Shown: one piece after another, positions 1 to 64,000 of the stretch | How the letters are laid out: every line of letters begins with the position of its first letter | Numbering within the stretch: the stretch's first letter is position 1 | Assembly: GCF_014489635.1 (NCBI RefSeq) | Contig: NZ_CP060828.1 | Coordinates: 8,358,001 to 8,422,000 of the forward strand | DNA: 64,000 nucleotides | Direction: 5' to 3' | Origin: Streptomyces roseirectus | Lineage (GTDB): Bacteria; Actinomycetota; Actinomycetes; Streptomycetales; Streptomycetaceae | Notes under the pieces: generated by a model | The model's input: only the letters and a program-made list of their open reading frames with translations | Databases searched by the model: none | Told to the model about the DNA's origin: nothing | Position numbers and translations under genes: made by a program

Positions 1-578
1 TCGTTGGCGGCGGCCAGGGTCTCGACGGCGGGCGGCAGCGGACGTCCGACGCGCGTGAGGGCCTTGGCGGCCACGCGGGCGGCCGCGCCGGTGAGCTGGA
101 GCTGCTGGTCGCTCTGGCCGGGCTGTTTCTCCAGGATGCCCTGGAGTTTTGCGTATTCGGCGATGTTGCCGAAGGGCAGGGTGGGGTGGTTGACGAGGAG
201 GAAGTCCTGGGTGGTGAAGCCGTCGTCGAGGGCGCGGGGCCCGGGGGCGCCGATCACCTTCATCGCGAGGCCGCGCTGGACGGGCACCTGGTCGGAGCGC
301 AGGTCGCCGGGGGCGGAGGAGAAGCGGACGATCACCGGGTAGGTGACCGGTTCGGCGAAGAGGCCCTGGGCGAGGTGGGCGGGCAGGCCGGGCTGGACGC
401 GCAGCTCGCCGGCGAGGACGCCGTGGCTCTTGGCGTGGGCGTCGCGCAGGCCGTGCCGGTGCTTGTCGGCGACCTGCTGGTTGGCCTTGCCCATGGCCGC
501 GACGACCTGGCGGACGAGTTCGTCCTCGTCCGGAAAGGGCTGTTCGAGGTCGGGGCTGTAGCGGACGTACGAGGTCAT
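1..578 (-). CDS. Catalase-like heme protein, C-terminus cut by window edge
   Basis: About 192 N-terminal residues are visible, starting at the ATG at 578 (MTSYVRYSPDLEQPFPDEDE) and running open off the left edge. The stretch DAHAKSHGVLAGELRVQPGL, followed by PVIVRFSSAPGDLRSDQVP, matches the start of the catalase fold as found in the shorter catalase-like proteins that resemble SrpA. It lies 26 nt downstream of the DyP peroxidase gene on the same strand, so the two are probably co-transcribed and act together in peroxide or lipid-hydroperoxide detoxification. No signal peptide is seen. The proximal Tyr region and the C-terminus lie outside the window, so heme ligation cannot be checked here. 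Confidence 0.75.
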   Translation of the reverse strand, partial: MTSYVRYSPDLEQPFPDEDELVRQVVAAMGKANQQVADKHRHGLRDAHAKSHGVLAGELRVQPGLPAHLAQGLFAEPVTYPVIVRFSSAPGDLRSDQVPVQRGLAMKVIGAPGPRALDDGFTTQDFLLVNHPTLPFGNIAEYAKLQGILEKQPGQSDQQLQLTGAAARVAAKALTRVGRPLPPAVETLAAAN

Positions 579-604
579 GGGGAATGCCTTCGCGCGAGGT
601 GGGG

Positions 605-1951
605 TCAGTTGCCGGCGAGCCAGCGGATGGCGGACAGGCTCGGCATGAAGAAGTACTCGCCGCCGAGGAGGGTGTTGAAGGACTGGATGTTCCGCACCCG
701 GCGCGGCGGGGTCCCGGGCACCGTGAAGTAGGCACCCTTGTCCTGGAGCGAGATCATCGGGTCCTTCTCCTTGCCCAGGCCCATGAAGTTGCCGGAGTCG
801 ACCCATTCGCTCTGCAGGAACTCGACGTTGTCGATGGCTCGGGCGCCGAGGGCGATGAAGTCCAGGCCGCGCGGTGTGCCGTCGTCCTTGAGGCGGTCGG
901 GGGGCAGTGGGGTGCCGTAGGAGGTGCCGCGCCGGATGATGCGGCGGATGTTGACGTCGCTGAGGACCGTCAGCTTGGTGTCGCGCGGGTTCATCCGGCG
1001 GATGTGGGAGCCGAGCGGGGTGCGCAGGCCGCGCGGGTCGGCGGAGTAGTCGAAGTCGTTGATCCGGTTCGGGTCCTCGCCGATCGCGGGGGTGTCGCGC
1101 TCCGGGGACAGGGCGAGGGGTGCGCCGCTGCGCCAGCGGCCGACCAGCTTGGCGGCCAGCAGCTCGCGTTCGGCCTCGGTGGAGGCGTTGTCGTGCAGCC
1201 ACTTGTTGAAGGCCGCGACGTGGGAGTGGTACTTGCGGAAGACGACGTACGTGCCGTTGCGGCCCAGGACGTCCGGAGCCGGCACGGGCAGCGGTACGCC
1301 GGTCTCGCTGGGGTGGCCGAGGACGAACTCGCCGGCCTTGATGGGCCGTCCGTCGCCGGGCAGGGGTTCGGCGCCGCTGCCCTCGACCACCGGCTGGCTG
1401 AAACCGTCCCGGTAGCCGAAGACGTTGAACCCGTCGGCCGCGAAGTCCTGGTGCGACAGCAGCTTTACGCCCGGGACCTCGCCCAGTTCCTTTTCGTAGG
1501 CGGCGACTTCGGCCCGCCAGTCGTCCTCGCTCGCGGCATGCACCGTGACGGCGACATGCACGCGCGGGGTGCCGAAGGGGAACTCCCAGCGGTCCGGCGC
1601 GTTCACGCCGGTGTCCCGCAGCCGCTCGGCGCGGGCCGCCATCCCGGCGCGGAAGTTGGCGGGGAAGGAGGCCAGTGACGTCTCCGGCAGCCCCAGTGCG
1701 ACCAGCCCCTGATAGCTGAGGGCGAGGGCCAGCCAGGACGGCCGCGGTTCGTCCCAGCGCGCCGCCGAGGTCACCCGTGGGGCCAGCCGGCGCAGCAGTT
1801 CCCTGCCCGCGGCCGGTTCGGTGATCTCCAGGATCGCGTGGGTGCCGAAGTAGGGCTCGGGCCGGGCCCGCAGCAACGTCGCCTGGATGTCGTCGAGGTC
1901 CAGGGTGGGCGGGCGGCGCAGCCGCCGGAACAGCGGGGGCGGGGAAGGCAT
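605..1951 (-). CDS. DyP-type heme peroxidase
   Basis: This is a 448-residue dye-decolorizing peroxidase that uses H2O2 to oxidise organic substrates. The family GXXDG motif appears as FGYRDGFSQP near residue 178, and the conserved proximal histidine region appears as LGSHIRRMNPR near residue 316, with a conserved Arg and Asn after it. The length fits the larger, advanced DyP subclass rather than the roughly 320-residue types. There is no Tat or Sec signal, so a cytoplasmic location is inferred. It sits between a catalase-like gene and a small companion gene, all on the minus strand with gaps of 15-26 nt, which implies one operon for peroxide handling. The start ATG at 1951 follows a purine-rich stretch. 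Confidence 0.9.
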   Translation of the reverse strand: MPSPPPLFRRLRRPPTLDLDDIQATLLRARPEPYFGTHAILEITEPAAGRELLRRLAPRVTSAARWDEPRPSWLALALSYQGLVALGLPETSLASFPANFRAGMAARAERLRDTGVNAPDRWEFPFGTPRVHVAVTVHAASEDDWRAEVAAYEKELGEVPGVKLLSHQDFAADGFNVFGYRDGFSQPVVEGSGAEPLPGDGRPIKAGEFVLGHPSETGVPLPVPAPDVLGRNGTYVVFRKYHSHVAAFNKWLHDNASTEAERELLAAKLVGRWRSGAPLALSPERDTPAIGEDPNRINDFDYSADPRGLRTPLGSHIRRMNPRDTKLTVLSDVNIRRIIRRGTSYGTPLPPDRLKDDGTPRGLDFIALGARAIDNVEFLQSEWVDSGNFMGLGKEKDPMISLQDKGAYFTVPGTPPRRVRNIQSFNTLLGGEYFFMPSLSAIRWLAGN

Positions 1952-1966
1952 GGTGTGCCTGCCTTC

Positions 1967-2575
1967 TCAGTTGAGGTCCGACAGGAAACGCTGGACGGCG
2001 GCCTCCTGCCGCTTGAGCCGGTGGCCCTCCGCGACGGTGAGGCCCGGGTGGGCGACGAACCACGCCTCCGCCGGGATCTGGTACTTGACGATGAAGTCCT
2101 TCACGTCCGGCGAGGTGATGCCGGGCCAGCCCTCGACGTTGCCGAACAGGTAGTCCATGAACTCGGGGATCTTGGTGGCGAAGTCGTCGATGTAGGGGTC
2201 CCACTCGCCGTCGAAGGCGGTCGCGAACAGCAGCTTCGTGTCGTTGTCGAGGAACACGAACCGCATGTTGTGCAGGGTGCCGACCTGGCCTGCACCCGCC
2301 AGGTTCCCGCCGACCAGGCTGAAGAACTTCCGCAGCCGCGCTGCGCCGTTCGGCTTCAGCGGCAGGATCGTCGTCAGCTCGGACACCTCACCGCTCTTGG
2401 CGCCGATCCGGCCGGCGGTGGTGACGGCGTGTTCGGCCATCTCCGCCTTGTCGGCCAGCACCTCGGCGGCCTTGAGTTTGAGAGCGATCACGGCGTCCGA
2501 CAGTGCGGTGTCGACCTTCTCGCGGACGGCGTCGGGGAACTGCTGGAACTTGGCGTGCAGGTCTGTCTCGCTCAT
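1967..2575 (-). CDS. DyP-operon companion protein, function unknown
   Basis: This 202-residue protein starts MSETDLHAKFQQFPDAVREK. The start at 2575 was chosen over an upstream in-frame start at 2665 because AAGGAGAGG lies 6 nt before it. The central part (TLHNMRFVFLDNDTKLLFAT, then DGEWDPYIDDF) looks like a sequence found alone or fused next to peroxidases and lipoxygenase-like enzymes, and may form a ferredoxin-like, dimeric alpha/beta-barrel fold. That assignment is from memory of similar proteins and is not certain. It is the first gene of the operon that continues into the DyP peroxidase and the catalase-like gene, so a role as an accessory or partner in peroxide metabolism is inferred from position. 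Confidence 0.7.
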   Translation of the reverse strand: MSETDLHAKFQQFPDAVREKVDTALSDAVIALKLKAAEVLADKAEMAEHAVTTAGRIGAKSGEVSELTTILPLKPNGAARLRKFFSLVGGNLAGAGQVGTLHNMRFVFLDNDTKLLFATAFDGEWDPYIDDFATKIPEFMDYLFGNVEGWPGITSPDVKDFIVKYQIPAEAWFVAHPGLTVAEGHRLKRQEAAVQRFLSDLN

Positions 2576-2694
2576 GGCGCCTCTCCTTGGGTGTGGGCGG
2601 CAATACTGTGCGTATCGCCATAAATAGGCCACCGCGGGGTGGCGTGCAAGCGGGATGATCCCCACTTTCTGACCATCTCCGCAGGACTGATTGA

Positions 2695-2723
2695 ATCATC
2701 AGTTCACTGCTCCGGCTTGTCAA
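2695..2723 (-). promoter_or_regulatory. Vegetative-type promoter for the peroxidase operon
   Basis: On the minus strand a perfect TTGACA (2718-2723) is followed by a 17-nt spacer and GATGAT (2695-2700), close to the HrdB-type consensus. It would give a 5' leader of roughly 110 nt before the ATG at 2575. The surrounding stretch is less GC-rich than the flanking genes. Confidence 0.55.
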
Positions 2724-2872
2724 CGTTCTCCGGAGAAGCCCACCGAGGCCGAAGGGCCGAGGATCGTCCAGAAGGCTCCGACTCGCCCCGCAAACGCTGG
2801 TCATGCGCCAGACCAGCCGCTCGTGCGCCCTGCCGAGACGTTCGCCGTGACGGCCGCCGGGCCGGTCGGCCC

Positions 2873-4666
2873 TCAGCGGTGGCCGTTGTGCCTGCCCGGC
2901 AGGAACTCCTGGACCTTCGCCTTGAAGCCCTGCTTGACCATCGCGGCGCGGTCGCTGTCGCCCTTCAGGACGGCCGCCGCCGCTGCCTCGATCTGGTCGA
3001 GGGTGGCGTGCGGGGGGATCGGCGGGACGGCCGGGTCGGTGACGAAGTCGAGGACGCAGGGTTCGTGCGCGGCCAGCGCCGCCTCCCACGCGCCGGTCAC
3101 CTGGTCCGGCTTCTCGATCCGCATCCCGGTCAGCCCGAGCGAGCGCGCGAAGTCGGCGTACGCGACGTCCGGGATCGCCTGCGACGGCAGGAACTGCGGC
3201 GCCCCCTCCATGGCCCGCATCTCCCACGTCACCTGGTTCAGGTCACGGTTGTTGAACACGGCGACCACCAGGCGCGGGTCCGCCCACTCCCGCCAGTACT
3301 TGGCGACCGTGATCAGCTCCGCCAGCCCGTTCATCTGCATCGCGCCGTCGCCGACCAGCGCGATCACCGGACGGTCGCCGTGCGCGAACTTCGCGCCGAT
3401 CGCGTACGGGACGCCGGGGCCCATCGTCGCGAGCGTGCCCGACAGGGAGCCGCGCATGCCGGCCCGCAGGTCGATGTGGCGGGCGTACCAGTTGGCGGCG
3501 GAACCCGAGTCGGCGGTGAGGATCGCGTCGTCCGGGAGGAGTCCGCTCAGTTCGTGCGCGACGTACTCCGGGTTCACCGGGTCCGCGCTCACCTCGGCGC
3601 GCCGGACCATCACGCGGCGCCAGCGGGCCACGTTCGCCTCGATCTTCTCCCGCCACGAGAAGTCCTTGACCTGGTCGAGGAGGGGGAGCAGGCGTTCCAG
3701 GGTGCGGGCCGCGTCGCCGACGAGGTTGACCTCGAAGGGGTAGCGCAGGCCCACCATGTGCGGGTCGATGTCGATCTGCACGGCCCTCGCCTTGCCGAAC
3801 TCCGGAAGGAACTGGGTGTACGGGAACGACGAACCGACGACCAGGAGGGTGTCGCAGTCCCGCATCATCTCGTACGAGGGGCGGGTGCCGAGCAGGCCGA
3901 TCGAACCCGTCGAGTACGGCAGGCCGTCGTCCAGGGCGTCCTTGCCGAGCAGCGCCTTCGCGACGCCCGCGCCGAGGCGTTCGGCCACCGCCGTGACCTC
4001 GGTACGGGCGCCGCGCGCGCCCTGGCCGATCAACAGGGCCGGTTTCCCGCCCGAGTTGAGGACGTCGGCGGCGCGCTGGAGGTCCGTGTCGTCCGGGACC
4101 GGGGCGTAGCGCGGCAGGCCCAGGCTGGAGGGGACCATCTTGAACGCGTGCTCCGGCGGTTCGTACGTCAGCTCCTGCACGTCCGCCGGGACGATCACCG
4201 CCGTCACCGACCGGCGCGCGTACGCCGTCCGGATCGCCCGGTCCAGGACGTTCGGCAACTGCTGGGGCACGGTGACCATCTCGCAGTAGTCCGACGCGAC
4301 GTCCTTGAACAGGCTCAGCAGGTCCACCTCCTGCTGGTACGAGCCGCCCATCGCGCTCCGGTTCGTCTGACCCACGATCGCGACGACCGGCACATGGTCC
4401 AGCTTCGCGTCGTAGAGCCCGTTGAGCAGGTGGATCGCCCCCGGCCCCGAGGTCGCCGCGCACACCCCGACCCGCCCGGAGAACTTCGCGTACCCCACGG
4501 CCTCGAACGCCGACATCTCCTCATGCCGCGCCTGCACGAACCTTGGCCGGTCCTCCGCCCGCCCCCACGCCGCGAGCAGCCCGTTGATGCCGTCGCCGGG
4601 GTACGCGAAGACGTACTCGACGTCCCATTCACGCAGACGGGACAGGAGGTGATCGGAGACCTTCAT
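2873..4666 (-). CDS. ThDP-dependent enzyme, pyruvate oxidase/dehydrogenase (PoxB)-like
   Basis: This 597-residue enzyme has the three-domain layout of the acetolactate synthase/pyruvate oxidase family. The N-terminal PYR domain has the catalytic Glu region ARHEEMSAFEAVGYAKFSG (near residue 49) and the SGPGAIHLLNGLYDA motif. A central domain follows, then the C-terminal PP domain with the ThDP and Mg binding motif GDGAMQMNG followed by FNNRDLNQ. PoxB-type enzymes decarboxylate pyruvate and pass electrons to quinone, but the exact substrate cannot be read from sequence, and the general label of ThDP-requiring enzyme is safer. The start at 4666 gives MKVSDHLLSRLREWDVEYVF. It stands as its own unit, about 300 nt upstream of the peroxidase operon and about 200 nt downstream of the FAD/Fe-S oxidoreductase. 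Confidence 0.85.
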   Translation of the reverse strand: MKVSDHLLSRLREWDVEYVFAYPGDGINGLLAAWGRAEDRPRFVQARHEEMSAFEAVGYAKFSGRVGVCAATSGPGAIHLLNGLYDAKLDHVPVVAIVGQTNRSAMGGSYQQEVDLLSLFKDVASDYCEMVTVPQQLPNVLDRAIRTAYARRSVTAVIVPADVQELTYEPPEHAFKMVPSSLGLPRYAPVPDDTDLQRAADVLNSGGKPALLIGQGARGARTEVTAVAERLGAGVAKALLGKDALDDGLPYSTGSIGLLGTRPSYEMMRDCDTLLVVGSSFPYTQFLPEFGKARAVQIDIDPHMVGLRYPFEVNLVGDAARTLERLLPLLDQVKDFSWREKIEANVARWRRVMVRRAEVSADPVNPEYVAHELSGLLPDDAILTADSGSAANWYARHIDLRAGMRGSLSGTLATMGPGVPYAIGAKFAHGDRPVIALVGDGAMQMNGLAELITVAKYWREWADPRLVVAVFNNRDLNQVTWEMRAMEGAPQFLPSQAIPDVAYADFARSLGLTGMRIEKPDQVTGAWEAALAAHEPCVLDFVTDPAVPPIPPHATLDQIEAAAAAVLKGDSDRAAMVKQGFKAKVQEFLPGRHNGHR

Positions 4667-4866
4667 GGTGACGTCCTTTCGGGGAGTCGGGTGGGTGGGC
4701 TCGGGGGTGCCGACTGGCGTGGGGCGTTGCTCGGGGGTGGCGGGTTGCGCGGGGCGCTGAGGGGCGGGGTCGGCCCGGAGAGTGGCCCAGGGCCTGTCGG
4801 GCGGGCGACCCCCTTGGTGTGCGGGCAGGTGCTCACGGCAGCCGTTTCGCTCAGCATGGCCAGGCC

Positions 4867-7800
4867 CTACGGGGAGGTCGTGTCCCTCGGGGCGGCGGGA
4901 GTCCCCGGGGTGCTTCGGGTGTCGGGGTTGCTCTGGGGTGCGGGGTGATTCCGGCCCTCCGGGCCGCTCCGCTCCTCCGGGCGGTCGTCGTTTCGCGGGG
5001 GGTTCCGGTCGGCCGGGGCGCCCCGGGCTTCCGAGCCTCCCTGGCCCTCCGAGCCGTTCCGGCCTCCTGAGCTGTTCCGGTCCTCTGTGCCGCTGTCGGC
5101 GACGGGGGTGTGCCGGCCCCACGGCGTGCCGGGGACGCGGGGGAGGCCCCGGCCCTGTAGTCGGTTGGTGAGGTGGAGCCTGGGGCGGCTTCGCGGGGGG
5201 TCCGGCTCGCCGGCCGCGCGTTCGGGGTGGGTCGCGGGGAGGGGGCCGTCGAGGGCGAGGGACAGGGCTTCCGCGAGGTGCAGGGCGCGGCGGCCGGTGT
5301 CGGACTGTTCGATCTGGGTGCGGCAGCTGAAGCCGTCGGCGAGGACGAGGGAGGCGGGGTCGGTGTGGCGGACGGCGGGGAGGACGCCCAACTCGCCTAC
5401 TCGCAGGGATACGTCGTGGTGGCCGCGTTCGAAGCCGAAGTTGCCGGCGAGGCCGCAGCAGCCGGCGTCGAGGACGGTCGGGGTGAGGCCGGCTCGCCGC
5501 ATGAGGGCGTGGTCGGCGTCGGTGCCGGTGATCGCGTGTTGGTGGCAGTGGGTCTGGACGGTGGCCCGGCGGGGGATCGACGGGGGCTGCCAGTCGGCGA
5601 GTTGTTCGGCGAAGGTGCGGGTGAGGGAGGTGAGGCGGCGGGCGTCGGGGTCGTCGGGGAGGAGTTCGGGGAGGTCGCCGCGGAAGACGGCCGTGCAGGA
5701 GGGTTCGAGGCCGATCACGGGGGTTCCGGCGTCCAGGTAGGGGCGCAGGACGCGCAGTGTGCGGCGCAACACCCGTTTCGCGACGTCGAGTTGGCCCGTC
5801 GAGAGCCAGGTCAGGCCGCAGCAGACGGGCGTCGTCGGGACGGCCACCCGGTAGCCGGCGGCCTGGAGCACCCGTACCGCCGAGCGGGCCACCGACGGGT
5901 GGAAGAAGTTGGAGAAGGTGTCCGGCCAGAGCACGACCGTCGAGGGGTCGCCCGGCGTCGGACGCTCGGCGCCCCGGGCCCGCCGGCGCCGGATGTACGG
6001 CCGGGCCGCGAACCGGGGCGCCTGGCGGGCGGTGTCGACGCCGGCGAGCCACTTCGCGGGGCGGGTGCGGACCGCGAGGTTGGCCAAGGAGGGCGCGTGC
6101 TGGGCGAGTCGGGTCCACAGGGGGAGCCAGCCGAGGGAGTAGTGGGACAGCGGGCGCAGCCGCCCGGCGTAGTGGTGGGCGAGGAATTCCGCCTTGTACG
6201 TGGCCATGTCGACCCCGGTCGGGCAGTCCGACTTGCACCCCTTGCAGGCCAGGCACAGATCGAGCGCGTTCCGCACCTCGGTGGAACGCCAGCCGTCGGT
6301 GATCGCCGAGTCGGGATGCCCGTCCAGCATCTCGAACAGCATCCGGGCCCGCCCCCGGGTGGAGTGCTCCTCCTCCCGCGTGGCCCGGTACGAGGGGCAC
6401 ATCACGCCCCCCTCGTGGGTCCGGCACTCCCCGATGCCGACGCACCGCAGGACCGCGCGCGTGAAGGACCCCTTGTCGTCGGGGTACCCGAAGTGCGTGC
6501 TGACGGCGGCCGGTTGCCACAGCGGCCCGACCCGCAGCCGTTCGTCCAGCGGCTCGGGGTCGACGATCTTCCCGGGGTTCATCCGCCCCCGGGGATCGAA
6601 CAGTGCCTTGAACTCGCCGAACGCCGCGACGAGTCGGTCCCCGTACATGCGCCGCAGCAGCTCACCGCGGGCCTGCCCGTCCCCGTGCTCCCCGGACAGC
6701 GAACCCCCGTACCCCACCACGAGATCCGCCGCCCGCTCCACGAACTCCCGGAAATCCGCGACCCCTTGGCCCGTGCGCAGCTCGAACGGGATCCGCGTGT
6801 GCACGCACCCCTGCCCGAAGTGCCCGTACAACGTGGGGTGGTCGTAGTCGAACTCGGCGAACAGCCCTTTCAGGTCCCGGAGATACGCGCCCAGCCGCTC
6901 GGGCGGCACGGCGGAGTCCTCCCACCCCTCCCAGGTGTCCCGCCCGTCCGGCGGACGCGCGGTCACCCCGAGCCCGGCCTCCCGCGCCCGCAGCATCCGC
7001 CGCTCCCGCGCGGGGTCGTCGGAGAACGCGACCGAGGAGTCACCGGCGTCCCGCCCGACCGCCTTGAGCAGCGCGTACGCCTGCTCGTCGACCTCCTCCC
7101 GGCTCGCCCCGCCGAACTGGAGCAGCAGCCAGGCGTCCCCCTCGGGAAGCGTGGCGAGGGAGTCGGTGTGGACGCGCTCCTCGCGCATCAACCGCGCCAT
7201 CCGCCCGTCCAGCGCCTCCAGTTGGGCCGGCGAGCAGTGGTCGAGCAGACGCGGCACGTCGTCGGCGGCACGGCAGATGTCGTCGTACCCGAGGACCAGC
7301 AGCGACTCGCACGGATCGACGGGGACGAGGTCCAGCTCGGCGCGCAGGACGGTGACGAGGGTGCCCTCGCTGCCGACGAGCGCCTTGGCGACGTCGAAGC
7401 CGTTCTCGGGCAGCAGCGAGTCGAGGTTGTACCCGGAGACCCGGCGCGGGATCTTCGGGTAACCCCGTCTGATCTCGGCGAGGTTGGCCGAGACGAGCCG
7501 GTCGAGCCCGTCGTACAGCTCCGCCCTCCGGCCGCCCCCGGCGCGGATCCGGGCCCGTTCGGCGCGCCCCGTCGGGCCGACCCAGGCGCGCATCCCGTCG
7601 TACGTCACCACCTCCAGGCGGCGCACGTGGTCGACGGTCTTGCCGTACGCCTGGGCGGAGGCGCCGCAGGAGTTGTTGCCGATCATGCCGCCGAGCGCGC
7701 AGTGGCTGTGCGTCGAGGGCTTCGGCCCGAACCGCAGCCGGTGGTCGGCCAGTCGGGCGTCGAGCGCGTCGAGGACGATGCCGGGCTCCACGACGCAGGT

Positions 7801-8106
7801 GCGGGCGTCGGGGTCGACGGCGAGCACGGCGTCGCAGTACTTGCTCCAGTCGATCACCACGGCCGCGTTGGCGCTCTGCCCGGCGAGGCTGGTGCCGCCG
7901 CCCCGGGACAGCACCGGCGCGTCGAAGGCGGCGCACACCTCGACCGCGCGGGCCCCCGCCTCCACGCTCCTCGGCACCACCAGACCCAGGGGGACGCGGC
8001 GGTAGTTGGAGCCGTCGGTGGCGTACGCGGCCCTGCTGCCCGCGTCGAAGCGGACCTCGGCGTCGGTCTCGGCGCGCAGCGCCTCGGCCAGGTCACGTGT
8101 GCTCAT
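4867..8106 (-). CDS. FAD-linked oxidase with Fe-S and CCG domains (GlcD/GlpC or Ydij type)
   Basis: This 1079-residue fusion has an FAD-binding PCMH domain at the N-terminus (SRGGGTSLAGQSANAAVV near residue 70), an FAD-oxidase C-terminal domain to about residue 500, and a ferredoxin-like Fe-S domain. The Fe-S domain contains CVGIGECRTHEGGVMCPSY near 555 and CLACKGCKSDCP near 620. Two cysteine-rich CCG-type segments follow (PVCCGLTWL and CHQHAI through DAGCCGLAGNFG). Relatives oxidise 2-hydroxyacids such as D-lactate or D-2-hydroxyglutarate and pass electrons through the clusters to the respiratory chain. The last 110 or so residues are a low-complexity Arg/Gly/Pro/Asn tail absent from typical relatives. 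There is no clear Shine-Dalgarno site; the start lies 9 nt after a promoter-like box. Confidence 0.88.
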   Translation of the reverse strand: MSTRDLAEALRAETDAEVRFDAGSRAAYATDGSNYRRVPLGLVVPRSVEAGARAVEVCAAFDAPVLSRGGGTSLAGQSANAAVVIDWSKYCDAVLAVDPDARTCVVEPGIVLDALDARLADHRLRFGPKPSTHSHCALGGMIGNNSCGASAQAYGKTVDHVRRLEVVTYDGMRAWVGPTGRAERARIRAGGGRRAELYDGLDRLVSANLAEIRRGYPKIPRRVSGYNLDSLLPENGFDVAKALVGSEGTLVTVLRAELDLVPVDPCESLLVLGYDDICRAADDVPRLLDHCSPAQLEALDGRMARLMREERVHTDSLATLPEGDAWLLLQFGGASREEVDEQAYALLKAVGRDAGDSSVAFSDDPARERRMLRAREAGLGVTARPPDGRDTWEGWEDSAVPPERLGAYLRDLKGLFAEFDYDHPTLYGHFGQGCVHTRIPFELRTGQGVADFREFVERAADLVVGYGGSLSGEHGDGQARGELLRRMYGDRLVAAFGEFKALFDPRGRMNPGKIVDPEPLDERLRVGPLWQPAAVSTHFGYPDDKGSFTRAVLRCVGIGECRTHEGGVMCPSYRATREEEHSTRGRARMLFEMLDGHPDSAITDGWRSTEVRNALDLCLACKGCKSDCPTGVDMATYKAEFLAHHYAGRLRPLSHYSLGWLPLWTRLAQHAPSLANLAVRTRPAKWLAGVDTARQAPRFAARPYIRRRRARGAERPTPGDPSTVVLWPDTFSNFFHPSVARSAVRVLQAAGYRVAVPTTPVCCGLTWLSTGQLDVAKRVLRRTLRVLRPYLDAGTPVIGLEPSCTAVFRGDLPELLPDDPDARRLTSLTRTFAEQLADWQPPSIPRRATVQTHCHQHAITGTDADHALMRRAGLTPTVLDAGCCGLAGNFGFERGHHDVSLRVGELGVLPAVRHTDPASLVLADGFSCRTQIEQSDTGRRALHLAEALSLALDGPLPATHPERAAGEPDPPRSRPRLHLTNRLQGRGLPRVPGTPWGRHTPVADSGTEDRNSSGGRNGSEGQGGSEARGAPADRNPPRNDDRPEERSGPEGRNHPAPQSNPDTRSTPGTPAAPRDTTSP

Positions 8107-8115
8107 GGCCGCCGG

Positions 8116-8140
8116 GTAACCCGCGGACCGTAGTTCAGTC
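8116..8140 (-). promoter_or_regulatory. Sigma-B-type promoter, leaderless start of the FAD/Fe-S oxidoreductase
   Basis: On the minus strand GACT (8137-8140), a 15-nt spacer and GGTTAC (8116-8121) are followed by exactly 9 nt and then the ATG at 8106. The -10 differs by one base from GGGTAC. The 15+9 spacing is identical to that before the ppx-like gene and the holin-like gene in this window. Confidence 0.45.
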
Positions 8141-9091
8141 GCGGACCCGGGGGAGGATCTTCGTCCGGTAGAAGTCGAAGAAACCCTGCTGGTCCGGGCC
8201 GATCTGACTGACGTACACGGTGTCGAACCCGGCGTCGGCATAGGCCCGCAGCGCCGCCACGTGGACGTCCGGATCGTCGCCGCAGGGGATCGCCCCCGCC
8301 GTCCGCTCGGGCGTCACGAGCTGCGACGCCTGCTCGAAGTGGCGGGGGGTGGGCAGGAGTTGGGCGAGTTCACCGGGGAGCAGCTGGTTGGCCCACAGGC
8401 GGTGCGCGGTGCGCACGGCCTCCTCGCGGTCGGTGCCCCAGCAGACCTTGAGCCCGCCGTACACCGGCTTGGCGCCGCCCCCGGCGCGCCGGAACCGCTC
8501 GACGACCCCGGCGTCCGGCGCCATCGTGATCAGGCCGTCGCCGATCCGGGCGGCCGTCTCGGCGGCGAGCGGCCCGAACGCGGAGACGTCGATGGGCAGT
8601 TCGGTCTCGGGGAGGGTGTAGAGGCGGGCGTTCTCGACGGTGTAGTGGCGGCCGTAGTGGCTGATCCGCTCGCCCGTCAGCAGCTTGCGGATGACCTGAA
8701 GCGCCTCCTCCAGCATGCTCAGCCGCACCGGCGCCTCGGGCCAACCGGAGCCCAGGACATGCTCGTTGAGGGCTTCGCCGGTGCCGACACCGAGCCGGAA
8801 ACGCCCGTCGAGCAGGGTCGCGCTGGTCGCGGCGGCCTGCGCGATCACCGCCGGGTGGGTGCGCACGAGGGGGCAGGTCACCGCCGTCTCCACGGGCAGC
8901 GACACCGCCTGCGACAGGGCGCCGATCACCGACCACACGAACGGGCTCTGCCCCTGGGCGTCGTTCCACGGGTGGTAGTGGTCGGAGATCCACAGCGCGT
9001 CGAAACCCGCCTGTTCCGCCATCCGGGCCTGGTCGACGAGGGCGGCGGGCGGGTGCTCCTCGCAGGCGAGGAAGTAGCCGAAGTCGGTCAC
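8135..9091 (-). CDS. F420-dependent LLM-class oxidoreductase (TIGR03557-like)
   Basis: This 318-residue luciferase-like TIM-barrel protein has the motifs of the F420-dependent glucose-6-phosphate dehydrogenase relatives: ALWISDHYHPWNDAQGQSPF near residue 35 and GRFRLGVGTGEALNEHVLG near residue 100. Members transfer hydride between coenzyme F420 and diverse substrates; the substrate here is unknown. The start at 9091 (GTG) has AGGAGG a few nt upstream. It ends 28 nt before the FAD/Fe-S gene, with that gene's own promoter box lying within and just before its end. Its promoter faces that of the membrane protein gene on the other strand, and both carry GGGTAC boxes. Confidence 0.88.
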   Translation of the reverse strand: MTDFGYFLACEEHPPAALVDQARMAEQAGFDALWISDHYHPWNDAQGQSPFVWSVIGALSQAVSLPVETAVTCPLVRTHPAVIAQAAATSATLLDGRFRLGVGTGEALNEHVLGSGWPEAPVRLSMLEEALQVIRKLLTGERISHYGRHYTVENARLYTLPETELPIDVSAFGPLAAETAARIGDGLITMAPDAGVVERFRRAGGGAKPVYGGLKVCWGTDREEAVRTAHRLWANQLLPGELAQLLPTPRHFEQASQLVTPERTAGAIPCGDDPDVHVAALRAYADAGFDTVYVSQIGPDQQGFFDFYRTKILPRVRD

Positions 9092-9131
9092 AGCGCCTCC
9101 TGGGTGTGTGTCGTGCGGTAACCGGCCGCCC

Positions 9132-9158
9132 GAGTACCCGCCGTGCGCCGGGGTACCC
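9132..9158. promoter_or_regulatory. Interlocked divergent sigma-B-type promoters
   Basis: On the plus strand GAGT (9132-9135), 15 nt and GGGTAC (9151-9156) lie 38 nt before the GTG at 9195. On the minus strand GGGT (9155-9158), 15 nt and GGGTAC (9134-9139) lie 42 nt before the start at 9091. The -35 of each promoter overlaps or touches the -10 of the other, so two polymerases could not occupy the site together. Confidence 0.55.
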
Positions 9159-9194
9159 GGACCGCCCCCGACGGACGGCCTCAGGAGGCATCTC

Positions 9195-9791
9195 GTGACG
9201 CGGAGTTGGCGCCACTGGCGGCGCGGCGAGCCGGAGCGGATCCCGACGCGGTCGACCGACGCGCAGGACGCGAGCCGCAGGTTCCTGCTCTACGGGATCC
9301 TGCCGCTGTGGGTCGTGCCGGGCCTCGCCGACTGGTGGCTGCACCGCCGCACCGGCATCGAACACACCAGTGGCGTACGGGAGTCGGCCGTCCACGCGGC
9401 GATGATGACCGAGGCCGGCGTGCCCGTCGTCCTCGGCCTCGTGGCCCGCGTCAACCCGCTGGTGCTGTCCGTGATGGGCGGCGCGGCGCTCGCCCATGGC
9501 GCGACGGCCGTGTACGACGTGACGTACGCGACCGGCCGGCGCGAGGTGAGCCCGGTCGAGCAGCACGTCCACAGCTTCCTCGAGGTGCTGCCGCTCACCG
9601 CGCTCGCGTTCACCGCGTGCCTGCACGCCGATCAGGTGCGGGACGCGGTGCGCGGGCGCGGCGAGTGGCGGCTGCGCCCGCGCGAACGGCCGCTGCCCGC
9701 CCGCTACTTGGCGGCGCTCGCCGCCGTCATCGGGACGGGGGTGGCGCTGCCGTACGCGGAGGAGCTTCGCCGGTGTCTGCGGGCGCGCTGA
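9195..9791 (+). CDS. Multi-pass membrane protein of unknown function
   Basis: This 198-residue protein has about four or five hydrophobic segments, for example YGILPLWVVPGLADWWLHRR, PVVLGLVARVNPLVLSVMGG, FLEVLPLTALAFTACLHA and YLAALAAVIGTGVALPYAEE. The GTG at 9195 was chosen because AGGAGG precedes it at a good distance and the conserved-looking region begins right after. Similar Streptomyces proteins are sometimes labelled diguanylate cyclase, but no GGDEF motif or cytoplasmic catalytic domain is visible, so that label is not supported. The promoter is of the sigma-B type, which points to a membrane-stress role without proving one. The 3' end overlaps the convergent STAS-ANTAR gene by 65 nt. 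Confidence 0.8.
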   Translation: MTRSWRHWRRGEPERIPTRSTDAQDASRRFLLYGILPLWVVPGLADWWLHRRTGIEHTSGVRESAVHAAMMTEAGVPVVLGLVARVNPLVLSVMGGAALAHGATAVYDVTYATGRREVSPVEQHVHSFLEVLPLTALAFTACLHADQVRDAVRGRGEWRLRPRERPLPARYLAALAAVIGTGVALPYAEELRRCLRAR

Positions 9792-10398
9792 CGCTCGCGA
9801 CGGCTTCCGTGAGGTGACGGCGGACCGGGTCGGGCAGCGGCGTGCCCTGCACGGTGGTCACCACGGTCGACGCCAGCCGGTGCAGCTTCGTGTTGGTGTT
9901 CTGCGACGCCATCACCAGCACCTCCCACGCCTCGTCCGGACTCAGCCCGAACGACGCCATCAGGATGCCCCGGGCGAGGTCGATCTCCGGCCGGGTCTGC
10001 ATGGCGCGGCGCAACTGCACGACCTCGGTGCGCAGTTCGTCGTCCACCTTCTCACGCTCCTCGACCAGCAGCGGGCGGGTGTCCGTCAGGGACAGCAGGC
10101 GCTCGGCCGCCGGGCTCGCGGCTGTCACCGTCAGCTCCTTTCCGTCGGCGAGGGCTTGTCTGCGCGCCGTCAGCAGCACGTTCAGCGCCGAGCAGTCCCA
10201 GAACTCCAGCTTCTCCAGGTCCAGTTCCACCCGGGTGACCGGTTCGCGCAGGGCCGCGCGCAAGGTGCGTTCGAGGATCCCGCTGTCGTCCAGGCACAGT
10301 TCGCCGGCGACAGTGACGACGATCCGGTCGCCGTCGCGGCGTGTGCTCAGGGTCGGCGTCGCGCGGCCTCGCTGCGCTTCGTCGGGCGGGTTCGGCAT
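9727..10398 (-). CDS. STAS-ANTAR protein (anti-anti-sigma plus RNA-binding antiterminator)
   Basis: This 223-residue protein has two domains. The N-terminal STAS domain has RVELDLEKLEFWDCSALNVL, with a Ser at the position that is phosphorylated in SpoIIAA/RsbV relatives. The C-terminal ANTAR domain (about residues 135-190; RGILMASFGLSPDEAWEVLV, then ASQNTNTKLHRLA) is of the type that binds double-hairpin RNA antiterminators. The combination suggests a switch linking partner-kinase signalling to transcription elongation. The start at 10398 was chosen for the GAGAGG site upstream rather than the longer in-frame start at 10431. The gene is divergent from a winged-helix regulator and its 3' end overlaps the membrane protein gene. 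Confidence 0.85.
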   Translation of the reverse strand: MPNPPDEAQRGRATPTLSTRRDGDRIVVTVAGELCLDDSGILERTLRAALREPVTRVELDLEKLEFWDCSALNVLLTARRQALADGKELTVTAASPAAERLLSLTDTRPLLVEEREKVDDELRTEVVQLRRAMQTRPEIDLARGILMASFGLSPDEAWEVLVMASQNTNTKLHRLASTVVTTVQGTPLPDPVRRHLTEAVASVSAPADTGEAPPRTAAPPPSR

Positions 10399-10501
10399 GG
10401 CTGCCTCTCTGTGGTGGGTACTCGCCGACAACTCCCTGTTTCCCAGCGTCGCCCCGTCACCGGTGACACGTCAAGCGATACCTGAATTCAAATTCGTCCT
10501 T

Positions 10502-10530
10502 TTGAACACGTGAATGGTTGGCCGTAGGAT
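10502..10530 (+). promoter_or_regulatory. Promoter of the winged-helix gene, leaderless
   Basis: TTGAAC (10502-10507), a 17-nt spacer and TAGGAT (10525-10530) are followed by 6 nt and the ATG at 10537. This is a good vegetative promoter placed so that transcription should start at or next to the start codon. No Shine-Dalgarno sequence is present. Confidence 0.6.
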
Positions 10531-10536
10531 TTACCC

Positions 10537-10887
10537 ATGTCTGGAGTGGATGGGGTGCCTGAGCCGCACACCGGATGGACGTTCGTCACCAATCACGCCC
10601 GCGTACTCGCGGCCATCGCCGACAACCACAGCGCGCGTATCCGCGACATCGCCGCCCGCTGCCGCCTCACCGAGCGCGCCGTGCAGAAGATCATCGCGGA
10701 CCTCGAAGAGGGCGGTTATCTCTCGCATACCCGCCGGGGGCGCAGCAATGACTACGAGATCGACCCCAGCAAGATCCTCCGCCATCCCGCCGAGGCCGGC
10801 CTCACCGTCGCCTCCCTCCTGTCGATGCTGGTCAGGGACGAGGCGGAACGGAAGGAGAGGGTGAGCGAGGGGGTGCGGGAGCGGTGA
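10537..10887 (+). CDS. Winged-helix (MarR/ArsR-like) transcriptional regulator
   Basis: This 116-residue protein is essentially one winged helix-turn-helix. HARVLAAIADNHSARIRDIA precedes a recognition region CRLTERAVQKIIADLEEGGY, and the wing is LSHTRRGRSNDYEI. The C-terminal helix (ILRHPAEAGLTVASLLSMLV) may dimerise. The effector and targets are unknown. The gene is divergent from the STAS-ANTAR gene across 138 nt of relatively AT-rich DNA, which is where its binding site would be expected. The start is supported by the adjacent leaderless-type promoter. Confidence 0.85.
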   Translation: MSGVDGVPEPHTGWTFVTNHARVLAAIADNHSARIRDIAARCRLTERAVQKIIADLEEGGYLSHTRRGRSNDYEIDPSKILRHPAEAGLTVASLLSMLVRDEAERKERVSEGVRER

Positions 10888-10973
10888 GGGGGCCTCGCAC
10901 CGGAGTGGTGAGGGTGCCCCGTGCCTCCTGACGGCCGCCGGTTTCGTCTTCGGGGGCCGGGCACTCGGAGGGG

Positions 10974-11165
10974 GTGCCGGACAGGAACGCGCGCAGGGTC
11001 CTCGCCGCCGCCGGAGAGCTGATCGCCTGGTGGGCGGCGCTCGGTGCGCTGTGGCTGGTGTACGTCAGCACCGTCGACGTCCTTGAGGTGAGCGCGGGGG
11101 CGGTCGCGGCCGGGGTCGGGGCGTGGGCCGCGCGGGCGGGGCGGCGGGCGGTGGGGCGGGGGTGA
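10974..11165 (+). CDS. Short MrpE/MbhA-like antiporter subunit
   Basis: This 63-residue protein starts at the GTG at 10974, with GGAG just upstream. It has two hydrophobic segments (LIAWWAALGALWLVYVSTVD and AVAAGVGAWAARAG) that resemble only the membrane-anchoring N-terminal part of MrpE. The usual soluble C-terminal half is missing. It is first in the antiporter operon and overlaps the next gene by 4 nt. Its assignment rests mainly on its position where MrpE/MbhA is expected. Confidence 0.6.
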   Translation: MPDRNARRVLAAAGELIAWWAALGALWLVYVSTVDVLEVSAGAVAAGVGAWAARAGRRAVGRG

Positions 11166-11737
11166 GCGGGTGGTCCGTGGCGGCCGCAGCGCCGGCCGGG
11201 GAGGCGGGGGCGTCAGGGTGGGCGGCGGCCCGTTACGCCGGGGTGTTCAGCTGGGCGGTTGCTCGCGACGCCGGGGTGAACGGGTGGGTCGTCGCCGCGA
11301 CCGTGTTGATCGGGGCCGGGCTCGCGGGGGCGCTCTGGGGAGTCGTCGCCGGGTCGCTCGCGCGGCGAGTGCTCGCGCAGAACCTCACCACGTCCGTCGC
11401 CTGTCCCGGCCTGCTTCTGCTGGCCCAGGGGTATGCCCGGCCCTCCTACGTCGACGTCGCCCTCCTGACGGCGCTGCTCGGTCCCGTCGGCACCCTCGTC
11501 TTCGCCCGGCTGCTCGCCGACGAGTTGGCCGAGGGGCCGCGCGGGGCGACGGGGCTGACCTGGGCGGCCGTCGGGGTGAGCGCGGGTGTGGTGGTCGCGG
11601 TGTGCGCGGCGACCGGGCCGGGGCGGGCGATGGTGAAGGTACTGGTCGTGGGGGCGCTGCTGATCGGGGGGAACCTGGTGGCCTCGCGGGCGCTGGCGGG
11701 GGGATACCGGGCGGTGGGGGAGGCGCGGGATGAGTGA
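11162..11737 (+). CDS. Fused MrpF-MrpG-like (MbhB-MbhC) antiporter subunit
   Basis: This 191-residue membrane protein starts at the GTG at 11162, overlapping the previous stop. After a leader of about 40 residues the middle part matches MrpF/MbhB, including RPSYVDVALLTALLGPVGTL followed by VFARLLADEL. The C-terminal part (TWAAVGVSAGVVVAVCAATG, then AMVKVLVVGALLIGGNLVAS) has the two-helix layout of MrpG/MbhC. The two subunits are separate in Bacillus Mrp and in archaeal Mbh. The N-terminal leader is rich in Ala/Gly and contains near-repeats of a short GWAAARYAG/SWAVARDAG unit. Function: part of the membrane sector of a cation/proton antiporter. Confidence 0.65.
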   Translation: MSGWSVAAAAPAGEAGASGWAAARYAGVFSWAVARDAGVNGWVVAATVLIGAGLAGALWGVVAGSLARRVLAQNLTTSVACPGLLLLAQGYARPSYVDVALLTALLGPVGTLVFARLLADELAEGPRGATGLTWAAVGVSAGVVVAVCAATGPGRAMVKVLVVGALLIGGNLVASRALAGGYRAVGEARDE

Positions 11738-11782
11738 GACGCGGCGCATGGGCAACGGCGGCCCAGGCGAGGGGAGTTGCCC

Positions 11783-12043
11783 GTGGCCGAGCCTCTGATC
11801 GCCGTCGTCCTGGTCCTCGTCGCCGGCACCGCGACCGCCGCCGTCCTCACCCGTGACCCCGTCCGGCAGGCCCTCGTCCTGTCCGTGCTCGGTGTCGATC
11901 TCGCCGTGCTGTTCACGGTGTTGCAGGCCCCGGACGTCGCGCTCTCGCAGCTCGCCGTGGGTTCGGCGCTGACGCCGCTGCTGATCATGCTGACCGTGCG
12001 GACGGTCGGCAGGAAGAGCGGCCGGAAGAGTGGCCGGAAGTGA
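11783..12043 (+). CDS. MbhD-like subunit (MrpA C-terminal DUF4040 domain)
   Basis: This 86-residue hydrophobic protein starts at the GTG at 11783, 6 nt after GGGGAG; a TTG at 11777 is possible but too close to that site. The core VLSVLGVDLAVLFTVLQAPD followed by VALSQLAVGSALTPLLIM is typical of the DUF4040 domain, which is the first C-terminal domain of MrpA and stands alone as MbhD. The tail is basic ([11 protein letters not shown]), with a small 12-nt repeat in the DNA. It overlaps the next gene by 4 nt, so the two are translationally coupled. Confidence 0.72.
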   Translation: MAEPLIAVVLVLVAGTATAAVLTRDPVRQALVLSVLGVDLAVLFTVLQAPDVALSQLAVGSALTPLLIMLTVRTVGRKSGRKSGRK

Positions 12044-12768
12044 ACCGGCGTGCACGGGCCGGGGTGTTGGCGGTCGGCGGCGTGGGAGTGGCCTTCCTGC
12101 TCGTCGCGGCATGTCTGAACCTGCCCGCGTTCGGCGGGAGTCGGCACCCGTACGGGGCCAGAGCCGTCACCGTCTCCCTCGACCGGCACACAGCGAACAC
12201 CGTCGCGTTCCTCAACTTCGACCCGCGCGCGTACGACACGCTCGGCGAGGTCGCCATCATGTTCACGGCGGTCCTCGGCTGCGTCGTCCTGCTCCGGCAG
12301 GCCCGCGGCGAGCACCGAGAACCGCCCGCCACGGCCGAAGTCGCCCCGCCTGTACGGCGATACGCCCTGCTGGTCCTCCCCGTCGCCCTGCTGACCGGCG
12401 GGTACGTCGTCGCCCACGGGCAGCTCAGCCCCGGCGGCGGTTTCCAGGGCGGGGTGGTCGCCGCGACGGCGCTGCACCTGCTGTACCTCGGCGCCGACTA
12501 CCGGGCGCTGGAGCGGATCAGACCGCTCGCCGCGTACGAGGCCGCCGACGCGCTGGCCGTCTTCGCCTACCTGGCCGTCGGCCTCGCGGCCCTGTTCGGC
12601 GGCGCCGCGTTCCTCACCAACTCCCTGCTGCCGTACGGGGAGTTCAACACGCTCGCGTCAGGGGGAACCGTACCGCTGCTGAACGCGGCCGTCGGCGTGG
12701 AGGTCACCTGCGCCGTGGTGGTGCTGCTCGCCCGCTTCCTGGAACAGACCGTCGAGATCGAGGGCTGA
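12040..12768 (+). CDS. Fused MbhE-MrpB (MbhF) antiporter subunit
   Basis: This 242-residue membrane protein starts at the GTG at 12040. The N-terminal third contains [20 protein letters not shown] followed by a hydrophobic helix, the signature of the extreme C-terminal domain of MrpA, which is separate as MbhE in archaea. From about residue 110 it is MrpB (MnhB domain), with [20 protein letters not shown] and the conserved [20 protein letters not shown]. So MbhE and MbhF are encoded as one protein. It overlaps mrpC by 3 nt (TGATG). Confidence 0.75.
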
Positions 12769-13115
12769 TGGACGTCTTCCCCTACCTGGTCGCCGCCTGG
12801 ATCTTCCTCGCCGGCGTGTACGGCCTCGCGGCCAGCCGCAACCTCATCCACGCCGTCGGCTGCCTGACCGTGTGCCAGTCCTCGACGTACGTCCTGCTGC
12901 TGGCCGTCGGCTACCGCGCAGACGCGACCGCGCCCGTCTTCTCCGACGTCACCCCCGCCAGCCGCCCCGTCGTCGACCCGGTCGTGCAGGCGCTCACCCT
13001 CACGGACGTCGTCGTCGGCGCGACCGTCACCGCGCTGCTGCTCGCCCTCGTCGTCCAAGTCGCCGCCACGCACGGCACGGTGGACCCCGACGAGCTGTCG
13101 GAGCTGCGCGGCTGA
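12768..13115 (+). CDS. mrpC: MrpC/MbhG (NuoK-like) antiporter subunit
   Basis: This 115-residue protein has three hydrophobic segments, as in MrpC/Nuo[21 protein letters not shown], a middle segment [20 protein letters not shown], and the last segment [20 protein letters not shown]. The [17 protein letters not shown] motif is well conserved in this family. It overlaps mrpD by 1 nt. Role: membrane subunit for cation/proton exchange. Confidence 0.82.
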
Positions 13116-14758
13116 TGCACCGCCTGCTGCCCCTCGTTGCCGTGCTGCCCCTGCTGGGGGCGGCGGTTCTCGCGGGCGCCGGACGGCGGCTGCGGCGGGC
13201 GGTCGCCGAGGGGATCGGCTGCGCGGTGTCGGGCGCCGGGGCCGCGCTGTCGCTGGCGCTGCTGCGGGAGGCGCCTCTCGCGGAGTGGGCCGGGGACCGG
13301 CCGCGCACCGGGATCGTCCTGGTCGGCGACCGGCCCGCGCTGGCCGCCGCCGCACTCGCCTCGACGCTCACCTTCGCCGCGCTCGCCTACTCCTGGCGGT
13401 ACTTCGAGGAGCCGCCGCGCGGGCACACGGGCGTCTTTCCGGCGCTGATGCTGGTGTTCCAGGCCGGGATGTGCGGGTTCGCGGTCGCCGGGGACCTGTT
13501 CAACGCGTTCGTGTTCTTCGAGCTGATGGGCGTCGTCGCCTACGCCCTCACCGGCTACCGCATCGACGAGCCCAAGGCGGTCCAGGGCGCGTTGACGTTC
13601 GGGATCGTCAACTCCCTCGGCGGCTACGCCCTGTTGCTGGGCGTCGGGCTGCTGTACGCGCGCACCGGGGAGCTGGCGATGGCCCGCGCCGGTGCGACCC
13701 TGGACGCCCAAGGCCCGCCGGACGCCCTTGTGTCGGCCGCGTTCACGCTGGTGGCGACCGGGCTGCTCGTCAAGGCCGCCGCCGTCCCCTTCCACTTCTG
13801 GCTCCCGGACGCGCACGCCGTCGCCCCCACGCCCGTGTGCGTGCTGCTGTCCGGCGTGATGGTCGAACTCGGCGTGTACGGCGTGTGGCGCGTGTACGGC
13901 ACCGTCTTCGCCGGGCCGGGCGGCGTCCCGGAGGCCGGGTTCACCCGCGCGCTGGTCGTCCTCGGCACGCTGACCGCCGTCACCGGAGCCGTGCTGTGCC
14001 GTCAACAGCGGCACGTCAAACGCCTGTTGGCGTGCTCGACGATCGCCCACACCGGTCTCTTCCTGACCGGCGTCGGCCTGCTCACCCCCGAGTCCGACGA
14101 GGGTGTCGCCCTGTACGTCCTCGGCCACGCCGGCGTGAAGGTCGCCCTGTTCGCCTGCGCGGGCGCCCTCCTGAACCGGTACGGCAGCGTCGACGAACAC
14201 GAACTGCACGGCTGCGCACGGGAGATGAGAACCGTCGGCGTGCTGTGCGCGCTCGCCGCGCTGGGCCTCGCCGGGCTGCCGCCGTTCCTCACCGGGCTCG
14301 GGAAGGCGGCCGTCGAGGAGAGCGCGGGGGTGTGGCTCGCGCCGCTGTACGTCGTCGTCCCGGCGATCACCGCGGGGGCCGTCCTCAGGGTGACCGCCCG
14401 CGTCTTCTGGGGACTCGGGCCGCGCCCGCCCGGCTCCGCCGGCGCGGAGACCACCGGCTCGCGTGAACGCCCCGAGACCGGGCGGCGGCTGCGCGGCGTC
14501 CCGGACAGCATGACGGCCGTCCCGGCGCTGCTCATCGCCGCCGCCCTCGTCCCCGGCCTGCTGGGCCACTGGACGCTGTCCGGGGTGCTGTCCGGGCTCC
14601 TCGCGACGCTGCTCGCCGTCGGGCTCGCCTGGGCGTCCGTGTACCGGCCGGGGCCGGGGCGGGCGGGGTGGCTGCGGCGGCTCCAGTCGGGGCACCCCGG
14701 GGACTACGTGGCCTGGGTGCTGCTCGGCTCGGCCGTCTTGGGGATGCTGGCGAGGTGA
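13115..14758 (+). CDS. mrpD: MrpD/MbhH, proton-pumping antiporter subunit (NuoN/M-like)
   Basis: This 547-residue membrane protein is of the proton-conducting family shared with complex I. It keeps the conserved Glu in transmembrane helix 5 ([14 protein letters not shown]) and the Lys/His region [20 protein letters not shown]. The motif [20 protein letters not shown] is also present. This is the only large antiporter-like subunit in the operon: no NuoL-like MrpA N-terminal subunit is present nearby. It likely couples proton flow to Na+, K+ or other cation export for pH and salt homeostasis. The 3' end overlaps the convergent Ppx gene by 55 nt. Confidence 0.85.
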
Positions 14759-15711
14759 GGGCGGGCCGGGGCCTCGGCGTGCCACCAGTCCGTGCCGTCC
14801 TCCAGGAGGCGCAGCAGGATGCCCTCGCGCACCGCCCACGGGCAGATCGTCACCGACCGCACCCCGCTCAGCTTCAGCACGCTGTGCGCGACGATCGCGC
14901 CCGCGAGGCTCTGGCGGGCGCGTGGCGCCGAGATCCCGGGCAGCGCCGCGCGCCCGGCGACGGGCAGGGCCGCGAGCCGGTCGACGGCGCGGCGCAAGTC
15001 CGCGCGGCGCAGGACCCGCTCCACGAACGGGCCGTGCCTGCCCGGCGGGGCCCCGCACAGCCGCGCGAGCTGCTGGAACGTCCGTGAGGTCGCCAGCGAC
15101 GTCTGCGGGCGCTCCCAGCGGATGCGGGCGGTGGCGTCGCGCAGGGAGTGCCGGACGTGGCGGCGCAGCGCCTGGATCTCGGCCTCGGAGGGCGGGTCGG
15201 CGGACTCCAGGAAGTCGGTCGTCAGCCGGTTCGCGCCCAGTGGCAGCGACGCCGCGAACTCCGGCATCCGGCCTCGCCCGAACGCCACTTCGAGGGAGCC
15301 GCCGCCGATGTCGAACAGGGCCAGCGGGCCCGCGCACCAGCCCGTCCAGCGGCGCACCGCGAGGAACGTCAGCTCGGCCTCCAGCTCGCCCGGCAGCACC
15401 CGCAGCCGCACCCCCGTCCGCTCCCGCACGGCCGTCAGCACCTCCTCGCGGTCCGGTGCCCCGCGCACGACGGCCGTCGCGAACGCCAGCGGATCCGGCG
15501 CCCCCCACCGCCGTGCCGTACGGGCGGCGGCGTCGACCGCCGCCACCAACTGCTCCGTGGCCCGCTGCCCGAGCCGCCCGTCCGCGCCCACCTGTTCCGA
15601 CAGGCGCAGCCGCCATTTCGCCGTGTGCACCGGCAGCGGAACACCGTCCCGCGCGTCGGTCACCACCAGCCGTACCGTGTTCGAACCCGCGTCCACCACG
15701 CTCACTCTCAT
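14704..15711 (-). CDS. Ppx/GppA-family phosphatase
   Basis: This 335-residue protein of the ASKHA fold has phosphate-binding loop 1 as [13 protein letters not shown] at the N-terminus and loop 2 as [18 protein letters not shown] near residue 140. The [14 protein letters not shown] and [17 protein letters not shown] segments are typical of actinobacterial Ppx/GppA proteins. Members hydrolyse polyphosphate or the pentaphosphate alarmone; the length (no HD domain) fits the short form. It starts 9 nt after a GGGTAT box with no Shine-Dalgarno site, so a leaderless mRNA is expected. It is divergent from a small hydrophobic protein gene. Confidence 0.88.
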
Positions 15712-15720
15712 GGCTGCCGG

Positions 15721-15745
15721 ATACCCAGCCGAAACCCCGGGAATC
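15721..15745 (-). promoter_or_regulatory. Sigma-B-type promoter, leaderless start of ppx-like gene
   Basis: On the minus strand GATT (15742-15745), 15 nt and GGGTAT (15721-15726) are followed by exactly 9 nt and the ATG at 15711. This is an exact fit to the reported Streptomyces sigma-B consensus GNNT-N14-16-GGGTAC/T. Confidence 0.55.
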
Positions 15746-15803
15746 GCCGGAGTGCGAATGAACTGTGGAGTATGGGAAACTCGAAAGGAAGGAGGTTCAC
15801 ACT

Positions 15804-15974
15804 ATGGTTCCCATCCTTCTCGTACTGCTTCTGGCGCTTCTTCTCTTCGGCGCCGGATTCGCGGTGAAAGTTCTCTGGTGGATAGCCCTCATCGTGCTCG
15901 CCGTCTGGCTGCTGGGTTTCCTGGTGCGCGGGACGACGACCGCGGGGCACCGGGGTCGCTGGTACCGGTGGTGA
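15804..15974 (+). CDS. Small hydrophobic membrane protein
   Basis: This 56-residue protein starts MVPILLVLLLALLLFGAGFA, with a second hydrophobic helix (VLWWIALIVLAVWLLGFLVR) and a short basic aromatic tail ending RWYRW. The ATG at 15804 has AAGGAGG 6 nt upstream and is preferred to the in-frame ATG at 15765. Near-identical small proteins are annotated in many Streptomyces genomes only as hydrophobic protein. A weaker GAGT-N14-GAGTAT box just upstream (15750-15773) might make it part of the same stress regulon. No partner gene is evident. Confidence 0.75.
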   Translation: MVPILLVLLLALLLFGAGFAVKVLWWIALIVLAVWLLGFLVRGTTTAGHRGRWYRW

Positions 15975-16001
15975 CCTGATCGTCCGTACATAGTCCGAGC
16001 G

Positions 16002-16277
16002 TCAGCTCCGCGGGAGCAGCGGTCCGAGCGGCCCGAGGTCCAGATTCAGGTCCTCGGGCCGCAGTCCGTACCGCTCCCGCAGCTCGGCCATCCGGTCCTC
16101 CAGGAGCATCAGGGTGAGCCCGACGCGCTCCTCCTGCTCCTCGGTGAGATCGCCCTGGTCGAAGCGGCGCACGGCCTGGCGCTCCATGAGCTGGCGCAAC
16201 AGTTCGACCACGGTGAGCACGAGTTTGATCAGATCGCGCTCGACCGTGTCCGGTTCGAGGTCCAGGCGGTGGGTCAC
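16002..16277 (-). CDS. gvpK: Gas vesicle protein GvpK
   Basis: This 91-residue protein starts at the GTG at 16277, overlapping gvpS by 4 nt, with GGAGGAG upstream. The GvpK core is clear: DTVERDLIKLVLTVVELLRQ, LMERQAVRRFDQGDLTEEQE and then EERVGLTLMLLEDRMAELRE. GvpK is a required accessory protein in gas vesicle assembly. It is the last gene of the gvpOAFGYZJLSK operon. Confidence 0.92.
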   Translation of the reverse strand: MTHRLDLEPDTVERDLIKLVLTVVELLRQLMERQAVRRFDQGDLTEEQEERVGLTLMLLEDRMAELRERYGLRPEDLNLDLGPLGPLLPRS

Positions 16278-16462
16278 GGCGGCTCCTCCCACGGCGACCG
16301 CACGCGTGCCGTCACCGAACTGATCAGGGCGTTCAGGTCGATCCTGACGAGGTCCACGTCCGCGATGCGCAACGTGATGTCGCCGGTGATGACCACACCA
16401 CCGGCGAGCAGACGGTCCAGCAGGTCCACGAGGGCGACCTCGCGGCGCTCGATGACGGTCAC
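16274..16462 (-). CDS. gvpS: Gas vesicle protein GvpS (GvpA/J family)
   Basis: This 62-residue member of the GvpA fold family has VALVDLLDRLLAGGVVITGD followed by ITLRIADVDLVRIDLNALIS. It starts at the GTG at 16462, overlapping gvpL by 4 nt, and in turn overlaps gvpK by 4 nt. The name gvpS follows the Streptomyces nomenclature for the A/J-type gene placed between gvpL and gvpK. It is probably a minor shell or tip protein. Confidence 0.88.
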   Translation of the reverse strand: MTVIERREVALVDLLDRLLAGGVVITGDITLRIADVDLVRIDLNALISSVTARVRSPWEEPP

Positions 16463-17283
16463 GGCCCGCCCCCCGGTTCTTCTGTTTCCGTTTCCGTGAT
16501 GTTCGCGACGAAGGAATAGGCCGCCCACGGTCCGGTGAGTTCCACGCGAATTCCCGGATCTCCGTCCTGTGTCGCCTCGTCCTTTGTCGCGTCCACGGTT
16601 TCCACGAAACCCTCGGAGAGTTCCCGCCGCACCAGAAAAGCGGCGTTGAAAACATTCTGTCCCGCGTGCTGCCCGTCCGGCGAGATCGGCGAATTCTGCG
16701 GCGGCCGCAGCCGCACCGCGTCCGCGTGTTCCCGCAGCGCGTCGTGCAACCGCTCGGAGAACCGCTCCGCGCGCTGCCACGCCTCCTCCTGCGACCGGCT
16801 CTCCTGCCGCCGCCGGCGCAGATAGTCCCGCCCGGACGCCGGAGCCCCCGCCTGAGCCTGAGCCTGTGCCGCGCGCGGCGCGTCCTGCGGGGTCACATAC
16901 ACCTTCACCCCCCACTCCACCCGCCCCGCGATCCGCTCCAGCGCCGCCCGGAAGCGCGCCTCGCCCTCCTCCAGCATCACGCGGACGCCGCTGTCGTCCC
17001 GGAACACGGTGGCCAGGCGCAGCGGCAGCGGGGTCGTGACGGCGGTCAGCGCGTCGACGACCCGCTCGTGGGCGCGCGCCGTCGCGGTCAGCCAGTCCAG
17101 GTCCTCCAGGTGCCGGCGCAGCGGCTCCTCGGCGAAGTCGCCTTCGGGGACCCGGCTGACGACCGCGACGAGCGAGCCGTGGGCGAGCCGGGCGGGTGGC
17201 TCGCCCACGACGCCGGTGAGGTCCGCCGGAAGCGGTGTGCCGAACGGCGGGCAGACGGCGTAGACATAGCGCAGGTCACTCAC
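16459..17283 (-). CDS. gvpL: Gas vesicle protein GvpL (GvpL/F family)
   Basis: This 274-residue protein begins MSDLRYVYAVCPPFGTPLPA and has LPLRLATVFRDDSGVRVMLE and WGVKVYVT, the pattern of the GvpF/GvpL family. The C-terminal half includes NVFNAAFLVRRELSEGFVET. A hydrophilic Ala/Gln-rich linker (about residues 135-160) separates the two subdomains. Family members bind GvpA and are thought to nucleate the shell. Both ends overlap neighbours by 4 nt (GTGA), so translation is coupled. Confidence 0.92.
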   Translation of the reverse strand: MSDLRYVYAVCPPFGTPLPADLTGVVGEPPARLAHGSLVAVVSRVPEGDFAEEPLRRHLEDLDWLTATARAHERVVDALTAVTTPLPLRLATVFRDDSGVRVMLEEGEARFRAALERIAGRVEWGVKVYVTPQDAPRAAQAQAQAGAPASGRDYLRRRRQESRSQEEAWQRAERFSERLHDALREHADAVRLRPPQNSPISPDGQHAGQNVFNAAFLVRRELSEGFVETVDATKDEATQDGDPGIRVELTGPWAAYSFVANITETETEEPGGGP

Positions 17284-17588
17284 GAGGGCTCCTCCAGCGC
17301 CTGGAGACGGGCCCGCAACTCGGCGTTCTCGCGGGCGAGTTCGTCACGGCGGGCCCTCGTGGACAGCGCCGGGTCGTCCTCCCACCAGTCGATGCCCATC
17401 TCCTTCGCCTTGTCGACGGAGACGACGACCAGGCGGAGCTTGACGGTGAGGAGTTCGATGTCCAGGAGGTTGATCCGGATGTCGCCCGCGATGACGACTC
17501 CCTTGTCCAGGACGCGCTCCAGGATGTCGGCGAGGTTGGCGCCGCCGTTGTTGCCGTAGGGCTCCGGGAGCCGGCTCGGCATACTCAC
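17280..17588 (-). CDS. gvpJ: Gas vesicle protein GvpJ
   Basis: This 102-residue protein has a GvpA-like core: ANLADILERVLDKGVVIAGD and IRINLLDIELLTVKLRLVVV. After the core it extends into a charged helical tail (RARRDELARENAELRARLQA) that could form a coiled coil. GvpJ is thought to initiate shell assembly or form the conical tips. The start is the GTG at 17588 overlapping gvpZ; an ATG two codons later is also possible. Confidence 0.9.
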   Translation of the reverse strand: MSMPSRLPEPYGNNGGANLADILERVLDKGVVIAGDIRINLLDIELLTVKLRLVVVSVDKAKEMGIDWWEDDPALSTRARRDELARENAELRARLQALEEPS

Positions 17589-18658
17589 GCCCGGCTCCGG
17601 GCACCGGCGGGCTCGGTGTCGTCCGTGTCTTCGGCGGTCTCGGCGGTCTCGACGTCCTCGACGTCCTCGACGTCCTCGACGTCCTCGACGTCCTCGACGT
17701 CCTCGACGTCGTCCGCGGGCTCCTCGTCGTACTCGTCCTCGGCGACGTCCTCGCCCTCGTCGTCATCCTCATAGGCGGCGTCGGTCTCGTCGTACTCCGG
17801 GTCCTCCGTCTCCTCGATCTCGTCCTCCTCCTGCGCGAGGGCGTCCTCGTGGGTGACGGTGACCTCGCCGTCGTGGATCTCGCCGCGCCAGCCATCCTCG
17901 GCCTCCCCCTTGAGGGTGATGAAGCGGGCGTAGTTCTTGAGGTCGAGGCGGGCGCGGCGGCCCTGGGCGCGCCAGAGGTTGCCGGTGCGCTCGAAGAGAC
18001 CCGCGGGGTAGTACTCGATGACCAGCAGGACACGGGTGAGGTTGTCGGCGAGGCGGTGGAAGGTGACCGCGCCCTTGGTGGTGCCCTTGGCGCCCTGGGA
18101 GGTCCAGGCGATCCGCTCGTCCGGCACCTGCTCGGTGGTGCGCGCCTGCCAACTGCGGCTGGACCAGAAGACCTTGAGGCGCCAGTCGGAGCGGGTGTCG
18201 TCCGCGCGGTCGGCGCTCCTGACGCCCTTCGCGAAGGAGCCGAAGTCCTGGAAGCGGGTCCACTGGTCGTAGGCGGTGCGCACGGGGACGCCGACGTCGA
18301 TGTGCTCCATCACGACCGTCGGCTTCTTGCCCGCCGCCCCCTTGCTCTTCCCCTTGCCCTTGGCGCCGATCCCCTTGAGGGCTTCCTTCACGTTGTCCTT
18401 GGCGCGGTGCGCGCCGACTTCCAGCGCGGTGCGCAACGGGCCCTTGCCCTCGGCGAGTTTGCGCCCGCCGTCGAGCGCGAGGCGGGCGAAGCCGGGGCTG
18501 TTGCCGGACGCGATGTCGTCCAGCTTGACCGTGGTCTCGCCGAGTTTGTGGCCGACGCCGACCAGCAGCCGCTGGGCCTGGGCCGCGGCGTAGTCGCGCA
18601 GTTCGGCCTTGAGGCGGTCGGCGGCCTCGCCGTGCAGCGGGCCGAGGCTCTGGCTCAT
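17585..18658 (-). CDS. gvpZ: Gas vesicle cluster protein GvpZ, SRPBCC fold
   Basis: This 357-residue protein is found in this position in Streptomyces gvp clusters. The middle (about residues 110-260) is a START/SRPBCC polyketide-cyclase-like domain: VVMEHIDVGVPVRTAYDQWT, FQDFGSFAKGVRS, then a C-terminal helix with GLFERTGNLWRAQGRRARLD. The N-terminal 110 residues are Lys/Ala-rich. The last 90 residues are strongly acidic and end in a run of the tripeptide DVE encoded by a 9-bp tandem repeat. No enzymatic activity is established; lipid-like or scaffold binding in vesicle assembly is inferred. Confidence 0.85.
   Translation of the reverse strand: MSQSLGPLHGEAADRLKAELRDYAAAQAQRLLVGVGHKLGETTVKLDDIASGNSPGFARLALDGGRKLAEGKGPLRTALEVGAHRAKDNVKEALKGIGAKGKGKSKGAAGKKPTVVMEHIDVGVPVRTAYDQWTRFQDFGSFAKGVRSADRADDTRSDWRLKVFWSSRSWQARTTEQVPDERIAWTSQGAKGTTKGAVTFHRLADNLTRVLLVIEYYPAGLFERTGNLWRAQGRRARLDLKNYARFITLKGEAEDGWRGEIHDGEVTVTHEDALAQEEDEIEETEDPEYDETDAAYEDDDEGEDVAEDEYDEEPADDVEDVEDVEDVEDVEDVEDVETAETAEDTDDTEPAGARSRA
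17651..17704. repeat. 9-bp tandem repeat in gvpZ, six perfect copies
   Basis: The unit GACGTCCTC is repeated six times without change and is followed by an altered copy (GACGTCGTC). It encodes the alternating acidic EDV/DVE tail of GvpZ in frame. Copy number is likely to vary between strains by slippage without breaking the frame. Confidence 0.9.
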
Positions 18659-19239
18659 CGCTCCCCGCCCTTCTGGGAGGCCCGCTGCTTCGCGCCGTGC
18701 GCCGTCTTCTTCGCGGTGCGCGCGGGCGAGGCGGTCTTCTGCGCGGCCGTCTTCTGCGCGGCTGTCTTCTGCGCGCCGGCCGTCTTCCCCGCGCCGGCCG
18801 TCTTCTTCGCGGTGCCGGACGCGGACGGTGTCTTCGAACTCGCCTTCTTCCGGGGCGACTCGGTCAGCTCGCGCGCCGCCTCGTCGTCGTCCCCCTCTGC
18901 TTCGGGCTCCGTCTCGGGCACGATCCCGTCCAGCCGGTCGCGCACCTGGGCCGTACGCCCGTGCAGGCGGCCCGCGAGCGAGTCCAGTTGGCGTTCCACG
19001 ACCGCGCCGGTCGCGGCGCGGCCGACACCCCGCAGGTCCTCGCGGAGCTGATCGCCGATCTCCTTGAACTGCGGGTTGTCACGCAGTTGGTGGGACAGCG
19101 TCTCGGCGAGGGCCTTCGGGGTCAGGTTCAGCCGCTTGCCGGCCACCACGGAGCCGACGGCGAGCGCCAGCTTCAACTTCCTTGTGCGGCCGAGGAGATA
19201 ACCGGCCCCGATCGCGAGGCCCATAGCCGTTCGGTTCAT
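18655..19239 (-). CDS. gvpY: Gas vesicle cluster protein GvpY, Lys/Ala-rich
   Basis: This 194-residue protein has an N-terminal glycine-rich hydrophobic stretch (TAMGLAIGAGYLLGRTRKLK), a helical middle part, and a basic low-complexity C-terminal tail. The tail contains imperfect repeats of AAQKT and KTAGA, similar to histone H1-like tails of actinobacterial nucleoid proteins. It overlaps gvpZ and gvpG by 4 nt each. It pairs well with the acidic tail of GvpZ, which suggests that the two proteins interact through opposite charges. No biochemical role is known to me. Confidence 0.82.
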   Translation of the reverse strand: MNRTAMGLAIGAGYLLGRTRKLKLALAVGSVVAGKRLNLTPKALAETLSHQLRDNPQFKEIGDQLREDLRGVGRAATGAVVERQLDSLAGRLHGRTAQVRDRLDGIVPETEPEAEGDDDEAARELTESPRKKASSKTPSASGTAKKTAGAGKTAGAQKTAAQKTAAQKTASPARTAKKTAHGAKQRASQKGGER

Positions 19240-19487
19240 CGTGTCGTCCCGTCGCCTGTCGCCGTACTCGTCTCCAGCCGGTCGAGGAGTTCGTCCTCCG
19301 CCCGGTCGAATTCCTCCGCCGTGATCTCACCGTCCGTCAGAAGCTGTTCGAGGCGGGCCAGTTCGGCGCGGATCGCGGCCGGGTCGTAGTAGATCCGCTC
19401 CGCCTCGCGCAGCACCTGCCCGATCACCCACGCGCTGCCGCGCACCGGCGCGAACGGCAGCAGCAGCACCTCCGAGAGCAGCCCCAT
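19236..19487 (-). CDS. gvpG: Gas vesicle protein GvpG
   Basis: This 83-residue protein starts MGLLSEVLLLPFAPVRGSAW and contains the helical ITAEEFDRAEDELLDRLE motif of GvpG, an accessory protein in vesicle assembly. It overlaps gvpY by 4 nt and lies 7 nt downstream of gvpF. Confidence 0.9.
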   Translation of the reverse strand: MGLLSEVLLLPFAPVRGSAWVIGQVLREAERIYYDPAAIRAELARLEQLLTDGEITAEEFDRAEDELLDRLETSTATGDGTTR

Positions 19488-19494
19488 CGGGTCG

Positions 19495-20223
19495 TCACTC
19501 CGGCCCGGGTTCGACGAAGCTGTACGGCGGCAGCGGGCCGTTCAGCCGCACCTCCAGGTGCGCGTGAGTCTTGCGGAACGCCTCCACGGCCTCCGCGAAC
19601 GCCGCCGAGTTGTCCCGGTCGACCAGGAAGGACACGTTGGTCAGCCAGCCCGTCGACTCCGGGCCCGGCGAGGAGGTGGCGGCCAGCGGCTCCAGCGCCT
19701 GGCGCACCGTCGCGGCGTCCTCCGCCTCACGGGCCCGCACGGCGGCCGCGATCATCTCGCCCAGGCGCAGCTTCTGCTCGTAACTCCCGCCGCCCTCCTG
19801 CCGGTTGGCCTCCGCGAGGGCGCGCAGCTCCGGGGTGTCGGCCAGCACCCGGTGCAGCACGGCCTCCTCCAGATGGCTGGCCTTCACGTTGTACTCGACC
19901 TTGTGGTCCAGCGCCCGCAGCCGCTCCCGGTAGTGCTCGGCACGCTGCGCCAGGACCTCGGTGACCGCGCCGTCGTCCGGGGCGACGCTCCCGAACCGCA
20001 TCGGCAGGACACAGCCCTCGGCGCCCGCGACCGCCAGCACCTCCTGGTGGGCGAGCAGGTCGCGCCGCTTGGGCCGCAGCCCCTCGGGCGCGTCGCTGAC
20101 GACCGCCGCCAGCGGGCCCTCGCGCAGCACGCGCACGGTCGTCGGCGGGTCGCCCACCCCCTTGCCGCCCTCGGGCAGGGCCGGATGCGTGCTCGCGGCG
20201 ATGCCGTAGACGTAGGTGCTCAC
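19495..20223 (-). CDS. gvpF: Gas vesicle protein GvpF (GvpL/F family)
   Basis: This 242-residue protein begins MSTYVYGIAASTHPALPEGG and includes VLPMRFGSVAPDDGAVTEVL, VEYNVKASHLEEAVLHRVLA and TNVSFLVDRD, matching the GvpF/L family. It is a paralogue of gvpL in the same operon. GvpF is known to bind GvpA and to sit on the inner gas-facing side of the shell. It overlaps gvpA by 4 nt. Confidence 0.92.
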   Translation of the reverse strand: MSTYVYGIAASTHPALPEGGKGVGDPPTTVRVLREGPLAAVVSDAPEGLRPKRRDLLAHQEVLAVAGAEGCVLPMRFGSVAPDDGAVTEVLAQRAEHYRERLRALDHKVEYNVKASHLEEAVLHRVLADTPELRALAEANRQEGGGSYEQKLRLGEMIAAAVRAREAEDAATVRQALEPLAATSSPGPESTGWLTNVSFLVDRDNSAAFAEAVEAFRKTHAHLEVRLNGPLPPYSFVEPGPE

Positions 20224-20648
20224 TCCTGCTCCTCCTTCCGGCGCGCGGCGGCGGTCTTGCGGCGCGGCCTCGGCTCGCCCTCCTTCTCGTCGCGCTCGTC
20301 ACGGGCCTGCCGGAAGGCGTCCGAGACCGTCTCGGCCGCGCCCGACAGCGCGCCCTTGGACTTGCCGCGCGCCCCCGACTCGGTCATCTCCCCGACCAGG
20401 TCGGGCAGGCCCGGGTTGCGGTGCGGGCCCGCCTCCAGGTCGAGGCGGTTGCACGCCTCGGCGAACCGCAGATAGGTGTCGACGCTGGCCACGACGACCC
20501 GTACGTCGATCTTCAGGATCTCGATACCGACCAGGGAGACCCGCACGAACGCGTCGATCACGAGCCCCCTGTCGAGGACGAGTTCCAGGACGTCGTAGAG
20601 GCCGCTCGTGCCTCCTCCACCGCCGGACTGTGCCGGGACGACGGTCAT
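20220..20648 (-). CDS. gvpA: Gas vesicle shell protein GvpA with C-terminal extension
   Basis: The highly conserved GvpA core is present: SGLYDVLELVLDRGLVIDAF, VRVSLVGIEILKIDVRVVVA and SVDTYLRFAEACNRLDLEAG. The ATG at 20648 (MTVVPAQSGG) is chosen because GAGGAGG lies 10 nt upstream; the in-frame ATG at 20657 is only 1 nt from it. The protein is 142 residues, about twice the classical 70-residue GvpA; the extra half is hydrophilic with a Lys/Arg/Glu-rich end, as is usual for Streptomyces GvpA. It forms the ribbed wall of the vesicle. Confidence 0.93.
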   Translation of the reverse strand: MTVVPAQSGGGGGTSGLYDVLELVLDRGLVIDAFVRVSLVGIEILKIDVRVVVASVDTYLRFAEACNRLDLEAGPHRNPGLPDLVGEMTESGARGKSKGALSGAAETVSDAFRQARDERDEKEGEPRPRRKTAAARRKEEQE

Positions 20649-20694
20649 GTCGGCCATGCCTCCTCGCATGGGGTAGGGACGGGCGTGCGGCGGC

Positions 20695-20982
20695 CTAGCG
20701 GCCGCCGGGCCGATGTGCGTCGGCCCGCCCGCGTTCGTAACGGCGAACGCGCCGGTAGGACGTGAGCCGCCCGTCCGGGTCGAGGTCGACCCGGTAACCC
20801 GCCATCAGACTCATCGTGTCGGGCACCCGGGCGAGTTCGAGCACCTCGATCTCCAACGACCAGCCGTCCTCGGTGCGTTCGAAGGACGACACGGTCTCGG
20901 CGGCCATGCCGGTCAGCTCCGCGAGCTGGGTGCGCGCCTCGCGCAACACCTCCATGGCGCCCGGTCGTTCCTCATCGGCCAT
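20695..20982 (-). CDS. gvpO: Gas vesicle protein GvpO
   Basis: This 95-residue protein is first in the operon. LTGMAAETVSSFERTEDGWS followed by LEIEVLELARVPDTMSLMAG and YRVDLDPDGRLTSYRRVRRY is the GvpO signature. GvpO is an accessory protein required for or enhancing vesicle formation. A 46-nt gap separates it from gvpA. Three copies of a 14-bp repeat lie just upstream of the ATG at 20982. Confidence 0.92.
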   Translation of the reverse strand: MADEERPGAMEVLREARTQLAELTGMAAETVSSFERTEDGWSLEIEVLELARVPDTMSLMAGYRVDLDPDGRLTSYRRVRRYERGRADAHRPGGR

Positions 20983-20993
20983 GCCTGCCGTCC

Positions 20994-21031
20994 CGCGCGT
21001 CTCGTCGAGTGCGTTTCATCCAGTGCGTTTC
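20994..21031. promoter_or_regulatory. Three 14-bp-spaced direct repeats upstream of gvpO
   Basis: On the minus strand the decamer GAAACGCACT occurs at 21022-21031 and 21008-21017, and a degenerate copy GAGACGCGCG occurs at 20994-21003, all exactly 14 nt apart. They lie 12-49 nt before the gvpO start, in the expected promoter or leader region. No GGGTAC box was found here. They may be regulator-binding repeats; the protein is unknown. Confidence 0.45.
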
Positions 21032-21096
21032 GTGAACATCGTGAAGGGCGTGTGCCCGACCCCTGCCGAGTGGCCCGAACTCCCCTGGCCAAACCT

Positions 21097-21990
21097 TCAG
21101 TCGCCCCGCAGCGAGTCCAGCCGTCGGCGTGCCGGGCCCAGGGCCCTGCCCCGCCTCGGCAGGCCCTTCCACGGCCTGCGCCGGGCCTGCTCCAGCGCGT
21201 TCGTCACCGTCCACCTGCGCGGGCCCGCGCCCGGCTCGTCGAGCTGGTCCCACCCGATCGGCACGGCCACCGGGGCACCCGGGCGGGCCCGGACCGTGAA
21301 CGGGGCGACGGCCGTCTGCGCGTACGCGTTGCGCTGCACGTCCAGGTACAGGCGCCCGCCGCGGGCCTGCTTGCGGACGGCCGTGGTGAGCCGGTCCGGC
21401 CGGCCCGCGGCGAGCAGTTCGGCGGTGTCACGGGCGAACGCCCGTACCTCGTCGAAGACTTGGTGACCGTCCAGCGGGACGACGATGTGCACGCCCCGCG
21501 AGCCGGTCGTCATCGGAGCCGACGGGAGGCCCAGGGTGTCGAGGAGTTCCCCGAGCCGGTGCGCCGCGTCCCGGACGGAGGCGAAGTCGCCGTCGTCCGG
21601 CGGGTCCAGGTCGAAGACCATCACGTCCGGGCGGTCGGGGCGGGCGGCGCGCGACAGCCAGCGGTGCAGGGTCAGGCACGCCTGGTCGGTGAGGTAGGCC
21701 AGGGTGGAGCGGTCGTCGCACACGGTGTGCAGGACCGTGCCGCCCTCCTTGTCGACCTCCGCGCGGGGGATCCAACTCGGGTAGTGGTCCGGGGTGTTCT
21801 TCTGCATGAACGTCGGACCGTCCAAACCGTCGGGGTGGCGCTCCAGCATCAACGGGCGGCCCCTGAGGTGGGGCAGCATGAACGACGCGAGCGCGCGGTG
21901 GTACTCGGCGAGGCCGGCCTTCGTGAGCTGCGCGCCGTCGGGGCCGGCCGGGAGGAGGACCTTGTCCGGGCGGTGGATCTCGACGGACAC
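21097..21990 (-). CDS. LigD-type primase-polymerase domain protein (NHEJ)
   Basis: This 297-residue protein is the stand-alone polymerase domain of actinobacterial LigD. It has PLMLERHPDGLDGPTFMQKN near the N-terminus, the metal-binding DLDPPDDGDF near residue 150, and GSRGVHIVVPLDG. The domain adds nucleotides at double-strand breaks during Ku-dependent end joining. No ligase or nuclease domain is attached and no ku gene is seen in the window. It starts at the GTG at 21990, 3 nt after the NDH-2-like gene ends, so the two are co-transcribed. Confidence 0.9.
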   Translation of the reverse strand: MSVEIHRPDKVLLPAGPDGAQLTKAGLAEYHRALASFMLPHLRGRPLMLERHPDGLDGPTFMQKNTPDHYPSWIPRAEVDKEGGTVLHTVCDDRSTLAYLTDQACLTLHRWLSRAARPDRPDVMVFDLDPPDDGDFASVRDAAHRLGELLDTLGLPSAPMTTGSRGVHIVVPLDGHQVFDEVRAFARDTAELLAAGRPDRLTTAVRKQARGGRLYLDVQRNAYAQTAVAPFTVRARPGAPVAVPIGWDQLDEPGAGPRRWTVTNALEQARRRPWKGLPRRGRALGPARRRLDSLRGD

Positions 21991-21993
21991 GGG

Positions 21994-23415
21994 TCACTCC
22001 TTGGCCTGGTCGGGGGTGGGGGCGACGATGGGGGAGGTGGTGTCGGGGGCGGGGGTGGTCTTGGGGGCGTTCTTGGGGCCCGGACCCTTCCCCGCCTCCC
22101 GTTGCTTCTCCGGCTCGCCCGGTACCCGCGCCAGCTCCGGGGATGCCGTGTCCAGGGGGACCGACCAGGAGCGGACGAGGCCCAACTGGACGCTCTGGCG
22201 GGGGAGTACGGCGTCCAGGAGCCAGTCGGCGGCGACGCGGACGCGGTTGCCGGGCATCGCGGCGAGGTGGTAGCCGCGGGTGACGAGACCGGCGGGCAGG
22301 CCGGAGAGGGGCAGGCCCAGCGGGTTCGCCGCGGCCTCGCCGCCGCCCAGGTCCACCACGAAGCCCAAGTCCTTGTGGCGGTACGGACGAAGCGTGCGGG
22401 AGGTGAGCGACGCGGCGACGTTCTCCGCGACCGACTTGCCCTGCCGCCAGGCGTGTTGGGCCGTCATCGCGGTGAACTCGCCCGGACGTTCGACATCCGG
22501 GACGGCCGCGACGTCGCCACAGGCGAACACCTCCGGCCTGCCGGGGACTTGGAGCGTCGGCTCGACCAGGACGCGGCCCCGCTCCAGGGGCAGGCCCAGG
22601 GACTCGGCGAGCGGATCCGGGCGGACGCCCACGCACCACACGAGCGTGCGGGTGGGGACGGACTCGCCGTCCGTCAGCAGGACTCCGTCGCCGGTCGCCT
22701 CCTTCACGGACGTGCCCGTCCGCACCTCCACGCCGCGCTCGCCCAGGACCCGCGTCGCCGTGCGGGACAGGCGTTCGTCCAGCTCCGGGAGGATGCGCGG
22801 GGCGACGTCCACGAGGAGCCAGCGGGTCGTCAGCGCCTCGTGCCGAGGGCGGGCGCGCATCAGGGCGTCCGTGAACAGGCGTCCCTGCGCGGCGACTTCG
22901 GTGCCGGTGTAGCCGGCGCCCACCACCACGAACGTGCACCTCGCCGCCGCGTCGTCCTCGTCCTCCGTCGCCGCGAGCTCCATCTGCCGAGTGATGTGGT
23001 CCCTCAGGTACAGCGCCTCGGGCAGCCCCCGGAAACCGTGCGCGTGCTCGGCGACCCCGGGGACCGGGAGGAGCTTGTTGACACTGCCGACGGCCAGGAC
23101 GAGGCGGTCGTACGGGAGGTGCCCCGTGTTCCCCTCGGGGCCCCGGTAACGCACCGTCCGTCCGTCCAGGTCCACGTGCTCCGCCTGGCCCAGCACCACA
23201 CGGGCGTCCCTCAGAGTGGCGGGCAGCGAGACGGTGATCCGCCTCGGCTCCAGCACCCCCGTCGCCACCTGCGGCAGCAACGGCAGGTACAGGAAGTGGT
23301 CCGTCGGGTTCAGCACGGTCACCTCGGCCCGGCCCCTCGCCGCCCTGGTGAGCTGACGAGCTGCCTGATACCCGGCGAAACCGGCTCCGACGATCACGAT
23401 GCGGGGGCGGCTCAC
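21994..23415 (-). CDS. NDH-2-like FAD-dependent NAD(P)H dehydrogenase
   Basis: This 473-residue flavoprotein has the FAD-binding motif IVIVGAGFAGYQAARQL at the N-terminus, an NAD-binding motif FVVVGAGYTGTEVAAQ near residue 165, and FACGDVAAVPD near residue 310. The layout fits type II NADH:quinone dehydrogenase or a related pyridine nucleotide-disulfide oxidoreductase. The last 50 residues are a Pro/Thr/Lys-rich tail not needed for the fold. The GTG start at 23415 is preceded by AGGAGG. It is upstream of the LigD-type gene. Confidence 0.85.
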   Translation of the reverse strand: MSRPRIVIVGAGFAGYQAARQLTRAARGRAEVTVLNPTDHFLYLPLLPQVATGVLEPRRITVSLPATLRDARVVLGQAEHVDLDGRTVRYRGPEGNTGHLPYDRLVLAVGSVNKLLPVPGVAEHAHGFRGLPEALYLRDHITRQMELAATEDEDDAAARCTFVVVGAGYTGTEVAAQGRLFTDALMRARPRHEALTTRWLLVDVAPRILPELDERLSRTATRVLGERGVEVRTGTSVKEATGDGVLLTDGESVPTRTLVWCVGVRPDPLAESLGLPLERGRVLVEPTLQVPGRPEVFACGDVAAVPDVERPGEFTAMTAQHAWRQGKSVAENVAASLTSRTLRPYRHKDLGFVVDLGGGEAAANPLGLPLSGLPAGLVTRGYHLAAMPGNRVRVAADWLLDAVLPRQSVQLGLVRSWSVPLDTASPELARVPGEPEKQREAGKGPGPKNAPKTTPAPDTTSPIVAPTPDQAKE

Positions 23416-24010
23416 GGTGTGCCTCCTGGGGGTGGTCGGGGTGCGGAGGGGTGGGGCGGGGGGATCGGGGCGGTGGGGCGCCGGGGGAGAGGGAGAGAGA
23501 GCGCGGGGAGTCGGGGTGGGCGGAGGTGGTCAGGGTGACGGGGGCGTTCTGTGGGGCCGGGCCGTTGCGCTTCCGGTGAGGTGCCGGGCCGGGGGTGGAC
23601 GACGTGGTGTCTGGCGCTGGCTCGCGGGGTGCGGGCCGTGGGCTCCGCGACTGGGTGACGCCGAGGCAGCGGGGCCTGCGGAGTTCCGGGCTTCTGGGCT
23701 TCCGGGCGCGGGGTTTCGGCGCGAACCGTGTCACCGGCCCCGGCCACTTGCTCCTGTCCGGCACAGGGCGGGCGCCGACCCGTTCCAGCGCCGGTCGGCT
23801 CGGCCGCCGGCCCCGCCGTGCCCGGGGTTTCCGGGCCTCCTTCCGGCCCCGGAAACCCCGGCCCGCAGCCCTTTCGGCCGTCGGCCTCCCGGACTCCGGT
23901 TCCCCGGTGTCCGGTCCTCCGTCCCCGTCCCCGTCCCCGTCCCCGTCCCTGGCTTCCGGCTCCGCCTCCGCCTCCGCCTCCGCCTCCGGAGCTGTGCCGC
24001 TCGGCCTCGG
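23416..24010. other. Gene-free GC-rich stretch with low-complexity repeats
   Basis: No convincing gene is found in these 595 nt. It holds short tandem repeats: GTCCCC four times plus a variant (23921-23950), and TCCGCC four times plus a variant (23961-23990). Open frames across it are rich in Pro/Arg/Gly and appear to be by-products of GC bias. It contains the 5' leader of the NDH-2-like gene and the 3' end region of the holin-like gene. Confidence 0.5.
23921..23990. repeat. Two adjacent hexanucleotide tandem repeats
   Basis: Four perfect copies of GTCCCC (23921-23944) followed by GTCCCT, then after 10 nt four perfect copies of TCCGCC (23961-23984) followed by TCCGGA. They are simple-sequence expansions in non-coding DNA. 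Confidence 0.85.
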
Positions 24011-24475
24011 TCAGATCGGGCGTTGCCGGGGGTCCGGGGTGCTCTCCGGCTGGGGGGTCGTCATCGGAGGGGACGGGGGGTAGGGGATGCCGGGGCCGCC
24101 GGTCGGCATGGGTCCGCGCAGGGCGTCTTCGCGGGCGCGGTTGCGGAGTTCGGCCTCGGCTTCGGGGGTGGGGCCGGTCGGGTGGTGGGGGCGGGCCGCG
24201 CCGCGCAGCAGGTAGGCGGTGATGCCGAGGACCGCGGACGTGATCAGCGCGGCGGCCCACGCGGGGAGCCCGGCGTCGAGGGCGAGGCCGAGGGCGAACG
24301 CGAGGGCGCCGCCCGCGTACAGGGCGACCGCGCCCGACGCGGCGTACAGCGTGGCCCTGCGGCGCTGCCTGCGGGTCTGCTCGCGAAGTTCCTCGCGGAT
24401 CGTCTCGCGGGCGACCTCCGTCAGCTCCTCGACCAGGTGCTTGTCGAGATGTTCGAGATGGTCCATGCGCTTCAT
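24011..24475 (-). CDS. Holin-like/DUF1469-type membrane protein
   Basis: This 154-residue protein has an N-terminal charged helical region (LDKHLVEELTEVARETIREE), two hydrophobic helices (ATLYAASGAVALYAGGALAF and ALITSAVLGITAYLLRGAAR) and a Pro-rich tail. The layout matches actinobacterial phage-holin-superfamily (DUF1469) membrane proteins, often found with stress genes. The start ATG at 24475 lies 9 nt after a GGGTAC box and has no Shine-Dalgarno sequence, so a leaderless mRNA is likely. No phage genes are nearby, so a lysis role is not implied. Confidence 0.75.
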   Translation of the reverse strand: MKRMDHLEHLDKHLVEELTEVARETIREELREQTRRQRRRATLYAASGAVALYAGGALAFALGLALDAGLPAWAAALITSAVLGITAYLLRGAARPHHPTGPTPEAEAELRNRAREDALRGPMPTGGPGIPYPPSPPMTTPQPESTPDPRQRPI

Positions 24476-24484
24476 GGCCGCCGG

Positions 24485-24509
24485 GTACCCAGAGGGCCGA
24501 CGTCGAACC
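24485..24509 (-). promoter_or_regulatory. Sigma-B-type promoter, leaderless start of holin-like gene
   Basis: On the minus strand GGTT (24506-24509), 15 nt and GGGTAC (24485-24490) are followed by exactly 9 nt and the ATG at 24475. It has the same layout as the promoters at 8116-8140 and 15721-15745. Confidence 0.6.
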
Positions 24510-24914
24510 CCCGCCGGAGGGCCGGCGCCGGGCGAGCCGGCGAGACCGACGAGCAGGGACGCCCGACGGCTGCCCCATCCGTCCGTTCGCCCGCCCGAAG
24601 CCGCCGACCTGCGGTGTCGTCCCACGCCGGGTGAGCCGACGACCGGCTGCGCCGCCCGTGGGGTGCACGGGGGCACGAGCGGCACGTCCGTCCCCGGGGA
24701 CACGGCCGTCGTCGGCACGTCGGCCCGGCCGTCGCCCTCTCCGAGCGAGGCCCGCCCTCCCGGCCACGGAGTGGCTCTCGGCCGTGCCGTCGTCCGGCCG
24801 GTTTGCCGCAGGGCGGCCGGGATACCCGGCGGGCGTCCGCGGCACGTGATGGGCACGCCGGACGGAGCGGGCAGGCCCCACGTGTCGGTCACGTCGTACG
24901 AAGGAGGAGCGGCC
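24510..24914. other. Intergenic region upstream of the hemerythrin gene
   Basis: No gene is supported here. A GTTT (24801-24804), 14 nt and GGGATA (24819-24824) resemble a sigma-B promoter with a one-base change in the -10, and would read towards the hemerythrin gene. AAGGAGGAG at 24901-24909 is the ribosome binding site of that gene. Confidence 0.4.
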
Positions 24915-25475
24915 ATGGGCCACGGCGGAGACGTCATCGCCGAGCTGACCACCGACCACCGCGAGGTGGAAGAGCTGTTCGCCCGTATCGAGGCGCTGCC
25001 GCCGGGGGACGCGCGGCGCCGGGAACTCACCGACGCGGCCGTGCGGGAACTCGTCCGGCACTCGGTCGCCGAGGAGATGTACCTGTACCCGGCGGTCCGC
25101 TCGGCCCTGCCCGACGGCGACCGGGTCGCCGACAAGGAGATCGCCGACCACTCGGGCGCCGAGCGCACGATGAAGGACCTCGAATCGCTGGACGCAGGCG
25201 TGCCCGAGTTCGACCGCCTGGTCCGCGAACTCATCGCCGAGGTCCGCGCGCACATCCGGGACGAGGAGGACACCCTCTTCCCCCGCCTCCGGGAGAGCAC
25301 CACCCCCGACGACCTCGCCAAACTCGGCGAACAGGTCCGCCGCGCCAAGAGCATCGCCCCCACCCGCCCCCACCCCTCGTCCCCCTCCACACCCCCGGCC
25401 AACAAACTCCTCGCCCCCGGCGCCGGCATGGTCGACCGCCTGCGGGACGCCCTGACGGGCCGGGGCAAGGACTGA
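24915..25475 (+). CDS. Hemerythrin HHE-domain protein
   Basis: This 186-residue protein has a four-helix hemerythrin domain with the expected diiron ligands: ELTTDHREVEELF, VRHSVAEEMYLYPAVR, ADHSGAERTMKDLE and AHIRDEEDTLFPRL. Members bind oxygen, NO or act in iron and redox stress. The C-terminal 40 residues are Pro/Ser-rich. The start at 24915 has AAGGAGGAG 5 nt upstream. It is followed by a strong hairpin that probably ends its transcript. Confidence 0.88.
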   Translation: MGHGGDVIAELTTDHREVEELFARIEALPPGDARRRELTDAAVRELVRHSVAEEMYLYPAVRSALPDGDRVADKEIADHSGAERTMKDLESLDAGVPEFDRLVRELIAEVRAHIRDEEDTLFPRLRESTTPDDLAKLGEQVRRAKSIAPTRPHPSSPSTPPANKLLAPGAGMVDRLRDALTGRGKD

Positions 25476-25530
25476 GGTCACACCAGCATCAGCAGGGGAC
25501 ACGGCCGGGCACCGAACCGACCCCACATCG

Positions 25531-25581
25531 CGACGCCCTCAGGGCCGTACAGAGCGCATCTGTACGGCCCTGAGGGCGTCG
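25531..25581. terminator. Perfect 22-bp inverted repeat, terminator
   Basis: Left arm 25531-25552 and right arm 25560-25581 are perfect complements with a 7-nt loop (AGCGCAT). There is no T-run, as is usual in high-GC actinobacteria. It lies 55 nt after the hemerythrin stop and separates the stress genes from the deazapurine cluster. Its unusual length could also mark a mobile-element or recombination scar. Confidence 0.7.
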
Positions 25582-25758
25582 GCGCGCCCGACGGACACGC
25601 GCGAACGGGCCCGGCACCGGCAGCCCCGAACCGTCCGGCACCCGTGCGACCCCAGCCCACCTGGGGCAACCCTTCGGTTCGCTGCCCGAAGTCTCTCGGT
25701 ACCTGCCCGTGATGTGCTGCCCGGCCGGTTGGTCCAGCCTGAGGGCAGGAGGTGAGCG

Positions 25759-26124
25759 ATGACCTACTGCATCAGCAAGGAGTTCCACTTCTCGGCGAGC
25801 CATCAGCTCGACGGGTTGCCTGGTGACCACCCCTGCGGACGGCTGCACGGGCACAACTACGTGGTGTCGATGGAGCTCTCCGCACTCACGGACGAACTGG
25901 ACGACGTCGGTTTCGTGCGCGACTACGGAGACCTGAGGGATTTCAAGGTCTGGCTGGACGACGAGGTGGACCACCAGCACCTCAACAAGGTCGTCGGGGA
26001 CCGCAACCCGACCGCCGAGAACCTCGCGCGCTGGCTGTTCGAGCGATGGCGCGGACGCTACCCGGAACTGGTGGCGGTCCGGGTGGCGGAGACCCCCAAG
26101 ACATGGGCGGAGTACCGCAGGTGA
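25759..26124 (+). CDS. queD: 6-carboxytetrahydropterin synthase QueD
   Basis: This 121-residue enzyme converts 7,8-dihydroneopterin triphosphate to 6-carboxy-5,6,7,8-tetrahydropterin, the second step to preQ0. The zinc ligands and active site are intact: FHFSASHQLDG, the catalytic Cys and His in HPCGRLHGHNYVV, and DHQHLNKVVG then NPTAENLARWLFER. The ATG has GGAGGTGAGCG upstream. It is first in the operon queD-queE-folE, and its stop overlaps the original queE GTG by 4 nt. Confidence 0.93.
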   Translation: MTYCISKEFHFSASHQLDGLPGDHPCGRLHGHNYVVSMELSALTDELDDVGFVRDYGDLRDFKVWLDDEVDHQHLNKVVGDRNPTAENLARWLFERWRGRYPELVAVRVAETPKTWAEYRR

Positions 26125-26216
26125 CCGCACGCGACGCCAGCCCGTCGACGCGGACAGGGGGTGGTGCCGTCGTGGAACCGAAGCTCGTCGTGAACGAGAT
26201 CTTCGGCCCGACTTGA
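26121..26216 (+). pseudogene. queE: Detached 5' end of queE
   Basis: This frame opens at the GTG overlapping the queD stop and encodes VEPKLVVNEIFGPT, which is exactly the conserved first strand of QueE. It then ends at a TGA (26214-26216). The continuation QGEGPSLGRRCAFVRLGGC is in another frame. Removing 8 nt (26214-26221) would restore one open frame reading FGPT-VQGEGPSLG, so this fragment and the downstream frame are two halves of one gene. Confidence 0.75.
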
Positions 26217-26890
26217 GGGCCGTGCAGGGAGAAGGGCCCTCACTGGGCCGGCGCTGCGCCTTCGTCCGGCTCGGCGGCTGCAACCTGGGCTGTTCGTGGT
26301 GCGACACGCCGTACACCTGGGACTGGACCGGCAGTGGCGACTCCGGGAGGGCGTGGGACCCCCGCGCGGAGCTGCACGCGATGCCGTGGCAGGAGGTCGC
26401 CGGACTGCTGCGGGCCTTCGCGGCGGAGCTGATCGTGGTGTCCGGCGGGGAGCCGCTGAACCAGCAGCGCCGCCTGGTGCCGCTGCTGCGCGACCTGACC
26501 GGGCACGGACACCTGGTGGAGATCGAGACGAACGGCACGGTGGTGCCCGCCCCCGAAGTGGCGGCGCTGGTCCGCTTCAACGTGTCCCCCAAGCTCGCCC
26601 ACTCCGGTGAGCCGCGGGCACGGCGCATCGTGCCGGAGGCGCTGGCCGCGCTGGCGGCGCTGCCGGGCACGGCGTTCAAGTTCGTCTGCCGGGGTCCCGG
26701 GGACCTGGACGAGGTCGCGGAGATCACGGCGCACCTCGGCGGCGCTCCTGTGTGGATCATGCCCGCGGCGCGGTCGCGGGCAGAGCTGGACCGCAATCTC
26801 GCCGCGCTCGGCGACGCTGTGGTGGCCCGTGGATGGAATCTGACAACTCGGCTGCACATCTCGGTGTGGGGTGACCGGAGGGGTACATGA
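26213..26890 (+). CDS. queE: 7-carboxy-7-deazaguanine synthase QueE, 5' disrupted
   Basis: This radical SAM enzyme makes 7-carboxy-7-deazaguanine from 6-carboxytetrahydropterin. The intact frame holds QGEGPSLGRRCAFVRLGG, the [4Fe-4S] cysteine motif CNLGCSWCDTPYTWDW (CX3CX2C), VVSGGEPLNQQR and VEIETNGT. The N-terminal strand is missing from this frame because of an apparent 8-nt insertion. Possible restarts are the TTG at 26213 or the GTG at 26222, neither with a good ribosome site; a -1 slip at 26213 would join the halves with three extra residues. Whether the enzyme is active is therefore open. It overlaps folE by 4 nt (ATGA). Confidence 0.85.
   Translation: MRAVQGEGPSLGRRCAFVRLGGCNLGCSWCDTPYTWDWTGSGDSGRAWDPRAELHAMPWQEVAGLLRAFAAELIVVSGGEPLNQQRRLVPLLRDLTGHGHLVEIETNGTVVPAPEVAALVRFNVSPKLAHSGEPRARRIVPEALAALAALPGTAFKFVCRGPGDLDEVAEITAHLGGAPVWIMPAARSRAELDRNLAALGDAVVARGWNLTTRLHISVWGDRRGT
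26214..26242. repeat. 8-bp inverted repeat at the queE break
   Basis: TGAGGGCC (26214-26221) and GGCCCTCA (26235-26242) are perfect complements with a 13-nt loop. The left arm is precisely the 8 nt that break the queE frame; the right arm encodes the conserved GPS of QGEGPS. This is the pattern left by a template-switch (quasipalindrome) mutation. Confidence 0.8.
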
Positions 26891-27480
26891 CGACGACGCA
26901 CGACGAACGCACCGGCACGGCGAACGAGCCGGAACAGACCCGCGACCCGTTGGAGGACATCGCACGACAACTGCTGGTGGAGATCGGTGAGAACCCGGAC
27001 CGTGACGGCCTGAAGGAGACACCGGCCCGGTTCGCCCGCTGGTGGCGGGAGTTCAGCCAGTACGACGCCGGCAACACCAGCACCAGCTTCCCGATCTCCA
27101 CCAGCGGTCAGATGGTCATGGTGGGAGACATCCGGCTGTGGTCGCTGTGCGAGCACCATCTGCTGCCGTTCAACTGTTCGGTCACCATCGCCTACCGGCC
27201 GCTGGGCGACGTCCTCGGCCTGTCCAAGTTCGCCCGCATCGCGCATCGCCACGCGCACCGGCTCCAGGTGCAGGAGCGGCTTGTACAGGACATCGCCGAC
27301 GAGGTCGGCGCGGTGACCGGTTCACCGGACGTCGCGGTGGTCGCCCAGGGCGAGCACCTGTGCATGAGCATGCGCGGGATCCGGACCCCGGCCCGGATGA
27401 CCTCCTCGGTCTTCCGGGGAGTCTTCGAGGAGTACGGCCCGGTCCGCCAGGAACTGATCGCCATCGCCTTCCCCGGCTGA
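26887..27480 (+). CDS. folE: GTP cyclohydrolase I FolE
   Basis: This 197-residue enzyme converts GTP to 7,8-dihydroneopterin triphosphate, the entry to both folate and preQ0. The zinc and catalytic motifs are complete: LWSLCEHHLLPFNCSVTIAY, GLSKFARIAHRHAHRLQVQE and EHLCMSMRGIRTP. Being inside the preQ0 operon, it is probably a pathway-dedicated copy that adds to the housekeeping folE elsewhere. It overlaps queE by 4 nt. Confidence 0.94.
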   Translation: MTTTHDERTGTANEPEQTRDPLEDIARQLLVEIGENPDRDGLKETPARFARWWREFSQYDAGNTSTSFPISTSGQMVMVGDIRLWSLCEHHLLPFNCSVTIAYRPLGDVLGLSKFARIAHRHAHRLQVQERLVQDIADEVGAVTGSPDVAVVAQGEHLCMSMRGIRTPARMTSSVFRGVFEEYGPVRQELIAIAFPG

Positions 27481-27482
27481 GC

Positions 27483-27521
27483 GCGGGGGCCGCCGGTGAC
27501 ACTCCGCCGGACGGCCCCCGC
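27483..27521 (+). terminator. Hairpin between folE and the glycosyltransferase genes
   Basis: Arms 27483-27492 and 27512-27521 (GCGGGGGCCG and its complement) enclose a 19-nt loop that itself holds a CCGG/CCGG pair. It fills most of the 59-nt gap. It could reduce read-through from the preQ0 genes into the glycosyltransferases or stabilise the upstream mRNA. Confidence 0.5.
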
Positions 27522-27539
27522 CCTCGTGAGGAGTCCCAG

Positions 27540-28748
27540 ATGAACGTCGCCTTCGTCCTGCTGACCTACGCCCCCGACGAACCCGCAGGAGTCGAACGGG
27601 CCGTCGACTCGCTCGCGGACGGCCTGCGCGCGGCCGGCCACGACGCACTGATCATCGCGGCCGGACCGGCCCACCCCGGGGACGGCCCCCACGTGGTCCG
27701 GCTCGACTCGGTCACCCTTCCCCGCCCGCTGCTCTTCGACGACCTGCCCCAGCTCTTCGAGCACTCCGCGCCGGTGCGCCGCGAGGTGCTGGACATCCTC
27801 GGCCGGTTCGAGGCCGACGTCGTGTGCTGGGCCGACGCCGTGGTGGGCCTCGGCTTCCTCAACCCCGCACCGCCCGGCGCGCGCACCGCGCTCATGGTGC
27901 ACTTCCTGCGCGTGGACGACCACATGCGGCGCGCCCTGGCACACCGTCCCGACGTGGTCCTCCCGGTCAGCCCGTTCATGATCGACGAGGCGGTGCGCGC
28001 CGGACTCGACACCACCGACTGGCGTGCGCTGCCCAACGCCCTGCCCGGCGGGCGGGCCGGGCACGGCACCGTGCCGGACGCCGCGGAACGTGAACGGCTG
28101 CGCCGGACCGGCCCGGTGCGGATCGTCACCCGCGCCGACCCGTCCAAGGGCATCACGGAACTGCTGGACGCCTGCCCCCGCGACCTCGGCAGGCCGGTCC
28201 AGATCGTCATCGCCGAGGCGGGATTCGAGCTGTGGCCGGGCATGCAGGCCGACATGATCGAGGCCGCCCGGTCACGGGCCGCGGCCCTGCCGGACGTCGA
28301 GGTGCTGCCCGCGATCCCCTGGCAGGAGGTGCAGCCCTTCCTGGCCGGGGCCGCCCTCACGCTGGTGCCCTCCACGAGCCCGGAGACCTTCGGCAACGTC
28401 GCCGCGGAGTCCCTGTCGGCCGGCACGCCGGTGGTCGGCTACGGCTTCGGCCACCTGCCGGTGCTGGTCGGCGGGGCGGGACGGCTGGTGGACCTCGACG
28501 TGGTGCACGGCTTCGGCCACCTGCCGGCGCTGACCGGCAGCACGCTGCGGACCAACGACTTCACCGCCGGCGCCGGCCGTCTCTGGCAGGCCGCCACCGA
28601 CCTGCTGGCCGACCCGGACGCCTACCGGGCCGCCGCGCGGCAGGCGCTGCGCCAGGTGGCGCCGCTGTCGCCCGAGGCCGTGGCCGCCGAGTTCCTGCGG
28701 CTCACGGCCGGCGCACCGGCACCCGCTCGCGCACCGGGCGGGGAGTAG
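27540..28748 (+). CDS. Glycosyltransferase family 4-like
   Basis: This 402-residue GT-B fold enzyme starts MNVAFVLLTYAPDEPAGVER with a preceding GTGAGGAG site. The C-terminal donor domain has RIVTRADPSKGITELLDACP and the GT4 motif PSTSPETFGNVAAESLSAGT, with the two catalytic-region glutamates. In this cluster it may attach a sugar to the deazapurine base or extend a sugar chain; donor and acceptor are unknown. A near-exact repeat (GFGHLPVL/GFGHLPAL, 22 residues apart) lies in the donor domain. It is followed after 2 nt by the next glycosyltransferase. Confidence 0.82.
   Translation: MNVAFVLLTYAPDEPAGVERAVDSLADGLRAAGHDALIIAAGPAHPGDGPHVVRLDSVTLPRPLLFDDLPQLFEHSAPVRREVLDILGRFEADVVCWADAVVGLGFLNPAPPGARTALMVHFLRVDDHMRRALAHRPDVVLPVSPFMIDEAVRAGLDTTDWRALPNALPGGRAGHGTVPDAAERERLRRTGPVRIVTRADPSKGITELLDACPRDLGRPVQIVIAEAGFELWPGMQADMIEAARSRAAALPDVEVLPAIPWQEVQPFLAGAALTLVPSTSPETFGNVAAESLSAGTPVVGYGFGHLPVLVGGAGRLVDLDVVHGFGHLPALTGSTLRTNDFTAGAGRLWQAATDLLADPDAYRAAARQALRQVAPLSPEAVAAEFLRLTAGAPAPARAPGGE
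28441..28532 (+). repeat. 66-bp-spaced direct repeat in the GT4 gene
   Basis: The 26-nt segment at 28441-28466 recurs at 28507-28532 with one mismatch. It encodes GFGHLPVL and GFGHLPAL. The 66-nt period equals 22 codons, which fits an in-frame tandem duplication followed by divergence of the remainder. Confidence 0.7.
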
Positions 28749-28750
28749 AC

Positions 28751-30001
28751 ATGGCGGCGCGCCCCTCGGCCACCGTCGTCATACCGACCTACAACCGCGC
28801 GGAACTGCTGCGGGGCACCCTGACGGCGCTGGCCGCGAACCGGCCGCCCGACGAGGGCCCCTTCGAGGTGGTGGTGGCCGACGACGGATCGACCGACCAC
28901 ACACGGGAGGTGGTCCGGGAGTCCGGCGACCGGCTGACGGTGCGCCACGTCTTCCAGGAGGACCGGGGCTTCCGGGCCGCCGCCGCGCGCAACGCCGGTG
29001 CCCGGCCGGCCTCGGCACCGGTGCTGGTCTTCCTCGACGCGGGAGTGCGGCCCGGTCCCGACTTCGTCCGCGCCCACCTGGCCGCCCACGCCCGCGGGCG
29101 CCGCGCGGTGATCGGCTACACCCACGGCTACCGGCCGGACCTGAGCCCGCCGGACGTCCTCGCCGCCGCCCGGCGGGACCTCGCCCCCGCCGAGGCGGTG
29201 CGCCGGCACGGCGACGCGGACGCGCTGCGCGACGTCCGGCAGCCGGTGTTCGAACGGTTCGGGTACGACCTGGCGGACGCGCTGGTGCCGTGGCAGTGGT
29301 TCTGGTCCGTCAACTGCTCGGTGAACACCTCGGACTTCCGGGCCGCCGGCGGCTTCGACGAGGACTTCCGCAGCTGGGGCGGCGAGGACCTCGACCTCGG
29401 CTACCGGCTGCACCGGGGCGGCACCGCCTTCACGGTCAGCCGGGCGGCCTGGGCGCTGGACACCCCGCACGAGCGGTCCACGGGCGCCGACCTGGCCAGC
29501 AACGCGGCCAACATCGGGATGCTCGCCGACAAGCACCCCGAACCGGTGACGGAGCTGCTGTGGGCCTTCTTCGCCCGGCCCGCCGACCGGTTCGAGATCC
29601 GCCACGAGTGGAACGTCGAGGACGAGTACCGCCTCGTCCTGGCGGCCGCCGAGCAGGCGCGCGGCACCGACGTACGCGCCGAACTCGCCCCGCTGCGCGA
29701 GGTCGCCGGCGATCAGCGGGTCGTCGTCCTGGGCTGCGGCGCCGAGCCGCCCACCGGCCTCGCCGCCGGCGTCCGGCTGTTCGACTTCGACGGCCGGCTC
29801 GCGGGGCTCTCCGGCCCGGGGGGACGGGTGGGGCACGCTCTCGGGGTCCGGCTGCCCTTCGCCGACGGTTCGGTGGACCGGATCCTGGTCACCTCCCGGC
29901 TGTCGGGTCTGTGGGAGCGCTGGCAGGCGCACATCCTGGCGGAAGGACGCCGGCTGGGGGCCCAGGTGGACGTCCCCTTCCTGAGCCGGACCGTCCGGTA
30001 G
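28751..30001 (+). CDS. Glycosyltransferase family 2 with galactosyltransferase-like C-terminal motif
   Basis: This 416-residue protein has an N-terminal GT-A domain: ATVVIPTYNRAELLRGTLTA, VVVADDGSTD and RNAGARPASAPVLVFLDAGV. It also carries the Glyco_transf_7C signature DFRAAGGFDEDFRSWGGEDL with the conserved ED. Residues beyond about 320 form an extra domain (VVVLGCGAEPPTGLA, then LPFADGSVDRILVTSRL) that recalls a degenerate Rossmann methyltransferase. The normal DXD appears as LDA, so metal binding may be altered. It pairs with the GT4 enzyme, suggesting a disaccharide or two independent sugars on the product. Confidence 0.82.
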   Translation: MAARPSATVVIPTYNRAELLRGTLTALAANRPPDEGPFEVVVADDGSTDHTREVVRESGDRLTVRHVFQEDRGFRAAAARNAGARPASAPVLVFLDAGVRPGPDFVRAHLAAHARGRRAVIGYTHGYRPDLSPPDVLAAARRDLAPAEAVRRHGDADALRDVRQPVFERFGYDLADALVPWQWFWSVNCSVNTSDFRAAGGFDEDFRSWGGEDLDLGYRLHRGGTAFTVSRAAWALDTPHERSTGADLASNAANIGMLADKHPEPVTELLWAFFARPADRFEIRHEWNVEDEYRLVLAAAEQARGTDVRAELAPLREVAGDQRVVVLGCGAEPPTGLAAGVRLFDFDGRLAGLSGPGGRVGHALGVRLPFADGSVDRILVTSRLSGLWERWQAHILAEGRRLGAQVDVPFLSRTVR

Positions 30002-30015
30002 CCGGTTCGGGTGGG

Positions 30016-30051
30016 CGTGGTGCCCGGCGACACGCGTCGCCGGGCACCACG
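30016..30051. terminator. Bidirectional terminator
   Basis: Perfect 16-bp arms (30016-30031 and 30036-30051) with a 4-nt loop ACGC lie between the convergent GT2 and FkbM genes, ending 1 nt before the FkbM stop. It should stop transcription from both sides. Confidence 0.8.
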
Positions 30052-30052
30052 C

Positions 30053-30832
30053 TCAGGCGGCCCGGGGTACCGCGCGGACCGCGTGGACGAGATACGTGCG
30101 GATGTCGGCCGGGATGAGCGGAGCGGGACGCGCGGTGGCGGTCAGGCCCCGCAGCTCCAGCAGCGCGAGGACCGCGTCGAGCCGGCCGTCCAGGTCCTGC
30201 ACCTCCAGCACGATCTGGCCGATGAGCGGCCAGTGGGCGGCGTCGATGCCTTGCAGCACGTCGAGTTCGGCGCCCTCCACGTCGATCTTCAGCAGCGCGA
30301 CCGGCTCACCGCCGGACAGGAAGGCGGACAGGCGCTCCACGCGCACCGGGACCCGGGTGCCGGTGTAGTGCCGGCGGACGTAGTCCGGTGAGCCCTCGCG
30401 GGACAGGACGTCGATCTGGAGTTCCTTCTGCTCGGGATAGCGGGTGGAGTTGCCGGGTGCCCTCGGGTAGTAGACGAAGGGCACGGACTCCTCCGTCCGG
30501 GCGCCGAGCGCGCACTCCCGCACCGTCACCGTCTCCGCCATGCCGTGCAGGGCGAGATTGCGGCGCAGCGCGGCCAATGTGTGCGGCATGGGCTCGAAGG
30601 CGAGGATCCGTGCCGTGGGGGCGGCCCGGTGCACGAAGTAGCTGAAGAGGCCGATGTTGGCGCCGACGTCCAGGACGAGCGCGTCGGCCGGCAGCCGCAC
30701 GTCGTCGTAGCAGCCCTCCTGGAACATCTCCGCGTACTGCCAGCGGGCCTCGGCCTCGTGGGGGACCCAGAACCAGGTGCCGGCGGCCAGCTCGACCTTG
30801 TGCGGACCGGTGCCGGCGGCGACGGCGCTCAC
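30053..30832 (-). CDS. FkbM-family methyltransferase
   Basis: This 259-residue SAM-dependent enzyme has the FkbM pattern: VLDVGANIGLFSYFVHRAAP near residue 55, ILAFEPMPHTLAALRRNLAL, and LLKIDVEGAELDVLQGIDAA near residue 180. FkbM enzymes O-methylate sugars or polyketides, so methylation of a sugar hydroxyl on the cluster product is a reasonable guess. It overlaps queC by 4 nt (GTGA) and is thus translationally tied to preQ0 synthesis. Confidence 0.87.
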   Translation of the reverse strand: MSAVAAGTGPHKVELAAGTWFWVPHEAEARWQYAEMFQEGCYDDVRLPADALVLDVGANIGLFSYFVHRAAPTARILAFEPMPHTLAALRRNLALHGMAETVTVRECALGARTEESVPFVYYPRAPGNSTRYPEQKELQIDVLSREGSPDYVRRHYTGTRVPVRVERLSAFLSGGEPVALLKIDVEGAELDVLQGIDAAHWPLIGQIVLEVQDLDGRLDAVLALLELRGLTATARPAPLIPADIRTYLVHAVRAVPRAA

Positions 30833-31581
30833 CGGGCCGCCGGCGGGGCGAAGAGGGTGGTGTCGTCCAGGTAGCGCGTGGGGTCGGGGACCTTGGCCTC
30901 CCGGAACGCCTCACGGCGCTCGTAGCAGGTGCCGCAGGTGCCGCAGTGGGCCTCGCCGCCCTTGTAGCAGGACCAGCTGAGCTCCAGCGGCGCGCCGAGC
31001 CGCGTGCCGTGCCCGGCGATCTGTCCCTTGGTCCAGGTCATGAAGGGCGCCTCCACGCGTGGCGTCGGGAAGCCCTCGTTGGCGACGGTGACCAGCTCCC
31101 GCAGCGCGGTCAGGAAGACCGGGCGGCAGTCGGGGTAGATGAAGTGGTCCCCGGCGTGCATGCCGAGCGCGACGGTCCCGGCCCGGCGGGCGACCGCCAC
31201 GGACACGGCGGCATTGGCGAGGACCGCGTTGCGGTTCGGCACCACCGTGGCCCGCATGGACTGCTCGGCGTAGTGGCCGTCGGGGACGTCGACACCTCCG
31301 TCGGTGAGCGCGGAACCGCTCAGGAGCGCGCCGAGTCCGGTGAGGTCGAGGACATGGTGGGCGGCGCCGTAGTGCGCGGCGACCCGGCGGGCCGACTCGA
31401 TCTCCTTCCGGTGGCGCTGGCCGTAGTCGACGGTGAGTGCCACCAGCCGGTGCCGCAGCGCCGTGTAGTGGGCCATCAAGGTGGTGGAGTCCATGCCGCC
31501 GGACAGGACGACGAGGGTGAGGAAGGGGTCCGGCGCGTCCTTGCCGTCGCCGGCGTCCGGCGTGGCGGGGTCTGCGGTCAT
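30829..31581 (-). CDS. queC: 7-cyano-7-deazaguanine (preQ0) synthase QueC
   Basis: This 250-residue enzyme turns 7-carboxy-7-deazaguanine into preQ0 with ATP and ammonia. It has the PP-loop LVVLSGGMDSTTLMAHY near residue 25, ALTVDYGQRHRKEI, VVPNRNAVLANAA and the zinc site SCYKGGEAHCGTCGTCYERR with its cysteines intact. About 18 residues precede the fold. It is the fourth preQ0 gene in the cluster but on the opposite strand to queD-queE-folE, in an operon with the FkbM methyltransferase. Confidence 0.94.
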   Translation of the reverse strand: MTADPATPDAGDGKDAPDPFLTLVVLSGGMDSTTLMAHYTALRHRLVALTVDYGQRHRKEIESARRVAAHYGAAHHVLDLTGLGALLSGSALTDGGVDVPDGHYAEQSMRATVVPNRNAVLANAAVSVAVARRAGTVALGMHAGDHFIYPDCRPVFLTALRELVTVANEGFPTPRVEAPFMTWTKGQIAGHGTRLGAPLELSWSCYKGGEAHCGTCGTCYERREAFREAKVPDPTRYLDDTTLFAPPAAR

Positions 31582-31631
31582 CGTGTGCCTCTCTCTGGCC
31601 GGTCACGGGAGTCGGGCGGACCGGTGCGGCA

Positions 31632-31662
31632 TCCGGCGGACGGGGGGAACCGTTCCGCCGGA
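31632..31662. terminator. Hairpin between the LAL regulator gene and queC
   Basis: Arms TCCGGCGGA (31632-31640) and TCCGCCGGA (31654-31662) are perfect complements around a 13-nt loop. The hairpin is in the 218-nt gap downstream of the LAL gene and upstream of queC, so it may end the regulator transcript. Confidence 0.45.
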
Positions 31663-31799
31663 CCGGGGCGCCGGTCAGTGCCTCGCGTCCTGCGAGTCTG
31701 TGCCGGGCCCCTGCCCCGGCACATCACGGCCGGGTCCGAAGGCGGTGCCCCCGCCCACCGAAGGAAGACAGGCACCGGCCACGTCGCCGGGCGGCCGGC

Positions 31800-34688
31800 C
31801 TAGGTCCGACGAGCGTCGGGGGCGCTGGTGAGCAGGGTCCACAGGCCGGGGGCGCGGAACAGGCCGGGAAAGCCGTCGCGCCCGGAGATGGCGAGCTTGC
31901 GGTAGGCGCTGGAGAGGTGAAGTTCGACGGTGCGGCGGGTGATGGTCCGCTTCTGGGAGATACGCCTGTTGGTCAGGCCGCGCATGGCGTCCACCAGGAT
32001 CTCGCGCTCGCGCGGGGTGAGCGAGAGCACTCCGCCCAGCGAGGCGTGCAGAGCCGTGTCGCCGTTGAGGACCAGGATGCGCTGGCCGGCGCGGAGCGCG
32101 AGTTCTCCGGCGCCGCAGCGCTCGGCCAGTTCCACCGCGCGCGTGAGCGCGTCCACCGACTCTCTCCGGCGCCCCTGCCGTGCGTCGAGGTCGGCCAGGT
32201 CCGTGAGGGCCGCGGCGAGGTCCAGCGGAGCGTGGTCCGGCGTCAATACCGTGACGGCCTCGCGCAGCAGCGCCTCGGCGCCGTGGGCGTCGACCCGCGC
32301 CGCGGCGCGCAGGGCACGGCCCAGTTCGAAGGCGGAGCCACTGGCACGGGCGAACCGGAGCTGCTGCTCGGCCAGGGTACGGGCCTCGACGACGGCACCG
32401 ATCTGGTCGAGGAGTTCGACGCCGTGCGCGCGCCACAGGCTCGTTCCGGTGCGGCGCAGGCCGTCCGCGCGAGCACGGCGCCGCAGTTCCCCGAGGTCGC
32501 GTGCGGCGTCCGGCAGCGCGCCGAGTCCTACGGCGCACCGGGCGCGGGCCAGCAGCAGATCCTGATGCCGGTGCCCCGCGGGCAGGCGGCCGAGCCAGCC
32601 GCCGTCGCGCAGCAGGTTCTGAGCCTTGTCGAGTTCTCCCCGGCCGACCAGGACGTTGGCGAGCATGCCCGCCGTGTCGGCGCGCAGGGCGGGAGCGCCG
32701 TCCGGGCCGTCGAGGACGGTGAGGGCCGCGGTGAGTGATCGGCAGGCGGCGTCGAGGTCGCCCTGGACGCACGCTATCTGCCCGGCGACGTACAGCAGTT
32801 CCGCCCGCCCGCCGTAGGGCGCGGCGGCGGACGCCTCCGCCGGGGTGCCCGCGATCCGGTTCAGGTGGGAGGCGGCCTCGGCGGGGTGGCCGCTGTCGGT
32901 GAGCACGGTCAGCGCGGCGGTGAACGCCGTCGGACACACGTCGGACCAGCGGCCGCCGCGGGCGAGAGCGGCGCGGGCGCGGTCGACCGAGTGACGCGGG
33001 CTGTCGTCGACGAGGTACTCGTAGTAGGCGGCGACGGCCTCCACGACGGTCTGCAAGGGTCCGCCGCCATGCGGGTCGGCAGGAGCGTCGCTCGCGCGGC
33101 GACGCGCCAGGCCGGCGTCGGGCCGCAGATGCGCGGGCAGGCCGCGCAAGAGGTGCGACGCCTCGGCCGGTGGCACCTTGTCGAGCCGGAGGGCCAGCCG
33201 GTGCACCCGGGGCCAGTCCTCGAACACGGTGTGGTGCAGCGCCGAGGCGACCGCGTCGAGGACGGCGGTGCCGGTGGTGGCGGCGCCGGGCGCCGAGAGC
33301 ACGCGCCCGAGACGGGCAAGCAGGGCGCTGCGGGTCGCATCCTCCCTGGCGCAGCTGAGCAGAGCGGCCAGAGCGTGCGGGCCGCCGTCGGCATCGTGGT
33401 TCATGCGGAGGTCGGCGAGCGCGAGGATGGCCCGGTGCCGCTCGTCGCCGGCGGCGCTGCCCGCGACGATCTCCAGGTAGCGGCGGGCGGTGCCGTCGTG
33501 GCCCGCCTGCCGCGCGGCGCCGGCCGCGCGCAGCATCACGTCGGCCGACCAGTTCTCGTGGTGGGGCACGGTGGAGGCGCTGAGGTGATCGGCCACCTGT
33601 TGCGCGGGCGCGTGACGCTCGTGCAGATAAGCGGCGGCGGAGAGACTGACGGCGTTGCGGGCCAGTCGTGTCATGGAGCCGAGCAAGGCGTGCGCGACCA
33701 GGGGATGCCGCAGCGCCGGCTCGTCGCCGTCCGTGATCAACCCGGCGCGTGCCAGCACGTCGAGCCCTTCCAGGGTCTCCACCAGGCCGAGCCCGCTGAG
33801 GTGCGCGATCAGAGCGGGATCGGCGCCACCGGAGTTCCCGGCCACCGCGACGGTCTCGGCGAGGCGCACCGCGTGCGTGTGCTGCCGTGCGGCCCGTCCG
33901 ACGAACAGGTCGCCGGCGGCCGGGAGGACCACGGAGTCCAGCTCGTCGGGGCCAGGCCGGGGGGACGCGTCGCGCAGATGAGCCGCGAGCGCGGCCAGCA
34001 GATAGGGGTTTCCCGCGGTCAGCCGATGGCACGCGGCGGTGAGACGGCTGCCGGGGCGCCCGGCGAGAAGCGGCCGAAGCAGCTCACCGGTCTCCCGGGG
34101 CGTCAGCCCCTCCAGCGTCAGCCGCCGCGCGCCCAGCGTCAGCTCCCGGTACGTGTCAGGGGCCGACGGCGCTTCTCCCGCCCGCTCGGTGAGCAGCACG
34201 AGCAGCGGCAGCCGCACGGACTCCGCCATGACGCGCAGCACCCGCTGAAGGCGGACGGCACCGGCGCAGTTGGCGTCGTCCACCATGAGGACCGCCGGCT
34301 CCCTGCCGCGCAGCGCCGCCACCAGGGCACCCTTCGGCCCGACCGGGACGGGTGCGTGCGGGTCCCCGGCGACGCCGATCAGGCTCGTCCCCCTGCCGGT
34401 GAGCGAGGACCCGGCCACCAGGGCCGGTGAGTGGAAACAGCCGGCCGGCACACGGGGTCCGCGCTCGGCCCGCGTCTGGTCGGCCGACTCCATCACGGGG
34501 ACACCGCGGGCCCGGCATCCGCTGAGGAAAGCGCCCAGCAGCGCGGTGCGTCCGATGCCGGTCTCCCCTGAGACCACACACCGCACCATGCCTTCCTCGA
34601 CGGTGTCGTCAAGGGCCCGGTACAGCGCCTGAAGCACGTCATGACGGCCGACGAACGCCTTTTTCCCGGTGATGACCGTTCGAATCAT
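31800..34688 (-). CDS. LAL-type LuxR transcriptional regulator
   Basis: This 962-residue regulator has an N-terminal AAA+/NB-ARC-like ATPase, a long helical TPR-like middle and a C-terminal LuxR helix-turn-helix (LSLTPREREILVDAMRGLTN, then RTVELHLSSAYRKL, about residues 890-940). Large LAL proteins are typical pathway-specific activators of Streptomyces gene clusters. The Walker A reads SGETGIGRTALL (residues 40-51), with Arg47 in place of the usual Lys; Walker B is AVLMVDD. Loss of the Lys may weaken ATP hydrolysis. The start at 34688 overlaps the upstream methyltransferase gene by 4 nt. Confidence 0.9.
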   Translation of the reverse strand: MIRTVITGKKAFVGRHDVLQALYRALDDTVEEGMVRCVVSGETGIGRTALLGAFLSGCRARGVPVMESADQTRAERGPRVPAGCFHSPALVAGSSLTGRGTSLIGVAGDPHAPVPVGPKGALVAALRGREPAVLMVDDANCAGAVRLQRVLRVMAESVRLPLLVLLTERAGEAPSAPDTYRELTLGARRLTLEGLTPRETGELLRPLLAGRPGSRLTAACHRLTAGNPYLLAALAAHLRDASPRPGPDELDSVVLPAAGDLFVGRAARQHTHAVRLAETVAVAGNSGGADPALIAHLSGLGLVETLEGLDVLARAGLITDGDEPALRHPLVAHALLGSMTRLARNAVSLSAAAYLHERHAPAQQVADHLSASTVPHHENWSADVMLRAAGAARQAGHDGTARRYLEIVAGSAAGDERHRAILALADLRMNHDADGGPHALAALLSCAREDATRSALLARLGRVLSAPGAATTGTAVLDAVASALHHTVFEDWPRVHRLALRLDKVPPAEASHLLRGLPAHLRPDAGLARRRASDAPADPHGGGPLQTVVEAVAAYYEYLVDDSPRHSVDRARAALARGGRWSDVCPTAFTAALTVLTDSGHPAEAASHLNRIAGTPAEASAAAPYGGRAELLYVAGQIACVQGDLDAACRSLTAALTVLDGPDGAPALRADTAGMLANVLVGRGELDKAQNLLRDGGWLGRLPAGHRHQDLLLARARCAVGLGALPDAARDLGELRRRARADGLRRTGTSLWRAHGVELLDQIGAVVEARTLAEQQLRFARASGSAFELGRALRAAARVDAHGAEALLREAVTVLTPDHAPLDLAAALTDLADLDARQGRRRESVDALTRAVELAERCGAGELALRAGQRILVLNGDTALHASLGGVLSLTPREREILVDAMRGLTNRRISQKRTITRRTVELHLSSAYRKLAISGRDGFPGLFRAPGLWTLLTSAPDARRT

Positions 34689-35563
34689 ACGGCCACCAGG
34701 ACAATGCCCTGGTCTCCTATGGCGTAGGGCCGGAGAGCGAAGTGCCGGTGAAGTGCCGGCCGCAGCGCCTCCCGCATTTCGGCCGCGCGCGGATGACCCT
34801 CGTACCAGAAATCCGTCAAGAGGGCGGCAGCGGCGGTAATGCGCTCCTCCAGGTCGGGCTCGGAGAAGTGCAGCGCGGCTTCGGTGCGGTGCAGCGAAAT
34901 GTCGGTGAAGCCGAGTCCGCTCAGCGTGCGGACGGCGTCGGCGAGCAGATGGCCCTGATGGTCGTGCGGCTCCCCGGCGAGCGGGACGCACACCTCGTTG
35001 AGGAGACTGACGAGCTCGTTGTCCGGGGCCCCGCCGATCAGCACGACACGGCCGCCGGGCGCGCTCCGGTCACAGACCCGGGCCATCTCCCTGACCGCGC
35101 GGTCGGGATCCTCCGCGTAGGGCAGCACCCAGCAGGCCAGCACCGCGTCGAAGGACGCGTCCGGGAAGGGCAGGGCCTCGGCGTGCCCGGGTAAGACCTC
35201 GATCCCGCCGGTGCGCGGCACGTCCGGGGCCTGAGCGGAGCCGTCGGGGGCCTGAAGCACCTCGACGCGGCGGGCGTGCGGCTCCACCGTGACGCAGCGC
35301 TCGACCCGGGCCGCGACCGCGCGGGTGAGTTCACCGGTGCCGCCGCCGACGTCCAGCACCCGGCGGCTGGTGGCGACGGCGGCGAGGACCGCGGAGACCT
35401 CCTCGCGGCGTTCCAGACGCTCGACGAAGTTGAGCCACCCGTGGTGGCTGAGCCGGTGCGGACCGCGGTAACGGGAGGGCCTGCGGTCCAGCGGGCCGAA
35501 GAACGGATGGGCGGCAAAGTCCGTTGCCGGGAGAGCGACCGCGGCGGATTTCAGCGTGTCCAC
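34685..35563 (-). CDS. SAM-dependent methyltransferase (class I)
   Basis: This 292-residue enzyme has the SAM-binding motif I RRVLDVGGGTGELTRAVA near residue 70, an acidic motif II (CVTVEPHARRVEVL), and the Methyltransf_11 segment AEALPFPDASFDAVLACWVL. The GTG start at 35563 has GACGAGG close upstream. It precedes and overlaps the LAL regulator gene, so the two are one transcript at the right edge of the deazapurine cluster. Candidate target: the deazapurine base or a sugar. Confidence 0.85.
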   Translation of the reverse strand: MDTLKSAAVALPATDFAAHPFFGPLDRRPSRYRGPHRLSHHGWLNFVERLERREEVSAVLAAVATSRRVLDVGGGTGELTRAVAARVERCVTVEPHARRVEVLQAPDGSAQAPDVPRTGGIEVLPGHAEALPFPDASFDAVLACWVLPYAEDPDRAVREMARVCDRSAPGGRVVLIGGAPDNELVSLLNEVCVPLAGEPHDHQGHLLADAVRTLSGLGFTDISLHRTEAALHFSEPDLEERITAAAALLTDFWYEGHPRAAEMREALRPALHRHFALRPYAIGDQGIVLVAV

Positions 35564-35808
35564 AAGCCTCGTCTTTCTGGAATCGGTCGGTTAAAACCGT
35601 GAGGTAAACCGCACGAGGGCGATCTGGATTTACCTGGAAGAAAGGGGGAGGCCCACCATTAGATGCCGCCGGAATGCCGGAGTCCAGAGGGCCCTTCGAG
35701 ACTTGACTAAAAAGGAGTGAGCGAATTGCTGGACAGATCACGTGTGGGCAGATCAGGGCAGGAGGTGCGAAACGATTATGGCCGGAAACGCTCGCACCCC
35801 CCGCGCCC

Positions 35809-36135
35809 CTACTTCCCCAACGCCCGTGCCAGTTCCGCCTTGTTCATCCCCGACCGCCCCTCGATCCCCCGCTTGCGGGCCTCCTCGTAGAGCTGGTCGC
35901 GGGTCGGGCCCTGGGAGCCCTTGTGCGAGCGTTTGCCGCCGCGCTGGGAGGCCGACTTGGGGTCGCGGACGGATGTACGGCTCGCGGACTTGGACTCGCC
36001 GGACCGCGCGCGCTCCTTGTTGACCGTGCGGGCGGCGATCTCCGAGGCGCGGGAGTCGGACTCGCCGCGCTTCTTGGCGGACTCCTTGACGTGCTCGTAC
36101 TGGCGTTCCCGTTTGGAGTTCGAGCCTCGTGGCAT
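35809..36135 (-). CDS. Small basic protein with SAP/Rho-N-like C-terminal motif
   Basis: This 108-residue protein is very hydrophilic and basic. The N-terminal 70 residues are Ser/Lys/Arg/Glu-rich and probably disordered. The C-terminal 32 residues (PTRDQLYEEARKRGIEGRSG, then MNKAELARALGK) form a helix-extended-helix typical of SAP or Rho N-terminal nucleic-acid-binding motifs. Related Streptomyces proteins are often labelled plasmid stabilization protein, without evidence for that role. Start ATG at 36135 has GGAGG upstream. A 245-nt, less GC-rich gap separates it from the deazapurine cluster. Confidence 0.75.
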   Translation of the reverse strand: MPRGSNSKRERQYEHVKESAKKRGESDSRASEIAARTVNKERARSGESKSASRTSVRDPKSASQRGGKRSHKGSQGPTRDQLYEEARKRGIEGRSGMNKAELARALGK

Positions 36136-36171
36136 GGTGTGCCTCCAGAGTTCGGAGCGGTTCGGAATCGT

Positions 36172-36708
36172 TCAGACCTTCGCGAAGACCTCGGTGAACG
36201 TGTGTGTGAAGTCGGGCAGATCGTCCGGCTTGCGGCTGGTGATCAGCAGGTTGGGCCCGTGGTCGCAGACCTGGACGGGGACGTCGACCCAGCGCCCCCC
36301 GGCGTTGGTGATGTCGGTGCGCAGACTGGGCCAGGACGTGAGGACACGCCCGTCCACGACCCCCGCCTCCACCAGCACCCACGGCGCGTGACAGATCGCC
36401 GCGACCGGCTTCCCGGCGTCGAAGAACGCGCGGACGAACGCGACGGCGTCCGCGTCGAGCCGCAGCGCGTCGGGGTTGGCGACGCCACCCGGCAGGACGA
36501 GCGCTCCGTACTCACCAGGGTCCGCCTCGGCGACCGTCCCGTCCACCGGGAACGTGTCGCCCCGGTCGAGGTGGCGGAACGCCTGGAGCGACCCCGGCGA
36601 GGTGGACAGCAGCGACGGCCGGTCCCCGGTCGCGAGGACCGCCTGCCACGGCTCGGTCAGCTCGATCTGCTCGGTGCCCTCGGGCGCGGCCAGGAAAGCG
36701 ATGTTCAC
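36172..36708 (-). CDS. DJ-1/PfpI-family protein
   Basis: This 178-residue protein has the type-1 glutamine amidotransferase-like fold of PfpI/DJ-1: EYGALVLPGGVANPDALRLD near residue 70, and the nucleophile elbow PVAAICHAPWVLVEAGVVDG with the catalytic Cys-His near residue 105. Relatives act as glyoxalase III/deglycases or stress chaperones. The GTG at 36708 was chosen because GAGGAG lies 9 nt upstream. It has a sigma-B-type promoter shared with the divergent DUF6458 gene. Confidence 0.88.
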   Translation of the reverse strand: MNIAFLAAPEGTEQIELTEPWQAVLATGDRPSLLSTSPGSLQAFRHLDRGDTFPVDGTVAEADPGEYGALVLPGGVANPDALRLDADAVAFVRAFFDAGKPVAAICHAPWVLVEAGVVDGRVLTSWPSLRTDITNAGGRWVDVPVQVCDHGPNLLITSRKPDDLPDFTHTFTEVFAKV

Positions 36709-36724
36709 GTGGATCCACTCCTCG

Positions 36725-36770
36725 GTGTCGGTGGCCGCACGGCGGGTACCCGGGGCTGATCCGGTGATGC
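36725..36770. promoter_or_regulatory. Divergent sigma-B-type promoters sharing a palindromic -10
   Basis: The palindrome GGGTACCC (36744-36751) serves as -10 in both directions. On the plus strand GTGT (36725-36728) is 15 nt before GGGTAC (36744-36749). On the minus strand GCAT (36767-36770) is 15 nt before GGGTAC (36746-36751). It would drive the transketolase operon on one side and the DJ-1-like gene on the other, but not both at once. Confidence 0.6.
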
Positions 36771-36795
36771 GTGCCGGAGGGAAGGAGCACGGCTC

Positions 36796-37020
36796 ATGGG
36801 ACTGGGAGGGTGTCTCGCCCTGATCGCCGTAGGAGCGATCCTCACGTTCGCCACGGACTGGGAGGTGCAGGGAGCCAACCTCGACCTGATCGGGGTGATC
36901 CTCATGGCGGTCGGCCTGATCGGCACGGTCACCTTCGCGAGCATCGCGCGCCGCAGGCGGGTGATCGTCCCGCCGTCCACCCCTGTCGTCGACCAGCGCG
37001 AAACCCGCCCGTACGAGTGA
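36796..37020 (+). CDS. Small membrane protein, DUF6458-like
   Basis: This 74-residue protein has two transmembrane helices (LGGCLALIAVGAILTFATDW and LIGVILMAVGLIGTVTFASI) joined by a conserved-looking VQGANLDLIGV turn, then a basic tail. The ATG at 36796 has GGAAGGAG 9 nt upstream. This type is common in actinobacteria and its function is unknown. It leads an operon with the transketolase gene 8 nt downstream. Confidence 0.8.
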   Translation: MGLGGCLALIAVGAILTFATDWEVQGANLDLIGVILMAVGLIGTVTFASIARRRRVIVPPSTPVVDQRETRPYE

Positions 37021-37028
37021 GGACCACC

Positions 37029-38873
37029 ATGCGGTACGACGAACTGGCCGAGCTGGGACAGCAGTTGAGGGTGGACGCGGTACGCGCCGCGCAGGCGGCC
37101 GGCTCCGGCCACCCGACCTCGTCGATGTCGGCGGCGGACCTCGGCGCGGTCCTGCTGGCCCACCACCTGCGCTACGACTTCGCCCGCCCCGCCCACCCGG
37201 GCAACGACCGGCTGATCCTCTCCAAGGGCCACGCCTCACCCCTGCTGTACGCCCTGTACCGGGCGGCCGGCGTGGTCGACGAGGAGGAACTGCTCACCTT
37301 CCGCCGCCAGGGCAGCCGGCTCGAGGGCCACCCCACGCCCCGGCTGCCCTGGGTGGACGTGGCGACCGGCTCGCTCGGCCAGGGCCTGCCCGTCGGCGTC
37401 GGCATGGCCCTCGCCGGGAAACGGCTCGACCGGCTGCCGTACCGGGTGTGGGTGCTGTGCGGGGACAGCGAACTGGCGGAGGGCTCGGTGTGGGAGGCCG
37501 TTGAGCACGCCGGGCACGAACACCTCGACAACCTCACGATGATCGTCGACGTCAACCGGCTGGGCCAGCGCGGTCCGACCCGCCTCGGCTGGGACCTCGA
37601 CACGTACGCGGCCCGCCTCGCGGCCTTCGGCTGGCACACGGTCACCGTCGACGGCCACGACGTCGCCGCCGTCGACGCCGCCTACCGGGAGGCGACGACG
37701 GCCCGCCGCCGGCCGACGGCGGTGCTGGCCCGCACCCGCAAGGGCCGGGGCGTCGCCGCCGTCGAGGACGCGGAGGGCCGGCACGGCAAGCCGCTGCCCG
37801 ACGCCGAGCGCGCGATCGAGGAACTGGGCGGGGTCCGCTCCGTCCAGGTCGGTGTCGCCCTGCCGGTCGGCAGCCGGCCCGAGGAGACCCCCAAGGCGGC
37901 CCAAGTGGACTGGCCCCGCTACGAGTTGGGGGAGGAGGTCGCCACCCGGGCCGCGTTCGGCGACGCCCTCGCCGCCCTCGGCTCCGAACGCGACGACGTC
38001 GTCGTCCTCGACGGGGAGGTCGGCGACTCGACGAAGGCCGGGGTCTTCCAGGAGGCCCACCCCGACCGGTACTTCGAGTGCTACATCGCCGAACAGCAGC
38101 TCGTCGCCGCCGCCGTGGGGATGCGGGCGCGCGGCCACACCCCGTTCGCCGCGACGTTCGCCGCGTTCCTCACGCGGGCGCACGACTTCGTCCGCATGGC
38201 CGCCGTCAGCGGGCTCGGCGTCCAGCTGTGCGGCTCGCACGCCGGGGTCGCCATCGGGGAGGACGGGCCCTCGCAGATGGGCCTCGAAGACCTCGCGATG
38301 ATGCGCGCCGTCCACGGCTCGACCGTCCTGCACCCCTGCGACGCCCACCAGACGGCGTACCTCGTGAGGACCATGGCGGACCTCCCCGGTATCGGATACC
38401 TGCGTACCTGCCGCGCCCCGATGCCGGTCCTGTACGGGCCCGGCGAGCAGTTCCCGGTCGGCGGCTGCAAGACGCTGCGCTCCGGGCCCGACGACAAGGT
38501 CACCGTGATCGGCGCGGGCACCACCGTCCACGAGGCGCTGCGCGCCGCCGACTCCCTCGCGGTCGCCGGGATCGCCGTCCGTGTCATCGACCTGTACTCC
38601 GTGAAACCCGTCGACGAGGTCGCGCTGCGGACGGCGGCCGAGGAGACCGGCTGCCTGCTCACCGTCGAGGACCACCGGCCCGAGGGCGGGCTCGGCGACG
38701 CCGTGGCCGCCGTCTTCGCCGACGGCCGCCCCCAGCCCAGGCTGGTCCGGCTCGCGGTGCGGACGATGCCCGGTTCGGCGACGCTGAAGGAACAGCTGCG
38801 GACGGCAGGGATCGACGCCGAGGCCATCGCGGCGGCCGTGATGCTGCTGACGGAACGGGCCGTCACGCCGTGA
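37029..38873 (+). CDS. Transketolase
   Basis: This 614-residue ThDP enzyme transfers two-carbon ketol units in the pentose phosphate pathway. The N-terminal domain has AGSGHPTSSMSAADLGAVLL, SKGHASPLLYALYRAAG, TGSLGQGLPVGVGMALAGKR and the ThDP/Mg motif CGDSELAEGSVWEA. The pyrimidine-binding domain contains CYIAEQQLVAAAVGMRARGH. It is slightly shorter than classical transketolases (about 660-700 residues) and resembles the variant form found in stress operons. It is likely a second copy that supplies NADPH-linked carbon flow under stress; its upstream promoter is sigma-B-like. Confidence 0.9.
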   Translation: MRYDELAELGQQLRVDAVRAAQAAGSGHPTSSMSAADLGAVLLAHHLRYDFARPAHPGNDRLILSKGHASPLLYALYRAAGVVDEEELLTFRRQGSRLEGHPTPRLPWVDVATGSLGQGLPVGVGMALAGKRLDRLPYRVWVLCGDSELAEGSVWEAVEHAGHEHLDNLTMIVDVNRLGQRGPTRLGWDLDTYAARLAAFGWHTVTVDGHDVAAVDAAYREATTARRRPTAVLARTRKGRGVAAVEDAEGRHGKPLPDAERAIEELGGVRSVQVGVALPVGSRPEETPKAAQVDWPRYELGEEVATRAAFGDALAALGSERDDVVVLDGEVGDSTKAGVFQEAHPDRYFECYIAEQQLVAAAVGMRARGHTPFAATFAAFLTRAHDFVRMAAVSGLGVQLCGSHAGVAIGEDGPSQMGLEDLAMMRAVHGSTVLHPCDAHQTAYLVRTMADLPGIGYLRTCRAPMPVLYGPGEQFPVGGCKTLRSGPDDKVTVIGAGTTVHEALRAADSLAVAGIAVRVIDLYSVKPVDEVALRTAAEETGCLLTVEDHRPEGGLGDAVAAVFADGRPQPRLVRLAVRTMPGSATLKEQLRTAGIDAEAIAAAVMLLTERAVTP

Positions 38874-38884
38874 AGGAGGCCGGG

Positions 38885-39400
38885 GTGGACAGCGAGACGA
38901 AGGACGTGACGAACGACTGGGGGCGCCGGGAGACCCCGGAGGAGCGGGCCGACCGCCGCTGGAACGACCTGCTCCAGGAGGTGCGGGTCGCCCTCACCGG
39001 CGTCCAGGTCCTCTTCGCGTTCCTGCTGGCGGTCGTCTTCCAGCCCCGGTTCGCGGACGTCTCCGACACCGACCGGGCGTTGTACGTCGTCACGGTCGTT
39101 CTCGCGGCGGGCAGCACCGGCGCGCTGATCGGGCCCGTCGCGCTCCACCGCATCCTCACCGGCCGCCGGGTCAAACCGCAGACCGTGGACTGGGCGGCCC
39201 GGCTCACCGTCATCGGCCTGTTCCTGCTGCTCGGGACGATGACGACGGCGCTGCTGCTCGTCCTGCGCGCGGTCACCGACGACACGCTCGCCGCCTGGCT
39301 GACGGTGCCGGTGGTCGGCTGGCTCGCGGTGTGCTGGCTGCTGCTGCCGCTGTGGGCGCGGGTGAGGACGAACGGAAATGGCAGGCAGGCGAGACCGTGA
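38885..39400 (+). CDS. DUF6328-like membrane protein
   Basis: This 171-residue protein has a charged N-terminus with RETPEERADRRWNDLLQEVR, then four hydrophobic helices (VQVLFAFLLAVVFQPRF, LYVVTVVLAAGSTGALIGPV, LTVIGLFLLLGTMTTALLLV and LTVPVVGWLAVCWLLLPLWA). The GTG at 38885 is chosen for the GAAGGAGG 5 nt before it; a GTG overlapping the transketolase stop is also in frame. Function unknown; the position suggests membrane-stress adaptation. Confidence 0.78.
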   Translation: MDSETKDVTNDWGRRETPEERADRRWNDLLQEVRVALTGVQVLFAFLLAVVFQPRFADVSDTDRALYVVTVVLAAGSTGALIGPVALHRILTGRRVKPQTVDWAARLTVIGLFLLLGTMTTALLLVLRAVTDDTLAAWLTVPVVGWLAVCWLLLPLWARVRTNGNGRQARP

Positions 39401-39455
39401 CCGTCCGTACGCGATCGGCACTGTTCGGCACCATCGGTTAAGGAGGACCGATCCC

Positions 39456-39728
39456 ATGAGGGCCAAGCCCGGAGCACGGTACGTCGAGACCGGCGGGCAC
39501 CATCGGATGGACTGGCAGCGCGACGCCGCCTGCGCGGACACCGACGACCCTGACCTGTTCTTCCCGATCAGCCTCAACGGGCCGGGCGCCCGCCAGGTGG
39601 AACGGGCCCGAGCGGTGTGCCGACGCTGCCCGGTCGCGGTGAGGTGCGCGGAGTGGGCGCGCGAGACGCATCAGCGGTCGGGGGTGTGGGGCGGGGTGTC
39701 GGTAGAACCGGAGAACTACGGGAGGTAG
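39456..39728 (+). CDS. WhiB-family Fe-S regulator
   Basis: This 90-residue protein carries the four WhiB cysteines that bind a [4Fe-4S] cluster: Cys in DAACADTDDPDLFF, then CRRCPVAVRC. The SGVWGG turn follows, and the C-terminus is short. Wbl proteins bind the primary sigma factor and respond to oxygen, NO or redox state. The ATG at 39456 has AAGGAGG upstream. It sits in a stress region next to the large catalase gene (convergent), which would suit a redox-sensing regulator, although its targets are unknown. Confidence 0.92.
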   Translation: MRAKPGARYVETGGHHRMDWQRDAACADTDDPDLFFPISLNGPGARQVERARAVCRRCPVAVRCAEWARETHQRSGVWGGVSVEPENYGR

Positions 39729-39752
39729 CCCCTGAGGGGTACGAGGTGAGAT

Positions 39753-39787
39753 GAGGGGCGGGCCCGTGCAGAACGGGCCCGCCCCTC
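39753..39787. terminator. Bidirectional terminator
   Basis: Perfect 15-bp arms (39753-39767 and 39773-39787; GAGGGGCGGGCCCGT and its complement) with the 5-nt loop GCAGA lie between the convergent whiB-family and catalase genes. Confidence 0.8.
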
Positions 39788-39799
39788 GGTGTGTACGGG

Positions 39800-41893
39800 T
39801 TAGTACCGAACCGGCGGCCGCTGCGGATGCCGGTGCGCGGCCAGCGCCCGCGTGAACGCCTCGACGAACTCCGCACGGGCCGGCCCCGCCGCCGCGTCGC
39901 TCACCACGCCCCGGTCGGCGACCGCACCGCTCGTCGGCGTCGCCAGCCGCACCGTGTCCGGGACGACGGCCGACAGCACGCCGACGCCGGAGCCGAGCGC
40001 GGCGAGCGGCTTGCCGTGCCGGTAGGCGTCGCGGGCGAAGCGGATCACGTCCGGATCGGTGATCAGATCGGGCGTGCCGACGGGCCCGCCCGGCAGCAGC
40101 ACCGCGTCGTACAGCACCGACGCCACCGTGGGCAGCGCGCGGTCCACCGGATACGGCCCCTCGGACGTCGTGTCCAGGCTCCCCGCCTCCGGCGCGATCA
40201 CCTCGACGACGGCGCCCCGCGCGGCCAACGCCTCGCGCACGGACGTGAGGTGACGGCCGTCCACCCCGTCGTGCGCGAGCACCGCGACCGTCCGGGTGCG
40301 CACCGAGCCGTCGCCCGGCAGCGCCTCGATGCTCAGCGCGGGGGAGACGGCCCCGAACTCCGGCCCCTTCTCGGCGGGTTCGGGCACGCCGATGCCCCGG
40401 GCGACGCGCTGGGCGAGGTCCAGGTCGACGTGCGCCAGCTCCGCCACCGTCCGCGTGCGCACCTGCATCGCGGTGACCTTGCCCAGTTCGAAGCGGAACG
40501 CGGCGACGATGTGCTCGCGCTCCCAGTCGCTCATGCTGTGCCAGAACAGCGCGGCCTGGCTGTAGTGGTCGGTGAAACTCACCGCGCGCGTACGGGTCTT
40601 GGGGCCGTGCACCTGCTGGGGGTGGTGCATGCGGGGGCCCGAGACGTCGGGGTGGCCGCCGCCCAGCGAGCTCGGGAAGTAGTTGGCGCCCCGGTGGATG
40701 CGGCCTTGGTGGAAGCCGTCGCGCTGGTTCGTGCGGACGGGCGCGACGGGCCGGTTCACGGGGAGCTGGGAGAAGTTGGGGCCGCCGAGCCGCAGCAACT
40801 GGGTGTCCAGGTAGGAGAAGTTGCGGGCCTGGAGCAGCGGGTCGTCGGTGAAGTCGATGCCGGGTACGAGGTTCGCGGTGTGGAAGGCGACCTGTTCGGT
40901 CTCGGCGAAGAAACTCTCCGGGTTGCGGTCCAGGACCATCCGGCCGATCGGGCGGATCGGCACCAGCTCCTCCGGGATCAGCTTCGTCGCGTCCAGCAGG
41001 TCGAAGTCGAACGCGAACTCGTCCTCCTCCGGTACGAGTTGGACGCCCAGCTCCCACTCCGGGTACTCGCCGGCGGCGATCGCCTCCCACAGGTCGCGCC
41101 GGTTGAAGTCGGGGTCGCGGCCCTGGCACTCCTGCGCCTCGTCCCACACCAGCGAGTGCACCCCGAGCTTCGGCTTCCAGTGGAACTTCACGAACGTGGC
41201 CCGCCCTGCGGCGTCCACGAACCGGAAGGTGTGCACGCCGAAGCCCTGCATCATGCGGTAGCTGCGCGGGATCGCCCGGTCCGACATCAGCCACATGATC
41301 GCGTGCAGTGTCTCCGGCTGGAGCGAGACGAAGTCCCACAGCGTGTCGTGCGCGGAGGCGCCGGTGGGGATGTCGGTGTCCGGCTCCGGCTTCAACGCGT
41401 GCACGAAATCGGGGAACTTGATGCCGTCCTGGATGAAGAAGACCGGGAAGTTGTTGCCGACCAGGTCGTAATTCCCCTCCGACGTATAGAACTTGACCGC
41501 GAAGCCACGGACGTCCCGGACGGTGTCGGCGGAGCCCTTGGGGCCCTGCACCGTGGAGAACCGCACGAACACCGGGGTGCGCACCGAGGGGTCCTGGAGG
41601 AACGCGGCGCGGGTGAACTCCGCGCAGGACTCGTACGGTTCGAACCAGCCGTAGGCGCCCGCGCCGCGCGCGTGCACGACCCGCTCGGGGATGCGTTCGT
41701 GGTCGAAGTGGGTCAGCTTCTCCCGGAAGTGGAAGTCCTCCAGGAGCGTCGGGCCGCGCTCGCCGGCCGTGAGGGAGTCGTCGGTGCGGTCGACGTCGAC
41801 GCCCTGGTCGGTGGTGAGGGGGCCGGTGGCCGGGTCGTCGGCGGTGGACTCCTCGCGCTGCTGCTTGCGGTCTTCGTGATCCAGGGGTGGCAT
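39800..41893 (-). CDS. katE: Large-subunit catalase with C-terminal DJ-1-like domain (KatE type)
   Basis: This 697-residue clade II monofunctional catalase converts H2O2 to water and oxygen. The catalytic His lies in [16 protein letters not shown], the catalytic Asn in [20 protein letters not shown], and the heme-ligand Tyr region in [15 protein letters not shown]. The C-terminal 160 residues ([20 protein letters not shown] onward) form the class I amidotransferase/DJ-1-like domain of large catalases. The ATG at 41893 has AAGGAGG 7 nt upstream and is preferred over one at 41956. The promoter is sigma-B-type, as reported for a Streptomyces stationary-phase/osmotic catalase. Confidence 0.94.
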
Positions 41894-41933
41894 GAGCCGT
41901 CCTCCTTGCCGTGGTGGTCGTCGCGGCTCCGGA

Positions 41934-41958
41934 GTACCCCTTCTGTCCGACTCCATAC
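41934..41958 (-). promoter_or_regulatory. Sigma-B-type promoter of katE
   Basis: On the minus strand GTAT (41955-41958), 15 nt and GGGTAC (41934-41939) lie 40 nt before the ATG at 41893. This is an exact consensus match. Confidence 0.6.
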
Positions 41959-42074
41959 AGTGACGGCCGGACAGCGACGGCCGGGCGTGTCGGCCCCCAC
42001 TAGGACAGAATCTGACCTACTCCGGTGTCACAGTGACCGCACAGCCGAACCCCCGCACCGAACGGAGCGTCCCT

Positions 42075-42536
42075 TTGAGCCGCCACGTCCAGATCACCTT
42101 CGACGCCCACGACCCCCGCGCCCTCGCGGACTTCTGGCGCGAAGCCCTCGGCTACATCACCCCCGCCCCGCCCGGCGTCGAACTCCCCGACGGCGCCGAC
42201 GTGTGGGCCGCGTGGCACACGTTCCTCGCCCGGGTCGGCGTCCCGGAGGCGGAACGCGAGTCCAAGGCCGCCATCGAGGATCCCGACGGCCACGGCCCCC
42301 GCGTCTTCTTCCAGCGCGTCCCGGAGGGCAAGACCGCCAAGAACCGCGTCCACCTCGACGTCCGCGCGGCCCCCGGCCTCCAGGGCGACGCCCGCATGGC
42401 CGCCCTGGAGGCCGAGTGCGCCCGTCTGACCGCCCTCGGCGCGACCCTCCTGCGCCGCGATCCCGGCCGGCCTCCGCTGAGCGGCGGCTTCCTGGTCATG
42501 GCGGACCCGGAGGGCAACGAGTTCTGCCTCGACTGA
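42075..42536 (+). CDS. VOC (glyoxalase-like) family protein
   Basis: This 153-residue protein of the vicinal oxygen chelate superfamily starts LSRHVQITFDAHDPRALADF and has VHLDVRAAPG and GGFLVMADPEGNEFCLD at the C-terminal metal site. The TTG at 42075 is favoured because GGAG lies 7 nt upstream; a GTG at 42033 gives 14 more residues and cannot be excluded. Role unknown: resistance, glyoxalase or dioxygenase-like. Convergent with another VOC gene 20 nt away. Confidence 0.82.
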   Translation: MSRHVQITFDAHDPRALADFWREALGYITPAPPGVELPDGADVWAAWHTFLARVGVPEAERESKAAIEDPDGHGPRVFFQRVPEGKTAKNRVHLDVRAAPGLQGDARMAALEAECARLTALGATLLRRDPGRPPLSGGFLVMADPEGNEFCLD

Positions 42537-42555
42537 CAGGGCGGCCAGGCGCGCC

Positions 42556-42963
42556 TCAGCCCGCGATATTGACCATCCACGGCACGCCGAAGCGGTCCGT
42601 GCACATGCCGAAGACGTCGCCCCACATCTGCTTGTCGAGGGGGACGGAGACGGTGCCGCCGGCGGAGAGCTGTTCCCAGTAGCCGCGCAGCTCGGCCTCG
42701 TCGTCACCGCTGAGGCTGATCGAGTAGCGGTGCTCGGCGGGCTGGGGCATGCCGGGCGGGGTGTCGGCGCCCATCAGGGTGAAGCCGGCGGGGGTCTCCA
42801 GCATGCCGTGCATGACCTTGTCGGCGAAGTCCGGGCCGACGTCCTGGTTGAAGGCGCCGTAGGTGTTCAGCGTCAGGGTGCCGCCGAAGACCTGCTCGTA
42901 GAACTCCATCGCCTGCCGGGCCTCGCCGGTGAACGTGAGGTAGGGGTTGAGCCGAGAAGCCAT
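42556..42963 (-). CDS. VOC family protein, PhnB-like
   Basis: This 135-residue protein of the PhnB/3-demethylubiquinone methyltransferase-like VOC group contains LNPYLTFTGEARQAMEFYEQ, HGMLETPAGFTLMGADTPPG and WGDVFGMCTDRFGVPWMVNI. The ATG at 42963 has GGAGG 5 nt upstream and replaces an in-frame ATG at 42975. Substrate unknown. Confidence 0.85.
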   Translation of the reverse strand: MASRLNPYLTFTGEARQAMEFYEQVFGGTLTLNTYGAFNQDVGPDFADKVMHGMLETPAGFTLMGADTPPGMPQPAEHRYSISLSGDDEAELRGYWEQLSAGGTVSVPLDKQMWGDVFGMCTDRFGVPWMVNIAG

Positions 42964-43050
42964 GGGACCCTCCAAGGAGTGCGGTTGCTCGCACCGTAAC
43001 GCGGCCCACTGACAACGGCCCGTCGGCGAGGGACCGCCGGGGCGCGGACG

Positions 43051-44493
43051 TCACACCAGCCGGCGCAGGATCCGCTCCTTGACCTGGGTGAACGGCGGGT
43101 ACGCCACCCGCAGCGGGTCGAGCAGGAGCGGCTTGTCCAGCACGGCCTTCGTGTGGCTGAACGTGTCGACGGAGTGGGCCCCGTGATAGCGCCCGACCCC
43201 GCTCTCCCCGACCCCGCCGAACGGCAGCCCGGGGACGGTGACATGGGCGTTGGGGACGCCGAACGCCAGCGCGCCCGACGACGTCTCGGCCTCGAGCCGC
43301 CGCTTGGACCGCGCGGACCCGACGAACGCGTACACCGCGAGCGGCTTGTCGCGCCCGGTGATGAAGGAGATCGCGGCGTCGAGATCGGGCACGCGCACGA
43401 TCGGCAGCACCGGCCCGAAGATCTCCTCGCGCATGACGGCCGACTCGGGGGAGACGTCGGCGAGGACGGTCGGCGCGATGAACCGCGCCGCCCTGTCGTG
43501 CTCCCCGCCCACCACGGTCCGCCCGTCCCCGAGCAGCCCGGTGAGCCGGTCGAAGTGCCGCTCGTTGACGATCCGCCCGTAGTCCGCGCTCTCGGCGGGC
43601 CGCTCCCCGTACATCTCCCGCACGGCCGCCGCGAGATGCCCCTCGATCTCGTCCGCCGCGTCCCCGACCGCGAGGACGTAGTCGGGGGCCACACAGGTCT
43701 GCCCGGCGTTCATGAATTTGCCCCAGGCGATCCGGCGCGCGGCGGTCGCGAGGTCGGCGCCGGGCTCGACGACGGCCGGCGACTTGCCGCCCAGCTCCAG
43801 GGTGACCGGCGTGAGATGACGGGCGGCGGCGGTCATGACGATCCGCCCGACCGCGCCGTTGCCGGTGTAGAAGACGTGGTCGAACCGCTGCTCCAGGAGC
43901 GCGGTCGTCTCCGGCACCCCGCCCTCGACGACGGCCACCGCCTCGGGGTCCAGCACGCGCGGCAGCCGGCGCGCGAGCAGCGCCGAGGTCGCCGGGGCCA
44001 GCTCGCTGGGCTTGACGACCGCGCAGTTGCCCGCCGCGAGCGCGCCGACGAGCGGCCCCAGGGCCAGCTGGAGCGGGTAGTTCCAGGGGCTGATGATCAG
44101 CACCGTCCCCAGCGGCTCGCGCACGGTCCGCGCGCGGGCGGGGGCCAGCGACAGGGGGACGCCGACGCGGCGCGGGCGCATCCAGCGGTTCAGGTGGCGC
44201 AGCGTGTGGTCGATCTCGTTGACGACGAAGCCGAGTTCGGTGAGGTACGACTCCAGGGGGCTCTTGCCGAGGTCGGCGTGGAGGGCGTCCGAGATCTCGC
44301 TCTGGTGGTCGACCAGGAACGCGCGCAGGGCGCGGAGCTGCGCCCTGCGCCAGGCGGCGGGGCGGGTGCGGCCGGTGGCGAAGACGGTGTGCAGACGGGC
44401 GACGGTCGCGGCGGCGTCGGAGGCGGCGTCCGGTGCGTCGGGCGCGTCGGGTGCGGGGTCGGCGTCGGGCGTGGGCTGGGTGTCGAGGCGCAT
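43051..44493 (-). CDS. Aldehyde dehydrogenase, class 3-like
   Basis: This 480-residue NAD(P)-dependent aldehyde dehydrogenase has the cofactor segment IISPWNYPLQLALGPLVGAL, the general-base Glu in VTLELGGKSPAVVEPG, and the catalytic Cys in NAGQTCVAPDYVLAVG near residue 265. The C-terminal GAHSVDTFSHTKAVLDKPLL is typical of class 3 (fatty or aromatic aldehyde) enzymes. The N-terminus has a short Asp/Ala/Pro repeat (DAPDAPDAA). It shares a control region with the divergent DUF1569-TetR pair and is likely repressed by that TetR protein. Confidence 0.92.
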   Translation of the reverse strand: MRLDTQPTPDADPAPDAPDAPDAASDAAATVARLHTVFATGRTRPAAWRRAQLRALRAFLVDHQSEISDALHADLGKSPLESYLTELGFVVNEIDHTLRHLNRWMRPRRVGVPLSLAPARARTVREPLGTVLIISPWNYPLQLALGPLVGALAAGNCAVVKPSELAPATSALLARRLPRVLDPEAVAVVEGGVPETTALLEQRFDHVFYTGNGAVGRIVMTAAARHLTPVTLELGGKSPAVVEPGADLATAARRIAWGKFMNAGQTCVAPDYVLAVGDAADEIEGHLAAAVREMYGERPAESADYGRIVNERHFDRLTGLLGDGRTVVGGEHDRAARFIAPTVLADVSPESAVMREEIFGPVLPIVRVPDLDAAISFITGRDKPLAVYAFVGSARSKRRLEAETSSGALAFGVPNAHVTVPGLPFGGVGESGVGRYHGAHSVDTFSHTKAVLDKPLLLDPLRVAYPPFTQVKERILRRLV

Positions 44494-44499
44494 GGAGCC

Positions 44500-44544
44500 A
44501 GGATATACAAAACGAAATTGTTTCGTTTCGCATGTGTGTATCCT
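44500..44544. promoter_or_regulatory. Divergent leaderless promoters around a TetR-type operator
   Basis: A perfect palindrome AAACGAAA-TTG-TTTCGTTT (44510-44528) lies between two divergent -10 boxes, both TATCCT: 44500-44505 on the minus strand, 6 nt from the ALDH ATG, and 44539-44544 on the plus strand, 7 nt from the DUF1569 GTG. A repressor at the palindrome would block both promoters. The TetR gene is the second gene of the plus-strand unit. Confidence 0.65.
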
Positions 44545-44551
44545 CGTCCCT

Positions 44552-45007
44552 GTGACCCCATCCCTCGCAGCCCTCACCGACAGCCTCCTGGAACAGCTCG
44601 ACCGCCCCGAGAGCGACCTGCTGGAACGCGACGCCGTCTGGAACCTCTCCCAGACCCTCCAGCACTGCACCCAGACCGTCCGCTACTCGGTCACCGGCTA
44701 CCCCCGCCTCAAGCCGGCCCTGTTCCGCGCCACCGCAGGCGCGCTCGCGAAGAAGGTCTTCCTGAGCCGGGGCGCCATGAAGCACTCCCTCGCCGCCGAG
44801 ATCGACGGCGCGCCGCCCCTGCGCGCCGGCCTCCCGGTCGCCGAGGCCGCCGCCGACCTCGTCTCCGCAGTCGCCCTCTTCACCGAGCACACCGGCCCGC
44901 ACGCCCCGCACCCCGCGTACGGCACGTGCACCCACGACGAGTACGCGCGCCTGCACGCCTTCCACCTCGCCGAGCACCTGCCGGGCCTGACCGGTGTCCG
45001 GCACTGA
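44552..45007 (+). CDS. DUF1569-like protein
   Basis: This 151-residue protein begins MTPSLAALTDSLLEQLDRPE and contains WNLSQTLQHCTQTVRYSVTG and a late His pair in YARLHAFHLAEHLPGLTG. The pattern of spaced histidines in a four-helix layout fits the DinB/DUF1569 group. Function unknown. It starts at the GTG at 44552 directly after a TATCCT box and overlaps the TetR gene by 14 nt, so the two are co-expressed. Confidence 0.75.
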   Translation: MTPSLAALTDSLLEQLDRPESDLLERDAVWNLSQTLQHCTQTVRYSVTGYPRLKPALFRATAGALAKKVFLSRGAMKHSLAAEIDGAPPLRAGLPVAEAAADLVSAVALFTEHTGPHAPHPAYGTCTHDEYARLHAFHLAEHLPGLTGVRH

Positions 45008-45644
45008 GTCCCCGGCGGTCGCCGTCCGCCGGGGCCGCCCCCGCGACGCCGCCCGCGACCGCGCGCTCCTCGCGGCGACCCTCGCGGTCCTCGCCGAGAG
45101 CGGGTACGGCGGGCTGACCACCGCCGCCGTCGCCGCCCGCGCCGGCGTCTCCACCGCCACGCTCTACCGCCGCTGGTCCTCCAAGGAAGCCCTCGTCCTC
45201 GCGGCGTCCGCCGCCTTCGCCGCCGACCTCGAACAGCGCCCCGACACCGGTACCCTCGAAGGCGACCTCCGCATCCTGCTGCGCGACAAGGCCGCCGGCC
45301 TCACCGGCGAGAGCGGCCGCCTCATGCGCGCGCTCATCGGCGAGGCCGCCCACAACGTCGCCCTCGCCGAGGCCCTGACCGCCGCGCTGATCGACCCCGT
45401 CCGCGACCGCGTCGCCGAGGCGGTACGGCGCGCTGTCGCCCGGGGCGAGATCGCCCCCCTCCCGGACGTCGACCTCGTCGCCGACCTCGTCATCGGCCCG
45501 ATGGTGAGCCGCTTCCTGCTCACCGCGCACCCCTCGGACACGCAGGACACGCAGGACGCGCGCGGGACGGCGGACCGCCTGCTGCCGTTCGTGCTGCGGG
45601 CGGTGGGAGGTCAGGACGCGAGCGGCGACGGCGGCTTCGCGTAG
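44994..45644 (+). CDS. TetR-family transcriptional regulator
   Basis: This 216-residue repressor has an N-terminal helix-turn-helix: LAATLAVLAESGYGGLTTAA, then VAARAGVSTATLYRRWSSKE. The C-terminal half is an effector domain of the TetR_C_16-like type. It probably binds the palindrome at 44510-44528 and controls itself, the DUF1569 gene and the ALDH. The GTG start at 44994 overlaps the upstream gene. Its 3' end overlaps the convergent SDR gene by 34 nt. Confidence 0.9.
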   Translation: MSGTESPAVAVRRGRPRDAARDRALLAATLAVLAESGYGGLTTAAVAARAGVSTATLYRRWSSKEALVLAASAAFAADLEQRPDTGTLEGDLRILLRDKAAGLTGESGRLMRALIGEAAHNVALAEALTAALIDPVRDRVAEAVRRAVARGEIAPLPDVDLVADLVIGPMVSRFLLTAHPSDTQDTQDARGTADRLLPFVLRAVGGQDASGDGGFA

Positions 45645-46453
45645 CCCGCGAGACCGCCGTCCGGGACGGAGAGCCCGCCGTCGACGATCAGGGCGTGGCC
45701 GGTCACGTACGAGGCGGCCGGGGAGGCGAGGAAGAGGACCGAGCCGGTGATCTCCTCGACGCTCGCCCAACGGCCCATCGGGACGTGCGCCATCAGCCAC
45801 TCCGAGACCGGGGCGACCTCGCTCGCGAACGCCGTCATGTCGGTCAGTGTCCAGCCGGGGCACACCGCGTTGACCCGGATGCCCTGCCGCGCCCAGCCCA
45901 CGGCGAGGCTCTTGGCGAGGGACACCTGGGCCGCCTTCGTCGCCGCGTACGAGTCGAGGAGCGGGGCGCCGAGGACGGCCGCCGTGGACGACATGAGGAT
46001 CAGGCTGGCCCGCGACGACTCGGCGAGGTGGGGGTGGGCGGCCCGGCACAGCGCGCCCGTGGCGTCGAGGTTGACGGACATGACCGTGTCCCACGCCGCC
46101 TCGGGCAGCTCCTGGAGCGGCGCCAGCAGCATGCCGCCGTCCGCGTCCGCCGGGGTCACCCCGGCGTTGTGCACGACGACGTCCAGCCCCCCGAGCGCCT
46201 GTGCGGCGGCGTCCACGAGCCGCGCCGTGACCCCGGCCTCGCCCAGGTCCCCGGCCAGCGCCACCGCCTTGCGCCCCCGCTCCTCGACGTCCCGCACGGT
46301 CTCCTCCAGCGCGCCCAGGGTCCGCGCGGTCACGACGACGTCGCACCCCGCTTCGGCCAGCGACACGGCGACCGCCTTGCCGATGCCCCGCGAGGCACCG
46401 GTGACGAGAGCGCGGGCACCGTCGAGACGGAACAGGTCGAGGGAGGTGGCCAT
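45611..46453 (-). CDS. Short-chain dehydrogenase/reductase
   Basis: This 280-residue classical SDR has the cofactor motif ALVTGASRGIGKAVAVSLA, the NAG motif VVVHNAGVTPA, the catalytic Ser region SLILMSSTAAV and the active-site YXXXK in DSYAATKAAQVSL. VCPGWTLTDMTAF follows. It most likely oxidises or reduces a hydroxyl/ketone with NAD(P); the substrate cannot be read. Start ATG at 46453; purine-rich upstream sequence GAGAGG. Confidence 0.9.
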   Translation of the reverse strand: MATSLDLFRLDGARALVTGASRGIGKAVAVSLAEAGCDVVVTARTLGALEETVRDVEERGRKAVALAGDLGEAGVTARLVDAAAQALGGLDVVVHNAGVTPADADGGMLLAPLQELPEAAWDTVMSVNLDATGALCRAAHPHLAESSRASLILMSSTAAVLGAPLLDSYAATKAAQVSLAKSLAVGWARQGIRVNAVCPGWTLTDMTAFASEVAPVSEWLMAHVPMGRWASVEEITGSVLFLASPAASYVTGHALIVDGGLSVPDGGLAGYAKPPSPLAS

Positions 46454-46695
46454 GGGGGGTCCTCTCGGAAAGGGGGGAGACCTGGGGGGGACGGGTACTA
46501 CGGGGGAACGGTGGACCCGGCCGCCACTCATGCCCCGGTGGACGGCGTGCCGGGCCGTCGCGCGCGCCGGTGATGCGCACTGCGAGCGACCACCCGTGCG
46601 GGCACAAGCTGAGCTTGGACGACGCCGGCCCCGTACGGCGGGCGTACCGCTGACCGGTGTGTTGAACATGAGCGGACGTTGAACGTCCGTCGGGG

Positions 46696-48096
46696 GTGAC
46701 CGTGCGACGGCTCCGTACACCCAACCGCGCCCTGCGCGCACTCCTCGCCGAGGCCGGCTGGTCCGGCGCGCGCCTCGCCCGCGAGGTCAACTCGCTCGGC
46801 GCGGCACAGGGGCTCGCGCTGAGCTACGACCGCACCTCGGTCGCCCACTGGCTCGGCGGCAGCAGACCCCGGCCACCGGTACCGGAGTTGGTGGCGCAGG
46901 CGCTGTCGGCACGGCTGGGGAGACGGGTGCGGACGGGGGACATGGGGCTCGGCCCGGTGGGGGAGCGGGGGGCCGTGGGCGGTGGAGTGGCGTGTCTCGA
47001 CGGGGCGTTGAGCGGGCTCGGGAGACGGGAGGCGTACCTGCCGGGAGGCGCGGGGGAGACGGTCCCGAGGACGGGCGTGACCCTGAAATCCGACGCCGCC
47101 CTCAACGCCGGGCCGACCTTCAACGCCGGGGCGTTCCTCGGGGACGGCACCCCGCCCCACGGCCCCCGCATCACCCTCGCCCACGTCGAATCCGCCCGCC
47201 ACCTCCTCGTCGTCCTCTCCCGCAGCGACGACGTCTTCGGCTCCGGTGCCGTGCGTGAACCCCTGCGGAGGTTCCTCACGACGACGCTGCTGCCGTGGCT
47301 ACGGGGCGCCATGACCCCCGGCGTGCGCCGCGAACTGTTCACGGTGGCCGCGCAGTTGGCGTACCTGTGCGGCTTCGCGGCGTACGACGGCGGACGGCAC
47401 GCGTCGGCGCAGCGGATGTACGGGGCGGCGGCGCGCCTCGCGCGGGAGGCGGGGGACGAGGTCGGTCACGCGGTCGCGCTGCGCGGACTGAGCGTGCAGG
47501 CCCACCAGTTGGGGTACACCGCCCACGCGCGGGGCCTCGCGGCGGAGGCGGCCCGCATCGGTGTCCGGCACGCGCCGCCGGGTCAACATGCCTTCTTCAT
47601 CGGCCAGTTGGCGCTCGCCGAAGCCGCCCCCGGTGACACCGCCAGCCTCGCCCACCTGGCCCGCGCCGAACGCTGCCTCGAACGGGCGGGCGACGCGGGG
47701 GAGTTGCCGGTCGGCGCGTTCCACCCCGGCGCGCTCGCGCTGCAACAGGCGTACGTCCACCGGGCCAGGGGCGACCACCGGGCGGCCGTCACCGCCCTGG
47801 AGACCTCGCTGCGCCACCGTCCCCCGGACGAACGGCGGTCCACGGCCATCACGTTGGCGGACCTCGCCCTCACGCACCTGGCCGTGGGCCACCTGGACCG
47901 GGCCTGCGCGGCGGCCCACGCCTTCCTGGACGCCCACCTCACCGTCGCCAGCGCCCGGGTCGACACCCGTCTGCACACCCTGATCTCCCGCCTGCGCCCG
48001 CACGCCCGCAACCGCGCGGCGGCGGGCGTGCTGGAGCGGGCCAGACCGGCGCGGCGAGGCACCGGCACGAACCGGACGCCCCCTCACGCCACGTGA
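46696..48096 (+). CDS. HTH and TPR-like regulatory protein
   Basis: This 466-residue protein is typical of Streptomyces developmental or antibiotic regulators with an N-terminal DNA-binding segment (RALLAEAGWSGARLAREVNS, then YDRTSVAHWLGGSRPRPP) and a long TPR-like helical region from about residue 200 (YDGGRHASAQRMYGAAARLA, AVALRGLSVQAHQLGYTAHA). A Gly-rich linker lies between. NsdA is a known protein of similar layout, but I cannot say this is NsdA. It starts at the GTG at 46696 (a second GTG lies two codons later). Its 3' end overlaps the TetR gene by 13 nt. Confidence 0.8.
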   Translation: MTVRRLRTPNRALRALLAEAGWSGARLAREVNSLGAAQGLALSYDRTSVAHWLGGSRPRPPVPELVAQALSARLGRRVRTGDMGLGPVGERGAVGGGVACLDGALSGLGRREAYLPGGAGETVPRTGVTLKSDAALNAGPTFNAGAFLGDGTPPHGPRITLAHVESARHLLVVLSRSDDVFGSGAVREPLRRFLTTTLLPWLRGAMTPGVRRELFTVAAQLAYLCGFAAYDGGRHASAQRMYGAAARLAREAGDEVGHAVALRGLSVQAHQLGYTAHARGLAAEAARIGVRHAPPGQHAFFIGQLALAEAAPGDTASLAHLARAERCLERAGDAGELPVGAFHPGALALQQAYVHRARGDHRAAVTALETSLRHRPPDERRSTAITLADLALTHLAVGHLDRACAAAHAFLDAHLTVASARVDTRLHTLISRLRPHARNRAAAGVLERARPARRGTGTNRTPPHAT

Positions 48097-48668
48097 GTCA
48101 CCCGCCGCACCAGATCCGCCCACACCCCGTGCAGCCGCTCCTCCGAGACCCCCCGCCCACGCAGGTGGTCCAGCGTCTCGAAGCTGACCGACGACAACAG
48201 CACCAGGGCCAGCAGCTCATGGTCGGCCTCGACCCCCGACTCCCGCAGCAGACCGGCGACATGAGCCCGGAACGCGGTCCCCGCCCCGGAGTCGTTGCGG
48301 TGCCCCGGCAGCAGCTCACGCGCGAGAGCGGACCCCAAGTCCCCCTCGGTGACCGTGCGTTGGATCAGCGCCTGCCCGAACGTGACGAGCCGTTCGGGCG
48401 CCGGCGCACCGGGCCCCAGCGGCGGCGGCCCGGCCGTGTACGCCTCCAGGAAGTCCGCCTCGGCGTCGTCGAGCAGCGCGAGCAGCAGCCCGTCCCGGTC
48501 CCCGAACCGCCGGAACAGCGTGCCCTTCCCGACACCGGCCTCGGCGGCGACCTCCCGCATGGTCACGTGCTCGGGCCCGTGCTCGACGACGAGCCGGCGC
48601 GCGGCCTCCAGCAGCCGCTCCCGGTTGCGCGCGGCGTCGGAGCGAGCGGAGTCGGAGGCCGTCTCCAT
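48084..48668 (-). CDS. TetR-family transcriptional regulator
   Basis: This 194-residue protein has an N-terminal HTH (LEAARRLVVEHGPEHVTMRE, then VAAEAGVGKGTLFRRFGDRD) and a C-terminal effector domain. It begins at the ATG at 48668, sharing 1 nt with the stop of the Rieske gene, so it is translated from the same message. It is probably a local repressor of that unit; no clear operator was identified. Confidence 0.9.
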   Translation of the reverse strand: METASDSARSDAARNRERLLEAARRLVVEHGPEHVTMREVAAEAGVGKGTLFRRFGDRDGLLLALLDDAEADFLEAYTAGPPPLGPGAPAPERLVTFGQALIQRTVTEGDLGSALARELLPGHRNDSGAGTAFRAHVAGLLRESGVEADHELLALVLLSSVSFETLDHLRGRGVSEERLHGVWADLVRRVTHVA

Positions 48669-48994
48669 CAGAACTCCCCGGCCACGCGCACGTACACGCG
48701 CCCGTCGGCCACCCGCACCGGATACACCGGCACCGGCCGGGTCGCCGGGGGATCGAGGGGCTTGCCGGTGCCGAGGTCGAACCGCGAACCGTGCAGCCAG
48801 CACGAGACGCTGCGCCCCTCCACCTCCCCCTCCGAGAGGGACACCGCGCTGTGCGAGCAGATGTCGTGGATCGCGAACACCTCGGACGCCGTCCGCACGA
48901 CGGCGAGCGGCACCCCCGCCGCCTCGAACCGCCTGGGGACGTCCTCCTCCAGCACGTCCAGCGCACACAGGTCGATGAAACCGCTCTCGGGCAC
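48668..48994 (-). CDS. Rieske [2Fe-2S] ferredoxin-type protein
   Basis: This 108-residue protein has the Rieske cluster ligands CSHSAVSLSEG (CXH) and CWLHGSRFD (CXXH). The length fits a ferredoxin subunit of a non-heme iron dioxygenase or a NirD-like protein. No oxygenase or reductase genes lie beside it, so its electron partners are unknown. The start is the GTG at 48994 with GAGGAG upstream. It is co-transcribed with the TetR gene. Confidence 0.9.
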   Translation of the reverse strand: MPESGFIDLCALDVLEEDVPRRFEAAGVPLAVVRTASEVFAIHDICSHSAVSLSEGEVEGRSVSCWLHGSRFDLGTGKPLDPPATRPVPVYPVRVADGRVYVRVAGEF

Positions 48995-49003
48995 CGTTCT
49001 CCT

Positions 49004-49042
49004 CGCAGGGAATCGCAGGGAATCGCAGGGAATCTCAGGGAA
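49004..49042. repeat. 10-bp tandem repeat upstream of the Rieske gene
   Basis: CGCAGGGAAT is repeated three times perfectly (49004-49033) and once imperfectly, ending about 49042. It lies 10-48 nt before the Rieske start, so it is in the leader or promoter and could affect expression if the copy number changes. Confidence 0.75.
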
Positions 49043-49170
49043 GGGGGGATGGGGGAGGGCTCAGGCTAGTGACGGGAGCACGCCCCGGTAAGGACCTTGC
49101 GACCGAGGAGAGTCAGGCGGATCGGCTTAAGCCGGAAGACGGACCGGCCTAAGCCCGAAGTACGACACAC

Positions 49171-50070
49171 CTACACCCCCGGCACCCTCGACAACGCCTC
49201 CGCCAGCAGCTCCGCGCACCGCGTCGCCGCCCACGACGGCCGCCGCACCGCCGCCGTCTGCACCTGCGCCTCCCGCTGCCGGAACACCGGATGGTCCACC
49301 CGGACGTGCGCCAGCCCCGTGTCGTCGAGGTCACCCAGGTCCCCCACCAGCGCGACCCCGCCGCCCGCGCGCACGAACGCGTACTGCGGGGCGAGCGCGT
49401 CGCACACCAGCGCCGCACGCACGCTCAGCCCCTCCAGCCGCACCCCGATGTCGAACAGCTCCCGCTGACTGGTCCCCGGACTGGCCAGCGCCAGCGGATA
49501 CCCGCACAGCTCCGCGAGCCCCACCCGCTCCCGCCCGGCCAGCTCGTGCCCGCACGGCACGACCGCGGTCACCGGCACCACCACCGCGCACTCCACACGG
49601 ACGTCGGCCTGCGGCCCCATCGCATAGGTCACCGCGATGTCCGCGAGCCCTTCCACCACCCGCCGCGTCGCCTCCTGACGCGGGACGACGTCGACACGGA
49701 ACGAGACGTCGGGCCGCTCACGGCGCAGCGCGGCGACCGCCAGCGGCACCAGGCGCCGCGCGAACCCCTCCGCGCAGGCGACCGTCACACTGCGCGCCGC
49801 CGCGCCCCCGCCCGTCCTCAACTCCTCGACCAGCGACGCCGATTCGGCCTCCGTGCGGCGCGCGTGGGCCAGCAGCCGCAGGCCCGCCTCGGTCGGTGTC
49901 ATCCCGCGCGGATGCCGCGCGAACAGCGCCACCCCGAGCCCCGACTCCAGCTTGGCGATCTGCCGGCTGACCGCCGACGGCGCGACGTTGAGACCCTGCG
50001 CCGCCTCCGTCACCGAACCCGCGCGGGCGACTTCGAGGAAATAGGCCAGGTTCACCGGCAGCAACTGCAT
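49171..50070 (-). CDS. LysR-family transcriptional regulator
   Basis: This 299-residue LTTR has an N-terminal winged helix (LAYFLEVARAGSVTEAAQGL, then NVAPSAVSRQIAKLESGLGV) and a periplasmic-binding-like effector domain. The ATG at 50070 is used because GGGAGG lies 5 nt upstream. It is divergent from the M20 peptidase gene with a short 86-nt control region, which in LTTR systems usually means it regulates that neighbour and itself. Confidence 0.92.
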   Translation of the reverse strand: MQLLPVNLAYFLEVARAGSVTEAAQGLNVAPSAVSRQIAKLESGLGVALFARHPRGMTPTEAGLRLLAHARRTEAESASLVEELRTGGGAAARSVTVACAEGFARRLVPLAVAALRRERPDVSFRVDVVPRQEATRRVVEGLADIAVTYAMGPQADVRVECAVVVPVTAVVPCGHELAGRERVGLAELCGYPLALASPGTSQRELFDIGVRLEGLSVRAALVCDALAPQYAFVRAGGGVALVGDLGDLDDTGLAHVRVDHPVFRQREAQVQTAAVRRPSWAATRCAELLAEALSRVPGV

Positions 50071-50156
50071 CAAGACCTCCCGAGGGTTGCCGGAAAGAGA
50101 ACGCGGGGCGTCACAAACGGCAATGGTCGCAGACGCGCGAGCACCCTACTCTGCTG

Positions 50157-51581
50157 ATGCCACACCTCCCGAACGGCTGGAGCAAAGCCCCCGTGACGCC
50201 CGAGAAACTGGTCCGCGCGGCCGAGGAGTTCATCGACTCCGGGGCCTTCTTCGCGCAGCTCGCGACGATGGTCTCCTACGCCACGGAGAGTGCCCGCCCC
50301 GAGGGCCGCCTTGCCCTGGAGGCATACCTGGACGAGGTCCTGACGCCCGCCCTGACACACCTCGGCTGCGCCGTCACCCGCCACGAGAACCCCTCACCGG
50401 CGGCCGGCCCCTTCCTGGTCGGCCGCCGGATCGAGGACCCCGCCCTGCCGACCGTCCTGTGCTACGGCCACGCCGACGTCGTCGAGGGCATGGCCGGACA
50501 GTGGAGCGAGGACCGCGACCCGTGGACCCTCACGGCCGACGGCGACCGCTGGTACGGGCGCGGCGCGGCCGACAACAAGGGCCAACACCTCGTCAACCTC
50601 GCCGCGTTGCGCCTGCTGCTCGCCGAACAGGGCGCCCTCGGCTTCAACCTGACGTTCCTGTTCGACCCCGGCGAGGAGATCGGCTCCCCCGGCCTCGCCG
50701 AATTCGCCGCCGCCCACCGGGAGTTGCTGCGCGCCGACGTCTTCCTCGGCTCCGACGGACCACGCCTGGACGAGACGACGCCGACGCTGTTCCTCGGCGC
50801 CCGGGGCGGCGTACAGCTCCTGCTCGACGCCGATCTGCGGCCCGGCGCCCACCACTCCGGCAACCGGGGCGGTGTCCTGCGCAACCCGGCCACCACCCTC
50901 GCCGGGGCCATCGCCACCCTCGTCGACGGCCACGGCCGCATCCTCGTCCCCGAGCTGCTGCCCCCACCGGTCGGCCCCGAGGTCCGCGCGGCGCTGGCCG
51001 GCGTCGAGGTCGAGGCCGACCCCTACTGGGGTGAGCCCTCGCTCACGCCCGCCGAACGCCTCTACGCCTGGAACACCCTCGAAGTCCTCGCCCTCTCGGC
51101 CGGCGACGCCGACCGGCCCGTGGGCGCGATCCCCGGCCGGGCCCGCGCGATCCTCCAACTGAGGCACGTCGTCGGCACGGACGCGGAGAACGCCGCGGCC
51201 GCCGTCGCCGCGCACCTCGCCGCGCACGGCTACCCGATGATCGACGTCAGCACCCGGGGGGCGTACCCCGCGAGTCGTACGCCGCTCGACGACCCCTGGG
51301 TGCGCTGGGCCCGGCCCGTCCTCGACCGCGCCGCCGGGCGCCCCGTCGCCGTCCTCCCCAACATCGGCGGCGGCCTGCCCAACGCGGTCTTCACGGACGT
51401 CCTCGGCCTGTCCACCCTCTGGCTCCCGCACTCCTACCCCGGCTGCCGCCAGCACGCCACCGACGAACACCTGCCGATGGCCGTCGCCCGCGAGGGCCTG
51501 GTCCTGACGGTGGGACTGCTGCACGCGCTGGGCAACCCGACGCAGGACCACCCGCTGCCGGTGACGGCGTCATACCCGTAG
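50157..51581 (+). CDS. M20-family metallopeptidase
   Basis: This 474-residue peptidase/amidohydrolase has the metal-binding motifs CYGHADVVEG (HXD), GRGAADNKGQHLVNLAALRL and FDPGEEIGSPGLAEF, and a C-terminal metal His region (LPHSYPGCRQHATDEHL). M20 enzymes cleave dipeptides or N-acyl bonds. The LysR gene is divergent and an MFS transporter follows 85 nt downstream, so the three may form an uptake-and-cleavage unit. A TACTCT box lies 4 nt before the ATG. Confidence 0.9.
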   Translation: MPHLPNGWSKAPVTPEKLVRAAEEFIDSGAFFAQLATMVSYATESARPEGRLALEAYLDEVLTPALTHLGCAVTRHENPSPAAGPFLVGRRIEDPALPTVLCYGHADVVEGMAGQWSEDRDPWTLTADGDRWYGRGAADNKGQHLVNLAALRLLLAEQGALGFNLTFLFDPGEEIGSPGLAEFAAAHRELLRADVFLGSDGPRLDETTPTLFLGARGGVQLLLDADLRPGAHHSGNRGGVLRNPATTLAGAIATLVDGHGRILVPELLPPPVGPEVRAALAGVEVEADPYWGEPSLTPAERLYAWNTLEVLALSAGDADRPVGAIPGRARAILQLRHVVGTDAENAAAAVAAHLAAHGYPMIDVSTRGAYPASRTPLDDPWVRWARPVLDRAAGRPVAVLPNIGGGLPNAVFTDVLGLSTLWLPHSYPGCRQHATDEHLPMAVAREGLVLTVGLLHALGNPTQDHPLPVTASYP

Positions 51582-51666
51582 TACCTGTAACACCCGACCC
51601 GTACTCCCCGTAATACCTCCGGCTTCTCCCCCTCCCCGCCGCTGACCGCCGGAAGGACCCCTCCCC

Positions 51667-52971
51667 GTGACCGCTCCCGCCCCGCAGCCCACGCCCACCC
51701 CCGCCCCCACCCGCGCCCCCGCCTCCCGGAGCACCACCCGGGCCATCGCGGCGGCCACCATAGGCAACGCCCTCGAATGGTTCGACCTCGCGGTGTACGC
51801 GCTGATGGCCGCGCACATCGGCCGCGCCTTCTTCCCCGGCGACGACCCCGGCGTCCAACTCGTCCAGGCGTACGCCGTGTTCGGCGTGACCTACCTGGTC
51901 CGCCCCCTCGGCGGGCTCCTGCTCGGCGCGTACGCGGACCGCCGCGGCCGCAAGAAGGCCCTGATGCTGTCGATCCGGCTCATGGTCCTCGGCACACTGC
52001 TGCTCGCGGTCATGCCGGGCTACGGTACGCTCGGTATCGCCGCGCCCGTGGGGGTCGTGCTCGCGCGTCTGCTCCAAGGGTTCGCGGCGGGCGGGGAGTT
52101 CGGGGCGGCGACCTCGTTCCTCGTCGAGCAGGACGAGCGCAGGAAGAGCTTCCTCGGCAGCTTCCAGTTCGCGAGCCAGGGCCTGTCGACGCTGATGGCC
52201 GCCGGGTTCGCGGCCGGCCTCACCGCCGTGCTGTCCCGTCAGCAGATGGACGCCTGGGGCTGGCGGGTCCCCTTCGTCTTCGGCCTGCTGATCGGCCCGG
52301 TCGGCTATGTCGTCCGCCGCTACGTCGAGGACTCCCCGGCCGTCGCCGCCGCGCGGGAGCCCCGGGACAGGTCCCCGATGGTGACGGTGTTCCGCGACCA
52401 CTGGCGCGGCCTGCTGATCGCGGGAGGCGTCCTGGTCGTCTCCACCGCCGTCAACTTCATGCTCCAGTACCTGCCGGCCTACGGCATCGACGAACTCGGC
52501 CTCGACGACTCCCTCTCCTTCACCGCGCTCCTCATCGCCGGCGCCGTCCTCACCTTCGTCACCCCCGTCGTCGGCCTCCTCGGCGACCGCTACGGCCGGC
52601 TGCGCCTGATGGTCCCGGCCGCGCTGCTGCTCGGTGCCACGGCGGTCCCCCTGTTCCTGTGGCTGACGGCCGTCCCCTCGTTCCTGACCCTCGCCCTGTG
52701 CACGACGATCCTGGGCCTGCTGAAGGCCGTCTACTTCGGCACGCTCCCGTCGGTCATGGCCGACGCGTTCCCGCCGCACGCGCGCGCCACCGGCCTCTCC
52801 TTCAGCTACAACACGACGGTCGCCGTCTTCGGCGGCTTCACCCCGACGATCGCGGCGGCCCTGACCCGGGCGACAGGCTCCGGCGTGGCTCCCGGGTACT
52901 ACCTCCTCGCGACGGCGCTGCTGAGCGTCACGGCGCTGGGCGCGGCGGTGCGGACGGGAACCCTCCGCTGA
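51667..52971 (+). CDS. MFS transporter, metabolite:H+ symporter (ProP/MHS-like)
   Basis: This 434-residue 12-helix transporter has the MHS signatures ATIGNALEWFDLAVYALMAA near residue 35 and the loop 2-3 motif YADRRGRKKALMLSIRLMVL. The N-terminus is Pro/Thr-rich. Substrates of this group are organic acids, betaine or proline; given the peptidase upstream, a peptide or amino-acid derived compound is inferred. The GTG at 51667 has AAGGA upstream. Confidence 0.9.
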   Translation: MTAPAPQPTPTPAPTRAPASRSTTRAIAAATIGNALEWFDLAVYALMAAHIGRAFFPGDDPGVQLVQAYAVFGVTYLVRPLGGLLLGAYADRRGRKKALMLSIRLMVLGTLLLAVMPGYGTLGIAAPVGVVLARLLQGFAAGGEFGAATSFLVEQDERRKSFLGSFQFASQGLSTLMAAGFAAGLTAVLSRQQMDAWGWRVPFVFGLLIGPVGYVVRRYVEDSPAVAAAREPRDRSPMVTVFRDHWRGLLIAGGVLVVSTAVNFMLQYLPAYGIDELGLDDSLSFTALLIAGAVLTFVTPVVGLLGDRYGRLRLMVPAALLLGATAVPLFLWLTAVPSFLTLALCTTILGLLKAVYFGTLPSVMADAFPPHARATGLSFSYNTTVAVFGGFTPTIAAALTRATGSGVAPGYYLLATALLSVTALGAAVRTGTLR

Positions 52972-53031
52972 CGAGTGACGAGCCGGGTGCGGACGGGCGG
53001 CCTCCGCCGGTGAGCCGGTACTCTCCGCGCC

Positions 53032-54204
53032 ATGACCACCCCCCTCCCGAGACTCACCGACGCCCACCGCCGCGCCCTCCTCACCACCCGCCACCGCCTC
53101 ACCCCGCCCCTGCGCGCCACCACCCCCGAGGAGGCCACCGCCTCGGTCCTGGCTCTGCACGCGACGGACCCGGCGTCCGTGTACCTCTCGGTGGCGGCCC
53201 GTCAGAAGGAAGCGTCCGTCGGGGAGTTGGAGCGGGCCCAGTACGAAGACGGCACCCTGGTGCGGATGCTGTGCATGCGGCGCACGGTGTTCGTGGTCCC
53301 CAGGGACCTCGCCCCGGTCGTCGACGCGGCGGCGGCCCGCCCGGTCGCCGCCCGGCTGCGCCGGGACCTCCTCAAGGTGCTGGCCGAACAACTCGGCTAC
53401 GACGAGGCCAAGTTCACGGCCGTCGAACGCGAGGTCACCACCGCGCTCGCCGCCCTGGGCGAGGCGACGGCCGCTCAGCTCGGGGAGGCCGTACCGGAGT
53501 TGGGCGAGCGGATCCTCCTGGCGCCCGGCAAGGCGTACGAGGCGCGGCCGAAGATCGCCAACCGGTTCCTCGGTGTCATGGCGGCGGAGAACAGGATCAG
53601 GCGCGGGCGCCCGCTGGGCAGTTGGGCGTCGTCGCAGTTCCGCTGGCGGCTGGTCGAACCGCACCCGGAGCTGCCGCCCGCGCAGGCGAGGGCCGCGCTG
53701 GTCACCCGCTACCTGGAGGTGTTCGGCCCCGCGACCACCGAGGACGTCAAGTGGTGGACGGGCTGGAACCTCACCGACACCCGCAAGGCCCTCGCGGAGA
53801 CCGGCGCCCTGCCCGTCGCCCTCGACCACGGCGAGGGCCACGCCCTGCCCGCCGACCTCGAACCCCCCGCCCCGGCCGACCCCGGCGTCGCCCTCCTGCC
53901 CGCCCTCGACCCGACCCCGATGGGCTGGCGCCACCGCGACTGGTACCTCGACCCCGCCCGCACCGCCGGCCTGTTCGACACCAACGGCAACATCGGCCCG
54001 ACGATCTGGTGGGACGGCCGGATCGTCGGCGCCTGGTCGCAGCGCGCGGACGGCGAGATCGCGACCCACCTGTTCGACGCGGACGTCAGCGCGGCGGATC
54101 TCGCCGCCGAGACCGAACGCCTCGCCGCCTTCTTCGGCGACACCCGGATCCGCGCGAGTTTCCGCACCCCGCTGGAGCGCGGACTGTACGACGGCACCCT
54201 CTGA
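53032..54204 (+). CDS. Winged-helix AlkZ/YcaQ-like protein
   Basis: This 390-residue protein belongs to the HTH_42 family that includes the AlkZ/YcaQ DNA glycosylases. Characteristic parts are ATASVLALHATDPASVYLSV near the N-terminus, RMLCMRRTVFVVPRDLAPVV, and FDTNGNIGPTIWWDGRIVGA with a conserved G-R-I-VG turn. The catalytic QXQ/QXD pattern of AlkZ is not obvious, so glycosylase activity is uncertain. A TACTCT box lies 7 nt before the ATG, suggesting a leaderless start. It stands alone between the MFS and phosphatase genes. Confidence 0.82.
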   Translation: MTTPLPRLTDAHRRALLTTRHRLTPPLRATTPEEATASVLALHATDPASVYLSVAARQKEASVGELERAQYEDGTLVRMLCMRRTVFVVPRDLAPVVDAAAARPVAARLRRDLLKVLAEQLGYDEAKFTAVEREVTTALAALGEATAAQLGEAVPELGERILLAPGKAYEARPKIANRFLGVMAAENRIRRGRPLGSWASSQFRWRLVEPHPELPPAQARAALVTRYLEVFGPATTEDVKWWTGWNLTDTRKALAETGALPVALDHGEGHALPADLEPPAPADPGVALLPALDPTPMGWRHRDWYLDPARTAGLFDTNGNIGPTIWWDGRIVGAWSQRADGEIATHLFDADVSAADLAAETERLAAFFGDTRIRASFRTPLERGLYDGTL

Positions 54205-54339
54205 CGCCCGAACAACACCTGTCACGAAGTCCCCGGGAACGAAACGGGGTTGCCCTCCGCATGGCGCAAGACCCCCGTGACCGGTGAGAATTCTGCGAAG
54301 CACGCTTTCGTCCGAGACGTGAACGATAAGGTTCCCAGC

Positions 54340-57222
54340 ATGAACGCGCGGTTGGCTTTGCTCGGCACGGTAGGCCCAGGCATCCCGGAGAGCGAAGTCT
54401 TCCGACTGGCCCTCCAGCACGCCGTGGCCGAGCTGGGCGCCCTCGGTGGCACCATCCACCTGCGCGGCCTCAAGTCCCCGCTGCGCCTGGTCTCCTCGAC
54501 CGGCCTGCCCGAACCCCTCACCCGCGCCTGGGAGATGATCGACCAGAACGGGCCGCTCGCCCCGGCCCGCGCCCTGCACCGGGGCAGCGGCGTGTGGGAC
54601 CCGCTGCCCGGCGACACCACCGACCCCGCCTGGCCCGGCACCGGCCTCGCCGCCCTCCCGCTGTACCGGGGCGAACGCAGCATCGGCGCGCTCACCCTCC
54701 TCACCGGCGACGCCGGACAGCCGACCGCCGCGCAGTGGACCTACCTGCGCGCCCTGGTCGCCTGGGCCGAGGAACGCATGGGCCAGGCCCCGCCGCCCGC
54801 TCCCCGCCCGCGCACCGAACAGCACGCCCGGCTGCGGCAGGCCCTCAAGGAGGCCCGCGTCGGCTCCTGGGACTGGGACCTCACCACCGGCGCGCTGCTG
54901 TGGGACGAGGCGGCGATGGAGCTGTACGGCACCCACCCCGCCGACTTCACCGGCCACATCGACAGCTGGATCCGCGTCGTCCACCCCGACGACCTCGCCC
55001 CCACCCTCGCCCTCGCCGAACGCGCCGTGCGCGAGCACGAGGTGTTCGAGGCCGAGTACCGGGTCCGCAAACTCGACGGCGGCTGGGGCTGGACCCGCAC
55101 CCGCGGCAAGGCCACGTACCGCGCGGACGGCGAGCCGCACCGGATCATCGGCATGGGCTGGGACAGCGACGACTCCCGCCCCGGCCGCGACGCCCTCGGC
55201 CGCGCCCTGCGGCACATGAGCGACGGTTTCGTCGCCGTCGACGACGACTGGCGGATCACCTTCGCCAACCTGGAGGCCGAACGCACCCTCGGCCTCACCG
55301 AGGAGGAGCTGTTCGGGCGGACCCTGTGGGACGTCCCCGCCGTCCGGTACGTCCCCGGGCTCGAACAGCGCTGCCGCAAGGCCGCCGCCGAGGACAGACC
55401 CAGCGAGTTCGACATCCACCCCAATGACACGTGCCGCCGCTACCACCTGCGGCTCGTCCCCGGCCCCGACGGGTGCACGCTCTACTTCACCGACGTCACC
55501 GAGAAGCGCAGGCTGGCCGACGAACGCCGCGCGGGCGAACGCGCCGCCTCCCAACGGGCCGCCCGCATCGCCGAGCTGACGGCCGCGCTCGCCAAGGCCA
55601 GCACCTCGAAGGACGTCGTCGAGGCGGTCGCGCGCCGGGTGCTGCCCCCGTTCGCCGCCTCCGGGCTCCTCGTCCAGGTCATCGAGGACGAACGGCTGCA
55701 CAACGTCGGCGCCGTCGGCTACCCCGAGCGGTTCCTCGCCGAGATCGAGGGGCGCCGCCGGGCACCGCGCGACCCGTCCTGGGACGCCCTCACCCACGGC
55801 ACCCCGCTGTTCCTGTCCAGCGTCCGCGAACTCGTCGAACGCTCACCGCAGTTGGCGGGCATGCCGGAGCGGGCGGGCAAGGAGGCGTGGGCGTTCCTGC
55901 CGCTCACCGCGTCCGGGCACACCTTCGGGATCTGCGTCGTCTCCTTCGACCGGCCGCGCCGCCTCACCGACGAGGAACGCACCCTGCTCGCCACCATCAG
56001 CGCCCTCGTCGCCCAGGCCCTGGAACGCGCCCGCCTCTACGACGCCGAGCACACCCGGTCCCGCGAACTCCAGCGCAGCCTCCTGCCGGACGCGCTGCCC
56101 GACCTGCCCGCCTGCACGACCGCCGCCCGCTACCTGCCCGCCGGTGAGGGCATGGACGTCGGCGGCGACTGGTACGACGTGATCCCGCTGTCCGGCGGGC
56201 AGGTCGCCCTCGTCGTCGGCGACGTCATGGGACACGGGCTGCCGGAGGCCGTCACCATGGGGCGGCTGCGGACGGCCGTCCACACCCTCGCGGACCTCGA
56301 ACTGCCGCCCGACGAGATCATGGGCCACCTCAACGACATCGTCGGCGCGATGGGCGAACGCTCCTACGTCACCTGCCTGTACGCCCTGTACGACTCGACG
56401 AACCAGACCTGTTCCCTCGTCCGCGCGGGGCATCCGCCGCCGGCGCTGGTCCACCCCGACGGGACCGTCCACTTCCCCGACACCGCCGTCAACCCGCCGC
56501 TCGGGGCCGCGAAGCCGCCCTTCGAGTCCGCCGAACTCGCCGTGCCCGAGGGGAGTCTGCTGGTCCTCTACACGGACGGGCTCGTGGAGTCCGCGACCCG
56601 CGAGGTCGACCAGGGGATGGCCGACCTCGGCGGGCTGCTGCGCGCCGCGCACCGCGACGGGAGCGCCGCCGACCTCGAAAAGCTCTGCGACAGGATCACC
56701 GCGCGGCTGCTGCCCGCCGACCAACAGGCCGCCGACGACGCCGCGTTCCTCGTCGCCCGCCTCCACGCGCTGCCCGCCGAGAAGATCGCCTCCTGGTGGC
56801 TCCCCGACGACCCGCGCGCCGCCGGCCAGGCCCGCGGACACGTCCGCGACCAACTCGCCGCCTGGCACCTCGACGACCTCATCCCCACCACCGAACTCCT
56901 CGTCAGCGAACTCGTCGGCAACGTCGTCCGCCACGCCCGCGGCCCCGCCCGCCTGCGTCTCCTGCACGGCACCGACCTCGTCTGCGAGGTCTTCGACGGC
57001 AGCCTCACCATGCCCCGCATCCGCCGCGCCACCGACACGGACGAAGGTGGACGCGGCCTCCAACTGGTCACCGCCCTCGCCCACCGCTGGGGCACCCGCT
57101 ACACCGCCACCGGCAAGTGCATCTGGACCGAACAGCCCCTCACCGCCCCCGACTTCCTCCCCCTCTTCCCCGAATTCGACGGCGACCTGGACAAACTGCC
57201 GTTCGGCGACGAGGACTGGTAG
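54340..57222 (+). CDS. SpoIIE-family PP2C phosphatase with PAS, GAF and HATPase domains
   Basis: This 960-residue signalling protein has, in order, a GAF-like region (1-150), PAS (about 190-310; RVGSWDWDLTTGALLWDEAA), PAS (about 315-425; MSDGFVAVDDDWRITFANLE), GAF (about 450-590), SpoIIE phosphatase (about 600-800; GMDVGGDWYDVIPLSGGQVA, GDVMGHGLPEAVTMG) and an RsbW-like HATPase (about 830-930; LVSELVGNVVRHARG). Such proteins dephosphorylate anti-anti-sigma factors and may also carry the kinase that phosphorylates them. The start at 54340 lies 7 nt after TAAGGT; a longer in-frame start at 54250 exists. Confidence 0.9.
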   Translation: MNARLALLGTVGPGIPESEVFRLALQHAVAELGALGGTIHLRGLKSPLRLVSSTGLPEPLTRAWEMIDQNGPLAPARALHRGSGVWDPLPGDTTDPAWPGTGLAALPLYRGERSIGALTLLTGDAGQPTAAQWTYLRALVAWAEERMGQAPPPAPRPRTEQHARLRQALKEARVGSWDWDLTTGALLWDEAAMELYGTHPADFTGHIDSWIRVVHPDDLAPTLALAERAVREHEVFEAEYRVRKLDGGWGWTRTRGKATYRADGEPHRIIGMGWDSDDSRPGRDALGRALRHMSDGFVAVDDDWRITFANLEAERTLGLTEEELFGRTLWDVPAVRYVPGLEQRCRKAAAEDRPSEFDIHPNDTCRRYHLRLVPGPDGCTLYFTDVTEKRRLADERRAGERAASQRAARIAELTAALAKASTSKDVVEAVARRVLPPFAASGLLVQVIEDERLHNVGAVGYPERFLAEIEGRRRAPRDPSWDALTHGTPLFLSSVRELVERSPQLAGMPERAGKEAWAFLPLTASGHTFGICVVSFDRPRRLTDEERTLLATISALVAQALERARLYDAEHTRSRELQRSLLPDALPDLPACTTAARYLPAGEGMDVGGDWYDVIPLSGGQVALVVGDVMGHGLPEAVTMGRLRTAVHTLADLELPPDEIMGHLNDIVGAMGERSYVTCLYALYDSTNQTCSLVRAGHPPPALVHPDGTVHFPDTAVNPPLGAAKPPFESAELAVPEGSLLVLYTDGLVESATREVDQGMADLGGLLRAAHRDGSAADLEKLCDRITARLLPADQQAADDAAFLVARLHALPAEKIASWWLPDDPRAAGQARGHVRDQLAAWHLDDLIPTTELLVSELVGNVVRHARGPARLRLLHGTDLVCEVFDGSLTMPRIRRATDTDEGGRGLQLVTALAHRWGTRYTATGKCIWTEQPLTAPDFLPLFPEFDGDLDKLPFGDEDW

Positions 57223-57248
57223 GAGCGGCCCCTCAGTAGGCTGGCCTC

Positions 57249-57737
57249 ATGCGTATCTCAGCCTCCTCCGACATGGACGAACCCGTCGCCCGCGCCCTCG
57301 TCGCCGAGCTGCGGCGGCGGGGCCACGACGTGATCACGCACGGCGCGCTGCGCGAGGGGGCCGACCCGCAGTGGGCGTTCTGCTCCGAGGCCGCCGCGCG
57401 GGATGTGGCCGAGGGGCGCGCCGAGCAGGCCGTCGTGTGCTGCTGGACCGGGACGGGGGCGTCCCTCGCCGCGAACAAGGTGCCCGGCGTCCGGGCCGCC
57501 CTGTGCGGCGACGCCTACACCGCCGACGGCGCCCGCCGCTGGAACGACGCCAACGTCCTCGCCCTCGGCCTGCGCCTGACCTCAGAACCGGTCCTGAAGG
57601 AGATCCTGGACGCCTGGTTCGCGGCCGTCCCGAGCGGCGACGAGGACGACCGCCTGAACGTCGCCCACGTCAACACCCTGGACGGCAGCGGCGTCAGCGT
57701 CACCGAGACGGACGACGCTCTCGGCGGGGCCGCCTGA
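57249..57737 (+). CDS. RpiB/LacAB-family sugar-phosphate isomerase
   Basis: This 162-residue protein has the RpiB signature region AVVCCWTGTGASLAANKVPG, with Cys at the catalytic position, and DANVLALGLRLTSEPVLKEI. RpiB interconverts ribose 5-phosphate and ribulose 5-phosphate; related proteins act on other sugar phosphates. The N-terminus MRISASSDMDEPVARALVAE is usual. A TAGGCT box 6 nt before the ATG suggests a leaderless start. Confidence 0.85.
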   Translation: MRISASSDMDEPVARALVAELRRRGHDVITHGALREGADPQWAFCSEAAARDVAEGRAEQAVVCCWTGTGASLAANKVPGVRAALCGDAYTADGARRWNDANVLALGLRLTSEPVLKEILDAWFAAVPSGDEDDRLNVAHVNTLDGSGVSVTETDDALGGAA

Positions 57738-58542
57738 GCGGCCCGGACACGGCAGAGCCCGCCACCCCTGTTCGAAACCGGTCGCCGAGATCTGCCCCCG
57801 CCGACCCGCATCGCGCCACAGGAGGAGCCCTGCGCGGCCGGCACGCAGAGGGAGCTGGTCGGCGAAGGCGTGTGGGCCGGCCGGCGTCGACCTCGCCCCG
57901 GGCGACCCGACGCCGGGACCAGGGGTGCGAGACGGTGACGCCGATGTCGTCGAACCGCACCCACAACCGTCCGCGCAACGCGTGGTGCAGCAGCACCGAC
58001 GGCCCCGCCCCCCACGAGCGGGCGCCTTGACGATCCCGGAGGCGGCCACGGCGACCCGGCTCACCACGGTCTCCCCGGTACGTGTACTCAAACACGCGAT
58101 CCGGGGAAGCCGTCTGTTGTAGGCCGACCGTGTGGCGTCAAACGCCGTGAGGCAAGCGGGAGTTGGGGCGGGAAGGGGCTCAGGGGTCGCCGCGGGGCAT
58201 CCGGAGTTTCGCGGGGCGCACGGCAGGTGCGTCCGGCGCAGAGGCAGGGTCAGAGCGCCGGGGCGCGTGCGCCCTGGCCCGGTCCGCCACCGGGCGCCTA
58301 CTGTGGCGCCACAGCCCTGCGGCGCGGGACCGGCGGGGCGATCCGCAACACCTGGCGGACCCCGGCGGACCCCGGCCACGGCCAGGCCGGCCGGACCCGC
58401 CCCCGAAGCCGTGCCCGCGTCGCCGCCCCCGGCGGACGGGACACGGACACCCCGCGCGACAGGCACCATCCGTGACACCGCACGCGCCACGGCGCCGACC
58501 ACCCGCGCCGCGAGCGCGCGCCGAGAGCATCAGGAGGCCGCT
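57738..58542. other. Long intergenic region with a possible degenerate gene
   Basis: No solid gene is found in these 805 nt. A minus-strand open frame at 57700-58095 contains LWVRFDDIGVTVSHPWSRRR followed by VARGEV, which resembles the core of a bacterial PH-like domain, but it lacks a ribosome site and ends in low-complexity Arg/Pro sequence. It may be a decayed gene. The plus-strand frame that continues into the ATP-grasp gene is Pro/Ala/Arg-rich and non-conserved in look. Confidence 0.35.
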
Positions 58543-59529
58543 GTGTCCCGACCCCGCATCGCCCTGATCGCCGACCCCACGTCGCCCGAAGGCTGCCGGG
58601 AATACCTCGCCGAGGCGGCCGAACTGCTCACCGGCACCCCGCCCGTCCGCATCGACTCCCGGCACTTCGAGCGGGGCGGCGGCGGACGGGGCGTACGCGA
58701 CGGCGACCGGTTACGCCTCCAGGTCCCGCAGGAGGACCTGGACCTGGTCCCCGACGTCGTCGTCCTCTACGAGATCCCGCCGCACCGACGCGCCGCCCTC
58801 GCCGACTTCCAGCTCCTGCTGGAACGCTGCGGCACGGTCACCCTGGGCACCGGCCCCGACGCCTGGCGCACGGCGACGGAGAAGAACCTCACGGTGGAGC
58901 GCTTCCGGCGCGACGGCATCGCCCAGATGGAGACGGCCGTCCTGTCCCGCCCGACCGCCGCCGAGGCCCGGGACGCCTTCGAGCGCCTGGGCGGCGACAC
59001 CTGGGCCCGCCCGGTCGTCGGCACCGGCGGCAACGACACCTTCCACGTCACGACCCCGGACCGGCTCGCGGAGGCCGTCGCCTACTATGCGGGCCTGGAC
59101 ACCGACTGGCTGCTGTCGAAGGACGCCGGGAACGTCACCGCCGACGGGCAGCGCCACCAGTTCCGCGTCTTCGTCCTCGGCGGCCGGATCGTGCACGCCC
59201 GTGAACACCTCCAGCCCGAGGACGACACCCCCTGCAACACCTGCCAGGGCGCGACGCCGGTCCACCTGGGCCCGCATGGCCTGCCGCCCCGCCTCGCCGA
59301 ACTGGCGATCGCCGCGACGGCGTCCGTGGGCCTGCCGTTCGCCGGGGTGGACCTGGCGGTCGAGAACGGCGGCGTCGTCTTCGAGGTGAACGTGCAGCCC
59401 GCCTTCGTGGACGGCGAACTCCCGCTGGTGGCCGTCCCGTACATCGAGGCCCACCTCGAAGCCCTCGAACTGGCGGGCGGCGCACGGCCGTTGCAGCTCA
59501 GGCGGGGAGACAGGCTCCCGTCCCGGTGA
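58543..59529 (+). CDS. RimK-like ATP-grasp ligase
   Basis: This 328-residue protein has an N-terminal domain (RPRIALIADPTSPEGCREYL) and an ATP-grasp fold of the RimK type: ARPVVGTGGNDTFHVTT near residue 170, DWLLSKDAGNVTADGQRHQF then RVFVLGGRIVHAREH, and the metal-binding AGVDLAVENGGVVFEVNVQP with Glu and Asn. A Cys pair (PCNTCQGATPVHL) replaces the usual RSNxxRGG-like segment. Such enzymes form amide bonds to carboxylates or make RiPP crosslinks. Substrate unknown. The GTG at 58543 has AGGAGG 5 nt upstream. Confidence 0.82.
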   Translation: MSRPRIALIADPTSPEGCREYLAEAAELLTGTPPVRIDSRHFERGGGGRGVRDGDRLRLQVPQEDLDLVPDVVVLYEIPPHRRAALADFQLLLERCGTVTLGTGPDAWRTATEKNLTVERFRRDGIAQMETAVLSRPTAAEARDAFERLGGDTWARPVVGTGGNDTFHVTTPDRLAEAVAYYAGLDTDWLLSKDAGNVTADGQRHQFRVFVLGGRIVHAREHLQPEDDTPCNTCQGATPVHLGPHGLPPRLAELAIAATASVGLPFAGVDLAVENGGVVFEVNVQPAFVDGELPLVAVPYIEAHLEALELAGGARPLQLRRGDRLPSR

Positions 59530-59641
59530 CGTGACATGACGGCCGGAGCACCCGACCGACGTGCTCCGCCCCGACCGTCACCGGGACGGGGTCCAACAGT
59601 CCCGACACGCCGGGCCGTTGGACCACAGGAGGACAGAAAGC

Positions 59642-59679
59642 GGCGGCGCGGCCGGGGATTCCACCCCGGCCGCGCCGCC
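59642..59679. terminator. Perfect 16-bp inverted-repeat terminator
   Basis: Arms 59642-59657 and 59664-59679 (GGCGGCGCGGCCGGGG and its complement) with a 6-nt loop ATTCCA, followed by TTGCGTGTCTG on the plus strand. It lies about 110 nt after the ATP-grasp stop and about 20 nt beyond the end of the small minus-strand ORF, so it could serve both. Confidence 0.8.
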
Positions 59680-59698
59680 TTGCGTGTCTGCTCCGAGC

Positions 59699-59794
59699 TC
59701 AGTAGGGAAGCGTGCGCCCCGACGGGGTCCGCAGGTCCTGCGGCTCCGGTCGGCGGGGGCCACGGGGATGCCTGTTCAACTGGATCCTCTTCAC
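59699..59794 (-). CDS. Possible 31-residue peptide
   Basis: On the minus strand a GTG at 59794 with GGAGG 6 nt upstream opens a 31-residue frame that begins MKRIQLNRHPRGPRRPEP and ends SGRTLPY. The upstream frame is closed by a TGA (about 96 nt earlier) and no other start lies between. The peptide is basic and Pro/Arg-rich. It ends about 20 nt before a strong bidirectional-looking terminator and faces the ATP-grasp gene. It may be a real small protein or a precursor peptide; coding potential at this length is weak evidence. Confidence 0.35.
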   Translation of the reverse strand: MKRIQLNRHPRGPRRPEPQDLRTPSGRTLPY

Positions 59795-59963
59795 GTCCGC
59801 CTCCTCGTCCCCCGCAGCACGGGCCGTTCCCGACTGCCGTGCGCTCGGGCGTGTTGACCTTCTTGGGGCCGGTCATCCCCATCTCACGGCCGGAATATGC
59901 CGACCGGCCGCATCGAATCTCCGCAGGTCCCGACGGTGCACGGATGAGCCCGTGCCGCCTCTC

Positions 59964-60006
59964 TTGACGTGTACTTGGCCAAGTGGGTTTATGGGAGCGC
60001 TCCCAT
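59964..60006 (+). promoter_or_regulatory. Promoter with a CebR-type operator
   Basis: TTGACG (59964-59969), 17 nt and a weak -10 GTTTAT (59987-59992) overlap a perfect 16-bp palindrome ATGGGAGCGCTCCCAT (59991-60006). Its core TGGGAGCGCTCCCA is the exact consensus bound by the LacI-family repressor CebR in Streptomyces, which is released by cellobiose. The gene behind it encodes a secreted plant-polysaccharide hydrolase. Confidence 0.85.
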
Positions 60007-60056
60007 GTCACTGTCCCGCAGCCTGAACCTCTTGGCGCTCACTTACTGGAGCCGCA

Positions 60057-61721
60057 GTGAGAACAACAGCCGCAGCGAGAACAACCAGAGCCCTCTGCCG
60101 GAAAGTGCTGGCCGCCCTCCTCGGGGCGCTCCTGCTCGGCGCACTCGCCCCCGCAGCCGCCCAGGCGGCGACCGCGCCGGGCGTCAGGGCGACCGGCCTG
60201 CACATCAGCAACGGCCGCCTGCTGGAGTCCAATGGCAACGATTTCGTCATGCGCGGCGTCAACCACGCCCACACCTGGTACCCGACCCGCCTGAACCAGT
60301 CCCTCGCCGATATCAAGGCGTTCGGCGCCAACACCGTCCGCGTCGTCCTCGCCGACGGCCACCGCTGGACCGCCAACACCGCCTCCGACGTCGCGAACGT
60401 CATCGCCCAGTGCAAGGCCAACCGCGTCATCTGCGTCCTGGAGGTGCACGACACCACCGGCTACGGCGAGGAGGCCGCCGCCGGCACCCTCGACCAGGCC
60501 GCCGACTACTGGATCGGCCTCAAGAGCGTCCTCGCCGGACAAGAGGACTACATCGCCATCAACATCGGCAACGAGCCCTGGGGCAACACCAACCCCGACG
60601 GCTGGACCGCCCCCACCATCGCCGCCGTCAAGAAGCTCCGCGCGGCCGGATTCCAGCACCTCCTGATGGTCGACGCCCCCAACTGGGGCCAGGACTGGCA
60701 GGGCGTCATGCGCGCCAACGCCCAGTCCGTGTACGCCGCCGACACCACCGGCAACCTCATCTTCTCCATCCACATGTACAGCGTGTTCGACACGGCGGCC
60801 GAGATCACCGACTACCTGAACGCCTTCGTCGCAGCCAAACTCCCGCTCCTCATCGGCGAGTTCGGCGGCCCCGCCGACCAGTACGGCGACCCCGACGAGG
60901 ACACGATGATGGCCACCGCCCAGCAGCTCGAACTGGGCTACCTGGCGTGGAGTTGGAGCGGCAACACCGATCCGATCCTCGACCTCGCCCTCAACTTCGA
61001 CAAGAACAACCTGAGTTCCTGGGGTCAGCGGATCTTCAACGGCGCCAACGGCATCGTCAGCACCTCCAAGGAGGCGACGATCTTCGGCGGTGGTCCCGGC
61101 GGCGACACCCAGGCGCCGACCGCGCCCGGCACGCCCACGGCCTCCTCGGTGGCCGCCAACTCCGTGGCGCTGACCTGGGCCGCGTCCTCCGACAACGTTG
61201 GCGTGAGCGCTTACGACGTCGTCCGGGTGAACGGCGGCACGGAGACGGCAGCGGCCGCCTCCACCACCAACTCGGCGACCGTGTCCGGGCTCTCGCCGGC
61301 CACCGCGTACACGTTCGCGGTGTACGCGCGCGACGCCGCCGGCAACCGCTCCACCCGGTCCGGCACCGTGAACGTGACCACGGGCCCGCCCGCACCCGGC
61401 CAGTCCTGCTCCGTCGGCTACCGGGCGGTGGGGGAGTGGCAGGGCGGCTTCCAGGGCGAGATCGTCATCAGGAACACCGACACGACCGTCGTCAACGGCT
61501 GGACGCTCGGCTTCTCCTTCGCCGACGGGCAGACCATCAGCAACATGTGGGGCGGCACCGCCACCCAGTCCGCGGGCGCCGTCACCGTGAAGCCCGCCAA
61601 TTACACCGCCACCATCCCGGCCGCCGGGTCGGTGACCGTCGGGTTCATCGCGAACAAGGGCGCCACGAACAGCGCTCCGGCCTCGTTCACCCTCAACGGG
61701 ACGAGCTGCGCGAAGAGTTGA
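60057..61721 (+). CDS. Secreted GH5 beta-mannanase/cellulase with FnIII and CBM2
   Basis: This 554-residue secreted enzyme has a Sec signal (KVLAALLGALLLGALAPAAA, cleavage near residue 38), a GH5 catalytic domain (about 40-335), a fibronectin type III linker (about 345-430) and a C-terminal CBM2 (about 435-554, with flanking cysteines QSCSVGYRAV and NGTSCAKS). The acid/base Glu lies in AINIGNEPWGN and the nucleophile Glu in LLIGEFGGPADQ. The GH5 part looks most like endo-1,4-beta-mannosidases; cellulase activity is the alternative. The GTG at 60057 follows a CebR-type operator. Confidence 0.9.
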   Translation: MRTTAAARTTRALCRKVLAALLGALLLGALAPAAAQAATAPGVRATGLHISNGRLLESNGNDFVMRGVNHAHTWYPTRLNQSLADIKAFGANTVRVVLADGHRWTANTASDVANVIAQCKANRVICVLEVHDTTGYGEEAAAGTLDQAADYWIGLKSVLAGQEDYIAINIGNEPWGNTNPDGWTAPTIAAVKKLRAAGFQHLLMVDAPNWGQDWQGVMRANAQSVYAADTTGNLIFSIHMYSVFDTAAEITDYLNAFVAAKLPLLIGEFGGPADQYGDPDEDTMMATAQQLELGYLAWSWSGNTDPILDLALNFDKNNLSSWGQRIFNGANGIVSTSKEATIFGGGPGGDTQAPTAPGTPTASSVAANSVALTWAASSDNVGVSAYDVVRVNGGTETAAAASTTNSATVSGLSPATAYTFAVYARDAAGNRSTRSGTVNVTTGPPAPGQSCSVGYRAVGEWQGGFQGEIVIRNTDTTVVNGWTLGFSFADGQTISNMWGGTATQSAGAVTVKPANYTATIPAAGSVTVGFIANKGATNSAPASFTLNGTSCAKS

Positions 61722-61738
61722 CGGTCCGTCACAGACAG

Positions 61739-61763
61739 CCGGGGCGTGCGCGGCGCGCCCCGG
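61739..61763. terminator. Terminator between GH5 gene and sensor kinase
   Basis: CCGGGGCG (61739-61746) pairs with CGCCCCGG (61756-61763) around a 9-nt loop in the 48-nt gap between two convergent genes. It probably ends both transcripts. Confidence 0.65.
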
Positions 61764-61769
61764 CCCCCG

Positions 61770-64000
61770 TCAGTCCTTCGTGGGTGCCTTGGCGGGCGCT
61801 TTGGCGGGTGCCTTCTTCTTCCGCCGGCGCGCCAGCAGTTGAGGACGCTCCACCTGCTCGACCTTCTCCGCCGGGTCCGCCGGCGTGTGGTCGCTCCACG
61901 ACTCGTACGCCGAGAACGGGTCCGCCACGGCCCCCCGCGCCGTGTCCGTGCGGCGCAGGGTCAGCGTGTCGGAGTCCGGGAGAGCCTGGTCGGTGACCGT
62001 CGCCGGGAGCAGCACGAGGGACGTCGTGCCGGACCGGGCGGCGGAAGGCCGCAGTTGGACCCGCACGCCGTGGCGGTGGGCGAGGCGGCTGACGACGAAG
62101 AGGCCCATGCGCTGGGAGGCGGTCTCGTCCGGCGCCGGGGGATCGGCGAGCTTGCGGTTGATCGTGGCGAAGTCCTCGGGGCGCAGCCCGATGCCCTGGT
62201 CGTGGATCTCGACCATGACACCGCCGTCCGGGAGCCGTGTCGCCAGCACCCGCACCGGCGCCTTGGGCGAGGAGAACGACGTGGCGTTCTCCAGGAGTTC
62301 GGCCAGCAGGTGGACCAGGTCGGTGACGGCCGGGCCGCCGATCCCGACGTCCGGGATGCCCGCCAGCTCGATCCGCTCGTAGCTCTCCACCTCGGAGCAG
62401 GCCGCGCGCACCACGTCGACCAGGGGCAGCGGCCGGTCCCACTGCTGGGAGGGCCGGTCGCCGCCGAGGACGAGCAGGTTCTCGCCGTTGCGCCGCACCC
62501 GCGTGGCGAGGTGGTCGAGCCGGAACAGGTTCTCCAGCTGCTGCGGGTCGGTCTCGTGGTCCTCCAACTCGCCGATCAGGGCGAGCTGGCGCTCCACGAG
62601 CGACTGGTTGCGCTGCGACAGGTTGGTGAAGATGGCGCTGACCTGCCCGCGCAACCGGGCCTGGACGGCGGCGAGATGGGCCGCCTCGCGGTGCACGTGG
62701 TCGAAGGCGCGGGCCACTTCGCCGATCTCGTCCGTGGAGGTGATCGGGATCGGCGCCACCCGGGGGTCCACAGTGTGCGGGTCGTTGCGCGACAACTGGT
62801 CGAGGAGCGCGGGCAGTTGGCGTTCGGCGATGTCGATGGCGGACGCGCTCAGGCTGCGCATGCCACGGCTCGTGAGGCGCGCCATCCAGGCCGCGAACAC
62901 GAACGCGAGGAGGATCGCCGCCAGCACCAGCGCGCCCGTGAGGATCGCGTCGTCGCGCGAACTGTCCGCGATCGCCATGGAGTTGGCGAGCGCGCTGTCC
63001 ACCAGCTGCACCTGGACGCTGCGGTAGGCGTCGAAGCCGAGCGTGGACGACGCGAAGAACGACTCGGCGGTGATGCCCTCCCGCGCGAGTTCGTCCGCGC
63101 TCGCCCCCGAGGAGATCCGCTCGATCATCGTGGCGATCGTCGGTGGCGGCACATAGGCGCGCCCCGCCGCCTTCGCCTCGGCGGCGGCCTGGGCGTTGCG
63201 CTCCTGACCGCGCGCCTGCGCCGTCGCGAGCGCCTGCTGGAGGCGGGTCGTGTCGTCGGGGGTGCCGGCCGCCGCGTACTCCCGCAGCGCGACCTGTTCG
63301 AGATAGGCGTACGACCTGAACGCCGTGAGCTGGGCGGCGAGTTCACCCCGGCCGAGCTTGCCCCGGTCGCCGACCAGGAGGTGGGTGCCGATGGACCGGA
63401 TCAGCGACTCGGCGGCCTGCGTGAGGGAGATCGCGTACAGGGAGCGGCCGAAGCTCGACTGGTTGGAGCGGCCGTACCCCAGCTCGTTGGACATCTCCAT
63501 CAGCGGGTGCTGGACGGCGTAGTAGCTCTCCTCGGTCTGCACGCCGAACGTCCGCTCGGTGAAGGCGGCGGCCCGCACCTTCGGCAACTGCCGCTCCCCG
63601 GCCCGCACCAGCGCGACCCGGCGTATCAACCGGTCCTCCTGCGGCATCCGTTCGACCGCCTCGGTGAACGCCTTCGCGTCGGCGTCGGTGACCTGGCGCG
63701 CCTGGACGACGACCGGTGCGTCCCGCTCGCCGTTCAGCAGCGGCACGACGGACACGTCCCGCTCGTTGATCGCGTCGCTGGCGTACTGGCTCGCGGCGCG
63801 CACGAGTTCGGCCACCCGGACCGCGTCGTCGGCGTCCCGCCACGTCTGGAGGGAGGCGTTGACGCGGATGGAGCCGAGCACCAGGGTCACGAGCACCGGG
63901 AGCAGCAGCGCGGCCCGAAGCCGCCTGGCCACAGGCCAGTTGCGGGTGAGGGATCTGCTCCGGGGCTCGGTCCCCGGCGCGTCTGCTGCGGTGTTCGGCA
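61770..64000 (-). CDS. CvnA-like nitrate/nitrite-sensing-domain sensor kinase, N-terminus cut by window edge
   Basis: At least 743 residues are visible; the frame stays open to the window edge (RSLTRNWPVARRLRAALLLP upstream of an internal GTG at 63932), so the true start is outside. After a first transmembrane helix comes a large extracellular nitrate/nitrite-sensing-like domain, a second helix (ILTGALVLAAILLAFVFAAW), a HAMP-like linker and an HATPase (LVHLLAELLENATSFSSPKA, MVEIHDQGIGLRPEDFATIN). The tail is basic with APAKAPAKAP repeats. This is the CvnA type of the Streptomyces conservons, but the following genes cvnB, cvnC and cvnD are absent: the next gene is the convergent GH5 gene. Confidence 0.88.
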   Translation of the reverse strand, partial: PNTAADAPGTEPRSRSLTRNWPVARRLRAALLLPVLVTLVLGSIRVNASLQTWRDADDAVRVAELVRAASQYASDAINERDVSVVPLLNGERDAPVVVQARQVTDADAKAFTEAVERMPQEDRLIRRVALVRAGERQLPKVRAAAFTERTFGVQTEESYYAVQHPLMEMSNELGYGRSNQSSFGRSLYAISLTQAAESLIRSIGTHLLVGDRGKLGRGELAAQLTAFRSYAYLEQVALREYAAAGTPDDTTRLQQALATAQARGQERNAQAAAEAKAAGRAYVPPPTIATMIERISSGASADELAREGITAESFFASSTLGFDAYRSVQVQLVDSALANSMAIADSSRDDAILTGALVLAAILLAFVFAAWMARLTSRGMRSLSASAIDIAERQLPALLDQLSRNDPHTVDPRVAPIPITSTDEIGEVARAFDHVHREAAHLAAVQARLRGQVSAIFTNLSQRNQSLVERQLALIGELEDHETDPQQLENLFRLDHLATRVRRNGENLLVLGGDRPSQQWDRPLPLVDVVRAACSEVESYERIELAGIPDVGIGGPAVTDLVHLLAELLENATSFSSPKAPVRVLATRLPDGGVMVEIHDQGIGLRPEDFATINRKLADPPAPDETASQRMGLFVVSRLAHRHGVRVQLRPSAARSGTTSLVLLPATVTDQALPDSDTLTLRRTDTARGAVADPFSAYESWSDHTPADPAEKVEQVERPQLLARRRKKKAPAKAPAKAPTKD

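Follow-up and report, generated by a model that had tools for sequence, protein, structure and literature searches.

The gene cluster between positions 25,759 and 35,563 of the stretch analysed here (64,000 nucleotides of the Streptomyces roseirectus genome, referred to as the window) raises two questions: what is made where preQ0 genes lie among glycosyl- and methyltransferases, and how is QueE translated if its gene runs into a stop codon after 14 codons? The host genome is a single contig of 9.95 Mb. A sequence-only reading had grouped queD, queE, folE and queC with a GT4 and a GT2 glycosyltransferase, an FkbM and a class I methyltransferase and a LAL regulator, and Pfam and NCBIfam matches agreed with this for all nine genes, as did the motifs expected for each (Table 1). 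Its gene calls stood except for queE, which it had taken for a normal open reading frame and whose split it had missed: the first 14 codons end at a TGA, and the remainder, from 26222, is read in a different frame. The GT2 had been assigned to the right family, without mention of an extra C-terminal domain of about 130 aa. The genes are ordered queD-queE-folE-GT4-GT2 on the plus strand and queC-fkbM and MT-LAL on the minus strand, with 4-nt overlaps at queE/folE, queC/fkbM and MT/LAL. This layout is as claimed before; the proposed three transcription units may be two or three, because LAL and queC lie 218 nt apart on the same strand. Ten neighbouring proteins were scanned as well and look unrelated to the cluster. 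Two had no family, and the families found were LigD primase-type, oxidoreductase, hemerythrin, transketolase, DUF6328, catalase, glyoxalase and aldehyde dehydrogenase.

Table 1. Features of the cluster, in positions of the window; functions given as proposed are predictions.
Feature	Position	Strand	Details
queD, 6-carboxytetrahydropterin synthase (PTPS)	25759..26124	+	121 aa; PF01242, 109 bits; CxxxHGH motif
queE, first ORF	26172..26216	+	14 codons VEPKLVVNEIFGPT; GTG start at 26172, then TGA (26214-26216)
Hairpin	26178..26206	+	CCGAAG-CTCGT-loop-ACGAG-AT-CTTCGG; ends 4 nt before the take-off codon
Take-off codon ACT	26211..26213	+	Thr of FGPT
Coding gap	26214..26221	+	8 nt, TGAGGGCC; TGA right after take-off; proposed landing triplet GCC at 26219-26221
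queE, second part	26222..26890	+	VQGEGPS...; CX3CX2C radical SAM motif (CNLGCSWC); PF04055
folE, GTP cyclohydrolase I	26887..27480	+	PF01227, 172 bits
GT4 glycosyltransferase, HuiG-like	27540..28748	+	proposed: first sugar on base N2
GT2 glycosyltransferase with extra C-terminal domain	28751..30001	+	proposed: second sugar
FkbM-family methyltransferase	30053..30832	-	PF05050, TIGR01444; proposed: sugar O-methylation
queC, preQ0 synthase	30829..31581	-	PF06508, 199 bits
LAL/LuxR-type regulator	31800..34688	-	962 aa; start at 34688; PF00196 above cut-off, AAA_16 below
Class I methyltransferase (MT), HuiC-like	34685..35563	-	PF08241; proposed: O6-methylation of preQ0

A GT4 profile search of the GTDB genome set returned 14 loci. 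At least one preQ0 gene was present at all 14 and at least three at 13, some of them broken in L012, and at L011 queC was the sole preQ0 gene; conservation of these enzymes without que genes, which would have spoken against the earlier assignment, was thus not seen among the GT4 relatives. All nine window genes recur in identical order in L007 (S. zingiberis) and L010 (Streptomyces MP131-18), and the grouping is therefore not a matter of chance. A partner of the class I methyltransferase, 53-79% identical by tblastn, was found in each of the six genomes searched, at loci with preQ0 genes. The GT2 reached E<=1e-60 in 7 of 392 genomes of the genus, three times beside a GT4 and a preQ0 gene, the own genome included.

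The closest described system is the huimycin cluster of Kutzneria albida (PMC7439116), with which the window has in common the LAL-type regulator, QueC, a HuiC-type methyltransferase, QueD, QueE, FolE and a HuiG-like GT4. For the comparison we used L008 of Kutzneria viridogrisea, whose order (LAL, queC, MT, queD, queE, folE, GT4, carbamoyltransferase, PNPOx, MT, GT4, GT2) is that published for huiA-huiG and KALB_4074-4078 (PMC7439116); the correspondence is by order. This huimycin-type locus holds relatives of eight window genes, the exception being FkbM, and its queE is split as in the window. The window methyltransferase and the one at the HuiC position share about 60% identity. Its GT4 shares 57% with the GT4 at the HuiG position and 70% with that at the KALB_4077 position, and its GT2 shares 67% with the GT2 at the KALB_4078 position. 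According to PMC7439116, deletion of huiC abolishes huimycin, KALB_4074 to KALB_4078 are dispensable for it, and transfer of GlcNAc by HuiG has been proposed. In contrast to the huimycin cluster, the window has an additional FkbM gene and a single GT4-GT2 pair; of the Kutzneria enzymes, those at the KALB_4077/4078 position, reported as dispensable for huimycin, are the closer match to it. With toyocamycin and tubercidin clusters the window has the preQ0/CDG genes in common, whereas PRTase-type ribosylation genes are found in those clusters and GT4 and GT2 in the window; no phosphoribosyltransferase (PF00156) that could ribosylate from PRPP was found among the 20 window proteins scanned. For the related preQ0 clusters that bear a reverse transcriptase, a diversity-generating retroelement was considered and rejected, as no direct repeat of at least 80 nt at 72% or more occurred in six loci. 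By eye, this reverse transcriptase carries DN where DD is usual.

A second comparison leads to the dapiramicins. GT4 enzymes are a retaining and GT2 enzymes an inverting family. Dapiramicin A is described as an m6preQ0 aglycone with an alpha-linked first sugar, a beta-linked second sugar and a sugar O-methyl group (PMC8450960), the producer is Micromonospora SF-1917 (PMC8944786), and PMC7439116 states that no dapiramicin cluster was known as of 2020. The chemistry reported for dapiramicins A and B (PMC8450960) matches the HuiC-like methyltransferase, GT4, GT2 and FkbM of the window, that is, genes for two glycosylations and for O-methylation of base and sugar on predicted substrates. A Micromonospora-type GT4 was detected in 2 of the 160 Micromonospora genomes searched, and both carry MT, LAL, GT2, folE, queE, queD, queC, fkbM, RmlD-type, RmlB-type and GT4 genes. 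No RmlC-type gene was seen among the called ORFs of these loci, not all of which were scanned with Pfam. We infer that this gene set corresponds to dapiramicin A: RmlB and RmlD without RmlC would yield 6-deoxyglucose, GT4 would form the alpha and GT2 the beta bond, FkbM would supply the sugar methyl, and the HuiC-like enzyme would methylate O6.

Unlike these Micromonospora candidates, the window cluster has no RmlB-type gene and appears to lack an RmlD-type one: none of the 16 RmlB-type hits of the genome falls inside the window, and the rml operon lies elsewhere, at 6.365 Mb. RmlB/RmlD-type genes were likewise not found in L007, L008, L010 and L011. As there are no 6-deoxyglucose genes in the cluster, we therefore call it dapiramicin-like and not a dapiramicin cluster, a label that describes its genes and makes its product a prediction; the first sugar is uncertain because the cluster has no RmlB-type gene and the rml operon is separate. 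The earlier proposal of a glycosylated and methylated preQ0 product, probably with two sugars, gains support from the identities to the L008 methyltransferase and GT4s and from the Micromonospora gene set. In the proposed pathway, FolE, QueD, QueE and QueC would provide preQ0, the HuiC-like enzyme would methylate the base at O6, GT4 would attach a first sugar to the 2-amino group, a ValG-like GT2 would add the second, and FkbM would methylate a sugar hydroxyl, with expression under LAL control. One methyl group would thus sit at O6 of the base and the other on a sugar, a placement that the sequence-only reading had not given.

A huimycin-like mono-glycoside, or a disaccharide of another kind, is a tentative alternative that deserves to be kept in mind, since the window has no RmlB-type hit, GlcNAc transfer is what PMC7439116 proposes for HuiG, and sugar donors are not readable from sequence. 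However, GT2 and FkbM are retained in L007, L009 and L010, and the window GT4 groups with other GT2-adjacent GT4s, seven of which fall on one side of a branch with modest support (75/94), with eight GT4s of another cluster type set apart (100/98). The GT4 model matches generic GT4s (GlgM, MshA, PimA and tetrahydrobiopterin glucosyltransferases), so donor and acceptor are not assignable from it, and FkbM had no PDB sequence match. The GT2 protein gave a GT7C match beside that to the GT2 family. In its AlphaFold model (mean pLDDT 90.9), further helices and strands follow the GT-A part, and chondroitin polymerase is the top PDB match, by sequence as well as by fold. In the tail, GCG/GAG, FDFD-like and TSR-type stretches are conserved among 42 aligned sequences; we suspect a degenerate methyltransferase-like fold. 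Judged by its homologues, the GT2 belongs to a ValG-like family: among the matches listed, 4 of 120 are named 'validoxylamine A glucosyltransferase' (JGI), and in L050 a 46%-identical copy clusters with DHQ-synthase-like, TreT-like, HAD, NTP-transferase and ROK genes. ValG itself transfers glucose to C4' of validoxylamine A (PMC12041759).

The second question concerns queE, which has a single match at E<=1e-25 in the own genome. In solved QueE, EIFGPTIQGEG is unbroken, and when the gap of 8 nt is left out, the window reads FGPT-V-QGEG. Relatives were searched in the genus (392 genomes, of which 52 matched at E<=1e-25; 30 loci were read), the Kutzneria family (346 genomes, 6 matched at E<=1e-60), the Micromonospora family (300 genomes, 8 matched) and the class (389 genomes, 7 matched, the own included), and two plasmid loci and the loci of the earlier GT4 search were taken in. 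A first set comprised 22 distinct split and 24 unsplit junctions, and a second set added two split ones, for 24 split in all; these counts are of distinct junctions and not of independent origins. Rows without the GGxCCxACx motif were dropped (11 and then 1 more; their N-termini, translated in frame, give other motifs), as were incomplete matches such as S. iranensis L037. The 24 split junctions come from Streptomyces, Kutzneria, the Micromonospora family and one further family, and from several cluster types. Clusters resembling that of toyocamycin are represented by L087 and L089 (reductase-, adenylosuccinate lyase/synthetase-, PRTase- and HAD-like genes, from translated starts), those resembling that of tubercidin by L096, L099 and L101 (reductase-, PRTase-, decarboxylase- and Nudix-like genes, likewise from translated starts), and others are of the huimycin type (L008), of the window type or contain oxygenase-like genes (L100, L128).

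The junctions follow one pattern. All 24 have the QueE N-terminal motif ahead of the gap, within a first ORF of 14-15 codons (counted from the nearest ATG/GTG in the 22 listed junctions), and the Thr codon at its end is ACC in 13 and ACT in 11. A stop stands directly 3' of this codon in 23 of 24, the window included (TGA 14, TAG 8, TAA 1); in L121 it is replaced by AGA, a codon used for 3 of the 653 Arg residues encoded by 15 genes of the window. Gaps of 5, 6, 7, 8 and 9 nt occur in 4, 4, 10, 5 and 1 junctions, respectively, and comprise 14 different sequences: TGAGGGCC, TGACC, TGAGGGACC, TAGCGCC, TAGCACC, TGAGCACC, TGAACC, TAGTCC, TAGGGCT, TGAGTCC, TAACGCC, TGAGGCC, TAGCGCT and AGACC. Every gap ends in NCC or NCT (ACC 10, GCC 9, TCC 3, GCT 2), triplets that make up 15% of those upstream, and the base before CC/CT is A, G or T and never C. 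The next codon is for Val, Ile, Phe or, in L121, Leu, followed by Gln. On the queE tree, four changes between split and intact are needed, three of them forced by starred branches. Some close relatives have an intact queE, and since one of these, L058, lies inside a mostly split clade, there has been more than one gain or loss of the split. Genome G294 of the genus and L007 have identical queE regions.

With gaps of 5-9 nt, the second part of queE falls into each of the three frames across the set. Neither readthrough nor one type of frameshift would therefore account for every junction, and a uniform +1 or -1 frameshift was rejected. The pattern fits a programmed stop-hop, a form of translational bypass. 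The ribosome would translate the 14 codons and meet the stop with a Thr-tRNA in the P site, which we take to be tRNA(Thr, GGU). The peptidyl-tRNA would then disengage, the ribosome would move on by 5-9 nt (8 in the window) and re-pair at NCC/NCT, and translation would resume at the next codon, Val in the window, to yield one continuous QueE. A stop behind the Thr codon and a gap ending in NCC/NCT are what would fit a peptidyl-tRNA(Thr, GGU) leaving ACC/ACT and re-pairing with at least two of three bases. Two ORFs with a gap between them encode one conserved protein, with a stop beside the take-off codon; the proposed landing triplet is a full ACC in only 10 of 24 junctions and GCC, GCT or TCC in the other 14 (GCC in the window).

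An established case of bypassing, T4 gene 60, likewise combines a stop after the take-off codon, a coding gap, an upstream hairpin and resumption that may be in another frame (PMC5009743, PMC11194080), and PMC5009743 holds that its 5' stem-loop may pull the mRNA. In contrast to its gap of 50 nt, the queE gaps have 5-9 nt, with a landing triplet that is often only partly matched, and the nascent chain has 14-15 residues, in a chromosomal or plasmid gene for an enzyme. Stop-hops are also described in PMC5009743 for synthetic constructs, in which the peptidyl-tRNA passes over a stop and lands a few nucleotides further on, at a triplet that matches fully or nearly; the queE junctions, by contrast, are natural sequences. 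That source reports likely bypassing in Streptomyces phage Hau3 and gives no natural in-frame stop-hop as known in 2016. Our literature search for such a hop found no description for queE, toyC or tubB.

A hairpin in front of the take-off codon may take the part proposed for the gene 60 stem-loop. Its energy was calculated for 22 of the 24 split junctions, with a mean of -11.0 compared with -6.3 kcal/mol in 18 intact relatives (Mann-Whitney 5e-7, uncorrected for kinship), and in all 22 it was stabler than its synonymous-codon shuffles on average (mean z -1.43; intact relatives +0.28). Pairing held in 93.8% of cells over 19 distinct rows, and covariation was not above that of shuffles (36 of 500 as high). 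Against column shuffles, the RNA structure scored z -8.1 upstream and -1.5 around the site, and no conserved structure was found downstream (z 0.11). For the window itself, 21 of 200 shuffles of the hairpin region folded as well, and a search of the own genome with the hairpin's 3' part (26184-26207) gave a single exact match. Taking locus and junction together, we assign a probability of roughly 0.7 to the reading that the window holds a 7-deazapurine glycoside cluster of the huimycin/dapiramicin kind whose QueE arises by a stop-hop. The broader proposal, that natural and very short programmed stop-hops gate QueE in clusters for 7-deazapurine antibiotics with the upstream hairpin acting as a zipper, appears probable to us with somewhat more reserve.

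Termination followed by reinitiation, in which a 14-residue leader is released and a restart a few nucleotides on gives a QueE without its first residues, seems unlikely. In the window a TTG (26213), which overlaps the stop as TTGA, and a GTG (26222) ahead of QGEG could allow a restart, and in the record for S. chartreusis that GTG is given as the start of queE. Among the 22 junctions checked for start codons, a GTG stands at -3 in 6 and TTG alone in 3 more, which makes 9 with the window included. However, in the frame of QGEG the other 13 have no ATG, GTG or TTG once the last stop is passed, and for 11 of them the next start lies beyond the FeS-cluster motif. Furthermore, the supposed leader has the sequence of the conserved N-terminus, which runs on without a break in solved QueE, and the constant NCC/NCT at the gap end would be left unexplained. 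Lineage-specific recoding, with readthrough of the 6- and 9-nt gaps and +1 or -1 frameshifting elsewhere, would accommodate gap lengths of 0, 1 and 2 modulo 3, but we find it distinctly improbable: one hop rule fits all cases, no homopolymer slip site was seen by eye, and close relatives differ in frame class, as L071 with TGACC groups with L070 and L073, both with TAGTCC.

That queE is decaying or wrongly sequenced is very improbable. The queE, queC and MT genes of S. iranensis L037 are truly in pieces, but the 24 distinct junctions, from many genomes, all break at precisely the same point, and the remainder of the gene is open in those read. Such cluster types, moreover, are reported to make huimycin, tubercidin and toyocamycin in new hosts, for strains outside the set read here. 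The toy cluster gives toyocamycin in S. albus (PMC7492574), and in PMC6112128 TubB is listed as 139 aa although a cosmid gives tubercidin in S. coelicolor; the accessions of ToyB and ToyD in the same table are consecutive, with none left for ToyC. Least credible of all is a service of the que genes to tRNA queuosine or DNA 7-deazaguanine, pathways fed by the same four genes, which we dropped as the whole own genome gave zero matches to TGT and QueF while 14 of 14 and 8 of 14 control genomes were positive, and as glycosyl- and methyltransferase partners are conserved beside the que genes; for DNA modification, the search extended to the TGT family. The earlier statement that no queF, tgt or phosphoribosyltransferase lies nearby holds, for the first two genome-wide, and a tRNA queuosine system outside the window, which had been named as a possible owner of the que genes, did not come to light. 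QueC has one strong match in the whole genome, and two weaker matches sit in longer frames.

The cluster is a new member of the huimycin/dapiramicin kind, and the Micromonospora loci offer candidate dapiramicin genes for a group without a known cluster in 2020. If the hop is confirmed, the split queE would be a new form of programmed bypassing, a process for which the established cases in PMC5009743, as of 2016, are chiefly a single phage gene, yeast mitochondria and synthetic constructs. Two dozen natural cases of such a decoding event would then be available for testing. The hop would also explain odd QueE annotations such as TubB with its 139 aa (PMC6112128), where the intact relative L091 has 237 aa, and entry into the biosynthesis of a class of antibiotics would be gated by translation.

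A preQ0 cluster of a second kind was found in S. griseus NCTC13033 (L016), and the GT4 glycosyltransferases of clusters of this type are 46-56% identical to that of the window. Five further loci (L004, L013-L015 and L017) resemble L016, and L018-L020 do so in part; Pfam searches on this type covered parts of L016 and L004 only. DGR-type repeats were looked for in six loci with RT-bearing clusters of this type, and none were found.

Features of loci compared with the window
Locus	Feature	Coordinates
L016, S. griseus NCTC13033	queC-queD-queE-DUF6884-PRTase-PIG-L-like-WbqC-folE-FGE_sulfatase-GT4-RT-like-GT-exonuclease-HAD-aminotransferase	4135-16281
L006, Streptomyces BB1-1-1 plasmid	region with GT2 relative	7969-20788
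L008, Kutzneria viridogrisea	GT4-GT2 pair	10001-12453

A further type, with a continuous queE, occurs in L084 (S. angustmyceticus plasmid, identified from its annotation) and L091 (from translated starts), and also carries genes for a class I methyltransferase, an aspartyl/asparaginyl hydroxylase-domain protein, a 2OG-Fe oxygenase and an ATP-grasp protein. In S. iranensis, two preQ0 clusters (L037 and L038) adjoin each other, one with fragmented queE, queC and methyltransferase genes and a truncated GT4.

Two genomes of the same class as the window strain, G1340 (L126) and G1457 (L127), both from family f17, harbor methyltransferase-LAL-queC-queE-folE clusters. Neither cluster has a GT4 match within 16 kb, and both lack a good match to queD: L126 gave none, and the one in L127 is at 32%. 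These clusters possibly produce O6-methylated preQ0 (m6preQ0). The plasmid-borne GT2 relative in L006 (46% to the window GT2) lies near genes for GTP cyclohydrolase II, thymidine phosphorylase and an ABC transporter, and this region is perhaps a different, nucleoside-like cluster.

Finally, the L008 GT4-GT2 pair is close to that of the window and adjoins huimycin-type genes. Since its Kutzneria albida counterparts, KALB_4077/4078, are described as dispensable for huimycin (PMC7439116), a second, dapiramicin-like product may have been overlooked in L008.
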